From positions 18,885,351-18,949,350 of the forward strand of contig NC_065544.1 of the NCBI RefSeq assembly GCF_932294415.1: a stretch of 64,000 nucleotides of DNA. Reading direction: 5' to 3'. Origin of the DNA: Quercus robur (taxonomy: Eukaryota > Streptophyta > Magnoliopsida > Fagales > Fagaceae). The notes below the pieces were generated by a model. The model was given only the letters and a program-made list of their open reading frames with translations. It was not told the DNA's origin and did not search any database. This document shows, in pieces, positions 1 through 64,000 of this stretch (positions within the stretch are counted from its first letter, which is position 1; each line of letters begins with the position of its first letter). Position numbers and translations under genes: made by a program.

Positions 1-600
1 TCTTGACATCCTTTTCCATCTTAAATAATGCTACTTCTTCCTGCTTCTTTCAAAGTCAAGCGAGATATTATAGAAACTAAAACTTCATCAGGTAATTAAT
101 AGACACATTATCAATAACTAGATGAGATTCACAGAGACTTTGTCAAGCACTTCCTCAACGCCTTAATCTAAATCCTACTAGGCTTCCCTAATCCTTATTG
201 TACCTTGAACCGGAACAATGAATCCAAACAACACCATTTCAGCACATCATATATTACAAAATTCTCAAACAACTTCGGATATAAGCCCTTTACACAGTAA
301 TTTTTTGTTACAAAATATAAGCCCTTTACACAGCCACTTCGGATATAATATATATTCTCTGCAAAAATATATAGAAATCAAACAAAATCATAGAGTTGAA
401 CCTGAGCAGACTTTCTGAAGATGCTAATCCGACAGCAAGCGAAAACCCTCGTAATGAAGCTGAATCCCACCTCTGCAAACATCAACAGCAATTCTTAGAT
501 CAAAATACAAACACAAACACAAGCTGAATCCCCCTTTTCTTGCAGAAAGAGAAAAGAAACACAAACACAAAAAATCGAACATGGATCAAAACCCACCTAG
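1..600. other. AT-rich flank, no gene recognised
   Basis: No coding frame with recognisable homology is seen on either strand. The short open frame at 218-418 is low-complexity and probably chance. Read on the minus strand, the stretch 400-600 looks like untranslated or intronic DNA next to the minisatellite. Confidence 0.4.
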
Positions 601-654
601 TAAATTGCTTTGATTTTGATTTTGATTTTATTTGAGAGACCGACGAAGCTTCGG

Positions 655-1073
655 TGAATCGGCAGAGGCAGAGGCAGAGGCAGAGGCAGAGGCTTGGTGA
701 TTCGGACAGCGGCTTGGTGATCGGAGAGAAAAGCGAGGCTTGGTGACAGCGGCTTGGTGATCGGAGAGAAAAGCGAAGCTCGGTGACAGTGAAACGGATT
801 TGGAGATGGGTGAGGGTGGATCGGCAGAGGCAGAGGCTTGGTGATTTGGACAGCGGCTTCTTGATCGGAGAGAAAAGCGAGGCTTGGTGACAGCGGCTTG
901 GTGATCGGAGAGAATAGCGAGGCTTGGTGACAGTGAAAACGGATTTGGAGATGGGTGAGGGTGAATCGGCAGAGGCTTGGTGATTCGAACAGCGGCTTGT
1001 TGATCGGAGAGAAAAGCGAGGCTTGGTGACAGCGATGGCTTGGTGATCGGAGAGAAAAGCGAGGCTTGGTGAG
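655..1073. repeat. Minisatellite, ~40-bp GGCTTGGTGA-type units
   Basis: The stretch is built from repeats of GGCTTGGTGA alternating with CGGAGAGAAAAGCGA and GACAGCGG, preceded by a short GGCAGA hexamer run near 660-690. More than a dozen GGCTTGGTGA copies are visible. The same motif resumes directly after the copia element, so the array was one block before the insertion. It may belong to a larger non-autonomous transposon ending near 6560 rather than to a gene. Confidence 0.75.
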
Positions 1074-1257
1074 TGTTAGTGTATAGCTTAGACTAGTTTA
1101 GCCCATTGGGCTTAGCCCAGTATACTGTACTTGTAGTTTACTCCTTTTACTTGTACTGCACACATACCTAGCCTATATAAGGCTCTCTATTGTATATTAT
1201 TTCACACACATTAATATACAGACTATTCAGTCTTTCTCATACTTTATATTCTTAACA
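1074..1257 (+). repeat. 5' LTR of copia element
   Basis: This 184-bp direct repeat matches 6064-6247 at every base I compared. A TATA-like TATATAAG lies about 100 bp in and would drive the element's transcript. Confidence 0.95.
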
Positions 1258-1270
1258 TGGTATCAGAGCC
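1258..1270 (+). promoter_or_regulatory. Primer-binding site, initiator-Met tRNA type
   Basis: TGGTATCAGAGCC directly abuts the 5' LTR. It is complementary to the 3' end of initiator methionine tRNA, the usual primer of plant copia elements. Confidence 0.93.
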
Positions 1271-1497
1271 AATCCTCTGACTTTCTGGTTCCTGTGGACA
1301 TCTCCGGCGTTCTTCCGCTGCCCTCGCCTTCATCCAGTAGCCACTGTCAGAAGCGAGTCACCGCCGTCACGCCCACAGTCCCAGCAAATCTCGGATTTCA
1401 ATGTTCTGCTCATCCAACTGTCAAAACAAAGGCATTGAGTGACAGAACACACAATCCCGAGCAAAACCCAACCAAGAACGGCCAGAAAACACTTCAC

Positions 1498-1660
1498 ACG
1501 CGCCCCCACGCGCCGCCAGAAGTTTCTGCCTCACAAGCACGCGCTCCACGCGCCGCCACGCGCCTCCACGCGCCATCAGTCTCATTCACGCGCCCCACGC
1601 GCCAGACCGGACTTCCTCCACGCGCCCTCATGCGCTTACACGCGCCCCACGCGCCAGCTC
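1498..1660 (+). repeat. CACGCGCC short repeats in copia leader
   Basis: About ten imperfect copies of CACGCGCC lie in the untranslated leader between the primer-binding site and gag. The tract is far more GC- and CpG-rich than its surroundings. It is open in two frames, but the composition is repeat-driven and I do not regard it as coding. Confidence 0.7.
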
Positions 1661-1674
1661 TGTTTCGCGATCTG

Positions 1675-1811
1675 CCACGTCAGCCCTAGTGTGACGTCAC
1701 CTGCCACGTCAGCACACGTCAGCCGTTGACTGGACCAGACTTGACCGTTGACTTTGACCGTGACCGTTGACTTTGACCGTTGACCGTTGACTTTGACCGT
1801 TGACCAAGTCA
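1675..1811 (+). promoter_or_regulatory. Cluster of ACGT and W-box motifs in copia leader
   Basis: Four ACGT cores at 1677-1719 include the palindrome TGACGTCA (1692-1699), a bZIP/TGA-type site. They are followed by ten TTGAC cores starting at 1726, 1741, 1748, 1754, 1767, 1773, 1780, 1787, 1793 and 1800, the core bound by WRKY factors. The TTGAC copies form a tandem repeat of a TTGACCGTTGACTT unit. The location is downstream of the LTR, inside the transcribed leader. The regulatory role is inferred from the motifs. Confidence 0.6.
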
Positions 1812-1922
1812 AAATTTTTCAACAGGACCTGTCTTGCTCAGTTTTTCGCGTAGATTCTGATTTTGGGCTCCTTTTCTGCATTTGAGGTATCTAAATATCA
1901 CTTTTTGGTCATTTTCTTCATT

Positions 1923-4900
1923 ATGGCTCAACAAAGTGAACGAGATATCATACGTCCTATCACCATCATGTTGGATGGTCCTACTAGCTATCATGCATGG
2001 TCTCAGAATATGACCGTCTTTCTCAAGGGTCGTAAACTGTGGAGATATGTGACTGGTTCAATTCCTAAGCCAGTACCAAACCCTAAGTCCAAAGCCACAG
2101 CTGCTGAAGAGTCTTCCAAGACTGCTGTTACAACAGATGATTATGAAGAACGTCTAGAAGAATGGGAGAGTATTCAGAGTAAGATCTTATCTTGGTTTAT
2201 CAATACCTCTATTCCCTCTATTCATAATCTTCTTCCTCGTCTTGAAACTGCTGAGGCTGCTTGGAAATTTTTGGCCGATCGATATAACTGCACTAATGAT
2301 TCAAGCTTGGAGTTTCACATTGAATCCAAGCTTTATCAAATGCGCCAAGAGACAGGTCAGTCTATTTCTGATTTTTATTCTCAGACTTCTACTATGTGGG
2401 AACAACTCTCTGCTGCAGATCCTCCACTGGTGTGTTCTAAGGACATTGAGCTCTTTGTCAAATATCGGGATCGCCGTAGATTTATGCACTTCATGATGGG
2501 TTTACGTGAGGATTTTGAGCCTACTAGGGCTTCTCTACTTAGCCGATCTCCTACTCCTTCTCTTGATGCTGCAGTAAAGGAGCTTCTTTCTGAGGAGAAT
2601 CGTCGGCCCACTTATCACATGACATCATCTGATCATGTCTTGGCTACACCCTCACCACAGCCTCCCATTGTTGCATTCACTGCTCCTCCGCGAATAAACT
2701 CCGGGCGTCCCACCTCTCAGTCTTCCAAAGGTGCTCACTACAAGTTTTGCCGTGCCAAAGGCCATGACATCTCTGTTTGTCGTAAGCTACAGAAATTTGT
2801 GCAAGAGCAGAATAAAACTTCTCTTCCTCAGGCAGCTGCTGTATGTCCTTCAGATCCATCGGTTCCTACAGGTCCATCTTTGGCTTCCTCACTTACTACG
2901 GCTGATATTGAGGCAGTTGTTCAACAGGTTTTATCCCGCACTTCCACTGCCCTTTCTGTCACCTCAGGTAAACAACCTTGGTTTTTTGATACTGCATGTT
3001 GTAACCATATGACTCCTGATGAATCCCAATTTTCTGATAAGGCACCCTTAGAACATCCAATCACCATTTACACTGCTGATGGAACTCCTATGCCTGTTAG
3101 TCATAAAGGAACAATCTCTTCTTCTTGTTTATCCCTTAGTGACACTTTTCATATTCCAAAGTTATCCCTCAATTTGCTTTCTGTTGGTCAACTTTGCGAA
3201 TTAGGCGTAGATCTTCTATTTACTAATCATGGTGTGGATGTGCAGGATCCCCGGACGGGTCAAGTGCTTGGGACAGGCCGTAAGGTTGGTCGCATGTTTG
3301 AGGTTCATGACTTGAAGATTCCTTCACAAGTTGTTTCTGCAGCTGCTACAACTGCCACCTCCTCACCTGATCTATGGCATGCTCGTCTTGGTCATCCATC
3401 CTTATCTCGTCTTCAATTGTTAGCTTCTCAAGGTCATTTAGGTTCAGTTCAGTTTTCAAAATTTGATTGTACTTCCTGTCACTTTGGCAAACAAACAAAA
3501 TTGCCATTTAATAAAAGTGACTCATTTTCTTCTGCTCCTTTTGATCTTATACATTCTGATATTTGGGGTCCTGCACCTGTTCCCACTGAGGGGGGATCTA
3601 AATATTTTGTCATATTTGTGGATGATTTTTCTCGGTATACTTGGATTTATCTGCTTCACCATAGGTCTGAACTTGTGTCTATTTACCAAACATTTCATAA
3701 AATGATTGAAACACAGTTCAATTGCACCATTAAAGTCTTTCGATCAGATAATGCTCAAGAATATAATGATAAATCTTTCCTATCCTTTTTAGACAGACAT
3801 GGTACTCTTCCTCAGCGGTCTTGTCCTTACACCTCTCAACAAAATGGTCGTGCAGAACGAAAACATCGTCACATTCTTGATGTTGTCCGCACCTTTCTCA
3901 TTTCTGCCTCTCTTCCTGAGCGATTTTGGGGTGAGGCCGCACTCACTGCTGTGCACACTATTAATCGTATTCCTTCACCAACTACACACAACAAATCACC
4001 ATTTGAGCTTCTCTATCGTCAAACTCCTAACTACTCCTCTCTTCGGGTTTTTGGTTGTGCTTGCTTTGTCTCTCTTCCTCCTCATGAACGAACAAAGCTC
4101 CAACCTCGTACTCGTCTCTGTTGTTTCCTTGGTTATGGTGTGTCTCAAAAAGGGTTTCGCTGCTATGATCCCATTTCTCATCGCCTTCGTGTCTCCCGTC
4201 ATGTTGAGTTTTGGGAACATCGTCCTTTCACGAGTCTTCAGCAGTTTCCTACATCTTCTTCCTCAGAGTCTCCCATTTTTACTGATCTTTTTCTCCCTCT
4301 CTATCCTGAACTTGTGGAGGATTCTTCAGCATCGACTGCCTCTCCAGACGACTCATCTCCGGTTCTGTCTCCGGCATATGACCCGCCTGTCTTGGATCTT
4401 GTGGCACCACCCTCTCCTGAGTCTCCTATTGGTCCTGAACTTCGTCGTTCCACTCGGGTAAGCATTCCTCCCCCTTATCTCACTGATTATCATTGCTCTT
4501 TTGCTCTTGCCACTCTCTATGAACCTCACACCTATCGTGAGGCTCATACTGACCCTCTTTGGCAGCAAGCTATGAATGAAGAACTAGATGCCCTTCATAA
4601 GAATCACACGTGGGATATGGTTGATTTGCCTCCTGGTCAGTCTGTAGTAGGTTGTAGGTGGGTTTACAAGATCAAGACCAAGGCTGATGGATCTGTTGAA
4701 CGCTACAAGGCTCGCCTAGTTGCCAAGGGCTTTACTCAGGAGTATGGTATTGATTATGAGGAAACATTTGCTCCTGTTACTCGTCTTACATCTGTTAGAT
4801 GTCTCATTGCTGTGGCTGCTGTTCGCCATTGGCCTCTTTATCAAATGGATGTGAAGAATGCTTTCCTCAATGGCGACCTCCATGAAGAAGTGTACATGCA

Positions 4901-6056
4901 ACCACCCCCTGGCTATCCACACTCAGGCAATCAAGTTTGCCGCCTTCGCCGTGCTCTTTATGGCCTCAAGCAGGCTCCTCGAGCTTGGTTTGAAAAGTTT
5001 AGCTCAGTTGTTGCTCAGCAGGGTTTCACTTCGAGTCCTCATGACACTGCTCTCTTTGTTCGGAGATCCTCTGCTGGTATCACTCTTATTCTTCTTTATG
5101 TTGATGATATGATTATTACTGGAGATGATTCTGCAGGTATCCGCTCTCTTCAGAGCTTCCTTAGTCAGAACTTTGAGATGAAAGATTTGGGCACTCTCAG
5201 CTATTTTCTTGGGCTTGAGGTTACCTCATCCTCTGATGGATACTATCTTTCCCAGGCTAAATATGCTTCTGATCTTCTCTCCAAAGCCGGTGTCACTGAT
5301 AACAAGACTGTTTCCACTCCTTTGGAATACAATGCAAAGCTCACACCCTTGGACGGTGAACCTATATCCGATGCTACTCGCTATCGTCAGTTGGTTGGCA
5401 GTTTGATCTATCTCACTGTTACTCGTCCGGATATTTCACATGCCGTGGGTATGGTTAGTAAGTTCATGGATGCACCTCGTTCTGTCCACTATGCTGCTGT
5501 TCTTTGGATTCTCCGATATGTCAAAGGCACACTTTATCATGGTCTGCATTACTCCTCTCGATCTTCTCTCGAGCTTCATGCTTTTTCAGATGCTGACTGG
5601 GCAGGTGATCCGACTGATCGATGCTCTACCACAGGTTTCTGTTTCCTGTTAGGTACTTCTCTGGTCTCGTGGCGCAGCAAGAAACAGGATGTGGTTTCCC
5701 GTTCTAGTACTGAGGCTGAGTATCGTGCCCTTGCCGACACCACTTGTGAGCTTGTTTGGCTTCGCTGGCTCTTGGCTAACATGGATGCTCCACAGCCCAC
5801 TGCCACTCCTCTTTATTGTGACAATCGTAGTGCTATCTACATTGCTCATAATGATGTCTTCCATGAACGCACTAAGCATATTGAGATCGACTGCCACATC
5901 ACTCGCCAGCATCTTAAGAAAGGAAATCTCCAGTTATTCTCCATCTCCTCTGCTGACCAGCCTGCTGATATCTTTACCAAGACTCACCCGCCTGGTCGTC
6001 TTCGAGATCTTATATCCAAACTCCAGTTGGCTTCCTCCTTGCCACCTCGAGTTTGA
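1923..6056 (+). CDS. Copia gag-pol polyprotein
   Basis: The 1,377-residue polyprotein makes the element's capsid, protease, integrase, reverse transcriptase and RNase H. The start is the first ATG (residues MAQQSERD); the frame is open further upstream but has no ATG. In order: a UBN2-type gag domain (roughly residues 40-220); a zinc knuckle at 273-286 in which the first Cys is Tyr (Y273, then C276, H281, C286); a protease active site DTAC at 356; a pre-integrase HHCC region near 480-520; an integrase core with D546, D609 and E645 (DD35E spacing); reverse transcriptase near 880-1060 with YVDD at 1059; RNase H with D1223, E1264 and D1300. The frame has no stop or frameshift. The TGA stop falls at the edge of the polypurine tract. 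Confidence 0.97.
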   Translation: MAQQSERDIIRPITIMLDGPTSYHAWSQNMTVFLKGRKLWRYVTGSIPKPVPNPKSKATAAEESSKTAVTTDDYEERLEEWESIQSKILSWFINTSIPSIHNLLPRLETAEAAWKFLADRYNCTNDSSLEFHIESKLYQMRQETGQSISDFYSQTSTMWEQLSAADPPLVCSKDIELFVKYRDRRRFMHFMMGLREDFEPTRASLLSRSPTPSLDAAVKELLSEENRRPTYHMTSSDHVLATPSPQPPIVAFTAPPRINSGRPTSQSSKGAHYKFCRAKGHDISVCRKLQKFVQEQNKTSLPQAAAVCPSDPSVPTGPSLASSLTTADIEAVVQQVLSRTSTALSVTSGKQPWFFDTACCNHMTPDESQFSDKAPLEHPITIYTADGTPMPVSHKGTISSSCLSLSDTFHIPKLSLNLLSVGQLCELGVDLLFTNHGVDVQDPRTGQVLGTGRKVGRMFEVHDLKIPSQVVSAAATTATSSPDLWHARLGHPSLSRLQLLASQGHLGSVQFSKFDCTSCHFGKQTKLPFNKSDSFSSAPFDLIHSDIWGPAPVPTEGGSKYFVIFVDDFSRYTWIYLLHHRSELVSIYQTFHKMIETQFNCTIKVFRSDNAQEYNDKSFLSFLDRHGTLPQRSCPYTSQQNGRAERKHRHILDVVRTFLISASLPERFWGEAALTAVHTINRIPSPTTHNKSPFELLYRQTPNYSSLRVFGCACFVSLPPHERTKLQPRTRLCCFLGYGVSQKGFRCYDPISHRLRVSRHVEFWEHRPFTSLQQFPTSSSSESPIFTDLFLPLYPELVEDSSASTASPDDSSPVLSPAYDPPVLDLVAPPSPESPIGPELRRSTRVSIPPPYLTDYHCSFALATLYEPHTYREAHTDPLWQQAMNEELDALHKNHTWDMVDLPPGQSVVGCRWVYKIKTKADGSVERYKARLVAKGFTQEYGIDYEETFAPVTRLTSVRCLIAVAAVRHWPLYQMDVKNAFLNGDLHEEVYMQPPPGYPHSGNQVCRLRRALYGLKQAPRAWFEKFSSVVAQQGFTSSPHDTALFVRRSSAGITLILLYVDDMIITGDDSAGIRSLQSFLSQNFEMKDLGTLSYFLGLEVTSSSDGYYLSQAKYASDLLSKAGVTDNKTVSTPLEYNAKLTPLDGEPISDATRYRQLVGSLIYLTVTRPDISHAVGMVSKFMDAPRSVHYAAVLWILRYVKGTLYHGLHYSSRSSLELHAFSDADWAGDPTDRCSTTGFCFLLGTSLVSWRSKKQDVVSRSSTEAEYRALADTTCELVWLRWLLANMDAPQPTATPLYCDNRSAIYIAHNDVFHERTKHIEIDCHITRQHLKKGNLQLFSISSADQPADIFTKTHPPGRLRDLISKLQLASSLPPRV

Positions 6057-6063
6057 GGGGGGA
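6053..6063 (+). promoter_or_regulatory. Polypurine tract
   Basis: The purine run GAGGGGGGA lies directly before the 3' LTR and overlaps the end of the gag-pol stop codon. It is the expected plus-strand primer site. Confidence 0.9.
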
Positions 6064-6247
6064 TGTTAGTGTATAGCTTAGACTAGTTTAGCCCATTGGG
6101 CTTAGCCCAGTATACTGTACTTGTAGTTTACTCCTTTTACTTGTACTGCACACATACCTAGCCTATATAAGGCTCTCTATTGTATATTATTTCACACACA
6201 TTAATATACAGACTATTCAGTCTTTCTCATACTTTATATTCTTAACA
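6064..6247 (+). repeat. 3' LTR of copia element
   Basis: This 184-bp repeat matches the 5' LTR without visible difference. It is followed by the target duplication GTGAG, after which the minisatellite resumes. Confidence 0.95.
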
Positions 6248-6300
6248 GTGAGACAGCGGCTTGGTGATCGGAGAGAAAAGCGAGGGAAAGGGAAAAGCTT
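6248..6300. repeat. Minisatellite, distal remnant
   Basis: The GGCTTGGTGATCGGAGAG motif continues after the target duplication, in phase with the array that ends at 1073. The copia element therefore split one array. Confidence 0.75.
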
Positions 6301-6389
6301 GATGGCGCGAGAGAGAGCAAAAACCGGTAGTGTAGGAAGAGAGAGAGAGAGGTTGAGCGACTGTGCACTATTAAAATAAAATTTTGTTG

Positions 6390-6560
6390 GATGGCATAGC
6401 GCTACAGTGCGATCTCATATGTGAGATCGCACTGTAGCAGTATGCCAAAAAAATTTGGCCGGTCCCAGGTTTAGCAATCCAATTGCTGGGGTAAATTGGG
6501 CCCAAATGCCAAATTTACTTTACAATTTGGCATTTGAGAAGCCCACTGTTGATGCTCTAA
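6390..6560. mobile_element. MITE-like end with two inverted repeats
   Basis: There are two hairpins. One has 17-bp perfect arms at 6401-6417 and 6422-6438, extended beyond a 2-nt mismatch by TGGCATA/TATGCCA. The second has 13-bp perfect arms at 6503-6515 and 6524-6536. The right edge, read on the minus strand, begins AGAGCATCAACAGTGG, a kind of terminus common on small plant transposons. The opposite terminus was not found, so element class and length are open. Confidence 0.45.
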
Positions 6561-9500
6561 AGTTAGTGCACGGCTCAGTACTCAAACCTCTTGCATGGGG
6601 TGGGGCATGAGACTCATTGATGCCACCACTTGCAAGAAGTTTGTGGACAAGTTTGTACACAAGCTTTTTGGGAGTGGGATTAGCCAATTTTAAATTTGCT
6701 TAAAGAAAATCTACCTGCAGGTGAAAATTTTGTAAGAGTTGTTTTACTCTGACTTTATATAATTGATATTCAAATGTATCCAAAAAAGTAACTGATATAT
6801 TTAAAATAAAGTTACTCAAATGTGTACCCGAAAAAAGGATAATGATGAATAAAGTCACCGAAAAGAGTAATAGTCTAAGATTCAGAGGTTTAGAAAAACA
6901 ATGACCTATTTCAAGTTGGGCTTTTTTTTTTTTTTTTTTTTTTTCTTTTTTTCCCTTTGCTTTCTTATAGAGATTCCTTTGTTAAAGCTCCTGCCTTTTC
7001 TAGTTTACATGTGGAATAAGCACTTCTCTTTTCAATATTGGAGAAGGGATAGCTTTTTTGAAAATGTTCAAGTCTCCAATTATAGTCCTTCGATAATAAT
7101 CTATAATTTCTTTAATGATATTTTTAGCATGTAAGTCTAATAACCGCACTTTTTCTTTACCCAAATGACCCAATCTAAATGCCTTCTTTTTGTTTTAACT
7201 AATATCATATATGCGTGATGATGTTCCTGACTCATTACTCATTTATTGACGGTAGACACTACAGTAGATGTCATACTACTTTCACTTTCATAAAAAAAGA
7301 TGCTATATAATTATTGGGATCCGATGCCATCTACTAAAGGTTAATCTATATAGAATCCAATAGTGTGAAGGATAGTCTTAGAAAAAGACAACAGTGTCCC
7401 TTATTTAACCCAGCTGTGTTCGATACCTTTTTTGTCTTTGGGTAATCTACAGTGCCATGAACATGTAGGGATACCCCAAGAGTCAAAAGTTGTGGCGACG
7501 ATGGGATGGGATGGTTTTTTAGGCTTAATTCTTAAAAACAGTGCGATTGCAACTTTTTGATTTTGGGGGCAATTATTATGTGTGATTCATTGTAATATGT
7601 AGACTTAGGGTGGTCAAGTTTTTTTTGAGCTTTGAGCCTACTTTTGAAGTTAATGTCTCGTGGATTGTGCATCTTTTACCCACTTCACCGTAGTAAGGGG
7701 ACACTCCTTGTAGTACCATACCCTTTTTAAGTTGAAAATAAATAGAAATATACCTTTTATGTTTTTAAAATTTCAAATAAGACCATTCTTAACTGTTGAA
7801 GACTGTGTATGAACTGGGGAAGAAAAAAAGAATGATATTCAATATGATCAACTTTGCTAGGAGAAGATTCATGCAATACCTACTTAATTAGGCTACCTTT
7901 GCCATGTGTTATTCCTATTTTATTAAAGATTGGTGTGTACCATTGGATAAATCTCATTTGAGGAAAATATTGTTCAAGATTCTATGTGATTGGGTAATTT
8001 AAATCCCTTGTAATAGGTTCAAGTAATGATCTTAAATTGCATGATTTTTTTTTTTTTTTTTGCTAAAATCAATCATTCTTGGTTCTTGACCTGTTGTTCT
8101 CTTGTGGGGCCAATCACATGTTGGGTATTGTTTATGTATGTTCTGATTTTGGATTCATCTACCACATGCTGAACAGTTGACAGTCATGTTATCTAAACAC
8201 GATGAAAGACTGTTGTTAACCTGACAAATATTGGTGCATGTTTGCAAGGAAATGGATAATGGCCTTTAATTCTCCTTTCATGAAGCAACTGTCATGGAGA
8301 TGGAGGGATGGAAACTTTGCTAATAGGACAACCTAAAGTATCATAAACTTCTAGGAACATATTAACCTTAGATGGACTGATGTTTTTCAATTTATTGAAT
8401 ACAAGTTCCATATACTTATAGAAATGAACTAGAATGTACCTTAATCCACTCCAAAGCCAATTTGTTTGCCAAAGATAACAGTTAATTCATCTTCTGACAT
8501 TGAGTAAGTAGGGAGTTGACAAGCTTAAACTTTTTTCTGTTCAAAATGTTATTGTCATGGTGATGCCATAAGCTCAAGGGTTGTATTTGATCTACTGCCA
8601 TTGAAATATATTCCATTGCTACTTTTGATTCTCATTCTTACACATTATTCTTGCTTTCAGAAAATAAAGACGCGTACATTAATCAACACGTTTTCCATAT
8701 TTTATTGAAGAAAGATATAATTTGCAGTGCATGATTGGGCAAAAATGTAAAATCAAATTGTTTTGGGCAAAAATGTAAAATCAAATTGTTTTAAGTGTTT
8801 TTTATCAGTCATATTCTCAGTCTGCATTTAGAAAGATATTTTGTCACTTACTGCTGATCACATGCAACCCAAAAGTTAAAAGACTCAGAATGCAAAAACT
8901 TCCAAATTCCAAACTCGTCATGTTTTTGTTTTTGTTAAGTATGTATTGACTAATGAACATTTAATAAGTATAAAAGCTCATGAATTCCAAATAAAGCTAA
9001 GACCTATTTCGTCATATATCTGTCTATGGTTTCAATTTGCTTTGCACTGTAAAAGTGAGGTTAGAGTAATGCTATACATATTTTATTTAAATGGCTGAAA
9101 TTATTCTGTCAAAATACTTGAAATACAATTACTTGCCCTTTAATATTTTGCAGTGATATATTCTTGAGTTTGCAAAAAATTAGAGGACTTGTTATTGTGT
9201 TTCCTGTGTCTTGTTGGAATGATATAGAGAACAAAGTTTATGATAATACCATTTTCCATCTCAAAATTGTGGATCAAGCTATTGGGCGTAATGACAAGTG
9301 AAACAATTAAGCTTAGTAAGCTTATTTAACAAACAAGGGGCATTCTCTTTTTATAAACTTAGCTGTTGTAAAGTACAGATGCTAGTAACTACTGCCATCT
9401 TGGTTTCTGACTCTCTGTGGTAGCAATGGATATTAAATCTTGTAGACTCTGTAAAATTCTTGTAAATGTAAAACTAGCGGCACTGAAGTCTTTATTTTAA

Positions 9501-9631
9501 CTAGCTTAAACACCTGTCTTTATTCTTCAAATTTTTAATGATTCAACCTATGTTTTCAAAGATGTGCTTGATTCTGGATTTCTGGTTTTTGAGGTTGGTT
9601 TGGTGACTCTTGGCTTGTTTTCTTAACACAG
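6561..9631. other. Intergenic or intronic, no exon recognised
   Basis: AT-rich with a T tract near 6920-6945. I looked for X8-domain coding (Cys-rich, SCDF-like motif) that could belong to the exon at 9632 and found none. A 28-bp tandem duplication lies at 8737-8792. If the exon at 9632 is functional, part of this stretch is its preceding intron. Confidence 0.4.
8737..8792. repeat. 28-bp tandem duplication
   Basis: A 28-bp unit beginning GGGCAAAAATGTAAAATC is present twice without a gap and without visible mismatch. Confidence 0.8.
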
Positions 9632-9962
9632 CACTGCAGGCACCAGTACAACTCCTGTGACAACAACACCATCCACCACCACACCATCAACCACACCCTC
9701 AACCACACCCTCAACCACAACTCCATCTACCACCACACCCACAACCACCACGCCAACAACCACCACGCCAACAACCGCATCTCCTTACACAACAACAACA
9801 CCTTCCAATGGAGTGCTAGGAGGCATTGGTACCGGCATAGGTCCATCAGGAGTTGGCATCAATACAGATGACAGTCATGGTGGGCTTAGACTTGCAGACA
9901 CCACATTCTTCTCTTTCTTCATGACCATCTTGTTTACAGGCTTGATGTTTTGCTGGAGTTGA
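9632..9962 (+). CDS. Terminal exon of a GPI-anchored X8/PDCB-like protein (partial)
   Basis: The open frame begins after a splice acceptor (TTAACACAG, with a second possible AG at 9638-9639) and ends at TGA 9960-9962. It encodes a long Thr/Pro/Ser stretch of TTPST and TTTP repeats, then GGIGTGIGPSG, an NTDDSHGG segment and a hydrophobic end (FFSFFMTILFTGLMF). A Thr/Pro-rich linker, small residues and a hydrophobic tail are typical of the last exon of X8-domain (carbohydrate-binding module 43) plasmodesmal callose-binding-like proteins, which attach to the outer plasma membrane by a GPI anchor. The frame has no ATG, so this is not a stand-alone gene. The X8 domain and signal peptide exons are not seen in the window. 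It could also be another GPI-anchored wall protein. Confidence 0.65.
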
Positions 9963-10370
9963 AGAGAAGGAGTGGCTGCCTATGATGGTGGAGGGGTAAG
10001 GTGGTCAGAGGTGATGCTGCATTTCAATGTGCATGTGATTGGTTGTTGTTCTGAAGGTGTTCATGTTATCTTGCTAGGTTTTGTATTTTTCTTCTCCCTC
10101 CTACTTAAGTAAAATTTGGGCTTATGATTCCTTTTGGTAGTTTTGTTGTGTTGCTGGTGGGACTATGAGAGTTCTCTTTTGCTCTCCTTTTTTCCTCTTT
10201 TTGTGCATCTAGATCTAGAAGATTTATTAGTAATTATTAATTTTATGAGAGTTGGGCAGCCCATTTTCCCAGTTTATACTGGATGGTCATCGCATTTTAA
10301 TCACTCCTTTGTACATAGTATGTATGTGCGTGTTAAATCATTGTGATTGTCTGTTACCTTTGGGAAAAGG
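9963..10370 (+). other. Probable 3' UTR of the X8-like gene
   Basis: T-rich non-coding sequence directly follows the stop codon, as expected for a plant 3' UTR. The end is not defined; no single poly(A) signal is decisive. Confidence 0.35.
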
Positions 10371-10587
10371 ATCATCTTCATTTGAAATTGATCCTTTGAG
10401 TGCCTTCATGTAGAGTAAGACTGAAGAGGTTTTATTTCACAATAGGATTCAATTCTGTAGGATGTTTAAAACCAACTTAGGTCCAGGGAATGGTTTGAGG
10501 GGGTTAGTTACATTGGATTGTTAATTGAAGTTGTTCAAAAGTTCTCAGAATTGTTATAATATAAATTATCTGACAGCCTAACAATAT

Positions 10588-10728
10588 TTACTCAGACCCA
10601 ACCTAATGGGTAATTAGGTATATTTCTGAGTCTGTACCGTGTTTTACAACCCAGAACCATCTCATTTCCTTTCTCTAAACCTGTACAATGGCCAAGACTA
10701 ATAAAATCAACTGTATCCCAGAAATTTA
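10588..10728. repeat. Dispersed repeat, copy A
   Basis: It begins TTACTCAGACCCAACC and ends near CTGTATCCCAGAAATT. It matches 14779-15025 in the same orientation but lacks about 100 bp of that copy's middle. Confidence 0.8.
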
Positions 10729-12960
10729 TGCAGAATTTCCTTAACCATGATGTACATTTGGGGAGCCATAGTTGTTAGAAGAAATCAGTAATAGCCATGT
10801 TCAAATGCCTTATTGCACTGATCATGAATCTTTCTCAGCATTGAATGTTTATCTGGCTGTATTGGTCAGTTGGTCTTGTGAAATGAGATGGTGCTTTACA
10901 ACATAATCACTAATCTAGCATGTAATGAAAGTTCAACTTGAACATGTATTGTGCAAAACTTAGGTATAGTTTCTTAGGTGCAGATTTGCAGTACATTAGA
11001 TTACACCAAATTAAGTTCAAACACATAGCTAATAAATGGTTGCAAATGGTGCTTTTACGTCTTGAGGTTACAAGCTATTCTGATCTTATTTATTTATGGT
11101 GATAAATGGAAGGCAGCTGTATGGAATTCCTCATCCATTCTTGCAGTGTTTTTGTGTAATATCGACCAGTTGTTGGAGCATCTACCATCTTGATGTTGTT
11201 ATTATTTTCTAGTTTCAACTTTAAATCATGAGTCTCTATTATTGCACTGTCCCATTCAATCCTTGTGGGGTTAAAACAACGTGAAAAGTTTATGCCGGTG
11301 ATCATAAAATCATTATTTCTATGAAATATTGAGAATGTGATGTGCATGTGAATCTTTTCTGATTTTGTCAGTTCTTTGTCTTGACTCTTGACATGGGTGG
11401 AAATAAATTGTCAGATCTGCAAAGGATGTATGCATTCCATTATTTTCTGTCTATGCAGGACATTCTGTCACTTCTAGTCCTTCATGAATTTTCTTTCACT
11501 TATAGAATCATGGGGGAGAATAGTTTATTTAATTGCGGTTTGTTTAAATGATTTAATAATATGCTTGTAAATTCTCATATGGAAGGTAAAAAGGTGATTC
11601 AATTTACATGAGTTTGAAATTTGAATTATAAATTTCAATTGGAAACCTTGAAAATTCAAATCTTATATAAAAAAAATAGAAACAGATACTTTAATAACTT
11701 GCAAGCCTAAGATGGTATCAATTGTCTCAATAAACTACAAATTTGGGGCCACAGAGGGTAGCAAGAGTCTATGAAGGCCTAAGATGCTTGCAAATATGGG
11801 GCCACAGGGGTAGCAAGGCAAGGGTCCTAAAAATAAAACACTAGTTTTTATGTTGGTATTTACCACTAAACACTTTTTTATTTTGAAGTGCTAGCGTGAG
11901 ATTTTTAATGATTTCTGCTTGGTCCTAGAGTTAAAATCTTCCTTAAAATAGTGGAAGGCCACAATTGGTGGGTCTGTCATATGTGTGTGTGTAAAAAATG
12001 TGCCTTCTTGGAAATACCATTCTCATGGTCCCTTTTTCAAGCTATTCGAAAGCTCCATTAAAATTTAGAAATTGGAAGGTTTTAATGGAGACCCACATGG
12101 TATAAGTTTTTTTTTTAAAACCCTATCCTCGTAGGCTCAGCCTCTGCTTTTAGTTGCACAATGTGGGCTGCAATTCACAGCTCCCCGTTATACTTTACTG
12201 AATTGTTTACGTGCTTTGTCTACACTGCACAAATATTATTTATACTTATTATGCAAAAATATAATTGGGTTTTGTTTGCTCCATGTTACAAAAGGATTAT
12301 TATTATGATTGAAAGAAGAAAAAAAAAAAAAACAATTTAGGTTGAAATGTTTATTTATTTATTTATTTGAGGTGGGGAATGGGGTTTATGAAAGCTGGCC
12401 TTGAATTGTGTGAATTTGAAATTTTAGATTACGAAGGAGTTGTGTTGTGTGGGTGTGTGGGTGTTAATCCCACATTGAAAGTTTGTTAGATAGATATGGA
12501 TTAAATAAAGTGATTATGAGAATTCTTTATTGCAATTTAATTAGTTGTTTTTAATTATCTTTTGCTTTGTTAGGTTTTTATTTTTTTATTTTTCGGGCAC
12601 GATGGGTAGATCCTAAATGGTATATATAAGATGTATTAAAAGTATCTTTTAAAGAAGAAAAGATGTACGTAATTTCTACCGGAAACAAATAGACTAAACT
12701 ACAATTTTGACCCTCAAAACTTGTGGTTGTTTTTACTTTGGTCCCTTAAAAGTTTGAGATTTTTTATATTGGTTCTTTAAGTTTGGTTTTGTTTTCAAAA
12801 TGGTCTTTTTACCCATATATATAATTGATCGGGCTATTAAGTGCTAATAAAATTACGTTGTTGTTGTTGTTTTTTTTTTTTTTTTTTTTTTAAGACTCTC
12901 TCTAAACGACAAATTAGTCATAGACATGAACAAAATGCTCATGTTGAAAACAAAATCAAA
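10729..12960. other. Intergenic, no gene recognised
   Basis: No coding frame stands out on either strand. A short duplication of a GGGGCCACAG-GGGTAGCAAG motif lies at about 11750-11815. Confidence 0.4.
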
Positions 12961-12963
12961 TTT

Positions 12964-13240
12964 AGGGTCTGTTTGGATAGAACTTATTTTGCTGAAACTG
13001 AAAACTGAAAACTGAAAATACTGTAGCAAAATAATTTTTAAATGTGTGAATAATACCGTGGGACCCATTTTTAATGAAAAAGTTGCTGAAAAGTGTAATT
13101 TGTGGGTCCGTGAACAGTGCACAAATGCACTGTTCACGGTAGAAAAGTCAAAAAGTGCGGCTTCCCAAAAAAAAAAAAAAGCCTGAAACGCGTTGAAGGC
13201 AAACGTGGACGCAAGATAAGCTGAATCCAAACTCCTCCTT
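12964..13240. mobile_element. hAT-type MITE
   Basis: The ends are AGGGTCTGTTTGGATAG on the left and, read inward from the right, AGGAGGAGTTTGGATTC. The start GCTGAAACTGAAAACTG and the GTGGGACCCA motif are shared with 42398-42600. An internal hairpin has perfect 14-bp arms at 13108-13121 and 13126-13139. No target duplication could be settled. Confidence 0.65.
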
Positions 13241-13504
13241 AGTAGATAAAAATGAAAAATATTAATTTTAAAGAACTTTAATGAAAATAAGTAAATAACT
13301 CTAAACTTTAAGAATCAAAAGTATAATTTAATTTAACAAATATAATATATATGATTATGTAGTTGGAAGTTTGGACATGAAACCTCTATGGAAAGCTTAG
13401 GAAATGGAACATGCTTATTTAGGTAATTGGGTAATACTAGTATAATCCCAAGCACACCTAATAAATCATTATCCTTATTTCTTTCTCTTTAACAACTTGA
13501 ATTT

Positions 13505-13600
13505 ATTAATACCCTTATAGCTCAAGTGACATCTTTTAATGTTTCTAACAGAGACATCTATAGTTCAGATTTCCTACCTTCATCTATAAATTTTTTTTCT
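13505..13600 (+). repeat. Degenerate tRNA-derived SINE fragment
   Basis: The sequence has an A-box-like TATAGCTCAAGTGACATC and a B-box-like AGTTCAGATTTCC about 35 nt apart, followed by a T-rich stretch. Similar pieces lie at 31868-31985 and twice within 48976-49145. Confidence 0.5.
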
Positions 13601-14381
13601 CTACTTTTTAAACAATGTGATTTTTTCAAAAATTTTGGTAGAATAAGGCAAAACCAACATTATAAGATTCAGGGCATTAGTAAAGGTAATAGTTTTCTCT
13701 TATTTGGCTCACACGAAAAGTAATTTATATTTATAGTAATTCTAAATAATTACACGATTTTTATTTTTTTCATTCATGAAAATATACCCTAAATAAAAAA
13801 TAAAAAAAAGTTATATTTTTAGGCTATTTGAGAGCCTTTTTTTTTTCTTTGGATAAAAGTAGGTACGTATTAAGAAAGAAAAGCTATACAAAAGCAAAGG
13901 GGCATACCCTGGAGAGCAAAAACATAGCACCTTCAAAAGCTTTCAAGTTGTATGAGAGACTACACATGAAGAAGGGTTTTGGCATCAAAGGGAGAAATAA
14001 AAGGAAAAAAATATTTACGCAGGAATTAGGATTAACAAATATCTAGAGACATACCACAATACCTTTGAAGCCATCTATTTTCCTAGGATGGCTTAAAACC
14101 TCGAAAAGCACTAAGCCTAGCTCTAACATTAGTGTTCATACATTCATTTCTAGCTCTAGCTTAAAAATTCTTGAATTCCTTTCTTTCCAAATAGCATAGC
14201 CAGTTTTGGCTAACATACTCTAAATTCCATTTGTGAGCCTCAAATGAGAAATCATAAATTTATGCAAAAACATTAAGTGGGAAAACATGTTATTCTATAT
14301 AAAAAAAAAAAAAAAAAAAAAATGTCATTTGAGAAAAAGGCCTACGTTAGTCAACTATTTATCATCAATCGGTCTATTTGA

Positions 14382-14792
14382 CCTTTTTTTTTTTTTTTTT
14401 TGAGTATCCAGCCGAAGCTTTTCATTAGATTGAAATTGAAATTTTGTCAAGAATTACAAAGCTGTTAGCCTCCCAGTGAATATCTTCCCTCCATATTTGT
14501 GGAGTAGAAATTTTTTTGGCTAATTTAGCAAGCTTATCCTCTACTGTATCACCACTACGTTTTACATGGGAAAAAGAAGCAAAGCGAAATTGAGAAACTA
14601 ATTTTCAAGTTTCATAGTTATGTGACCAAAGGAAGCCAAACTTGGCGAGGTTTTCGTAAGATGCTTGTAAACTACTTCGGAGTCTCCCTCAAAAATTACC
14701 TCTTGGAGACCAAGTTCAATTGCAAAAATAACTGATCTTCGCCAAGCCAAAGCCTCTAAGTCATCCACAGATGGAGTTTTACTCAGACCCAA
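14382..14792 (-). pseudogene. 5'-truncated LINE, RNase H end
   Basis: On the minus strand a frame from 14792 encodes VDDLEALAWRRSVIFAIELG and GDSEVV, typical of the RNase H domain at the end of plant L1-type ORF2. After a one-base frameshift near 14600 the neighbouring frame continues with FSHVKRSGDTVEDKLAKLAK and stops near 14435. About 25 bp later a 20-nt poly(A) tail (poly-T in the printed strand, 14382-14401) ends the element. Everything upstream of RNase H is missing. The frameshift makes it dead. Confidence 0.75.
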
Positions 14793-15025
14793 ACTAATGG
14801 GTAATTAGGTATATTCTTGCTTGGACACAGTTGGATATCAATTTGAGTTGGCTCTGCTTAGTTTCGAATGAAAATTTTAGGTATCATTGGAGGTAGAAAG
14901 CTACTTGGGTTGAGTTTGTATTGTGTTTTACTACCACCCAGAACCATCTCATTTCATTTTTCTAAACCTGTACAATGGTCAATGGCCAAGACTACTAAAT
15001 TCAGCTGTATCCCAGAAATTGATGT
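14779..15025. repeat. Dispersed repeat, copy B
   Basis: This is the longer partner of 10588-10728. It begins TTACTCAGACCCAAAC, abuts the LINE remnant, and carries about 100 bp that copy A lacks. Confidence 0.8.
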
Positions 15026-16530
15026 GTAATCATGCTGAGACACTAAGGTTGGTTGTGCTTTTGTGGCAATTGGACTAGGATTCGTATGATATTTGAGTGT
15101 GACAGGCCCAATTGAGTAAGAGCTGCACCATAGCACTATATGTGCTATAGCCGACCAATTAAGGGAGTAATTAGAAAGATCCCTACTCCATCACTATGTG
15201 AGCCCTAATTAACCATTGCACAGTCCATTTTGTGTCCTTTTCAACCTAGAACTATGTTATGAAGTGAATGTTTGATGGAGTAGGTCTATGAAAGCTGTCA
15301 AGAGTGAATGAATTTACACAAGTGTATGGGGAAGATTATTTAGAACACACTATTCATTTTATAGCTCATAGCCCAAACAATTATGATGAATCTATTGTTC
15401 ACATAATCATTAGCATATTATATGGTATGGGATTAAGTATTGCTTTGAGTTTTGAACTCACAAGGGATTAAAGAAACTTGGTCAAGTGTGATCAATTAAT
15501 TTGGGGCATAGACTAGATATTAGGAGTAATGTACTAAGTTAGTTTATATGGTAACTTAATATAATACTCCTACCCTACACCTTCTCGTAAGGTCGCACAT
15601 TCCATTTTTTGTATGAAGAGAGGATTGGACAAGAGATTGAGAGGAGCCAATTCTGATTGTAGTACCCAATGTGGATGAGTGAGAGAAGTTAAAAATTAGA
15701 TTGGGTTTTGACCTAACCCATAACCCATGGATCGTTCACATGGGTTATCTGATTAGTGAGTTTAAATTTAATCTGATTGATCTTGATATGAGTTGTCAAG
15801 ATTAATAGTGGAGTAATTTAAACTTAGTGGTTAAATACTTTTTGGGACTACCCATTTGATAGTGGGTGGATCTATCCTGATATTTAAATACACTAATAGT
15901 AGTTAGATAACTAATCACTAATAGTGAATATTGTAAGAACAAAGAACATTCGTATAATTTTGTAAGTGCTCTCTTAAATAGACTATTTTTCTCTAGGGAC
16001 ACCATCTACAATGCCCTAGAATTTGGAGCATGGAATATATGGGAGACTCTAGTAGATTCTCTGGTGACTTGATTGTGTTCCATAAGGTGAATAGATCATG
16101 ATGAGGAGTTTGTAAAGCAAGTAAAGAGTAAGATCCAGCAAGTATATAATCTGTTCTACAAAGGTATGTGTCTTCATCCTAATCAACACTATTTTAAGAA
16201 TAGACCTCTATCTTCGCATTCAAATATAAAAAATATTCTCTCTTGCTTAAAAGTTTAAAAAAGATTTTGTAGTTATCAAAATAGGAGATACAAATTAAAA
16301 TAATTGAGTATTTAAATCCACATGTTTCAAGGAATTAACTATATTTATTTGAGCATAAACCAATTTTCAATTAATTTTGGTCCCTTATTAATGTTTGCAA
16401 GTCACTTTAAGGCCGTTTGGTATGAAAAAATCTATATTACCCGGCATCTAGATTTCTTGGAATATGATGTCTTGCAATTTGAATGCCTTGGAATGTAATT
16501 ATTCTTATATTTGGTGTATTCTTAGGAAAC
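15026..16530. other. Intergenic, no gene recognised
   Basis: AT-rich without a convincing frame or repeat. A GGCCGTTTGGTATG motif near 16412 resembles a hAT-type terminus, but its partner was not found. Confidence 0.4.
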
Positions 16531-16582
<52 letters not shown>

Positions 16583-16720
16583 AGGTAAGAGATAGATATT
16601 TTATTTATTTAAAAGTATAAGAGGTACATCACTTGGGCTAAATACCTGCACTAGGGAAAGAAAGCCCATATACAAAAAGACAACCTACCCAGATATCACA
16701 GCAACATAGGCTTTACAATA
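16531..16720 (-). repeat. Poly(T) tract and probable retroposon 3' end
   Basis: An uninterrupted run of about 50 T is followed by TGAGGTAAGAGATAGATATT. Read on the minus strand this is a non-coding end with a long poly(A) tail, as in LINE or SINE insertions. No coding part was identified. Confidence 0.45.
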
Positions 16721-17404
16721 GGGAGAAAAACACGCTTGAGCATTGATGGAGAAAAGACTAAGACAAAATACCCAAACGAAGCCCAAGTCCCACACACCAC
16801 AATACGAAGCTTTTAAACCACAACACCACAATGCCATTTATCATCATTCCAAGCAATTTTCTATCTTGCCTCGATTTCCAAAAATTGTAATTTGACACAG
16901 AAGTCTTCTTTTCCTACTTTGCCTATCTCTCAGTATGCCATGTGTTCATGCTTTAAATCATTATTTTTCACCCTAAACAATATTAGATTACTAGTCATTG
17001 GTACTATATGACAGTCAACATAGTATGGTATTTGTAATAATGCTCTCTCTCATATGTGAGAGGATTTTAACCCATAGAATTCAATCCATAATAAACGTGA
17101 TTTACCATCAAGTAAGACTCTTATCTCCATATACTAATCAGTAACTTGTGCAATGCGCAAGAAAGTTTAATATAAGATAATTTTTTCAACTCTTTTTTAT
17201 TTTTTCTTTTACATAAATATGAAATTTCATAATTATAGTAGTTATTAATAGACATTTATTATAATTGCGTGTGTTTATGGAATTATATAGTCTACTATTT
17301 AAAGAAAATATGATGTACCAAGATTCTAATAGGGGGTTTAAATATAAAATAGAATTTAAATTCAATTTTAAAATATATATTAGAATAATAACATGTAAAA
17401 TTGT

Positions 17405-17505
17405 GAGTTCTAGTTAGCTAAATAGATAAAATCTTTGATAGTCTGATTGTTGAATAAGAGATCTGATGTTTAATCTTCACCTATATTAAAAATCGATTGT
17501 TGTAA
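17405..17505 (+). repeat. Degenerate SINE, same family as 40425-40597
   Basis: The run TAGCTAAATAGATAAAATC, AATAAGAGATCTGATGTTTAA and TCTTCACCTA aligns with the better copy at 40425-40597. A- and B-boxes are eroded. Confidence 0.5.
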
Positions 17506-17740
17506 AAAAACAAAAAATAACATATAAATTTCTTATGTGGCATAACATTATACATCTAACTCATTTATGACAAAACTCAAAACCCGCCCAACTAAACCCA
17601 ATTACCACACCTAATACACAATAAATTAATTTCATTAATAGTTTTACCACAAGACCATCTCAGGTCAAAGCTAAGAAAATATCACAAAAACACAAGGGCA
17701 AGGAAGGAAAAAGCACAATGCTTATATATTACATAGATTT

Positions 17741-17972
17741 TGGTGCAGACAACGATTCCATCTAGTACAATGATGTTGCCTAGCTAAATCTCTAAAAGAA
17801 AGGAAAGGAAAAAGCAAATATAGTAATGCTAACAACACATACCAAGATTTATTTTTTGGTGCACACAATAGTTCCATCCTGTACAATGATGCTACCCACC
17901 TAAATCTCTAAAAGAAAGGAAAGGAAAAAACAAATATAGTAATGGTAACAACACATACCAAGATTTATTTTT
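17741..17972. repeat. 116-bp tandem duplication 3' of the RLP
   Basis: Two adjacent 116-bp units (17741-17856, 17857-17972) start TGGTGCA and end AAGATTTATTTTT. They differ at a handful of bases. They lie 56 bp beyond the RLP stop codon, likely within its 3' UTR. Confidence 0.85.
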
Positions 17973-18027
17973 ATTTAGGTAACATCTAGCTTGTTTGAAT
18001 TTAACATCAAGATCCCCTCCCAGTCAC

Positions 18028-20895
18028 TTATCTTCCTATTTGGTGTTGAACTGCATAGTGAAGATAAATAAACCATTTATATTTCCTTGTGATCACAATT
18101 TGCCCAATAATAACTCCAATTATGAATCCACAACCATATCCGATCACAACTACTTTCCAGCCGAATTCAGATAGCAACTTTGATTCTTGATTTAAAGGAT
18201 GGTGCAATGGGTCCTCGAAATTTCCACATTTCTTTGGCAAAGGACTTCCACACAATTCAGGATTACCATTGAAAGACTTGTCCTGAAAGGTATCAAATTG
18301 GAACCCATGTGGTATAGGCCCTATTAAATGATTGTTAGAGACATTGAAAAAAGCAAGGAAGGTGAGCTGTGTTAGTTGTGGAGGGATCTCTCCAGACAAC
18401 TTGTTTTGAGAAAGGTCCAATGCTTCTAGTGCTGTCAACTTCTCCAGTGATGAGGGGATAGAACCCGTGAGTAAGTTGTTGGATAGGTTGAGCAATTGGA
18501 TTTCTTTCAAATTCCCCATGAGTTCTGGAATTTCTCCTTCAAAGTTATTGCTTGAAAGATCCATGGCTATGAGAATATATGGGATTCTCTGGTATGCAGT
18601 CTCCATGCCTCTGTTTGTGAATGTCATTGAGTAAGGGTAGTGAGATGTCACTATATATCCAGGTATAAGGTATTTATCGTATGCTTGCATATACATTTGA
18701 CCATGCTTACCAATGATTTGCATGGCTTTCCAAATTTGAAAGTACTCAAACGGTAACTTTCCAGTTATGTTATTGTAAGAAATGTCAATGATATGCAAGT
18801 TTGGAAACACAAAATTACTTTCGGGTTTCCCTATTGCTCCATGGAGTTGATTATATCGTAATATAAGCACCCCCAATTCTGGAAGAACCCCCAACCAAGA
18901 GGGGAAAGAATCATTTATCTGATTGTTTCCGAGAACAAGAGTTTCCAACATAGTGCAGCTCACCAACGATCTTGGTATCCACCCCTGTAATTGATTTTGA
19001 CTAAAATCAATCATTTTCAATTTGCTCCCCTTCTTGCATATTTGAGGAATGTTGCCGTGAAAGTTGTTCCTTCTTAGCTTGAGAATTGATAAGGAAAAAC
19101 TGAGGTTTCCCAAACAATCCGGAAGCATGCCACTCAAGTTGTTATATGACAAGTCAAGGTAAAGAAGAGAACTTAGATTGCAAATCATTTGTGGGATTTC
19201 TCCGGCTAGTGTGTTGTTTGAGACTGAGTAAGTAATGATGGAAGGTGGTGGGATAGGAAGTGATCCCTGCAGCTTGTTATTACTAAGATCCAAATCTTTT
19301 AGATTGGTCCATGGTAGAATAACAGGAAGTTGGGAGAAACCTGTTAGAAAATTGTCAGACAGATAAAGACTCAAAAGAGTTTTTTTACTTGAGTTACACA
19401 TCCAATTTGGTATTAGGCCACTAATTTTGTTTTCTGAAAGTTCCAAAATCTCCAATTCATCTTGGTGTTTTAGAAAATCTGGGAACTCATCTAAGTCACA
19501 AGAAGCCAGTCCTAGGGTCTGAAATTTTGGAAAAGTTATGTTGTTACTAGGCTTTGTCAGCAAGGAAATTTGGTTGGAAGACAGTTTGAAGTAAGAGAGG
19601 TTTCGGAGTTTCAAAAATAAGTCAAATTCAACTATACCACCAAAGTAATTAGAATCCAGATAGAGAGTTTCAAGATTCATAAGCCTAGATATCCATGATG
19701 GTATTGCACCATGCAAACCATTGCTTCCAAGTTGCAAATCAGCTAGTTGGGTAAGGTTTGCAAGCCAAGATGGAATATGGCCCGTTAAATTACAAGAACC
19801 AAGGTTTAAATATGTAAGCTGGGTAAGGTTTCGAATAAAAGATGGGATGCCACTATTCAAATTGAGGTTCGCTAGGCCCAACGCAATGAATTTAGATTGC
19901 TTACCGATCCAATCCAAAGTACCACGGTTGAAATTGTTATCTGAAAGTTCCAGATTGATGAGCTCGGTAAGATTACCAAGTGAGGATGGTACTGGTCCAG
20001 AGAAATTGCAATCGCAAACGTCAAAATCATATAACAACTTGAGGTCACCAATTGAATCTGGTAGCTCACCATAAAAACTCGTACCTGCAACATTCAAGAG
20101 TTCAAGGGGTCTGCTTCTGTTAAATTCTGGAAGATATCCAGTCAGATCTGGATTGAACCACACACTGAGGATCTGTAGATTTGGTAGTTGAAAAATTCCT
20201 GCCGGGAACTCACCTTGCAAACCACACTCTCCAAGTACAAGAGAAGTTAAAGAAGTAAGGTTCGCCATGTTATTGGGCACTGTCGAAGATATATCAACCT
20301 GACTAAGATGTAACTCCTCCATGTTTGGAAACTTCTCAACTAGGCTTTGTAAGCCAGGGTTTTGGAGCTTCAATAAATTGAGAGAGAGTTGAAGATAAAC
20401 CAACTTAGAAAGCTGTAAAATTTCGGCTGGGATTTGGCCTGCGAATCCTGATCCATAGAGGTCCAAATAAGTTAGATTTGAAAGCTGCCTAATACCAACA
20501 GGGATTCTAGAGTGGTTAAAGTCATTGAAGGAGAGATTCAGCCTCTGGAGATTAACAAGACGGAAAAGGCTACTACTGGAGTTGATAGAACCATAGAGAC
20601 AACTATTGCTGAGATCAAGGCTGATCACATGACCGGTGTCCTTGTCGCACCCAACACCATCCCATGAGCAGCAATCATCACTTTCAAGCTTCCACGAAGA
20701 AACCTTCGGGTAAGCAGAAGTTTCAGAAGATGCAGACTGATCGATGATAAAGCTTTCCTTGAATTGCAGCAAGGCGAAGCTCTCATCATCATGGCATAAA
20801 GGTTGCACGAAAGAAGAGCTGGCAAACATAAGATTATACAACGAAAGTAGAGCAAGCAAGTGCATGAGCATGAACAGAGAAATTGATAAACCCAT
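18028..20895 (-). CDS. LRR receptor-like protein (RLP, Cf/Ve type)
   Basis: This intact single exon encodes 955 residues. I chose the ATG at 20895 (MGLSISLF) because the nine upstream codons begin with GTG. It has a hydrophobic signal peptide (about 1-30), an LRRNT_2 cap with the C75-C76 and C83 motif (DDCCSWDGVGCD), more than 25 plant extracellular LRRs of the LxxLxLxxNxLxGxIP type, a non-LRR island around FEYFQIWKAMQ to NRGMETAYQRI, four final LRRs, a Cys-rich C-cap, a transmembrane helix (about 915-935, Gly-rich with GxxxG spacing) and a 20-residue basic tail without a kinase. Such proteins bind apoplastic ligands at the plasma membrane and signal through partners like SOBIR1. The ligand cannot be told from sequence. 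The intact frame suggests a functional gene. Confidence 0.93.
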   Translation of the reverse strand: MGLSISLFMLMHLLALLSLYNLMFASSSFVQPLCHDDESFALLQFKESFIIDQSASSETSAYPKVSSWKLESDDCCSWDGVGCDKDTGHVISLDLSNSCLYGSINSSSSLFRLVNLQRLNLSFNDFNHSRIPVGIRQLSNLTYLDLYGSGFAGQIPAEILQLSKLVYLQLSLNLLKLQNPGLQSLVEKFPNMEELHLSQVDISSTVPNNMANLTSLTSLVLGECGLQGEFPAGIFQLPNLQILSVWFNPDLTGYLPEFNRSRPLELLNVAGTSFYGELPDSIGDLKLLYDFDVCDCNFSGPVPSSLGNLTELINLELSDNNFNRGTLDWIGKQSKFIALGLANLNLNSGIPSFIRNLTQLTYLNLGSCNLTGHIPSWLANLTQLADLQLGSNGLHGAIPSWISRLMNLETLYLDSNYFGGIVEFDLFLKLRNLSYFKLSSNQISLLTKPSNNITFPKFQTLGLASCDLDEFPDFLKHQDELEILELSENKISGLIPNWMCNSSKKTLLSLYLSDNFLTGFSQLPVILPWTNLKDLDLSNNKLQGSLPIPPPSIITYSVSNNTLAGEIPQMICNLSSLLYLDLSYNNLSGMLPDCLGNLSFSLSILKLRRNNFHGNIPQICKKGSKLKMIDFSQNQLQGWIPRSLVSCTMLETLVLGNNQINDSFPSWLGVLPELGVLILRYNQLHGAIGKPESNFVFPNLHIIDISYNNITGKLPFEYFQIWKAMQIIGKHGQMYMQAYDKYLIPGYIVTSHYPYSMTFTNRGMETAYQRIPYILIAMDLSSNNFEGEIPELMGNLKEIQLLNLSNNLLTGSIPSSLEKLTALEALDLSQNKLSGEIPPQLTQLTFLAFFNVSNNHLIGPIPHGFQFDTFQDKSFNGNPELCGSPLPKKCGNFEDPLHHPLNQESKLLSEFGWKVVVIGYGCGFIIGVIIGQIVITRKYKWFIYLHYAVQHQIGR

Positions 20896-21233
20896 AATGT
20901 TGTACTGAATTTTGTTTAGCACTCTTAGAATTTAAGAATAAGAAGAAAAACTAGAATAAAATGGTACAAACTTCTTAGATTTGCACTGAAATGAGATTGG
21001 GGAAATTCTCAGATTTGTGGATGAAAATAAAATAAAAGAGATACTTCTATTGGATGATATGTATGAGATGAAGAAAAGCTAAGCTTTTACAAGAGAATTA
21101 CAAGAAGACTTATTGAAGATTGCAGAACAAACACACAGAGAGCAAAAGGAAAGAGTGAAAAGAGAGAGAGAGAGATTTGCGAGGAAGAGAAGTTTGTTAT
21201 TTCACAATATGAAAGATTTACACAATGTACAGG

Positions 21234-21241
21234 TATATATA
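21234..21241 (-). promoter_or_regulatory. Possible TATA box of the RLP
   Basis: TATATATA reads toward the RLP about 340 bp upstream of its ATG. It would imply a roughly 310-nt 5' leader rich in CT runs, which is long but plausible. No other TATA candidate lies nearer. Confidence 0.3.
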
Positions 21242-21439
21242 GTAAACCTAAGAATCCAGAAAGCACGGATCACTCATAAATATCTTCTAACAACCAAAAC
21301 AGATTATCCCACTTAAACAACTGCCATAACAGAACTCTGGAATCAGTAACTAACTGTTGCTTCGCTGGCATGAGATGAAACACACCGTGTGACTGTATTA
21401 GAGTTGCTTCTGAAAAACGCACAGTTTGAATAAGTGAAT

Positions 21440-21460
21440 ACACGTGTCAATCACACGTGT
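21440..21460 (-). promoter_or_regulatory. Paired ACACGTGT G-boxes upstream of the RLP
   Basis: Two copies of the palindrome ACACGTGT (21440-21447, 21453-21460) lie 13 bp apart, about 550 bp upstream of the RLP start. CACGTG is bound by bZIP and bHLH factors, and paired ABRE/G-box sites often mediate ABA or stress responses. Confidence 0.45.
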
Positions 21461-24400
21461 TAACTGTTTCACTCTGCTGTGCATCTACTGTAGCATTCCT
21501 TTGTGCATCCTCTTCAACATGAGAAATATCAAGGTTTTAAAAACCGGAACTATGAAAGAACCGGTCGAAAAGCTCATTACCGATTTTCTGGTTGGTCCCG
21601 GTTCAACTGATGGTTGAACCAGTGACATCATAAATAATTTAATTATTTAAATTATATAAATAATTAATAATTTTTTTAATATACTAAAACTAACAAACAA
21701 AAGGAAATAAATATGTTTCCTTAAAAAATAAAATACAAGTATATGACATCTTTTTAAAGAATTTAACATAATAGCAATACAAAACAATCATCCTTAACAT
21801 AATAAACTTTCAACAAAAACAAATAAATAAGTTCATTAGTCATTACATTTACATCCAAATGGCAAAAAGCAAATAAGTTCACTACGTCCAAATAGCAAAT
21901 AAGTTTTAAAGTTTCAAACAAACAACTACTAAGTTTTAAGACACAAGCCTCATTTGTTATAAAGAAAATTGAAATCAAGATTGTCATGTGAACCAAATGC
22001 TCCACCACTAGCATCATTATCATCATCCTCATCCTCATTCTTCATCTTCAACTTGAATAGAATGATTTCTATCTCTAAATCCGGGAGGAGCATCAATTTC
22101 ATTACCAAATGATTCCAAATTGATGTCATCATCATTCTCAATCACTTCATTGTCCATATCTATACAAATTCCAAAACCATTCCTTTGTGCATCCACTTCA
22201 ACATGAGAAATATCAAGGGTTTAAAAACCGGTACGGTGACATCATAAATAATTTAATTATTATTTATTTAAATTATATAAATAGTTAATAATTTTTTAAT
22301 ATACTAAAACTAACAAACAAAAATTAATAAATATGTTTCCTTTAAAAAAATACAAGTATATAACATTTTTTTAAAGAATTTAACATAATAACATTACAAA
22401 ACAATCATCCTTAACATAATAAACTTTCAACAAAGCCGAATAAATAAGTTCATTAGTCATTACATTTAAATCCAAATGGATAATAGCAAATAAGTTCATT
22501 ACATCCAAATAGCAAATAAGTTTTAAAGTTTCAAACAAACAACTACTAAGTTTTAAGACACAAGCCTCATTTGTTATGAAGAAAATTGAAATCAAGATCA
22601 TCATGTGAACCAAATGCTCCACCACTAGCATCATTATCATCATCCTCTTCCTCATCTTCTTAATCTTCAACTTGAATAGGATGATTTCTATCTCTAAATC
22701 CGGGAGGAGCATCAATTTCATCACCAAATAATTCCAAATTGATGTCATCATCATCCTCAATCACTTCATTGTCCATATCTATAAAAATTCCAAAACCATT
22801 CCTTTGTGCATCCTTTTCAACATGAGAAATATCAAGGTTTTAAAAACCGGTGCAGTGACATCATAAATAATTTAATTATTATTTATTTAAATTATATAAA
22901 TAATTAATAATATTGTAATATACTAAAACTAACAAAACAATAGTAATAAATATGTTTCCTTTAAAAAAAAATACAAGTATCTAACATCTTTTTAAAGAAT
23001 TTAACATAATAACATTACAAAACAATCATCCTTAACATAATATCTTTCAACAAAACCAAATAAATAAGTTCATTAGTCATTACATTTACATCCAAATGGC
23101 AAATAGCAAATAAGTTCATTACATCCAAATAGCAAATAAGTTTTAAAGTTTCAAACAAACAACTACTAAGTTTTAAGACACAAGCCTCATTTGTTATGAA
23201 GAAAATTGAAATCAAGATCATCATGTGAACCAAATGCTCCACCACTAGCATCATTATCATCATCCTCTTCCTCATCTTCTTAATCTTCAACTTGAATAGG
23301 ATGATTTCTATCTCTAAATCCGGGAGGAGCATCAATTTCATCACCAAATAATTCCAAATTGATGTCATCATCATCCTCAATCACTTCATTGTCCATATCT
23401 ATACAAATTCCAAAACCATTCCTTTGTGCATCCTTTTCAACATGAGAAATATCAAGGTTTTAAAAACCGGTACAGTGACATCATAAATAATTTAATTATT
23501 ATTTATTTAAATTATATAAATAATTAATAATATTGTAATATACTAAAACTAACAAACCAATAGTAATAAATATGTTTCCTTTAAAAAAAAATACAAGTAT
23601 CTAACATCTTTTTAAAGAATTTAACATAATAACATTACAAAACAATCATCCTTAACATAATATCTTTCAACAAAACCAAATAAATAAGTTCATTCGTCAT
23701 TACATTTACATCCAAATGGCAAATAGCAAATAAGTTCATTACATCCAAATAGCAAATAAGTTTTAAAGTTTCAAACAAACAACTACTAAGTTTTAAGACA
23801 CAAGCCTCATTTGTTATGAAGAAAATTGAAATCAAGATCATCATGTGAACCAAATGCTCCACCACTAGCATCATTATCATCATCCTCTTCCTCATCTTCT
23901 TAATCTTCAACTTGAATAGGATGATTTCTATCTCTAATTCCGGGAGGAGCATCAATTTCATCACCAAATAATTCCAAATTGATGTCATCATCATCCTCAA
24001 TCACTTCATTGTCCATATCTATAAAAATTCCAAAACCATTCCTTTGTGCATCCTTTTCAACATGAGAAATATCAAGGGTTTAAAAACCGGTACGGTGACA
24101 TCATAAACAATTTAATTATTATTTATTTAAATTATATAAATAGTTAATAATTTTTTAATATACTAAAACTAACAAACAAAAATTAATAAATATGTTTCCT
24201 TTAAAAAAATACAAGTATATAACATTTTTTTAAAGAATTTAACATAATAACATTACAAAACAATCATCCTTAACATAATAAACTTTCAACAAAGCCGAAT
24301 AAATAAGTTCATTAGTCATTACATTTAAATCCAAATGGATAATAGCAAATAAGTTCATTACATCCAAATAGCAAATAAGTTTTAAAGTTTCAAACAAACA

Positions 24401-25045
24401 ACGACTAAGTTTTAAGACACAAGCCTCATTTGTTATGAAGAAAATTGAAATCAAGATCATCATGTGAACCAAATGCTCCACCACTAGCATCATTATCATC
24501 ATCCTCTTCCTCATCTTCTTAATCTTCAACTTGAATAGGATGATTTCTATCTCTAAATCCGGGAGGAGCATCAATTTCATCACCAAATAATTCCAAATTG
24601 ATGTCATCATCATCCTCAATCACTTCATTGTCCATATCTATAAAAATTCCAAAACCATTCCTTTGTGCATCATTTTCAACATGAGAAATATCAAGGTTTT
24701 AAAAACCGGTGCAGTGACATCATAAATAATTTAATTATTATTTATTTAAATTATATAAATAATTAATAATATTGTAATATACTAAAACTAACAAAACAAT
24801 AGTAATAAATATGTTTCCTTTAAAAAAAAATACAAGTATCTAACATCTTTTTAAAGAATTTAACATAATAACATTACAAAACAATCATCCTTAACATAAT
24901 ATCTTGCAACAAAACCAAATAAATAAGTTCATTAGTCATTATATTTACATCCAAATGGCAAATAGCAAATAAGTTCATTACATCCAAATAGCAAATAAGT
25001 TTTAAAGTTTCAAACAAACAACTACTAAGTTTTAAGACACAAGCC

Positions 25046-25255
25046 TCATTTGTTATGAAGAAAATTGAAATCAAGATCATCATGTGAACCAAATGCTCCA
25101 CCACTAGCATCATTATCATCATCCTCATCCTCATCTTCTTCATCTTCAACTTGAATAGAATGATTTCTATCTCTACATCCGGGAGGAGCATCAATTTCAT
25201 TACCAAATGATTCCAAATTGATGTCATCACCATCCTCAATCACTTCATTGTCCAT
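25046..25255 (-). CDS. Acidic 69-aa tail, array unit 6
   Basis: The frame starts MDNEVIED and ends HNK, with an Asp/Glu block in the middle (VEDEEDEDEDDDNDASGG). It is open upstream of the ATG for about 25 further codons (HVEEDAQRNGFGICID), so it looks like the end of a larger protein, possibly the lost hAT transposase. Independent translation is unlikely but not excluded. Confidence 0.35.
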   Translation of the reverse strand: MDNEVIEDGDDINLESFGNEIDAPPGCRDRNHSIQVEDEEDEDEDDDNDASGGAFGSHDDLDFNFLHNK

Positions 25256-25668
25256 ATCTATAAAAATTCCAAAACCATTCCTTTGTGCATCCTCTTCAAC
25301 ATGAGAAATATCAAGGTTTTAAAAACCGGTACGGTGACATCATAAACAATTTAATTATTATTTATTTAAATTATATAAATAGTTAATAATTTTTTAATAT
25401 ACTAAAACTAACAAACCAATAGTAATAAATATGTTTCCTTTTAAAAAAAAAATACAAGTATCTAACATCTTTTCAAAGAATTTAACATAATAACATTACA
25501 AAACAATCATCCTTAACATAATAAACTTCCAACAAAACCAAATAAATAAGTTCATTAGTCATTACATTTACATCCAAATGGCAAATAGCAAATAAGTTCA
25601 TTACATCCAAATAGCAAATAAGTTTTAAAGTTTCAAACAAACATCTACTAAGTTTTAAGACACAAGCC

Positions 25669-25878
25669 TCATTTGTTATGAAGAAAATTGAAATCAATAT
25701 CATCATGTGAACCGAATGCTCCACCACTAGCATCATTATCATCATCCTCATCCTCATCTTCTTCATCTTCAACTTGAATAGGATGATTTCTATCTCTAAA
25801 TCCGAGAGGAGCATCAATTTCATCACCAAATGATTCCAAATTGATGTCATCATCATACTCAATCACTTCATTGTCCAT
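25669..25878 (-). CDS. Acidic 69-aa tail, array unit 7
   Basis: This has the same frame as unit 6 with a few substitutions (DAPLGFRDRN). It is one of only three units in which this frame reaches its natural stop. Confidence 0.35.
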   Translation of the reverse strand: MDNEVIEYDDDINLESFGDEIDAPLGFRDRNHPIQVEDEEDEDEDDDNDASGGAFGSHDDIDFNFLHNK

Positions 25879-26288
25879 ATCTATACAAATTCCAAAACCA
25901 TTCCTTTGTGCATCCTCTTCAACATGAAAAATATCAAGGTTTTAAAAACTGGTAGGGTGACATCATAAACAATTTAATTATTATTTATTTAAATTATATA
26001 AATAGTTAATAATTTTTTAATATACTAAAACTAACAAACCAATAGTAATAAATATGTTTCCTTTAAAAAAAATACAAGTAAATAACATCTTTTTAAAGAA
26101 TTTAATATAATAACATTACAAAACAATCATCCTTAACATAAGAAACTTTCAACAAAACCAAATAAATAAGTTCATTAGTCATTACATTTACATCCAAATG
26201 GCAAATAGCAAATAATTTCATTACATCCAAATAGCAAATAAGTTTTAAAGTTTCAAACAAACAACTACTAAGTTTTAAGACACAAGCC

Positions 26289-26498
26289 TCATTTGTTATG
26301 AAGAAAATTGAAATCAAGATCATCATGTGAACCGAATGCTCCACCACTAGCATCATTATCATCATCCTCATCCTCATCTTCTTCATCTTCAACTTGAATA
26401 GGATGATTTCTATCTCTAAATCCGGGAGGAGCATCAATTTCATCACCAAATGATTCAAAATTGATGTCATCGTCATCCTCAATCACTTCATTGTCCAT
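26289..26498 (-). CDS. Acidic 69-aa tail, array unit 8
   Basis: This has the same frame as units 6 and 7 (DDDDINFESFGDEIDAPPGF). Units 1-5, 9 and 10 carry a premature stop in or beside the acidic block. Confidence 0.35.
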   Translation of the reverse strand: MDNEVIEDDDDINFESFGDEIDAPPGFRDRNHPIQVEDEEDEDEDDDNDASGGAFGSHDDLDFNFLHNK

Positions 26499-28253
26499 AT
26501 CTATACAAATTCCAAAACCATTCCTTTGTGCATCCTCTTCAACATGAGAAATATCAAGGTTTTAAAAACCGGTAGGGTGACATCATAAATAATTTAATTA
26601 TTATTTATTTAAATTATATAAATAGTTAATAATTTTTTAATATACTAAAACTGACAAACTAATAGTAATAAATATGTTTCCTTTAAAAAAAATACAGGTA
26701 TATAACATCTTTTTAAAGAATCTAACATAATAACATTACAAAACAATCATCCTTAACATAATAAACTTTCAACAAAACCAAATAAATAAGTTCATTAGTC
26801 ATTACATGTACATCCAAATGGCAAATAGCAAATAAGTTCATTACATCCAAATAGCATATAAGTTTTAAAGTTTCAAACAAACAACTACTAAGTTTTAAGA
26901 CATAAGCTTCATTTGTTAAGAAGAAAATTGAAATCAAGATCATCATGTGAACCGAATGCTCCACCACTAGCATCATTATCATCATCCTTATCCTCATCTT
27001 CTTAATCTTCAACTTGAATAGGACGATTTCTATCTCTAAATCTGGGAGGAGCATCAATTTCATCCCCAAATGATTCCAAATTGATTTCATCATCATCGTC
27101 AATCACTTCATTGTCCATATCTTTACAAATTCCAAAACCATTCCTTTGTGCATCCTCTTCAACATAAGAAATATCAAGGTTTTAAAAACTGGTACAGTGA
27201 CGTCATAAATAATTTAATTATTATTTATTTAAATTATATAAATAATTAATAATTTATTAATATACTAAAACTAACAAACCAATAGTAACAAATATGTTTC
27301 CTTTAAAAAAAAATACAATTATCTAACATTTTTTAAAGAATTTAACATAATAACATTTGCAAAACAATCATCCTTAACATAATAAACTTTCAACAAAACC
27401 AAATAAATAAGTTCATTAGTCATTACATTTACATCCAAATGGCAAATAGCAAATAAGTTCATTACATCCAAATAGCAAATAAGTTTTAAAGTTTCAAACA
27501 AACATCTACTAACTTTTAAGACACAGGCCTCATTTTTTATGGAGAAAATTGAAATCAATATCATCATGTGAACTGAATGCTCCACCACTAGCATCATTAT
27601 CATCATCCTCATCCTCATCCTCATCTTCTTAATCTTCAACTTAAATAGGATGATTTCTATCGCTAAATTCGGGAGGAGCATCAATTTCATCACCAAATGA
27701 TTCCAAATTGATGTCATCATCATCCTCAATCACTTCATTGTCCGTGTCTATACAAATTCCAAAATCATTCCTTTATGCGTCCTCTTCAACATGAGAAATA
27801 ATCAAATATGTGCTTTGGGCTTTGATTGGAACAAAATGTTGAGGAAGACTGAAAATGATCAAGAACTTATATTGAGAAAGAGAGAGACTTGAGATTTGAG
27901 AATGAGTGGCTGAGAAGCGAGAGGATGTCTATTTTATTATAGAAAGAGTGTGGAAAGAAGACTGAGAAGTAAAATTTAAGAAGTTTGAATATGATTTTAG
28001 GACTTGAGGGTAGGTAGTAACATGTGGTTATAGATTTAGGGGGAAAAAAGAAAAGAAAACTTGAGTAAACGTGTATGACTAGACAAGATTATGAAAGTAG
28101 GAATGGAAATGAATAACTTGTCTATTTATTCTTTTTTTTTTTTGAGGAATGACTTGTTTAGTCATTTTGACATCTTGGACTCTGGTTTTAGTTTTTTTTT
28201 TTTTTTTTTTTCACAATAAATAGTTAAAAGTTGAAGTTAAAATATTAAACTAT

Positions 28254-28275
28254 TATATATATATATATATATATG
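28254..28275. repeat. AT microsatellite
   Basis: Uninterrupted TA dinucleotides. Similar runs lie at about 28566-28589, 32314-32334, 34119-34138 and 53897-53914. Confidence 0.85.
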
Positions 28276-28809
28276 TGAAACTTAAATAGCAAATTATAAT
28301 TTGACAATAATTATTAATTAGAAAAAAAAAAGGATAGAATAAAGTAAATCTTTCAATTTTTTATATTTTCTTAATATAATTTATGAAAAATAAAAATTCA
28401 TGTAAAATTTATTTAGATATTTTAAATTAAATTATTTATGACATCATCGGTTTGACTACCGATTCGACTTGGGTTGGACCATATATAAAATCGGTAATCA
28501 ATGCCTTTATCGGTTCCTTGATTGTACAGATTCTTAAAACCATGTGTTACATCACATAGACTCTTTATATATATATATATATATATATTTGAGAAACAAA
28601 CACACACACACATACACAAGAGAGAGAAAAAGGGATTCTAACACAAAAGTATACCACAACTCCACTCAGAAGCCATGGTAACTTTTAAGGGAAGGTGTAG
28701 TGAGTTATACTACACACAATACACTCTCTTAAGCTACATAGACCAATGTTAATTCCCTTTCATAATGCTTTTTGGTTTTTTGCTACATGTATTATTGCCT
28801 TCCCAAATT

Positions 28810-29387
28810 AATGCCACCTAATATAATGTGGAGGTAAAAACTTTAAGAACCATTCTGTTTAATCATATTGAGTTTATTTTAGTTAAAAAAAAAAAGTATA
28901 TTACAACAAATAGCGCTGTATTGAATTTAACTATACAAAAAAAAAATTACAATTTTAAACTTTATTAGTCAATGCCATTATGTATTTGAATTTAATTGAA
29001 AAACTTAATGTAAGTACTTTTTTCTTTTTTTCTTTTTTTTGCCGAGACCATAAGTACTTTTAAAAAAAATAAATAAATAAGAAGTACTTTTTTCTTAATG
29101 CCACCTAATGTAATGCAGAGGGTAAAAAATTTAAGAACCATCCTTTTTAAACATATGGAGTTTATTTTAGTTTTAAAAAAAGTATATTATACCCAATAGT
29201 GTTGTATTGAATTTAACTATACCAAAAAAAAAAAAAAAAAAATTACAATTTATACTTTATTGGTCAATGCAGTCATGTATTTTAATTTAATTGAAAAACT
29301 TAACGTAAGTACTTTTTATTTTCTTTTTTGCTAAGAACATAAGTACTTTTTTATTTTTATTTTCATGAGAAGTTCTTTTTTCTTAAT
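28810..29387. repeat. 287-bp tandem duplication
   Basis: Two diverged units begin AATGCCACCTAAT at 28810 and 29097 and share TTTAAGAACCAT, GAGTTTATTTTAGTT and GTAAGTACTTTTT. A short third start (TTCTTAATG) follows. No coding content. Confidence 0.8.
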
Positions 29388-30464
29388 GCAAGCATGAATG
29401 CCACTTTTTATTATTATTTAAAAAAAAAAAAAAACTTTAGTGGGTTAAAAATTCTTTGAGAACCTGATATTATCCCTCTTTCCATGCAGAATATGTCATT
29501 TAGCTCCTCACAAAAAGAACGTGGATAGTGGGACACAAAGATTCTCCTTAATTTTGAATAATAAAATAACATATAAAGTTTGATATATAATCAATTTTTT
29601 TTTTTCTAATTAATAAGTGTCATTTTTTTTTGTTTGGATCAAGTGACACATTGTGATAAGTGTATAATAAAAGTGACAGTGGTGATGTTGAACTAATCAT
29701 AATATATCATTTTAATATTTTAAAAAACAAGTATTGTACTAGACCCCATAATGGAATAACTATAACTTAAGAATAATCATTCATTCATATATTAAAAAAA
29801 AAAAGAATAATCATTCAATTTTTTGGTTATGTTTTTATTAGAAGAGATAGTTATTCTTTATGAATAATTATTCTTCAAGATGGAGAATAACTAATCCTTA
29901 AAAAAAAAAAAAAAAAGTGTTATTGTTATTCCTTAACTTATACAAATTTAAGTTTCAAAAAACCTCTTACTCTTCGTGGCCAAGTTCTCTCTCTCTCTCT
30001 ATTTGAATTAGAATTTTTTTTTGTAACTCATTTATTCTTTCTATAGTCTTTCTTGGCCTTGTTCTTAATTGATGAGATTTCTTGTCTTAATTTTTCTGTT
30101 GTTCCTTCCACTTCCAATACCACAACAAAGAAACCCTAAATTTTATTTTATTTTTGGCTGTCAAGAGAAACCCAATTCTAGATCAATAGTTTCATTTTAC
30201 ATTTTTTTATTTCTATTAATTATAATTTAAAACTAATACAAAAAGGATAAAATACCCAACTATTGCCAGCATCGCATTCATTCTCTATTGCGAACATGAG
30301 ACTAGAGCCAATTTTCTTTTTTTTCTTTTTTTTTCTTTTTTTTTTTAGTTTCAACAACAAAAGTGATTATTGGTGGGTTGTCTATTGGCCATTTTTGAAA
30401 TTTCACAATTAAATTTTTTTTTTCCTTCTAGACTCACAAATATGTTTAACATGTAGTTTCCACC
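29388..30464. other. Intergenic, no gene recognised
   Basis: AT-rich with A and T tracts. No extracellular or transmembrane exon that could complete the kinase fragment at 30465 was found. Confidence 0.4.
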
Positions 30465-31559
30465 TTGGGGTCATTTCTTTTGGAACTAGTGGTATATTTA
30501 CTCTACCGTGTCTATCACTATGACAAAATAGAAAAAGAAAATCAAGCAAGGATTGAAAGGTTTTTGGAGGATTATAGAGCTCTCAAGGCCACAAGGTACT
30601 CATATAACGATGTTAAAAGGATTACAAATCAATCTAATGAGTTAGGGCAAGGAGCCATTGGAACAATGTTCAATGGAAAGCTTTCAAATGAAATCCATGT
30701 TGCCATGAAGATCCTGAATAGTTTCAAGGGAAATGGGGAAGAATTCATAAATGAAGTGGGAACAATGGGTAGAATCTACCATGTTTGCTTGGTTGGCTTC
30801 TGCGCTGATGGATTTAGAAGGGCATTAGTTTATTTGTTCTTACCAAATAGTTCACTAGAGAAGTTCATTTCCTCAATAGATTCTAACCGTTTCCTTGCCT
30901 GGGAAAAACTACTAGACATTGCTCTTGGCATAGCAAAAGGAATCGAATATCTTCACTGAGGATGTGATCAACAAATTCTCCATTTTGATATCAAACCTCA
31001 TAATATTTTGCTAGACTGAAATTTCAATCGAAATTTTTTTTATTTTGGTCTAGCGTGTGTAAAGGATTAGAGTGCAATGTCCATGACCACAACTAGGGGG
31101 GACCGTGGGTTACATTGCACCCAAAGTGTTCTATAGGAACTTTGGGAGCGTGTCTTACAAATCAAATGTTTACAGCTTTGGAATATTGTTGCTTGAAATG
31201 GTTGAAGGTAAGAAAAATGTTGGTGTAACCATGGAGAATACTAGCCAACTAGCCAAATATATTTTCCAAAATGTATATACAATATGTTAGAGAAAAAGGA
31301 AAACCTACAAGTCTATGTTGAGGATAATGGAGATGCTAAAATTGCAAAGAAACTAGCGATTGTGGGACTCTAGTGCATCCAATGGCATCTAGTGGATCAT
31401 CTTTCCATGAAAGTTGGGGTTCAAATGTTGGAGGATGATGGAGATAACTTAAAAATTCCTCCAAATCCCTTTGCCTCTTCAGACCCTACAAGAATCAATG
31501 CAAGTATGCCTGCAAGGTGCCTAAACCTAGATTTAGAAGTCATCCTTGAATTAGAGTAA
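30465..31559 (+). pseudogene. LRK10L-type receptor kinase pseudogene
   Basis: The translated pieces match the kinase exon of rust-resistance (LRK10L/PR5K-like) receptor kinases. There is a remnant transmembrane side, FLEDYRALKATRYSYNDVKR, a P-loop LGQGAIG, a VAMK lysine, NEVGTMGRI, then HFDIKPHNILLD, GYIAPKVFYRNFG, SYKSNVYSFGILLLEM and a tail PPNPFASSDPTR. It is dead: a TGA at 30957-30959, further stops after the catalytic loop, Tyr in place of the DFG Asp, at least one frameshift before 31105, a small in-frame deletion after GRIYHV, and a TAG near 31370. No ATG or extracellular exon is present. Confidence 0.9.
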
Positions 31560-31867
31560 GTATTTTTAAACTAGAGGTCCTCAATGATGATAAGGGTTGC
31601 AATCATGGTGTACTCAAGGATTATTATTCTTGCACTCACTCACTTCAAGTTTTCTTATATAAGTATGACTGTATGAGCAAGGCGATTCTTATAAAAAAAA
31701 AAGTACCTCTTTATTAATTTACTTTTTTTATTTTTATAATTTACTGAATTTTGGTGTTAGTAAGATTTGAATTTAAGTCTCTTATATGAGAATAATTTTT
31801 TTTTTATATATTTGAGTTAATTGGAACTCATGAATTTATCAACTATTTCATTCTTTGGATAATTTGA

Positions 31868-31985
31868 CAATGGGGTCAAGAGCTTGTAATTCAACTGACA
31901 CTTTCCAGTAGTTCTAATGGAGACATCTAGGATTCAAATTCCCCTACTCCTAACTTTCTAATTAATCTATATATATAATAATAGG
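31868..31985 (+). repeat. Degenerate tRNA-derived SINE fragment
   Basis: TTGTAATTCAACTGACAC (A-box-like) and GGATTCAAATTCCCC (B-box-like) sit at typical tRNA spacing. It is a relative of the copies at 13505 and 48976-49145. Confidence 0.5.
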
Positions 31986-32376
31986 TGAAACTGAGAAAAA
32001 CTCAAATTAGAATTCCAACTCAGAGTTTCAATTTTGTGCCATGTGTCCTAAATTATTTATTCTTAAAGAGTTATATTTCTTAATTTTAGAATCAAATGTG
32101 GGACCACATCATAAATATTCATCCATGTGAGTTATTAAGTACAAAAACCAAAGAATCTAAAATAAATGAATCCTAAAAAAAAAAAAAAAGTGCTTCACAA
32201 TAATTTTTTTTTTAAAAACATGGACAATTTACATTTTATACCTAATAATATACTTACAAAATTTTTTAAAGAGTTAAAAAAAATATAAAAAAGACTTTCA
32301 ATATTATTTAAATTATATATATATATATATATATGAATTATATTATGCATCTTATTGTATATTTTTAAGTGTATCC

Positions 32377-32403
32377 ATGCATATGCATAAAGTTACAAGC
32401 TAG
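32377..32403 (+). mobile_element. Helitron-like 3' terminus
   Basis: A 12-bp palindrome ATGCATATGCAT (32377-32388), an 11-nt spacer and CTAG followed by T match the Helitron 3' end rule (hairpin 10-12 nt before CTRR, insertion at AT). The 5' TC end was not located. A matching end in the opposite orientation lies at 52356-52382. Confidence 0.45.
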
Positions 32404-32678
32404 TAATAATAATAATAAAAATAATTTGATAGTGGGATTTGGAAGGAAGAATTTAAACCCGAACGTTTTTATTGGAAATACAAAAAAAATCAATTACTAT
32501 CACAAGTTTTTGGTGAATATATTAACCATTTGAAAAGCTATTCAAGGGTAAGAGGCCTTGTTCAATAGCAAGAGGCTCATCGACAATACGGACAACTTTG
32601 GTGCAGGTGCTGGGCATGATGTTCCATGCACCTTCATATCCAATTGAAGCCATGACTCATGAGTTAACAGATAATACT

Positions 32679-32680
<2 letters not shown>

Positions 32681-32720
<40 letters not shown>
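32681..32720. repeat. Poly(T), 40 nt
   Basis: Forty consecutive T in the printed strand, possibly a minus-strand retroposon tail. Nothing coding is attached. Confidence 0.7.
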
Positions 32721-32724
<4 letters not shown>

Positions 32725-32830
32725 AGAATACTAAGTATTTTAACACACACAGGGAAATGGGAGAAGGTCTTAAAGAAATTGATAGTGGTGTATAATAGCA
32801 AGGGCCTAACTCTTATATACACAGTTGTGT

Positions 32831-33384
32831 TAAATTAAATAACTAAGTGGAAAGTTCAACAAGGTAAATGAAATTAAATATCCCATTGGAACTTCATTGA
32901 AAAATGCAACCTATTGTCCTAACACATTAAATTAAATAGCTCAGTGGAAAGTTCAACACATGAAATTAAATTAAATATCTCTCTCACTGAAGCATTAATA
33001 AAAAATACAACCTATCATCCCAACACATGATATTAAATAGCTTAGTAGAAATTTCAACACACTAAATGAAATTAAACATCTCACTGGAATATTAATGAAA
33101 AACACAACTTGTCATCCCAACATGTTAACTGAAATAGTTCAGTGGAAAGTTCAACACGTTAATTGAAATTAAATATCTCACTCGAACATCAATATTAAAG
33201 GAAAATACAATTTGTTGTTCCAACACGTTAAATTATATAGCTTAGTGGAAAGTTCAACACATTAAATGAAATTAAATATCTCATTGGAACATCAATGAAA
33301 CATACAAGTTGTTGTCCCAACACGTTAAATTAAATAGTTCAATGAAAAGTTCAACATGTTAAATAAAATTAAATATCTCACTGG
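32831..33384. repeat. 98-bp minisatellite, about 5.6 units
   Basis: Units begin TAAATTAAATAGCTCAGTGG and contain AAAGTTCAACAC, GAAATTAAATATCTCACTGG and CCAACACGT. Unit starts are at about 32831 and 32928 and then every ~97-103 bp. Units are diverged but clearly homologous. Confidence 0.85.
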
Positions 33385-34805
33385 TGAACAAAGATGAATT
33401 GAATGAGTGATCCAAAGATCAATTGAATGAGTGCAACTGGAATAACAAATATAAAATCCTATTTTCATCGAAATTTTACATGCATGCAACCACTCAAAGG
33501 TTCTCTAAGATTGATTTTATGAAGCTACATTAGTTCATATGACTTTCTAAAAGCATTCCTATTTTCATGTTACCTGTTGTTGTCTCAATGGCAGTAATTA
33601 TTCATGATTCCAAGAGTAATTCTTATTATATTATAGGAGGTGGGGTTTGAATCGCCAATATGAAACACCACAAAATATTAATGGACTATCACTTCAACCC
33701 ATACTTCTTACGGATCTAGATTTGATGCTAGTAAATCAATGGATGAGATTGAAAATTAAAAATCACTTTTGATTTTAGTCTCTAGATCAAAATATTTTTC
33801 TTAACCTTTCAACTTTTTACCTCTCTACTTTTCAAACTTCTACATCAGATCTCACAATTCCATTATAATTGCATCATGAAATTAATTATTGATCGAGATA
33901 TAAATCCAATTCCTACTAATATAATTATACCATACCACCACCTAAAAAAAAAAATTATACCATGTGCGAAATTAAATAGAGAACTGACTTGCTAGCTACT
34001 GGGCGATGCTGATTTTTCTAGTCAACAAGTAATTTTTCTCTTCAATTTTGGAGGGTGGTTCTTTCTAAAATCTAATCAATCAGTCTTTTGTACGTTTGCC
34101 TATCATAATTATTATAAGATATATATATATATATATATTTGTTTTGGTTTACATTATCTCAAACTTCAAAGGTCATTGCGGTCACTAAGCCATATCTCCT
34201 TTAATCAATTAGCAACTAGCTAGCAAGTGAAACATCTCACCATCTTCACAGTTGGTGTAGAACTACAGCTAGTTTACATCTCACCATATTCGAATCTTGA
34301 TCATTGGAATTGAAGAGTATGGTGACATATTGGTGTTGGTGAAATTTGAGACCAATTAGATGGTCAGATTGAGAGAACATAGCCATACAGATACACAACA
34401 CATGTTCATCTCACGCTATACTTAGATTTGAAATCTAACCATTGGATTTGAAGAGTGTAATGAAATGTTAATTCTAGTAAATTATGGTCACAATCAAACG
34501 GTTAAATTTAGAGAAAGGCACAGTCAAAGTTTAGTTAAAGTTGGTCAAACTCGGTCAAACTTAATAGATGGTCTCAAGACCACTAGACAATGTGAAATTA
34601 GGTTCAGTGGGAAGGTTTTCATTGGATTATTGGGTATTGGAGTAGTTGTTAGAAAATTTTAATAAATAAATAATTTTGAAAGATGATGAACATCATGTTA
34701 ACATTGACTTAGATAAAGTTGATTAGGCAAAATGATGAAATTTTTTATTATTTTGGCTCATATATCATGTATTATCACTTCTGATTTTAATTAATTTGAA
34801 TATGT
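33385..34805. other. Intergenic, no gene recognised
   Basis: No coding frame with homology. A diverged internal duplication of a CATCTCAC-x-ATTGGAATTGAAGAGT motif lies at about 34270-34470. Confidence 0.4.
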
Positions 34806-35505
34806 ATGTTATGATCCATCAGGTGAGTCTGTTGATGTTACATTATACAGAAGTATGATTGGATGTTTGTTATATTTAACTGCTAGTCGGCCTGATATTG
34901 CATTTAGTGTTGGTGTTTGTTCTAGATTTCAATCTAATCCTAAAGTTTCACACTTAAATGCTGTCAAAAAAATAATTAAATATGTTGCTGGAACTTGTGA
35001 TTATGGATTATTTTATAGTAAAGAGTCTAATCTGTCTCTTGCTGGTTTTTCTGATTCTAATTGAGTTGGTAATGCTGATGATAGAAAAAGCACCACTGGT
35101 GGATGTTTTTATGTTGGTGCTAATCTTGTTGCTTGGATGAGCAAAAAGCAAAATTCTGTGTCCTTGTCTATTGCCGAGGCAGAATATATTGCTGCTGGAA
35201 GTTGTTGCTCACAACTTCTTTGGATGAAAAAGGTTTTAACTGATTATGGGATATCCCAAGATACCATGGTGGTTTACTGTGATAACTCTACTGCTATTGA
35301 CATATCTAAGAACCCTGTTCAACATTCTAAGACTGAGCACATAGAGATTAGGTATCACTTCATTAGGGATCTTGTTGAAAGAAAGATTGTGTGTCTTGAG
35401 TATATTCCTACTGAGCGTCAAAATGCCGACATTTTCACCAAACCTCTTGATAGAAGTAAGTTTGAGACTCTTCATCAAGTAATTGGTGTGATTCTATGTC
35501 CCTGA
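34806..35505 (+). pseudogene. Copia pol remnant, RT end and RNase H
   Basis: The frame reads in at DPSGESVDVTLYRSM, then SRPDIAFSVGVCSRFQ, an RNase H start (LAGFSDSN), an in-frame TGA at 35062-35064 where a Trp is normal, GNADDRKSTTGG, a CDN motif, TEHIEIRYHFIRD and ADIFTKPL, ending at TGA 35503-35505. Apart from the single stop the frame is continuous. Confidence 0.9.
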
Positions 35506-35574
35506 TCTGTCTTGATCTTCATGGTCCTTGTGCTTCATTGTTCTACCCTTTGTAACCATTGTTCTTTGGTTTTG

Positions 35575-35603
35575 TTTTTGTTTTTGTTTTTGTTTTTGTT
35601 TTT

Positions 35604-35641
<38 letters not shown>
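35575..35641. repeat. TTTTTG microsatellite and poly(T)
   Basis: Several TTTTTG hexamers pass directly into about 35 T, inside the Sirevirus spacer. Confidence 0.8.
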
Positions 35642-36654
35642 CTAGGATTTGCATTGCATAACATTCATGCATTTCATTCTAGGTGTTTTTTTAATAATAA
35701 TAAAAAAATTTAAAAAAAAAAGAGAAAAAGGAAGCAAATTTTGTTTTGTACTATTCTTCTTGGTTTTTGAGAACAAGGTTGGTCAATTTATTTTCACATA
35801 ACATGTCTTTTGTACCTTGTTTAGCTTTGATGAGCTTACTTATTGCACTTTACTAGTTGAAACTTTGTAGTGCATGTTGTGTGCGAAAGATGTTTATGGT
35901 TTTGATTACTATGTCTTAATCTTGAAGTCACATGTTTTTAAATGTTTGACTTAAACTTTTAGAGAAAGGAATAAATAACCATCTCACCACTGTTCACTAG
36001 CCAATCATGAACACCTTAGTGCATATCATAAGATTTTGTACTCGAGAAAGTGTAGCACATGCACAAAAAGAACATAAGGTGAAGCCTCGGTTTAAATTGC
36101 TTAATACTTAAAATTGGTGTGTACTATTAGGCTTGTTGCTAAACTCACATGACTTAAAATTGGTATGTATATTATGAGGCATAAATACAAGAAACTTACA
36201 TGATTGCAAGCTTATGATCTAGGAGATGTGGGAGTTATATGATGTAACTCTTTAGGTGATAGTCTCTTTTAAATTCTTTGTGATGAATTTTGTAGACTTT
36301 GTGATTGATTGCTATTCACATATCACCTCACATGTATCTCAAGTTTTTGCTAGTTGCACACACTACACGAGTTACTCTTTGCTAAACATTGTACATGTTA
36401 TTATGTGTGTTTATGGTCTGACCAACCAAGTTTTGCAAATACTTTGAATTTTGTGTAAAATTAATTTGTTGCTTAAAAATTTGTGGAGAATGCAAGAAAT
36501 TTTGTTTTTGAGGAATTTGGGCTTAAAATGATTGTTTTTGAAAATCATATCATCTCATTCTCATGCATTTTGTTCTTAAATTTCAATACTTTGAGTTGAT
36601 TCTAAATGTCTTTTTCAAAAACTGTGTTTCCTCGAATTTGGTGAGCCTCTGCCC

Positions 36655-36835
36655 ATTTCGATCGATCCATTCTGTTTTTCGATCGATCGAAAATTTTTAA
36701 ATTTGATAGAGAGTGCCTCTGTCTGTTTCGATCGATCGAAACTGTTTTTCAATCGATTGAACTTGTTTCAAATTGTTTTTATAGAGTCTCTGTCTATTTC
36801 AATCGATCGAGGCTGTTTTTCGATCGATTGAAACT
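36655..36835. repeat. Tandem repeat with paired TCGATCGA palindromes
   Basis: About three ~65-bp units each contain CCTCTGTCTGTTTCGATCG and then, about 20 bp on, a second CGATCGAT core separated by CTGTTTTT. A pair of the same motif lies in the 3' LTR at 39416-39450. The role is unknown; self-complementary motifs in Sirevirus LTRs are an established observation. Confidence 0.7.
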
Positions 36836-37614
36836 CGTGAAACATGTTTTTTTTAAAAGGTCAAATTGTCTTTTTCAAAAGGACTTTTTCAAAAGTTTTT
36901 CAACTTTTCTCTCTCTCCGCGTTGGCTAAAGGCTCTACAATCAATTTTTTGTCGTTTTCCTCCACGATTTTTGCAAGGTTTTTGTCCTTGAAAGCCGGTA
37001 AGTCTCTTTTGCCTTTCCTTTTACATTTTATTTCATGTTTTCATGCATTTTTCATGCATTCTTGTGGCTATTTTCTGCACTTTCAAAATATTGGGGTTTT
37101 TGATGATTCGAACCTATTTTGGTGAAATTGATCAATGGGTTTTTGTTCCATGATGCTATAATGATGATTCTTATAGTTTAATTTGATCAATTTTGTGGTT
37201 TTTGAGAAATTGAAAATTCTAGGGTTTGAAATTGTTCCGAATTGGGGATTTTGTCTAATTGGGTTAAATTGATGAAATTGGCTTGTTACATTGATAAATT
37301 TGGTCATTAATATGTGATTTATATCATGTGTGATGATCAATTCGTCAATATTTTTTAAAATTGATCAAGTGGTTTTTCAAAATTTTGGGGTTTTTGTGTT
37401 AATACCTCTTTGTTCAAGCCAAATTTTGTGAATTTGAACTTGTTGGACTTAATTACACTGCATTAGAACATGCATCATGTCATTTAACATGTTCATGCAT
37501 CATATAGATTTTTATTCTATATTCTGTTTTTGTGCTAACTTGCAGTCTGCCGTTGGTTTTGTTTTTTTTTTTTTTTTCTCTCTCTCTCTATGTGTTGGTC
37601 CTTATCCTAGCACC

Positions 37615-38688
37615 ATGCCTAGGAAAACTAGAGCTCATAGGACCACTTCCACTTCCTCTGAGTCTCCCACTAGGGTTGAGTTGTTTAGGAATGATAAGTG
37701 TAGAGAAGCCTTTGAGACCTTGAACTGTAAGCGTAAGATATGGGCTGAGCGAGTTGTTGTGTTGGACGAGCTTGATCCGGCCATTAGGGCCAATTTTGAG
37801 TCTAGAGGTTGGTTGCCTCTCTTAGAGATAGATCATCCACCCCCGACCGCCCTGATTAGAGAGTTCTTCTCGAACCTCTCTTACCACATCTATGATTCCA
37901 ACACCCTTGTTAGGAGTTAGATACGAGGTGTAGAGTTCACCACTACCCCTCGGGTAGTGGCTGAGGCTCTTAGGGTGCCGGTTGTTCGGGAGCCTGACTA
38001 TCCCTATGATGAGTCACCCTCATTAGATGTAGTCATGTCTTACATCATTGAGTCATCTATCCAGTGGGGTTCTGATCCTCGGATCACGTCCGTTGAGCTT
38101 ACCGAGACTACCTATCTCTTCTTTAGGATAGCGTGTCATTCCTTGTGGCCTATCTCTCACTTCCACACCATCCCTTTAGAGTGATGTGTGTTTTTGTATG
38201 CCTTTGTTTCTAGAGCGTCTATTAGTTTTCCTCACTTGTTCCTTCATTCTTTGAACAAGGTTCATAGGAGTTCTACCGTAGGGCATGTGCTGATTCATCC
38301 TATTTTCATTCATAGGATTTTGCTCTTCTTAGGTCTAGATGGTTTTCCGTCTGGTGAGCTTGTTCATGTTATTGCTCCCATAGGTGCCACATTTCTTCGT
38401 CAGAGGGCTGCTCAATTGAGAATTGCTCCTTCTCATCCTAGGGGTGCGTCATCTAGTGCTGTTCCCCCTCCTCCCTCTTCTACAGGTACTGATGCTGCTA
38501 AAACATCAGGTGCTGCTGCTGATGCTGATGTTCCTCCACCGACTGCTTCGGATGATTCAGACATTTGTCGCACGTTGGATCATGTCTTGACCGTTCAGGC
38601 GGCTCAAGGATAGATTTTGGTGGACGTGCTCGATGAGATCCGTGCCTTGCATGCAGAGTTGGCGCAGTTTAGACCACCTCCCTTTTGA
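37615..38688 (+). pseudogene. Env-like / putative plant transposon protein frame
   Basis: One frame from ATG 37615 (MPRKTRAHRTTSTSSE) to TGA 38686-38688 spans 358 codons, broken by three in-frame stops: TAG 37918, TGA 38182 and TAG 38611. No frameshift is seen. The content (a charged N-terminus, SRGWLPLLEIDHPPPT, a RGVEFTTTPRVVAEALRVP segment, a Pro/Ala/Ser-rich linker and a C-terminal coiled-coil-like VLDEIRALHAELAQF) matches the plant transposon-protein family found after pol in Sireviruses. All three stops are explicable as C-to-T or G-to-A transitions. The function of the family is unknown. Confidence 0.7.
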
Positions 38689-39243
38689 TGATGGATATCT
38701 TGTTTGCCCTTTGGCATTCCGTCACAAAAAGGGGGAGTACTTTGTAGAGTTTTTGCTTTCAGGGGGAGTTTATTTGTTTTTAGTTGGAGCTTGTGGAGTT
38801 TAGATTGTATCTAGGTGCTTCACTTTGTACTTTACATTTTTAGCTCTTACCATGTTTTTGATGGGATATTCATGTTAGGGGGAGTTTTATGTTTTGTTGG
38901 TACTTTATATGTTTCTTGTTTCAAACTGCTTATTGATTTATATTTATGACCTATTCATTGATATTTGTCTTTATTTGTGTGTTGTTTGAAATCAAGATAT
39001 TATTTTGTTTACTTGTATTGTTTCCACACATGCGGTTATGCATTTTGTTTAGTGTTTCAGGAAATATATAGGTTGATTCAATTAAGCTGCTGTCTACACT
39101 TGCAACTGATGGATAGTAGTTAGGATTGAATTTGTTTTATGAGCATTATTTTGTAAAGAGTTTTTTATTTTGTAAAGAGTTTTTTATTTTGTAAACTTTG
39201 AGCTTCTAGTTGTGTTTTGTCACGGATTGCCAAAGGGGGAGTT

Positions 39244-40103
39244 TGTTAGGTTCTAAAGTCTTAGGATTTTATGTATTTAGAACTCTAATTTGTATTGTCG
39301 GCAGACCATGATCAAAACAATGTTTTAGAAGTGTTTTTAGTCTAGCCCAAAGTTGTGATTTTATGTAAAGTTGGAATCGAGTTAAGGAGGAAGCATTGTG
39401 CCTTTCGGCCTGGCTCGATCGATCGAAAGACAGGCTCGATCGATCGAAACTCGGGCAGAATGTTTTTCTGCAAATTCGTCCAACTCAGCCCTAAGTGTTT
39501 TAAAATGTTTTTAGGGTTTCTTATTTGTCCTAAGTATAAAAGGCAAACCCTAGCCACGTTTTAATGTTGCTCATAATTGCGGTTTGTGTAAATCTCTTGT
39601 GAGATCTAGAGGAGTTTTCCTTTACACAAACTTAGGGTTTTCAAGGAGAAGATTTATCTACGCCTTGATGATCAATTCAGTTTCTGCCATTGAAGCTTAA
39701 AGAAAACACAAGCGGGTGTGCTTGTATCTGGTGGTGAATCCAAGAAAGAAGGAGTCCGTGGATTCGGAGCTTGCACGTGGTTATGTCAGTAAGTTCTACT
39801 GGTTGGTAGCAATAAGAAGTTGGGCGTGGGGGCTTGTAAGTCTTATTGTATGAACTTCGATTCTTTCAAGATAGTGGATTCAAGTTTACCTTGAGGATAG
39901 TTAGGTCAAATCCTCCCCAAGTTTTTACCGGTTTGGTTTCCTGGGTGATCATATCTTGTGTTATTTATTTTCCGCTGCTGTACATGATTTGATCTTTTAT
40001 TTTTTGATAACCTAGACTTGTTTAATTGGACTAAGTAACAATTTGGCTAATTACCTAAGTTAAATCAATCGTTTAAGGGGTCTAAAAAATATCAGAATCC
40101 ACA
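39244..40103 (+). repeat. 3' LTR of the Sirevirus element
   Basis: It starts TGTTAGGTTC directly after the polypurine tract CAAAGGGGGAGTT. Two TCGATCGATCGAA motifs lie near 39416-39450 and a TATA-like TATAAAAGG at about 39536. The end is either TAACA at 40040 or, by alignment with the LTR at 50309-51416 (shared GGGGTCTAAA), CCACA at 40103. I prefer the latter. Confidence 0.75.
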
Positions 40104-40424
40104 ATTTAAATTATTTTCTTGCTCACTCATAACAACCAATAACAACCTACTACTTAAAATTTATTATGAAAATACTATGAAAATGTTGTGAATATGACCT
40201 TTGTCCACAATGAGGTGAAAATGTTCACATGTTAACACATAAAAATAAATGTGAAATAGTGGAGTGTGAAAATCAAAACCCTAATCCTGGACTAAAACCT
40301 TGAATTAGCAATCGCAGGCGGTAGTCTAAACAAAATATAGAAGAGTTCAAATTATGCTAGGGAATTGACATTTCAGTATCCAACCTCGAAATTTTTACAT
40401 TAGATATAATTTGAACATATGTAC
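40104..40424. other. Intergenic, no gene recognised
   Basis: Short unique AT-rich sequence between the LTR and a SINE. Confidence 0.4.
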
Positions 40425-40597
40425 GTGGATTCCAATTAACTCAATTGGTAAAGTCTCTTATGGTTAAATAAGAGATCTGAAGTTCAATTCTCGCCTACAC
40501 CGAAAACCTATTGGTGTCTTGGTCTAATTATAAAAAGCTATCATTAAGAGCGGACATCATAGTTTAAAACTCGATCTCTCAAAAAAAAAAAAAAAAA
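40425..40597 (+). mobile_element. tRNA-derived SINE
   Basis: The head carries an A-box (TTAACTCAATTGGTAAAG) and a B-box (AGTTCAATTCTC) about 35 nt apart, followed by a tRNA-unrelated body and a 17-nt poly(A) tail (40581-40597). This is the layout of plant tRNA-derived SINEs. The 3' end before the tail is CGATCTCTC. Target duplications are not clear. Confidence 0.75.
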
Positions 40598-40697
40598 TTG
40601 AGAAAAATGAACGAGTGGATCTTGTAGGATTCCCAAGAAATTCTTCAATTTCTTCCATCTTCCAACTTTTTAAAGAAAAAAACCATTTAATACATTT

Positions 40698-40798
40698 CTT
40701 TTGGATAAAAATTTATAAGTTTGCACCTATGATCAAACTTATAAATTTTTATCCAAAAGATAATGTACAATTGCCCTCTCATGAGAGGGCAATTGTAC
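40698..40798. repeat. Two adjacent perfect inverted repeats
   Basis: The first stem has perfect 26-bp arms at 40698-40723 and 40734-40759 around a 10-nt loop. Five bases later a perfect 34-bp palindrome (40765-40798, core CTCTCATGAGAG) follows without a loop. Either could extrude as a cruciform or fold as RNA. No transposon termini were recognised. Confidence 0.85.
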
Positions 40799-41940
40799 CC
40801 CTAGATTTCTGGCTCCACCGTTGTTGAATGTCCAAAAGTGTTGTATTTTATTGTGATTCTATAATTTTTCATATATTATTTGGCATTACAAAATTTAGCA
40901 TGTAAGTGAATAAGTCCAGGAGGCCTCCGTTGCTCGTTTGGTGGCATGAGAGATCACGTCTGATCTACTTAGGAAATGTTATTGCTTGAACAGTCCCAAC
41001 AATGGCAGCCTGCTAAAAAAATGAAAGCAGTTGGTCTTCATGCACTTGTTGCGCTTTGAAGCACTTGCTGCACTCAAAGGAACACAAGGATAAACGACAA
41101 GTAGCATAACCTCGCTTTTCAAATCAACAAAACCTTATTCCAAAATTCCCAATTAAATCCATGTTCAGTGTATGATTAGAAGTGCATAATAAGATGAACC
41201 AATTGTTAATGCATCCAAACTCGAGTGGAAATTCTATATCTTTTTCGGTTCATATGCACAATTAATTTAAGTAATTCTGGACCAAAAAAAAAAGTCATCA
41301 AAAATTATTAAACAAAAAAGCATAATCTAAACAAATCAAACAACTCAACGAAAATTCGAACCACGTTGTTAATGAACCTCTCGAAACCATCTATTAAATA
41401 GTAATGCATAATGGGCTGGCTTAAGGCCTAGGCCTAAGGCTTTCTTTGCCCCCAAACATTTTGAATAAGTTCTTAAGCCCCCCATTACATATGAAAAAGC
41501 CCGCCAAAATTGCATAAAAATGTCCCCAAAAAAAAAAAAAAAAAAGAAAAAAAGAATGACAATTGAATATTTTTAAAAAGAGAATAATATAGGTGGGTTT
41601 TGTATTCTTCCCCACCTCCAAGTAGACATTCAAAATATTGAGTTAATAGAAATCAAATCCAATTAAAATGTCAAAGAATTTCACCAAAAAATGATATTAG
41701 TGTGCCAAAGAAGTACGATATTTTTTTTAATAGTTTTTTGGCTCAACTTCATCTTTTATCCTATTTTGTTGTAATTTATACATTTTTTTAATAGAGTTTC
41801 TAACATGTATTTTTTTTTCTTCACTCGATACAATACATATCACACAATATGTATGAACCCTCATTGTGCCAAATAAGGTGCGTATGAGTTACTAGCTAGC
41901 TGTGGTTCGCGCCATTGATGTAGCGAGTGAAAGACATTAT
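40799..41940. other. Intergenic, no gene recognised
   Basis: AT-rich with an A tract near 41528-41545. Nothing supported. Confidence 0.4.
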
Positions 41941-41994
41941 GGTATATAAGATTGTTTAATTTTTAAAGGAACTCTTGCAGCTGGACTGCAACTT

Positions 41995-42270
41995 ATGAAC
42001 ACCACCAATCCTATATTTTTATCTTCTGGTAAGGCATGGTTCTTGAAGATCCTAGAGGCAAGTGCACAAAATATGCAAAGTGAGTGGAGCTTTGTTAGTG
42101 TCCCATCTATTATAAAGCAAGTTGAAAGGGCCCTTGCCCGTTATGCATGTAAATGTAATATTTATTCCACGCTTGAGTGGAATGGATCGATGTGGTCCAC
42201 CCTTCTTAATGGAAGCGATCAATATAATAAAGATTTATACTCAAAGGATATAGTTTTATTATCAATAACA
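41995..42270 (+). pseudogene. RNase H-like (RVT_3) remnant
   Basis: An ATG frame contains AWFLKILEASAQN and EWSFVSVPSIIKQVERALAR followed by YACKC. This matches the pattern of the end of plant non-LTR RNase H domains (W-S-F-x-H-V-P-R...N-x-x-A-H-x-L-A-R-Y-A), with the Arg and His positions altered. The rest of the frame is AT-rich read-through. It could be a chance frame. Confidence 0.4.
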
Positions 42271-42397
42271 ATTTCTACCATTTTTTTAAAGCATTATTCA
42301 TTAATTAAAAAAAAAAAAAAAACCATTAGACAACAAATTTTGTGCATCCCATGAGTTACAAGCTTTGTACTATAATTAAAATAAATTCTTCTTTTAC

Positions 42398-42600
42398 GGG
42401 TCCATTTGGAATCCGTTTATTTTGCTGAAACTGAAATTTTTTTTACTGAAAGTACTATAAATAAAGATAAAAGTTAGCTGAAATAGTACAGTGAGACCCA
42501 TAAATAATACCAAAAAGTACAATGAGACTCATGATTAGTATTAAAAGTGAGTTGAATAATAAAATAAGTTAATAAAAATAATTTTTACCAAATAGACACT
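42398..42600. mobile_element. hAT-type MITE
   Basis: The ends are GGGTCCATTTGGAATCC on the left and, read inward from the right, AGTGTCTATTTGGTA. The interior shares TTTGCTGAAACTGAAA and ACAGTGAGACCCAT with 12964-13240. No target duplication settled. Confidence 0.65.
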
Positions 42601-42945
42601 ACATAGTACGGTATAGTACAATATTATATAAATTTATACTATATACAAATAAAAATAGCAAATATCATACATATTTACAAAAAGTGATAAATATTGTACA
42701 CTTCTTACAAATTTGTACAAAATTTGATACATTTTGTGTAAAAGGGTAAACATAAAGTTTGGTATCAAACATTTTATCTTTTCACATGCATATTCATCTT
42801 TACCTAATTTTACTATAATCACTCAAGTTTCTTATTTCACACTACAATATTCTTTTCAAAACAAACTATTTCTATTTTGATTCCCCAAAAAAAAACCTAT
42901 TGCTTTGCAACAACAGTGTCAGGCGCTTCTGGAGCTATGATCAGT

Positions 42946-45900
42946 CTATGGATTAGCGGTAAGCCGGTAACAAGGTGGTAGTAAAATAGAAGCTGCCTTC
43001 TTGGATTTAACAACAGCATTACTCTGAAGTTTTGTTGAACCACCAACGCTATCCTCCGTCTTCGGGTGCGTGCGGCGCCAGATTTTTTGTACAACAGAAG
43101 CTGCTGCCGATGGCAATTGCTCAGGGCCTAAACTAGACAACTTAGAATGCAATATTTGCTTCAAGTCCTGTGCCATTAGCGCAAAAACTTCCACTTTTGT
43201 GTGGGCTTTGAGAGTTCTTGATGAAACTGGGAGTTTGGATAGATTGTTCCTGGAGGCTGTGGATTTCTGAACCCATTCCAAAAGTTCTTCTCCAAAGTAC
43301 TCACCTTCTACAAGACGCTCAGCCTGTGTGAGGACAGTTCCTTCGCCATTATTATTGCTGGCTGTATTTGTATAGGTCCATGCAATGCCATCCGTAATGA
43401 AGAATATCGCGTCGATTGGGTCTCTCTCCCGAGCAATATAGCTGTGCTCGCTGTGGAACATTGGTTTCAGACTGTGACACATCGTACGCAACATTTGCTC
43501 TTCCATTCCTCGAAGCACTTCTACCTAAATAATTTAGATGAATTTATTAAGGAGTTTGAAAAGGTTTGTAACAATTAGTACTGATCGAATAAAAATGCTT
43601 ATTAAAATTTACATTTTTGCTCAGTATTATTCTACTTGTATCAAATAGGACACACAATCGCACACTTGTCAAACACCTCTCAGATTAAATTATATATATT
43701 AATTTCAATACACGAGAGTATAGATTTAGATTACATAGAACTTTCTTGAATTTTCGTACATGATATAGAAAAGTTATTGTTTTACACTCCCTAATTTACA
43801 CTAACTTCACACAATATTCTCAGTATTTGGAATTTGATATCCAAAATTTTCAAGAATGTCTACACGTATTTTTATACATGATATAAAATTGTGTGGACGC
43901 TACTAAATGTAAAACAATCAAAACCTCAAAATATAACATCTTATTATTACGTACAAAACTCACATGTCACTATTTCGACGGAACCCTGAGAAAAACTATT
44001 ATTTTACACTATCTTATGCCTATAATAAAGCCGTAGGAGCTGCTTTTTTGTGATGATAAAACCATTATTATATTAATTAATCATGTTTACCTTTTTTAAT
44101 GTTTGGGATGAAATTTGTAATACCATTCCTTGTTATCATGTTTATAGGGCAATCAATTACATAAATATTTTTTATAATTCAATAGTTGGAGAATGAAGAT
44201 TTGATTCTTAGATGTTTTTAATGGAAACACAAAAAAATATTAATTGTGTTATAGGCTCTTGATAGCTATATACCATATTTATAGAGGTAAAGAAACTCAC
44301 AGTTTTTAGTCGCTTTAAGCCAATATGCTCCTTTACAATATTTTGAAGTTCCCCAGGAAGATTAGGAAGAAGGTTCTCCAAGTAAACATCTTCGTCTTCT
44401 TTAAATCTCTGATTCATGTCATCTATAATCGGCTTTCTCATTTCACTGGGGAGATGGTGTTTGGAAATCCACAATTCTATTTGTTCCTTTGTTTTGTTCT
44501 TCTTTTCGATTCCATCTTCATGCGTACCTGTTCTGATCTTGAAGTTTCCAACTGCATATACATCTGCCAATTCTACTCGTAAGCTCAATTTGCCAAATAA
44601 CAGAATGTAGCCATTTAGAGGAAGGGAAAAAAAAAACAATTTTAGATCTTCACATTGTACCAATAAATTATTGACCTAAAGTTGAGAAACATCTAAGATC
44701 AACCTTCAAGTTAAGTAATACTTCTCCCTTTTCGGAATGTAAAAAACAATAGCATTGGTACTTGGTTTGTGAACGATGATAGACAGCTGTATTGTAGTAT
44801 CTATACACTAACAAGCAAAAATTCGCGTGAAATTCCATGGTGAGACTTGGAGGATGTGGGAAAAAAAATCTACCACCATAGAAAAAAAACACACAGACAC
44901 ATTTTGTCATAACACTGTGATTAGTGGATAAAAAATGGTGAGCCCATGTAAAAATGATAAATAGCAAGTTAGAGTTTGCAATGTAAAAGAACTATGGCAA
45001 AAATTGTAAGTTTGTTTGTGATAAGAACTCAATAGGGAAATGATTTTATGTACGTTAATCCTTTTGTGCTGCTTGTAACATTCCTCATTGGGTTTTGATT
45101 AAATAACCACAAAATAATAATTATAATTCAAAACCCCATTTGATTGAGGCAATGTTATGTAATTCAAAATATCTGTATCCTTTACTTCCTATCTAGAAAC
45201 ATACAGCCTCTATTTCTCTCTAAAATATTCTCAATTCATAATTGTACAACTAAAAGCGTTAAACCTTTTAAAAAGAATGTAAATAAGAGAAGAAAAAATG
45301 TTGGCCATTGGGTTCAAACCTGTAAATTTCCCAAAAAATAGAGAAGCAGTAACAAGCCCAAGATACAAATGAAAAGTGAAAAGCAGTTTTCCCATATATA
45401 GTTACTTGTACGAAGGTTTTGACCAAGTGAACTGCAAAAAAGGCACAACTACAATATATGAGATGAGATGCTAATATGAAAAATCATAACTAAAGGCATA
45501 AAGTATGACTCGACAACGCAGACCTCAAATTTAAGAGTAGAATAATATGAAACAGAAGAGTCTAATTCGTGCTCAAACCTCAGATTTTGCAAGCCCCACC
45601 ACAAACAGTAAAATAATTTTTCTGGAAAATCCTTGGATTCCAACACACCAGATTGAAGGGCTTCAAGAAATATTCCAAAATCAAATAACTTTGTATTTGG
45701 TTCATTTATAGGGCAAACATTATTAAGAACTGAGTGACTTCCTTGAATGAGGTCACAGTTGAAAGACTTTTGGACACATTGTCCTTCACATGATTTATGC
45801 CAACAAGCTGTCATTCGTTGAGTAGAGAAAAAATACCAAAAGGCTCCCAATACCTAAAACACCAGCATTTCATTAAACATCATTATATTCTGCAAATATT

Positions 45901-48900
45901 ATAATGAAACAACAATAACAGTGGTTTCAATTAGTTCAAAAGGAAAAGATTTTTGTCCTAATAATAAGAGAGAAATTAAGTATATGTTTGGAACTAGCGT
46001 ATAAGTTAGTTTTTATGTCATTCTAAAAAAAAATTATGTGCAACTTTTTAAAAAATCATTTTTTCTTACATATTTTTTTAATAATTTTTTTCAAAGTATA
46101 AATATACTTTAGCACACTTTCAGTAAAAAGTTTTCAGAAAAAGTTAGATAAGTTATTTCCAAACGGATATTAAATGAAACTTCTACTGAATTCCTTTATA
46201 AGATTTTCTTTTTTAACAATAAAAACAAAAGAAGAGAAGTAATAATTGATAATCATTCTCAAAAGGAAAAAAAAAAAAAAAATTCTCTTCTAAACTTTCA
46301 TGACCAATGGAAAAACCACTTTTGAAGTTAAGTCATGGAATCACATATTGTTAGATATATCAAGTGCTATTACAGCAATAAATACAACACATGCAAAGAA
46401 ATTATTTTAATTTTAGCTTTTGTGCAAATTCAATAGGTATTCCAATTAAAACTATCCAAACACAATAATTAACAAAATAAAAAATTCAACATGCAAATTC
46501 ACAATCAAGACTCCAAATTGTTATGTGAAATCCCTCCAATGAGAAGGAAAAAATCACAGGACCTAGTCTAATAAAATATTCCACTATATATAGAATAATT
46601 GGTTTACAACTATCTTCTCCAAGACAAATTCTAGGCTACCGATTATAAAAAAAAAAAAAGAAAAAACCTATTATGTTCAAGGTATTGATTAGTAAGAATT
46701 CTCAAGACGTTTGCATTAGAGGTTTAATCCGTGTAATTGCAAAAACTAAAACTACCACTACTACAAAATAAAAAATAAAAAATAATAACAACAGCATGTG
46801 ACAATTATGATTTATATTGTACTGCAATATAAAATTAAGATTTGCCGGGGATGGTTCGTTTAAGGCTAAATTTTTATCAAATGAACCATCGAAACATAGA
46901 TAAAATTTGATACTTGTCAAGGTTAAATTTATATGAAATCAGTATGTAATCAAACTTGCATGGCCAGCAAGGAGATACAGAAAGAAATTCAGTGCAGCTT
47001 TAAACCATATGGTTTTTTCAATTTTCTCGTTGCTTCTTATCAGTTTCTTCCAGGATAGGTAGATTGGGAGAATTCTTGGCACATATTGGAACAGAACAAA
47101 AGAGTTGAACAATTTTATTTTATTTGAAGATTTCGTTTGTGCCATTTCTGAAAAAATCCATGAAGTTACCACCTGAAAGATTACAACATGGGTTTAGTGT
47201 TTAGAGTTAATGGATAAATCTAATTATGCATAGGACAATGTTAATTTAAAGATAATTCTGAGTTGTAAATTGTCTAAAACTTTTCCTTTTCACATAATAG
47301 CCTATTTGAAGTTTTTTAGTATTGAAGGAAAATTATTTTCCTTGTTGAAAAATCAAATTGGCAATTCTTATAAAAGAAGTAATCTGTTATCCTTTATATT
47401 TAAAAATTAAAACCAATCACTGTGTTCTATTAACTATGGGAAGAGGTTCATAGGAAAAAAATAGTTTAGAAAAAAATTGCTCCAAGCCACTATGTAATGG
47501 AAATTAACAAAACAGTCTATGTCTCATAATAAAAATATTAAAAAAAAAAAAAATTTGCATGTACTTGTCACACTGGATAAATCAGCGTTGTTGTGATGAA
47601 ATATGAATCAAATTGTGGTAGCTAGAAAATTATTACACAGGAAGAATTTTCATAGATAGAAGTCTAGATCAACGTCTAGACGAAGGAAGAATATTAATTG
47701 TACGGAGTTTTTTTAATATTACAAGATGAGATATTATCAATATCTTTGTAAAATCAAAAATCAGTAACTATGTTATCAATTAAATTTTTGTAGTTTATAA
47801 TTATATATGCAATAAAAAATAAGTTTATAAATCAAATAGTAAATAACATTTAATTAGTTCAAAATTTGACATAAATTTCAAGATAATAAAGAATAAACAA
47901 TCCAATGGTTAAATTTTCAAAATATATAATCATGTTAATTTTTTTTACTGAGAGTTATAGTCATTACTGGTGAATTTATGCGAATATAAAGAACATGCAA
48001 TGGGTGTGAATTTGTGTGAATGCCCTTTTGTTAGCCTAATTACAACAGGAGGTGAAAATAATAATTCTCTATATAAACATTATAGTTAAACAGAAGTATA
48101 CCTGTGGGATGGGAAGAATAACTAGAAGGTCTAATAGGAAGTACGGCCACAAATACCTCTGAGCTATTTTCCAAGAATCTGTAATTAACGCAGGTCTTCC
48201 AAGTTTCTGAAGTTTCTTGTCTATAAAACCAGTACGAAATTGTAATATGATATGCATTAGGTAAATCATATCGTTGAATGATCGCAAAAAGAGAGCTCTG
48301 GTCCACAACTTTTTGTCTAACTCAATGCACTTTTTGTCTCCATTGATCACGGGAAGGTAAAAGAACAAGGGATCCAATAATATTGCGATCACACACGACA
48401 ATACAAATATTATACTCCACCTTGGTAAGAATTTTCCATGTGGGTCAATAATTGTCTTTGACCTCGTTCTTTTTGACGCTGAATCACCACCACCATCCTT
48501 GACCTTGTGAGGTTGCCTCTCGATATCGTAATTACTGAACAAATACATGGCAAACATAAAATTTGGTCAGCGAAAGACCAAACTCAAAATGTTCTCAAAC
48601 CTTCCCATTATCGAAATAATCTTTAATCCCATTATCAAAATAATCTTTATACTTTCAAAATGATTAAAACACACTCAAAACCTACATTATGACTTAAGTT
48701 CCGAGAGTTTGGACATTATTTAAAATCTAAGGATTTTGGTTTTTAAATCCTTTGGTGGATTTGGCCCAAATCCAATCGTTACCTTCTCAAACTATGCAAA
48801 TAGGTACCAGATTTAAACTCTTAAACCCAAATTCACAGGAAACAAATACTGTTATACAAACACATCGATGACTCCATAATAGTAGTAACTAAATAGTTTA

Positions 48901-50228
48901 AACTTCTGGCCAAAAATTTAAAAAAGGAAAAATGTAATTGTCAAGTAAGGGAGAAAGAAAAAAAAAATACCAAAAGTCTTATAGTTCAACTAATGCTTCA
49001 TAATATTTTTAAAGAAAATGACCAAGGTTCAAATCCAACTATCCTATTGTAATTATCAAATTATAGCAAAAAATTTTGCCACTTCACTTGCATCTTTTTG
49101 TGTTTCCAGGGAAAATGTTAAAGATTCAAATTCCCCTCCCATTGTTGTAACCAAAGTTTTGAATTCCATGTTGTTCTGCGGACGTTCCAGTTGGAACTTT
49201 TTGTTCCAGTGGGAGGGTAGATCGATCATCTGAAATTTGGGGTACGTCTCATTTCAAATTCCGACCTGCACCAGCTTGAACTGGTGTGCTAGCCGAAGTA
49301 CTAGTTCCAGGTCGAAATAAAGAGATGGCCTTGTTAGCTCGACTCGTCTGTACATGATCTTAGTTGATCATGGGAATGAGTAGGTATGGAGGTGATATGT
49401 TGCTTAGCACTCAACTTGGAGAGAGAGATTTTGCTAGATGTGGCGAGAAGGTCAAAGAGGGCTAAACTAAAGAAGGTGAGAAAGATGAGAACAGAGAGTG
49501 CGAAAGGGTTCTGTGATAAGCTGATAATGAAATACTAATAAAAAAGGAAAAAAATCTAGAATCGCAAATTATTATATTGCTTTTTCCTTCGCAAATTGTG
49601 AGAAGTTAATAAAAATGTTAGTATATAGGTAACTGATAGATAATTATTCATAATTTGTTACGAGTTAAAAAAAAAAAAAACTATAAAATAGTTTATGATA
49701 CTAGAACCCTTAAATAAAAAGAAGACAAAGAAGATAAGGTGCCTAGAAAATGAACAATCAACAATGATAAGTGAGAAAAGAAAAATGATAGTCGAGAGTG
49801 GGAAGGGTCAATTTTTGAGTAGTATTTAAGTTGAAGGGAAGTTTCTTGGAAGGTGGGTGCTTGCTTATTTACAAGAGTACCAGCCAGCCAAGTTTGATTT
49901 TTTATTTTTATATTTTCACTTTACAACTAACCATTTTGCCTTCTCAAAGAATAAGACATGGCCTACGTAGTTCAAGAATGTTAGGAGTATTTTGTAACCA
50001 ATAATTTTGTGACGGCGACATTTACCATGTTTTTCTGCAACTATTCTATCTAGCTAACTGTAAACAGTGAAAAAAAAAATTATGATTAACTAAATTGAAA
50101 CAATTCAGAGGCTCAAATTGGCGACACAGAAGCTGAGCAAAAGAGACGAACCTGACACCGTTCCGAAGTTGACTCCAAAGGCAATGAATAACAAGTGATA
50201 CAGTGGCGACAACCTTCCCACAATCCAT
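42946..50228 (-). CDS. CNGC: Cyclic nucleotide-gated ion channel (CNGC), seven exons, frameshifted
   Basis: Plant CNGCs are plasma-membrane cation channels gated by cyclic nucleotides and calmodulin, often passing Ca2+. Exons by splice consensus: 50152-50228, 48102-48534, 46960-47172, 45579-45853, 45320-45431, 44301-44563 and 42946-43524. Visible features: IIDPHGKFLPRW and IFVLSCVIAILLDPLFFYLP (S1), S2-S3, VLFQYVPRILPIY (S4), LAGHVLGAFWYFFS (S5), pore helix FPEKLFYCLWWGLQNLSS with filter GQN, S6 ending YFLGNLQ, C-linker IELWISKHHLP and LLPNLPGELQ, cyclic-nucleotide-binding domain with ERDPIDAIFFITDG and GEYFGEELLEW, and an IQ-like VVQKIWRR. All junctions keep phase except within exon 6, which is one base short. 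About 650 residues would result without that lesion. Exon 1 is the least certain; an in-exon ATG at 48557 is an alternative start. Confidence 0.85.
44301..44563 (-). pseudogene. CNGC: CNGC exon 6 (C-linker) with a one-base frameshift
   Basis: Both flanking junctions are phase 0, so the exon should be a multiple of three, but it measures 263 bp. The 5' part reads MYMQLETSRSEQVRMKM, as expected after S6 (GNLQ), then meets TAG at 44477-44479. The 3' part (KEQIELWISKHHLPSEM to GLKRLKT) is in the adjacent frame. The missing base lies between about 44480 and 44520, in an A-rich stretch. It could be a true null allele or pseudogene, or an assembly error. Confidence 0.8.
45980..46173. mobile_element. 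hAT-type MITE in CNGC intron 3
   Basis: The left end ATATGTTTGGAACTAGCG mirrors the right end, which read inward begins ATCCGTTTGGAAATAACTTA. The ~190-bp AT-rich body has no coding content. It lies inside the GC-AG intron. Confidence 0.55.
46951..46962 (-). other. GC-AG intron donor (CNGC intron 3)
   Basis: Exon 3 ends CAT and the intron starts GCAAGT, the classic GC-AG donor. With this donor the protein reads LLAGH then VLGAFWY across S5, as in other CNGCs. The nearby GT three bases in would break the frame. The acceptor is TTTTAG at 45854-45859. Confidence 0.8.
48976..49145 (+). repeat. Two degenerate SINE heads in CNGC intron 1
   Basis: TTATAGTTCAACTAATGC with GGTTCAAATCCAACT, and CACTTCACTTGCATC with GATTCAAATTCCCC, form two consecutive A-box/B-box pairs about 100 bp apart, related to 13505-13600 and 31868-31985. 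Both are antisense to the channel gene. Confidence 0.45.
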
Positions 50229-50308
50229 ACTTGCAAAGACCCAGAAAACTTTACTTGAAAATCAGAATTTTGATCCCTGGATAATTAAATGGAAAACAGA
50301 TTAGACAA

Positions 50309-51416
50309 TGTAAAGTTGAATTTATTCAACCATCTAATTGGCTTTATTCCGTGCCAAATTTGCTTGTAATTCAACATTTAGTAACCCTGTATTTAGGTGG
50401 GTTTGATGTAAGGGTAGTGAGTGAGATAGAGTGAAGATTGCTCAAGAGTGTGCAAGAAAACAGAGACTTGCGGCTGGGACTCGCGGGTGACTCGCGGCTG
50501 CAAGCCGCCAGACGCAGCACACGTGCCAAGCATGCTGGAAGATGAACAGTCATGCTAGCTGGAGCACTACAGGACAAAACATGACAACTGGCCATACGGT
50601 TATCTCGCGACTGGATCTCGCGACTTAGTCAAGCCGCGAGGTCAAGCCGCGAGCCACCCCTGTTTTGTAAAACCTAACGTTTCACATTCCTCTCCCACTC
50701 CAGTATAAATACCCCTATTACCCACGATTGAAAGAGAGCTTCCAGAAAGAATTTTGAGAGAGAAACCCTAAAGAAAAACCAGATTGATTCACCCACAATC
50801 TATACATTAGAGTCTCTTCAAATTCCTCAACTCTCTTCCTCTCCATTGTCAAATCCTTGAGAGGCATTATACCAAACCTGGTTCTCACCTTCATCATCAC
50901 TGTGAGACAGCTGTTTGGATTTCTGGGAAGCAGTTAGGAAGGAACCAATCTTCATTGGTTGATGCTACGGTCTAGTAGCGGAATCCGAAAAGCTAGAAAA
51001 GAAAAAGGTTCGGCGCAACCTCGTTGGAGCAAGAAGCTTGGAGGGCTTAGGTGCACTGGGTAGATTAGGCTTGGAGGGTCTATTGCTGTCCTTGTATCCC
51101 AACTGTATTTTCTAGTGGATTGTTTACCGCTTGGAGGGCGACAGAGAGGTTTTACGCCGAGGGCTTCGGTTTCCTCTTCGATAACACATCGCGTGTTGTC
51201 TTTGTGTTTGCATTTTCTTTCCTCTCTATCTTTGCCTTTTTATTATCTGCTGTGGATTATATTTTGTTTTGGCTTAGATAGTTTTTACCAATTCCATATT
51301 ATAGCATATGTTAAGTTTCCGCACACTAGTTGTTTGACATATTGCTTGAATTGGTTAAGTTGTAATTTGGGGGTCTAAACGTTCAAAGGTGTTTTGTACA
51401 CGTTTTTGAACTTTCA
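50309..51416 (+). mobile_element. Solo LTR (1,108 bp) with target duplication
   Basis: It starts TGTAAAGTTGAA and ends GAACTTTCA, flanked by GACAA at 50304-50308 and 51417-51421. No internal retroelement sequence is present, so this is a solo LTR from recombination. It has CTCGCG/CGCGAG palindromic motifs (about 50470-50655), a TATA-like TATAAATACCCC near 50703, and a GGGGGTCTAAACG motif near its end. A related copy is at about 62861-63925. It lies 80 bp upstream of the proposed CNGC start codon, in the opposite orientation. Confidence 0.9.
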
Positions 51417-51421
51417 GACAA

Positions 51422-52354
51422 AAATACAACCAATTTTTCATTTATTTCAAGAACAAACTCCCTACTCCCAAGTGTGTGCACCATAAGACAAAAGTTTTTT
51501 CCAGCCTAGCTAGGCAGAAGCAAAAGGAAAAGTAAGAGTTGTAAATATGTATACACCCATGAAGAGAAATAACATTTGTATTCATAAAAAAGTAAATGGT
51601 ACCCGATAAACTCAAGTTGAACGCATTTTACAAGAGTGGCAGAAACTGGGTTTGTAATAGGATTTTAAGATTGCGAAGGTGAAGGTGAACGTGAACGTGA
51701 ACGTGAACACGCAGATACTACTAAGTCATAGTCAAAGTCAACTCCTGCCGTGCAAGTAACTGAGCGAAGAGCCAAAGACCAGCTGTCAATCTTTCAAGTC
51801 TTCCTATACAACAATCTAGTCGTCAAGCTTTCACATGGTCCACCACAATTTAGTGTCCCCTACCCATATATAATGTGAATGTTCATTTGAAAATGTAGTA
51901 AAAAAAATGGCTTCAAATATGTTGGAGTTATTTTATATCAACTCATTATAATTATGTGACAATTAAAAAAAATAGTCCGTGTGTAGTTTTGGTCACTTCT
52001 TTAAACGAGTCATATTATGTGTTTAAATCGCTACTTAGTGAATTAGAAATATAAATTCAAACATATATTTGGATTCAAATTTTATCAATTATGAATTGTT
52101 ATAAATTTTTGTTGTATCACTAAAAAATACTTTCTTCTATAATGGGGAATTATTTCCGGTCTTTTTGGATTTAATTAATCACAGAATTATAATATTATTT
52201 TTTTTCAGCCGCTCATACAATAAGGCAGGGATTTAAGACTTGAATTTATTTCCAATCATTTTTGGATTTATTCACGGATTTTTTTTATGTCATATTCATA
52301 GAACTATTGATAAAATACAAATGTGACAAAAACAAACGGTTTAGTTACTTATAA
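51422..52354. other. Intergenic, no gene recognised
   Basis: A short GTGAAC hexamer run lies at about 51680-51706. Otherwise AT-rich without supported features. Confidence 0.4.
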
Positions 52355-52355
52355 A

Positions 52356-52382
52356 CTAGTGTGTAACTCCATGCATATGCAT
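52356..52382 (-). mobile_element. Helitron-like 3' terminus
   Basis: On the minus strand the palindrome ATGCATATGCAT (52371-52382) is followed by an 11-nt spacer and CTAG then T, the same geometry and nearly the same sequence as 32377-32403. The 5' end was not located. Confidence 0.45.
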
Positions 52383-52843
52383 GAGTATAATTAAAAACAA
52401 TTACAATTGCACAGTTCAAATTATATATTTTTTTAGAAGAAGTTTAAACTATACACGGTATTAGCTTACATATTTTTTTAATCATGCATTTTTAAAATAT
52501 GTAATGGTTTCTCATTATATATATGATTTAGGATTTAATTGGATTTAAATTCTTTGATTTTAGTACTCAATAATTCACTTGCCACAAAAATTAAAACATT
52601 AGATGAACACATAGCACAAAATTGGACTCCAATTGGAACGGTGACATTGGCTAGTCCCTCAATGGTGCTGACATTGGCATATTTTTCAATGAACAAAGTT
52701 TAGCTATAAAATAAGTTGTAGCCCTACAATCTTACTCAATAAAATAAATATGACTACATATTTTGAAAATCTAACCGTTAAATTGTATGTTCTTTATGCT
52801 CTTAATACACATGTCAAATTTTGTGTTAATCGGATATCATTTA

Positions 52844-53603
52844 TGTAAGGACCAGATTTGGGCCCCTATCCCAAAGGATGTATGAACTTAGGCCCAAAGA
52901 GCCCAATACAAAGAATTTGTAGAGAGTGGGTTGGAAAACCGGGTTTTAATGAGTTGGACAACAAGTAAAGTGGATCCAGATGACAAGAAAATGAAGATAG
53001 ACTGATTTAATCTAAAGAAAATCGTCCTCGGCAAAGTCCGGGGAGATCCGTTCTTATATATTTTTCTCAAGTTTGATTACAAGTTTTAACTTTTGATTGC
53101 TACAGTGTTTCTCTCTTCATTTCTCGATCCATTCTCCATGGAGGGTCTCTTACATTATATAGTTCTCTTTAGACGATCTTGGCCCTCCACTTGTTGATCA
53201 TCCAAGCCACTATTTGAGTGCTTGTCCCATCGACACCCTCTCAGGCTCTCTGTGAGTTGGGGCAGCCAAGACAGCACTGTTCAGAGGTTTTCTCCACATT
53301 AATACAGCTAGAAAGTTAGCTACAGAGCATTTAATGCGATGGTAGCAGTTTTCCCTTGAGATATTTCATAGTCTCCCCCTATTTTGTTCCTTCTAGATAC
53401 TTATCCTCATCAGTGAAATCGTCCGGAACATGGCTCCTGGTATCAGACCACATCTTCTGACCTTGGCTTTGCTGAACCGAGGAAGTATTCCTCCTCGGAC
53501 AACCTTCTCGGATGATTATGATATGACCTCACCTCTTTACTTACCAACACAGATTCCTAGGAAGGTGTTTACCCGTCCTCTGATTGGGCCCCTAACCTAA
53601 TAT
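52844..53603 (-). mobile_element. Solo LTR, probably Ty3/gypsy type
   Basis: Printed-strand ends are TGTAAGGACCAGATTTGGGC and GGGCCCCTAACCTAATA, with a short internal inverted GGGCCC symmetry near both ends. A TATATAAT and a transcript-like layout read on the minus strand. The outer base pair at the right is altered (TAATA rather than TAACA). No internal domains are attached and no target duplication was confirmed. Confidence 0.65.
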
Positions 53604-54238
53604 ATATATAGATATGCATTCTTGGGTCTATCATCCCTACAATTTACTATATCATCTATAAACTTATATTTTATCCATACTTTAAACAACAAAAACTTGC
53701 AATTTAAATAATTTATTGATAACATAGCTATTGATCTTTAATTTTCTAGAAATTTTGCAAGCATGAAAGATATAAGAAGAAGATGCAATCCAATGGTAAA
53801 TTTGCCAAAATTCACCTCTAATAAAAAAAATATTAAGTAAGGTTGTAGCGTTAAATTACAACCAATTTTGTAGCTAAACTTTATCATTTTTCAGTATATA
53901 TATATATATATATTAGTAAAAACATTTATTCCTTTCCAAAAATAAATTCTTTTTCATTTTATATTTAGAGATTTAGGTTTATAAGAGGTGTGTATGGATC
54001 GGGTTGAAATATATATGTGTAGTTTAGTAATACTTTTTTTTCAAAATAAATAAATAAAAGAAAGAAAAAAAAGAAAAGGAGAGGAGGTTTAGGTTTCAAA
54101 TCCTCTACCAAAGTATTAGAATTTACATATTTTTATGTTTGGTTCGACATGAATTGATTTTTGAAAAATATTTTTCACCTTTACAAATGTTTGGAGTGAC
54201 GAAAAATGTTGATCAACCGAAAATTGTTTCACGCTTAA
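53604..54238. other. Intergenic, no gene recognised
   Basis: AT-rich, with a TA run at about 53897-53914. Nothing supported. Confidence 0.4.
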
Positions 54239-54241
54239 CCA

Positions 54242-54531
54242 CACTACAACAAAATGTATTTTCACTGTAGACTAATTAAATTCGCGCCCTAATTTTTCCT
54301 TTTGGCGCCCTTGTTTCAAATCAACAAATAGCGACGAAATTTCAATTTCGTCACTAAAGGCTATTATATTTTTTCATTTTTAGCGACGAAATTCAAATTT
54401 CGTCACTAGAGGTTATTATTTTTTTCATTTTTTGCAACGAATTATAAATTTCGTCACTAAATGTAAGTTTTCAATGACGAAAAATTTTTCCTCACTAAAA
54501 TTCGTCACTAAAAATACATTTTCTTGTAGTG
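54242..54531. mobile_element. CACTA MITE with 3-bp target duplication
   Basis: The terminal inverted repeats are CACTACAACAAAATGTATTT and CACTACAAGAAAATGTATTT, differing at one base. They are flanked by CCA at 54239-54241 and 54532-54534. The interior has the subterminal TTTCGTCACTAAA and TAGCGACGAAATT motifs typical of En/Spm-type elements. At 290 bp it is non-autonomous. Confidence 0.93.
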
Positions 54532-54534
54532 CCA

Positions 54535-55053
54535 TAAAATAAAGGCACTTATGGTGGAAATTAATTTACGCTTTCATTTTCAATAAACCACTTTCCCCCT
54601 CGCCCAAAATTTATCAACCAAACAACCACGCCACCTCCCACTGTCTGTCACCCAACCACTACACTCCACTAATGTCCCTGGTCGCCACCACCGATCCCTG
54701 ATCATAGTTTTTTTTTAATCTAAAATTTATTATTTTTTTATATAAAATATGTGTCTAAGAGATAAGAAAATAGTGGAAAATATGTTTTCCATAACATTTT
54801 CAAGAATGTAACCAAGCACTTGAAAATAATTTCACTTCTGTGGAACCAAACACAAAAAATCTTATGGAAAGGAAAACAAAAGGATCTTTAGATTTAACCA
54901 AAAAAAAAAAAAAGGAAACAAAAAGATGTCGTGTTTTGATCTATGCACAGCCATTAGTAAAACAACGTCATGTGATTTAGTTATTTCATGTGTGATCTTT
55001 TGAAAAGAGTTATCCATGCGTGTGTCCTTCAATGAGACAATACAGTTTTGGGC
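54535..55053. other. Intergenic, no gene recognised
   Basis: No coding frame or repeat recognised. Confidence 0.4.
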
Positions 55054-55063
55054 CAATCTTTTA

Positions 55064-55397
55064 GGCCAAAATGGCCATATACCACCTTTTTTGGAAATTT
55101 TTAGCAAAAAAACACTGTTTCGGAAATAAATGGCACACTACCACTTTTTCCAGAACTTGAGTTTCAGAAACTCGAGTTCCTCATCAGTTCTGCCACCGTG
55201 GCACTGCTGAGTTGGATTTGTGCGATTAAAAAAAATTATGTGGTACTCGAGCTTGGTAAACTCGAGTACCATTTACACAATACTCGAGTATACCAAGCTC
55301 AAGTACTTTTTATAAATAAAATGCAAAAAAAAAAAAAAAAAAAAAAATTACACAGTACTCGAGTTTGGTAAACTCGATTACTGTGTAAATTTTTTTT
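55064..55397. repeat. Left TIR of the MULE-like element
   Basis: GGCCAAAATGGCC, then CTGTTTCGGAAATAAATGGC, paired ACTCGAG motifs (GGTACTCGAGCTTGG and inverted partners) and an A tract. It matches the reverse complement of 60236-60560 over about 320 bp. Confidence 0.85.
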
Positions 55398-55406
55398 TTT
55401 TTTTGC

Positions 55407-55438
<32 letters not shown>

Positions 55439-55594
55439 TGTTTTTTTTTTGTTTTTTTTTTTTTTTTTTTTTGTTTGGTGATAAACAACAAATAAACATA
55501 AAGATAAAAATAAGTAGCTTTTTTTATGTTTTTATTTATTTAAATAGAAGTATTGTAAAATATAGAGATTTTAATTTCGAAATATGAATTTAAT

Positions 55595-57240
55595 TTCTAC
55601 ATTAATTAAAATTGTTCATTGTTTTCTCATAAAAATTGTTCATTGTTTTCTATATAAACAATTTCTACGATTTTGCATAAAATTACTTTCTATTCAGCAT
55701 TATTTAAGAAATTGTTTGCTCTCTTTTTTGCATAAATTATTTTTTGTTCACTATTTAAAAAATTGTTCACTGTTTTCTCATAAAACACCTAGTGAAATCG
55801 TGTTTTCTAAATTTAAACGCCAAATCTGAATGCTTTTTCATGTTTGAATTTCACAATAATCGAATATATTTTTCTGAATTTATAAAATCTGTTTCTACAT
55901 TAATAAAATTTTCCCTTTGCACATCATATTTATTGTATATTCAAATCTGCTTATTGCATTCATAAAATCTGTTTTCTGCATTAAGTAAAACTGTTCACTG
56001 TTTTCTCATAAAAATTGTTCACTGTTTTCTGTAAAAACTATTTCTAGCATTTTGCATAAAATTATTTTCTGTTCAACATTATTTAAAAAATTGTTCACTC
56101 TCTTTTCTGCGTAAATTATTCTCTGTTCACTGTTTAAAAAATTGTTCGTTGTTTTCTCATAAAACACCTAGTGAAATCGTGTTTTCTAAATTTAAAAGCC
56201 AAATCTGAATACTTTTTCATGTTTAAATTTCACAATAATCGAATTTGTTTTTCTGCATTGATAAAATCTGTTTCTAGGTTAATAAAATTTGCTCTTTACA
56301 TATCATGTTTACTGTATTTTCGAAGCTGCTTACCGCATTCATAAAATCTTTTTTTTGCATTAATTAAAACTGTTTACTGTTTTCTCATAAAAATTGTTCA
56401 CTCTTTTCTGCATAAATTGTTTTTAGCATTGGCGCAGTTATTGCACTTATATGGTTTTTGTGTTTTTTTTTTTTTAAATATGTAACCATATGAATAATGG
56501 ACAAACTCCATGAAAGAAAAATGAATGATTCGTACAAATCACCTAATGGTAAATGCCTTGAAAAATTCGAATTTGTAAAAAAGTTCGAATTAGTTGAATG
56601 TAGAACTGTTCACTAAGTAAAACTATTTTCTGCATTAAGTAAAATTGTTCACTGTTTTCTCATAAAAATTGTTCAATATTTTCTGCATAAACTATTTCTA
56701 GCATTCTGCATAAAATTATTTTCTGTTCAGCATTATTTAAAAAATTGTTCACTCTCTTTTCTGCGTAAATTATTCTCTGTTCAATGTTTAAAAATTTGTT
56801 CGCTGTTTTCTCATAAAACACCTAGTGAAATCGTGTTTTTTAAATTTAAAAGCCAAATTTGAATGCTTTTTCATGTTTAAATTTCACAATAATCGAATTT
56901 GTTTTTCTGCATGGATAAAATCTGTTTCTACGTTAATAAAATTTGCTCTCTACACATCATGTTTAATGTATTTTTGAAGCTTCTTACCGCATTCATAAAA
57001 TTTGTTTTTTGCATTAAGTAAAACTGTTCACTGTTTTCTCATAAAAATTGTTCACTATTTTCTGCATAAACAGTTTTTAGCATTGGCGCAATTATTGCAC
57101 TTAAATGGTTTTTGTGTTTTTTTAAATATGTAACCATATGAATAATGGACAAACTCCATGAAAGAAAAATGAATGATTCATATAAATCACCTAATGGTAA
57201 ATGCCTCGAAAAATTCGAATTTGTAAAAAAGTTCGAATTA
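55595..57240. repeat. Tandem ~390-bp units in the MULE-like interior
   Basis: Three copies carry TTGTTCACTGTTTTCTCATA, then AACACCTAGTGAAATCGTG and TTTCACAATAATCGAAT. The second and third are followed by the same ~220-bp spacer (AGCATTGGCGCA to TGCCTTGAAAAATTCG), giving a 650-bp higher-order unit. Confidence 0.75.
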
Positions 57241-57971
57241 GTTGAATGTAGAAAGTCTAGAAAAATCGATGGAAAATCAATGAACGTACCAAATCGTGAA
57301 GGTGTACATAAGATGTACAGATAGTCTAGACTTGTTGAGAAATTTGATTTCGTTGAAAGTACAAAATAATGAAAATTCAATGGAAAAGTATGTACGTTAG
57401 ATGTATAGATCGTATGTATTTGTTAAAAATTTGAATTCGTTGAATGTACAAAACTGTGAAAACTCAAGGAAAAATTGTGTACATTAGATGTACAGATAGT
57501 ACGAATTTGTTGAAAAGTTTGAATTCGTTGATTGTGTAAAATTGTGAAAATTCAAATGAAAATTGAACATAACAAATTGAGTAAACTTAATGGAAAATTA
57601 ATTACATTAGATGTACAGATCATCCAAATTTGTTTCCAAATTTGAAGTCGTCAAATGTACGAAATCGTGAAAATTCAATTTAAAACTATGTACTAACGTA
57701 CTAATCATCCTGATTTGATGAAAATTTCAAAATTGTTGAACGTACAAAATCGTGAAATCTTAATGGAAAATCGAAATTGTTAAACGTACCAAATCATGAA
57801 AATTCAATGGAAAATTGTGTACATTAGATGTACAAATATTCTGGACTTGTTGAGAAATTTGATTTCGTTGAAAGTACAAAATCGTGAAAATTCAAGAGAA
57901 AATTGTGTACATTAGATGTACAGATCGTTCGAATTTGTAAAAAACAAAATTTAGATGTGTAGATCGTTCGA

Positions 57972-58160
57972 ATTTGTTGATTGTATAAAATCTTGAAAGT
58001 ACAGAATAAAATTGTGTAAATTAGATTTCGAATTTTTCCATTTAATTTTCACGATTTTGTACATTTAACCAATTCAAACTTTTCAACAAATTTAGACTAT
58101 CTGTACATCTAATTTACACAATTTTATTTTGTACTTTCAAGATTTTATACAATCAACAAA
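57972..58160. repeat. Central inverted repeat of the fold-back interior
   Basis: 54-bp arms at 57972-58025 and 58107-58160 match with one mismatch around an 81-nt spacer. Sequences outside these arms are also inverted copies of each other, so this marks the axis of symmetry. Confidence 0.85.
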
Positions 58161-59029
58161 CTCAACAGTTAATGAACAGTTAATCTCTAGATTTGCAAAA
58201 GTTGAATGTACATAATCATCAGTTGTCAGACATTAACAACAACATTTTGTATTGCACAGAATGTGTAGACATTAACAATAACGTCTAATGTTCATAGGTA
58301 GAAATTTTTGGAAATCATTATTACTTGAATCTGAGAAGTCTGAAATATCTCTTTCATCATCTAATGCAGTAACTTCTTTCCAACCCATTTCCCTCCATAG
58401 TGGTTTGTGTATGTCTGTAGTTGTTGATCTGTGCAATAATTGCGTCAATGCTAAAAACAGTTTATGCAGAAAACAGTGAACAATTTTTATGAGAAAACAG
58501 TGAACAGTTTTACTTAATGCAAAAAAAAAAATTTTATGAATGCAGTAAGCAGATTCGAATATACAGTAAATAGGATGTGCAGAGAGAAAATTTTATTAAT
58601 GTAGAAACAGATTTTATCAATGCAGAAAAATATATTCGATTATTGTGAAATTCAAACATGAAAAAGCATTCAGATTTGACATTTAAATTTAGAAAACACG
58701 ATTTCACTAGGTGTTTTATGAGAAAAAAGCGAACAATTTCTTAAATAGTGAACAGAAAATAATATACGCATAAAAGAGAGTTAACAATTTTTTAAATAAT
58801 GCTGAATAGAAAATAATTTTATGCAGAATGCTAGAAATAGTTTATGCAGAAAACAGTGAACAATTTTTATGAAAAAACAGTGAACAGTTTTAATTAATGC
58901 AAAAAACAGATTTTATGAATGCAGTAAGCAAATTTGAATATATAGTAAATATGATGTGCAGAGAGCAAATTTTATTAATGTAGAAACAGATTTTGTCAAT
59001 GCATAAAATTTTTTTTTTTTTTGCATTTT

Positions 59030-59222
59030 ATTTATGAAAGGTACTCGAGCTTGGTATACTCGAGTATTGTGTTGCATGGTACTCGAGTTTACCAAGCTCG
59101 AGTACCACATAATTTTTTTTAATCGCACAAATCCAAGTGGTAGTTTGCCATTTATTTCCGAAACAGTGTTTTTTTGCTAAAAATTTCCAAAAAAGGTGGT
59201 ATTTGGCCATTTTGGCCAAATA
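59030..59222. repeat. Internal third TIR copy with a deletion
   Basis: It has the same orientation as the right TIR and the same CTCGAG motifs and GGCCATTTTGGCC end, but lacks about 65 bp found in the other two copies (the segment around GAACTGATGAGG). It has no matching target duplication. Confidence 0.75.
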
Positions 59223-59756
59223 TTGGAGAGAACAATTTGGAAGGATCATATACTACTAAAGGTAAGTTATACAATGCTCAGACTCTTATATACACAGTAA
59301 GATAATCATTACCAACATAATTTTAGAAAACCATAACCTATTATAAACTTTTTATAAATATTTTTCATGAGATTTCTTTAAAAAAAAAATGAAACTAAAC
59401 TTGTGTTCCTTAACATTTGAACCATTCTAACACATGATTCTTTTGTAATTTAAAATAAATTTCGTATTACATTTTCCAATCCTTTATTATTCTCGATAAT
59501 AATTTTGCATCTCTTGCAATTCTAGTTATAATGATTTGGAATCACTTGTTAAAATTCCATAGCCTTCAAAAGAACATAGAGATCTTTTGTAACTCAATCA
59601 GTTTATGCACATATTTGAAGACCAATGGAACTCGAAAAATGGCTGTCATGTTTACTTTACCACTTTCTCATGAAAGTAACAAAAGCAGAAGTTTCAGACA
59701 TTGATAGTTTGTTTCATGCTTTTGAAAACCATGTTGTATAGATTTTGGATTTTAGG

Positions 59757-59798
<42 letters not shown>
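59757..59798. repeat. Poly(A), 42 nt
   Basis: An uninterrupted A tract inside the MULE-like element, between the third TIR copy and the right TIR. It may be the tail of a retroposed sequence whose body I could not identify. Confidence 0.7.
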
Positions 59799-59800
<2 letters not shown>

Positions 59801-60235
59801 AACAAGTAAAAAGTTGTAATAGAAGCATTTACTTTTAAATTTGTTGACATTCTTGTTATAAAATTCCACCTAAATAGGAAAAATGTATTTTCCTATGGAC
59901 AAATTATTTAGTTTTCACTCGTTTAACTGATGATGTTGATGATAAAAACAAAGTGGACATTTCTAATTCTTTCTTGGATTTGTAACTGTTAAACCAAAAT
60001 CTGTATATATTGCTTTTATTTAAACTTTACATATAGCATGCCACATATCTTTCCGTAACTATTTCATAGTATACAATATTAATAATTTTTTTTTTTTTTT
60101 TTACAATTTCCATGTCTAAAAATTTTATTATTATTTTAGAGTTAGGTGCACTAAACAACCTAGAGCAGTTGTACTTGGAGTTATTATTATTTTATGTTTA
60201 TTTGTTGTTTATCCCCAAACAAAAAAAAAAAAAAA

Positions 60236-60560
60236 AAATTTACATGGTACTCGAGTTTGGTAAACTCGAGTACTGTAGAATTTTTTTTTTTTTTTTTTGC
60301 ATTTTATTTATAAAAGGTACTCGAGCTTGGTATACTCGAGTATTGTGTTGCATGGTACTCGAGTTTACCAAGCTCGAGTACCACATAATTTTTTTTAATT
60401 GCACAAACCCAACTCAGCAGTGCCACGATGGCAGAACTGATGAGGAACTTGAGTTTCTGAAACTCGAGTTCTAGAAAAAGTGGTAGTTTGCCATTTATTT
60501 TTGAAACAGTGTTTTTTTGCTAAAAATTTCCAAAAAATGTGGTATTTGGCCATTTTGGCC
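60236..60560. repeat. Right TIR of the MULE-like element
   Basis: Inverted relative to 55064-55397, it ends GGCCATTTTGGCC and is followed by the target duplication CAATCTTTTA. Confidence 0.85.
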
Positions 60561-60570
60561 CAATCTTTTA

Positions 60571-61127
60571 TCATAAACAGTGTCGTTTGTGGTAGTCTTT
60601 GTTTCGAAGTGAATCTTATGTTTAACACTTGCTATTTAGGATTTGTTGTAAAATTTTTGTGAATGTAGCATATCTTTAAAAAAAAAAAAAAGAAAAAAAA
60701 AAAAGCAAATGATCTTGTTTGATGGAGAGAGGAATAACATAATGGGCGAGGATAATTAATTGGGGTGTTAAGGAGGGAAGCCAAAAAAGTTGGGAGGTAT
60801 TAAATAGCTAAGAATAATTGAAAAAAAAAATGTTTTGGATCCTAAAAAATTTAAAATAGCTTTTAATATTTTTGCATACTCACCACTGCATATGTATAAC
60901 TTAAAAAAAAAAAAAAATCGATAATTGGGGAAAGATGATTTATCAAATTTGAACCCCTTGAATGTTTTATTTAGAAACACCAAGAGACACCATCTGAGTC
61001 AAGGCGACTTTTATTTTTTATGTTTTGGGAGTGCAATATCCGAGTCAAGGAAGCAAAAGCAGTTGTTATTTTGAAATAACCGTTATAATGACTGCTTGCA
61101 TTGGTGCTTACTTGGGCCAATAGTCTA
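60571..61127. other. Intergenic, no gene recognised
   Basis: A-rich stretches near 60680-60705 and 60902-60916; no frame supported. Confidence 0.4.
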
Positions 61128-61135
61128 TTTGAATG

Positions 61136-61828
61136 CAAGGTTTTCAGACCCGGACCGTTCAAAGAACCGGAGAAGGGAGAGGTTCAAGGTTTTTAAGGTC
61201 GGACCGAGGTCCAACCAAGGTCGAACCGTGATGACGTCAAAATTAATTTAATATTAATTAAAATACAAATAAATGTATTAAATGTGTAAAAATATGAAAA
61301 TTTACCCTTAAAAAAATATTAAGCAATTAAAATAACTTTCAAATGTATTTTCATTATTTTTATAAAGTGAATAGAAAATAATAAATATAAACAAGCTTTA
61401 ACAAATTGTATTTATTATTCTTTCAAATAAAAAATGCATTTTAATTTAAAATAAAATCATTTTTAACATAAATTTACAATTTTCATATTCATATTTATTG
61501 ATGTGAAAGAATAATTCTTGAATAAAAAAAAAAAGAAAATACTATTAAGTAAATGGTGATAAAATTAAATCCAAAACTATTAATCTTGTAGAATTAAAAT
61601 AAATGAAATATAAGTTTCAAGAAGGACACAAGGAAGCCTAGTAGTTCAATGGTTAGCGTGTTGGACAAAGGACCAAATTCCTAGGAGATCGCTGGTTCTA
61701 TTCTTGAAGTGTGCGTTTTACCCAATTAATTTCAGAACCACTTTTCACTTGTTAAAGAACCGGGTTAGGACCCGGGTCATGGGTAAGCGGGTCGGACCGT
61801 CCAATCCGGTCCGGATTTCACAACCTGG
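61136..61828. mobile_element. hAT non-autonomous element, 693 bp
   Basis: The ends are CAAGGTTTTCAGACCCGG and, read inward from the right, CCAGGTTGTGAAATCCGG. The 8-bp target duplication TTTGAATG is exact at 61128-61135 and 61829-61836, which defines hAT. The left terminus is rich in GGTTCAAGG, GGTCGAACC and TGACGTCA. It resembles the left end of 21530-28544. Confidence 0.9.
61634..61714 (+). ncRNA. Degenerate tRNA-like segment inside the hAT element
   Basis: GCCTAGTAGTTCAATGGTTA resembles a tRNA 5' half with an A-box, and GCTGGTTCTATTCTTG a B-box about 40 nt on. The acceptor stem and T-arm do not pair cleanly, so it is a tRNA-derived remnant, probably a captured SINE head, rather than a working tRNA. 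Confidence 0.4.
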
Positions 61829-61836
61829 TTTGAATG

Positions 61837-62860
61837 TTGTGATATTGGAGATGGTTTGTAAATGTCTAGTTATTCAACCATTATTAATTAAGCACCATAC
61901 ATTGTTGAAACTTGAAAGGTGTAATGTACGTTTTGTCCATTAACGAATTTAAGTTTAAGGTTGCTAGACCTAATATAGGTGACAACTCCATTTACAAATT
62001 TTGCCATGATCCACCCTAGGCCAAGGCATACTTCCCAAAAGAAAGACCCGTTGCGGGCGCTTGCGCCCACAACTATCATGAAGGACAAGCAAAGAGGAGG
62101 AGAGGGAAATTAAGTGTGAGGCCTGAGGACATTACACGTGTCCTTGGCAATGGTCCAAACTCGTACTAATTAATGAGAGGTGTCCTGCAACATCTGATCA
62201 TCATGAGCTAAATTCTCTCTCATGGTAGTGCTAGGTGTCCATGCCAGACTGCATACTTCTCTTCCTCCAATGGCATTCACACTATTGGCGCGAGCCAAAG
62301 TCCATGTGGAGGGCCAAGATGTAGCCAAGTCGATATGCTCATTTACACCAACTTGCATACTGTATAGACGCTAAGGGTTTTTTTGTTTTATTTGTGTTTT
62401 GTCTTTGATGCGTGTGTTTACTGCTAAGTAAGGACAAAATTATTTTATTTAAAATTCTTTAAAGGACTGGGTTATTTGTTTTGGGTAAAATATGTTGGTT
62501 GTGCTTAATTTTTTTAGTTTTGCTAATGGTATTTTTTGTTGTTGCGCTAATTTTTTTTGGACTCATATATTTTGTTTTAAATTTCAGATCTATAAATATT
62601 ATGACCTTTAAAAGGAGGAAAATGTTAAAGATACAAACATTTTCCCATAAATTAATGATGTGGTGAATAGTTATTGGTAACTAAAAAAATAATATAAGTA
62701 GTAAGTTTAGATACGAATCATTAAGAATTTGCTATCTTAATAGTTTATAAAAATATTATAGAAAAGTTTGTAACTATAGTATTAGTGTATTATTCTTAAA
62801 AGAATCAATGATACTATTAGGGGGGAAAAGTATAATTTTATAGAATAAAATTGCTAAAAT
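61837..62860. other. Intergenic, no gene recognised
   Basis: A GC-richer patch at 61990-62350 (including the GCGGGCGCTTGCGCCC palindrome near 62053) has no homologous frame. The rest is AT-rich. Confidence 0.4.
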
Positions 62861-63925
62861 TGATACAAAATAATATATTACTTTTTTTTAAAAAAGGCTT
62901 TAATTATGTGCCAAATTTAATTGTATTTTCTTCAATCATTTCACAGTATTTATGTGGGTTTATTTGTAAAGTATGAATGTGAGAGATTGGTGAAGAATCA
63001 AGCTTCAAAGAAGAATCAGTGCAGTTCACGACTAGCTCGTGAGAAGCTCGCGAGAAGAGTAACCCGTGAAAGGCCACGTGTGAAGTACATAATTAGAAGT
63101 TTAAGAGTCATGCTAGACTGTCAAATTCACGAGTACTTTGTGAGAAAGGCCATCTTGTGAGGTATCTACGAATCTCTCTGTTTGGCATAAAGAAAAAAGT
63201 GTTTTACCAAATTCTTTACCCACACTATATATACTCTCATTACCCACGAAATGTAAGGAGTGCTTTTCAGAGAGAAAACCCTAACAAAAACACTTGAGAG
63301 TTAGAGATTGTTATACCCACAATCATCTACACATTTTCTCTTGGTTTTCCTCTACTCCTACATCTCCATCTCTACATCCTTGAGAGCTTCTTAGTCCAAA
63401 CACTTACCTCACCCAATCTAAGTGTTGAGTCAAGCTTTGGTACCTTTGGGAAGCATTGGAATGAGCTATTAAGTGGCCGATGCAATTGGGCTAAATTGCA
63501 GGATCCGGAAAGCTAGTGAAGACAAGACTCCAAGAAGTTCGTTGGTAGCAGGAGCTTGGAAGGCTCAAATACATGGGGTAGACTTGGCTTGGAGGGTCTT
63601 TTGTTATTCGTGTACTCCAACTTATTCATTAGTGGATTGATTTCGACTTGGAGAGTCGCGAAAAGGTTTTTTGCCAAATTCTTCGGTTTCCTCTTTAATA
63701 ACACGTCTTGATGTTATCTTGCATTTGCATCTCTCTTCCCTACTCTTTGAACTTTTCTTTTATTGTTCATTGTGATTGAATATGGCTTAGAGTAGTGTTA
63801 CCGGTTTATTGCACATATTTACTCTTATTCTGCACTTTGATAAGTTAGAGTAAAATCAATCTAGTCGTAATTTTAAAATTGGGGTCTGAACAAGTATTAG
63901 TGTTTTCACACTAATTGTGCTTTCA
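62861..63925 (+). mobile_element. LTR (probably solo), same family as 50309-51416
   Basis: Shared blocks with the first copy include GTGCCAAATTT, GGATCCGGAAAGCTAG, GGCTTGGAGGGTCT, TTAGTGGATTG and CTTCGGTTTCCTCTT, with a matching end CTTTCA. Palindromic CTCGTGAG/CTCGCGAG motifs lie near 63033-63055 and a TATATATA near 63225. The left edge is uncertain (62861-62900) and no target duplication was found. It is more diverged than the first copy. Confidence 0.7.
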
Positions 63926-64000
63926 CTATCATAGAGATATCCAAATTCATCACACGGTTACAAGCTAGTTTGAATCAAAAGGTGTAAATATAAGGTTCTA

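Follow-up and report, generated by a model that had tools for sequence, protein, structure and literature searches.

The window analysed in this study is a stretch of 64,000 nucleotides of Quercus robur (contig NC_065544.1, positions 18,885,351 to 18,949,350), and one locus within it raises two questions: what kind of element occupies positions 55064-60560, and how did a third terminal inverted repeat (TIR) and a fragment of a host gene come to lie inside it? The stretch was found to be a non-autonomous Mutator-like fold-back element, which is also a Pack-MULE because an LRR-receptor gene fragment sits between its internal TIR and its right TIR. The original prediction of a Mutator-like fold-back element was right about the Mutator-type target site duplication (TSD), the fold-back layout and the existence of other copies, but missed the third TIR, the LRR fragment and the mixed ends. 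The third TIR beside the LRR fragment may preserve a trace of the way in which elements of this kind acquire host genes.

Boundaries, terminal repeats and genomic copies

The ends of the element are marked by the following features:

55054-55063, + strand: left target site duplication CAATCTTTTA
55064-55513, + strand: left TIR, AT subfamily, which opens with the imperfect palindrome GGCCAAAATGGCC, contains CTCGAG hairpins and is A/T-rich at its inner edge
55153-55179, no strand: TIR hairpin 1 (GAACT..CTCGAGTTC), within 65 bp absent from all three inner TIRs
55249-55300, no strand: compound hairpin 2/3, formed by two CTCGAG palindromes, each of which also pairs with the other
55348-55388, no strand: TIR hairpin 4
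60181-60560, - strand: R2, right outer TIR, AA subfamily
60561-60570, + strand: right target site duplication CAATCTTTTA

The exact 10-bp duplication that had been predicted was present at both flanks and falls within the 9-11 bp of the Mutator superfamily; one C is ambiguous, so that an 11-bp reading is also possible. When random position pairs were given the same treatment, with the ends allowed to slide by 3 bp, an exact repeat of at least 9 bp arose in 3 of 2000 trials. The inverted ends aligned at 90.7% over 355 columns, followed further inward by 59 columns at 94.9%, and the TIRs were therefore placed at 55064-55513 and 60181-60560. Inverted ends are thus present as expected, but their lengths of 450 bp (left) and 380 bp (right), both within the 100-500 bp typical of MULEs, exceed the ~320 bp first proposed. 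Eleven of the 12 ACTCGAGT sites of the window lie inside the element, and shuffling expects 0.37 per window. Moreover, the self-complementary motifs and compound hairpins anticipated in the TIR were borne out in the left TIR by three strong hairpins (mean 0.005, largest 1, in 200 shuffles) and by its predicted folding as DNA (z = -11.4). Neither an Rfam nor a tRNA scan of the window gave a match, and a search of viral contigs with the TIR also gave none.

A genome search for the TIR, which had been suggested as a check, recovered other copies with the same ends and different TSDs. Exact TSDs of 9-11 bp, all different, flank 14 of the 18 paired elements, the window element included (13 of 17 in the main set, plus L041); the remaining four comprise one with 8 bp, two with one mismatch and one (L010) without a TSD. 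Tandem arrays and palindromes are liable to misassembly, and an assembly artefact or an ordinary segmental duplication was considered in place of a transposon; however, the TSD is exact, ends and layout recur at many independent places with different TSDs, and the capture junctions are identical at three places. This is therefore exceedingly improbable, and both misassembly and plain segmental duplication were rejected on these grounds.

In agreement with the predicted lack of a transposase, the longest stop-to-stop frame within the element is 134 aa. The full-length MULE with the same ends that had been suggested as a further check did not appear, no transposase-bearing one occurring among the copies looked at. 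In the inserts of the fetched relatives, the five ORFs scanned yielded copia gag and Transposase_32 and no MULE domain, the rest being judged by eye. For PF10551, 150 of 1249 candidates were scored, and among the matches listed none lay near the TIR places, the nearest being, by eye, ~109 kb away. As the search turned up no copy with a transposase, the TSD and the form of the TIRs are the basis for assigning the element to Mutator.

The interior palindrome and the mixed ends

The interior is a palindrome of tandem units from two families, as had been described from the letters of the sequence; the units are 379 bp and ~88 bp long, and both families recur in part in inverted orientation:

55594-56430, + strand: A repeats, 379-bp tandem unit, 2.2 copies
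56460-56605, + strand: B repeat, copy 1
56619-57100, + strand: second block of A repeats, offset by 654 bp from the first
57108-57253, + strand: B repeat, copy 2, 96% to copy 1
57302-58026, + strand: C array, ~88-bp units
58034-58165, - strand: inverted C copy
58164-58446, + strand: U, common centre of the family
58431-59008, - strand: inverted A block, 91% to 55870-56446

The long inverted repeats consist mostly of tandem units in unequal number per arm, which is the fold-back organization, and A units occurred at 19 of the 20 loci fetched, where the length of the arms varied. U was at one point taken for filler DNA; this was rejected when a genome search, in which 40 of 321 first-look candidates were scored, identified it as the common centre of the family. 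The window copy of U has an internal deletion of ~360 bp relative to most copies seen. Its ORF remnant gave no Pfam match above the cut-off and has 265 database relatives, and all 120 among the matches listed come from ENA.

The ends of the window element belong to two TIR subfamilies, and the element is therefore a chimera. In a family-wide TIR tree, in which the bootstrap was unsettled (0.984) and four truncated TIRs stood on long branches, the left TIR fell into a 20-row clade (99/96) containing none of the 10 LRR-linked TIRs. At three diagnostic sites, the left TIR was of one type (3/3) and both right-hand TIRs, the internal R1 and the outer R2, were of the other (3/3); all 12 other complete TIR pairs had the same type at both ends. 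Pairwise differences were discarded as a means of ranking the closeness of the left TIR, R1 and R2 since nearly all of the sites are private changes, and the grouping was settled instead by the family-wide alignment. In the core (55.5-59.0 kb), AT and AA relatives are almost equally close, and the breakpoint of the chimera could not be placed there. Two interpretations of the mixed ends suggest themselves: a single transposase may be able to pair ends from both subfamilies, or arms may be exchanged between elements. That the mixed ends were made in place by gene conversion, an AT-subfamily element having overwritten the left arm after insertion, so that the chimera itself never jumped, is rather less likely than not; the exact TSD would fit a single AA/AA insertion converted later, and the flanks need not change, but the left arm is AT-type at all three diagnostic sites from position 15 inward, so that the conversion tract would have to extend almost to the terminus.

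The third TIR, the captured gene fragment and their proposed origin

The right part of the element contains two further features:

59009-59217, - strand: R1, the third and internal TIR, AA subfamily, which lacks 65 bp internally and touches the captured gene with its outermost base
59218-60179, + strand: captured LRR-receptor gene fragment (exon 59218-59261, GT-AG intron 59262-60139, exon 60140-60179)

R1 matched R2 over 128 bp at 97.7% and 90 bp at 94.4%. The same 65 bp are absent from all three inner TIRs, and 36 of 38 outer TIRs retain at least 56 of them. No TSD pair is possible for R1 because the left flank of its own element is absent. The host gene fragment retains its intron between the MULE TIRs, and its spliced peptide was identical to a Quercus LRR protein at 26 of 28 positions. 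This 28-aa peptide was not recognised in a Pfam search and was absent among the 120 homologues listed for the window's own LRR-RLP; its PDB matches were weak and were to LRR proteins (best E 1.3e-5). Eight near-full-length gene copies on contig C4 (83.18-83.99 Mb, 87-94%) are the likely parents of the fragment. All eight continue uninterrupted through both capture points, and no gene copy still carrying a MULE at the capture point was found. The left TSD of the presumed capture insertion is not preserved.

The capture had a single origin and is present at independent insertions. Junction J1, the TIR terminus followed by AAATA, was identical in three of the four complete or near-complete LRR copies examined, and junction J2 in all five LRR copies examined; the capture junctions of the window element recur in two other insertions, and the transposon-borne LRR copies formed a single clade (99/95). 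The right LRR copy of L015, which has lost 13 bp at its start along with most of the inner TIR, lacks J1. In L015 and L041, the LRR fragment lies on both arms and ends at the same outer-edge junction. The left-arm copy C6_L differs by 0.96% from C5_R but by 2.38% from C6_R, the arm with which it is paired, which indicates that the arm history was not simple. The gene-derived inverted repeat of L015 has arms of ~960 bp.

We consider it probable that the window element is a non-autonomous fold-back Pack-MULE in which capture of the LRR sequence began with an insertion, the compound arm then moved and the ends later recombined. By analogy with established MULE biology, the long hairpin-rich TIRs would be bound by a MURA-type transposase acting in trans, which would cut at GGCC, and integration would proceed through a 9-11 bp staggered cut. 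A MULE would first have entered an LRR receptor gene within an exon, so that its terminus came to lie against AAATATTGGA. Subsequently, a stretch of ~960 bp of neighbouring gene sequence, with the intron, would have become attached at its far end to another TIR's inner edge; the loss of 65 bp from the inner TIR would, we propose, have made the outer TIR the working end. The compound arm then relocated to at least three places, and the window copy would later have been joined to a left arm of the second subfamily via recombination or arm replacement. We infer the insertion-first order, the repair in the second step, the route of the last step and the transposase.

A flank transduction was also entertained, tentatively, as not quite an even prospect. 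Here, the joint between TIR terminus and LRR exon would be the remnant of a capture in which, after a MULE had inserted in a receptor gene, its right end was bypassed and crippled by the 65-bp deletion, and a new TIR, copied or joined 960 bp downstream, became the working end. The fragment in the C5 and C6 relatives would then have been copied to the opposite arm; the gene-derived inverted repeat could give a predicted hairpin RNA against the LRR cluster. That a second family member with R1 as its right end hit an older Pack-MULE made up of the outer TIRs and the LRR fragment, a deletion then removing the left TIR of this second element and the gene sequence beyond, appears unlikely. R1 does end exactly at gene sequence, and a nested insertion that lost the inner TSD is among the origins that the available part of PMC3310237 considers for extra TIRs, but no transposon copy with gene sequence upstream of J1 was seen, and nested insertion alone does not explain the fragments on both arms of L015 and L041 at the same outer-edge junction. 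An extra TIR produced by slippage during replication, or by duplication of a TIR inside a single element, with the gene fragment filled in later, is highly improbable. The repeated motifs in the TIRs favour slippage, which is discussed in the same part of PMC3310237, but 960 bp of gene separates the two TIRs, and the gene begins at the outermost base of a TIR and not at an inner edge.

Most captures keep no record of order. In the oak family, an unused TIR terminus is still joined to the captured exon in independent insertions, and parents and relatives occur in one assembly, so that the insertion-first capture proposed above is testable by comparison among oaks. Members of the family also carry receptor-gene fragments in the form of inverted repeats, which are a known kind of small-RNA source.

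Comparison with known systems

The acquisition of gene fragments by MULEs is debated, and PMC8277862, in the part available, terms the origin perplexing. A literature search with the TIR and hairpin letters returned, as far as the listing shows, no paper on this kind of element. Likeness to the Drosophila FB transposons is claimed in layout only. According to the accessible part of PMC3169594, the Tm1 Mutator/Foldback family of root-knot nematodes resembles the oak family in its 9-bp TSD and in composite TIRs of variable length, built of repeated motifs whose number is unequal between the ends. Tm1 has repeat motifs of 8-21 bp and some members that encode a transposase; unlike Tm1, the oak family has units of 379 and 88 bp, and no transposase was found.

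The available text of PMC8277862 sets out end bypass, gap filling and FoSTeST as origin models for Pack-TIR elements. End bypass predicts gene sequence directly beside an unused element end, as in the oak element; the same source regarded the origin of Pack-MULEs as incompatible with end bypass because parental copies were not linked to MULEs, and the oak parental gene copies are likewise without a MULE. In the portion consulted of the review PMC13317346, Pack-CACTA hybrids arise from neighbouring insertions. As in these Pack-type hybrids, the oak element has host gene DNA with an intron flanked by a transposon end on either side, the chromosomal DNA being enclosed in a two-element hybrid; in that model, however, complementary deletions remove both of the facing ends, whereas in oak one facing end is intact at its terminus.

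The closest counterpart is the type 5 of multi-TIR MULEs, with an additional solo internal TIR and a gene fragment, in the part of Ferguson and Jiang 2012 (PMC3310237) that was available. R1, with at least 100 bp of similarity and no TSD of its own, has the properties of such an extra TIR, and the oak element shares with type 5 the 9-11 bp TSD, long TIRs, a single extra internal TIR without recognisable TSD, the captured gene fragment and the non-autonomous state. That text leaves the origin of extra TIRs open among recombination, nested insertion and acquisition, and states that solo-TIR elements rarely have copies. The oak element departs from type 5 as described there in that its captured gene starts right at the inner TIR's outermost base, the 65-bp deletion is common to the inner TIRs, the capture is multicopy and occurs at several places, and tandem units build up a long fold-back interior. 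The combination of an extra internal TIR and a gene fragment has already been published for MULEs, and what the oak element adds is a new variant.

Ends, interior and relatives of the element

The element occupies window positions 55064-60560, and the direct repeat CAATCTTTTA was found exact on both sides of it, in agreement with the 10-bp target duplication of the original prediction. The ends were inverted as proposed, but the terminal inverted repeats (TIRs) span 55064-55513 and 60181-60560 rather than ~320 bp, and their inverted alignment covered 355 columns at 90.7% plus 59 more at 94.9%. Two nested tandem families with inverted copies had been described for the interior and were recovered, but a third TIR copy, R1, and an LRR gene fragment had been overlooked.

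Interior features of the element (window coordinates)
A family: 379-bp tandem unit with a 146-bp B piece; inverted copies on the right side
C family: ~88-bp unit; inverted copies on the right side
59009-59217: R1, third TIR copy, same orientation as the right TIR but without 65 bp of it
59218-59261: exon of the captured LRR fragment
59262-60139: GT-AG intron of the captured LRR fragment
60140-60179: exon of the captured LRR fragment

Eleven of the 12 ACTCGAGT sites in the window fall within the element. The left TIR folded much more strongly than shuffled controls (DNA z = -11.4; RNA z = -9.9), and its CTCGAG palindromes were nested, two of them also base-pairing with one another. An ORF scan of 55064-60560 detected no long ORF. 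Short-hairpin clusters of the ATCGATCG and TAGCGACGAAATT types also occur at 36656-36833 and 54329-54408, and are probably other small inverted-repeat elements.

The assembly (785.7 Mb, 42 contigs) was searched with the left TIR, which yielded at least 116 matching stretches (best 40 of 837 candidates scored). Among 20 stretches taken around places in the matches listed, 19 contained A units and shared the fold-back layout of the window element. Exact target site duplications (TSDs) of at least 9 bp flanked 14 of the 18 elements with both ends known (the window and L041, a relative on contig C5, counted); the other four comprised one 8-bp TSD, two with one mismatch and one (L010) without a TSD. 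The 14 exact TSD sequences were all distinct, three being of low complexity. These TSDs show that the element or its compound ancestor has transposed.

Larger family members contain a central multicopy ORF (L052:988-1605) with 265 protein-database relatives and no Pfam family above the cut-off, which may be what remains of a coding region belonging to the family itself. At L019-L020 (C6:21794385-21814000), family-type ends ~19 kb apart enclose A units and, in addition, long tandem arrays in which open frames recur.

The captured LRR gene fragment

The LRR gene fragment starts immediately after the final base of R1. Its spliced 28-aa peptide shared 26 of 28 residues with a Quercus protein, and also with a Q. 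suber protein named as the LRR receptor-like kinase GSO2. The element, harboring a host gene fragment, is therefore a Pack-MULE. With all 34 candidates scored, the fragment matched eight near-full-length stretches on C4 (83.18-83.99 Mb, 87-94%), all eight running on past the captured stretch at both sides; beyond C4 and partial, more distant copies, matches were confined to transposons, namely in the window, on C5 (two copies, one partial), on C6 (two copies) and on C38 (last 60 bp).

The transposon-borne copies formed a single clade (99/95), in which the window copy branched first and the other four were grouped at 95/94. Moreover, the junction at the inner edge of the outer TIR was identical in all five transposon copies examined, and that between the inner terminus and the exon was identical in the window, the left arm of L015 (the C6 element) and the right arm of L041, and was lost in the right arm of L015. 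The fragment was captured once and then made several jumps.

The C5 element carries the fragment whole on its right arm and truncated on its left, and the C6 element carries it on both arms (LRR(-) 705-1659 and LRR(+) 3374-4318 of L015). This inverted pair (L015:301-4703), which together with the outer TIRs aligns over 1377 columns at 91.9%, is a candidate source of hairpin RNA.

The window also holds an intact LRR receptor-like protein gene (18028-20931, minus strand), whose nearest relatives are Quercus robur and Castanea RLP7/9DC3-like proteins, the best named one being from Quercus robur; it was rejected as the parent of the fragment, being of a different type. Elsewhere, a Ty1/copia element (1074-6247) looks young: its 184-bp LTRs (1074-1257, 6064-6247) are 100% identical, and gag, integrase and RT domains lie in one open frame of 1400 aa. 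About nine near-identical units of ~620 bp (22380-27729) appear as nearly identical minus-strand open frames.

Mixed ends and proposed origin

Two TIR subfamilies, AT and AA, were told apart by TIR positions 15, 210 and 211; since loci were grouped by first bases, position 15 is partly built in as a marker, and positions 210-211 are not. After four truncated rows were dropped, 36 of 37 rows were purely of one type (L017_R was 2:1). The ends were of the same type in all 12 other elements scored at both ends, and those of the window element differed at all three sites. In addition, the window left TIR fell within a 20-row clade (99/96) holding none of the ten LRR-linked TIRs, in a 41-TIR tree whose bootstrap had not settled (correlation 0.984). 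The element is a chimera of two TIR subfamilies; comparison of its core with relatives did not locate the breakpoint there.

All three inner TIRs (window, L015, L041) lacked one and the same 65-bp segment, which contains a hairpin. By comparison, 36 of 38 aligned outer TIRs retained at least 56 of these bases, although two of the 36 (L023_L and L026_L) are truncated beyond bases 134 and 105, so that part of what aligns there is unrelated sequence; the other two (L027_R, L028_L) kept 33 and were also cut by other deletions. This deletion may have disabled the inner end, or may have come after that end was no longer needed.

Because R1 is an intact terminus abutting exon sequence, we prefer an insertion-first order of capture. 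A MULE would have landed in an LRR exon, with R1 as its terminus; a second TIR, attached by its inner edge 962 bp downstream, would then have closed the compound. Finally, the AT-type left arm would have been gained either by recombination before the final jump or by conversion in place, and the exact TSD allows both. We infer a transposase that moves the element: PF10551 proteins are present in this genome (best 150 of 1249 candidates scored), and, compared by eye, no PF10551 match among those listed lay close to the listed TIR places, the nearest being ~109 kb away. Five ORFs scanned from nested inserts of relatives yielded copia gag and Transposase_32 domains and no MULE domain.

Titles and abstracts of the open-access literature gave no recognisable description of this oak family. 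A hybrid-element route is described for Pack-CACTA (PMC13317346), which the proposed oak capture resembles, except that in oak one facing end persists; type 5 MULEs with an additional internal TIR plus a gene fragment (PMC3310237), and nematode Mutator/fold-back families with TIRs built of repeats (PMC3169594), are likewise reported. The general type is thus already known, and what is new in the oak element is the terminus-to-exon junction together with the mixed ends.
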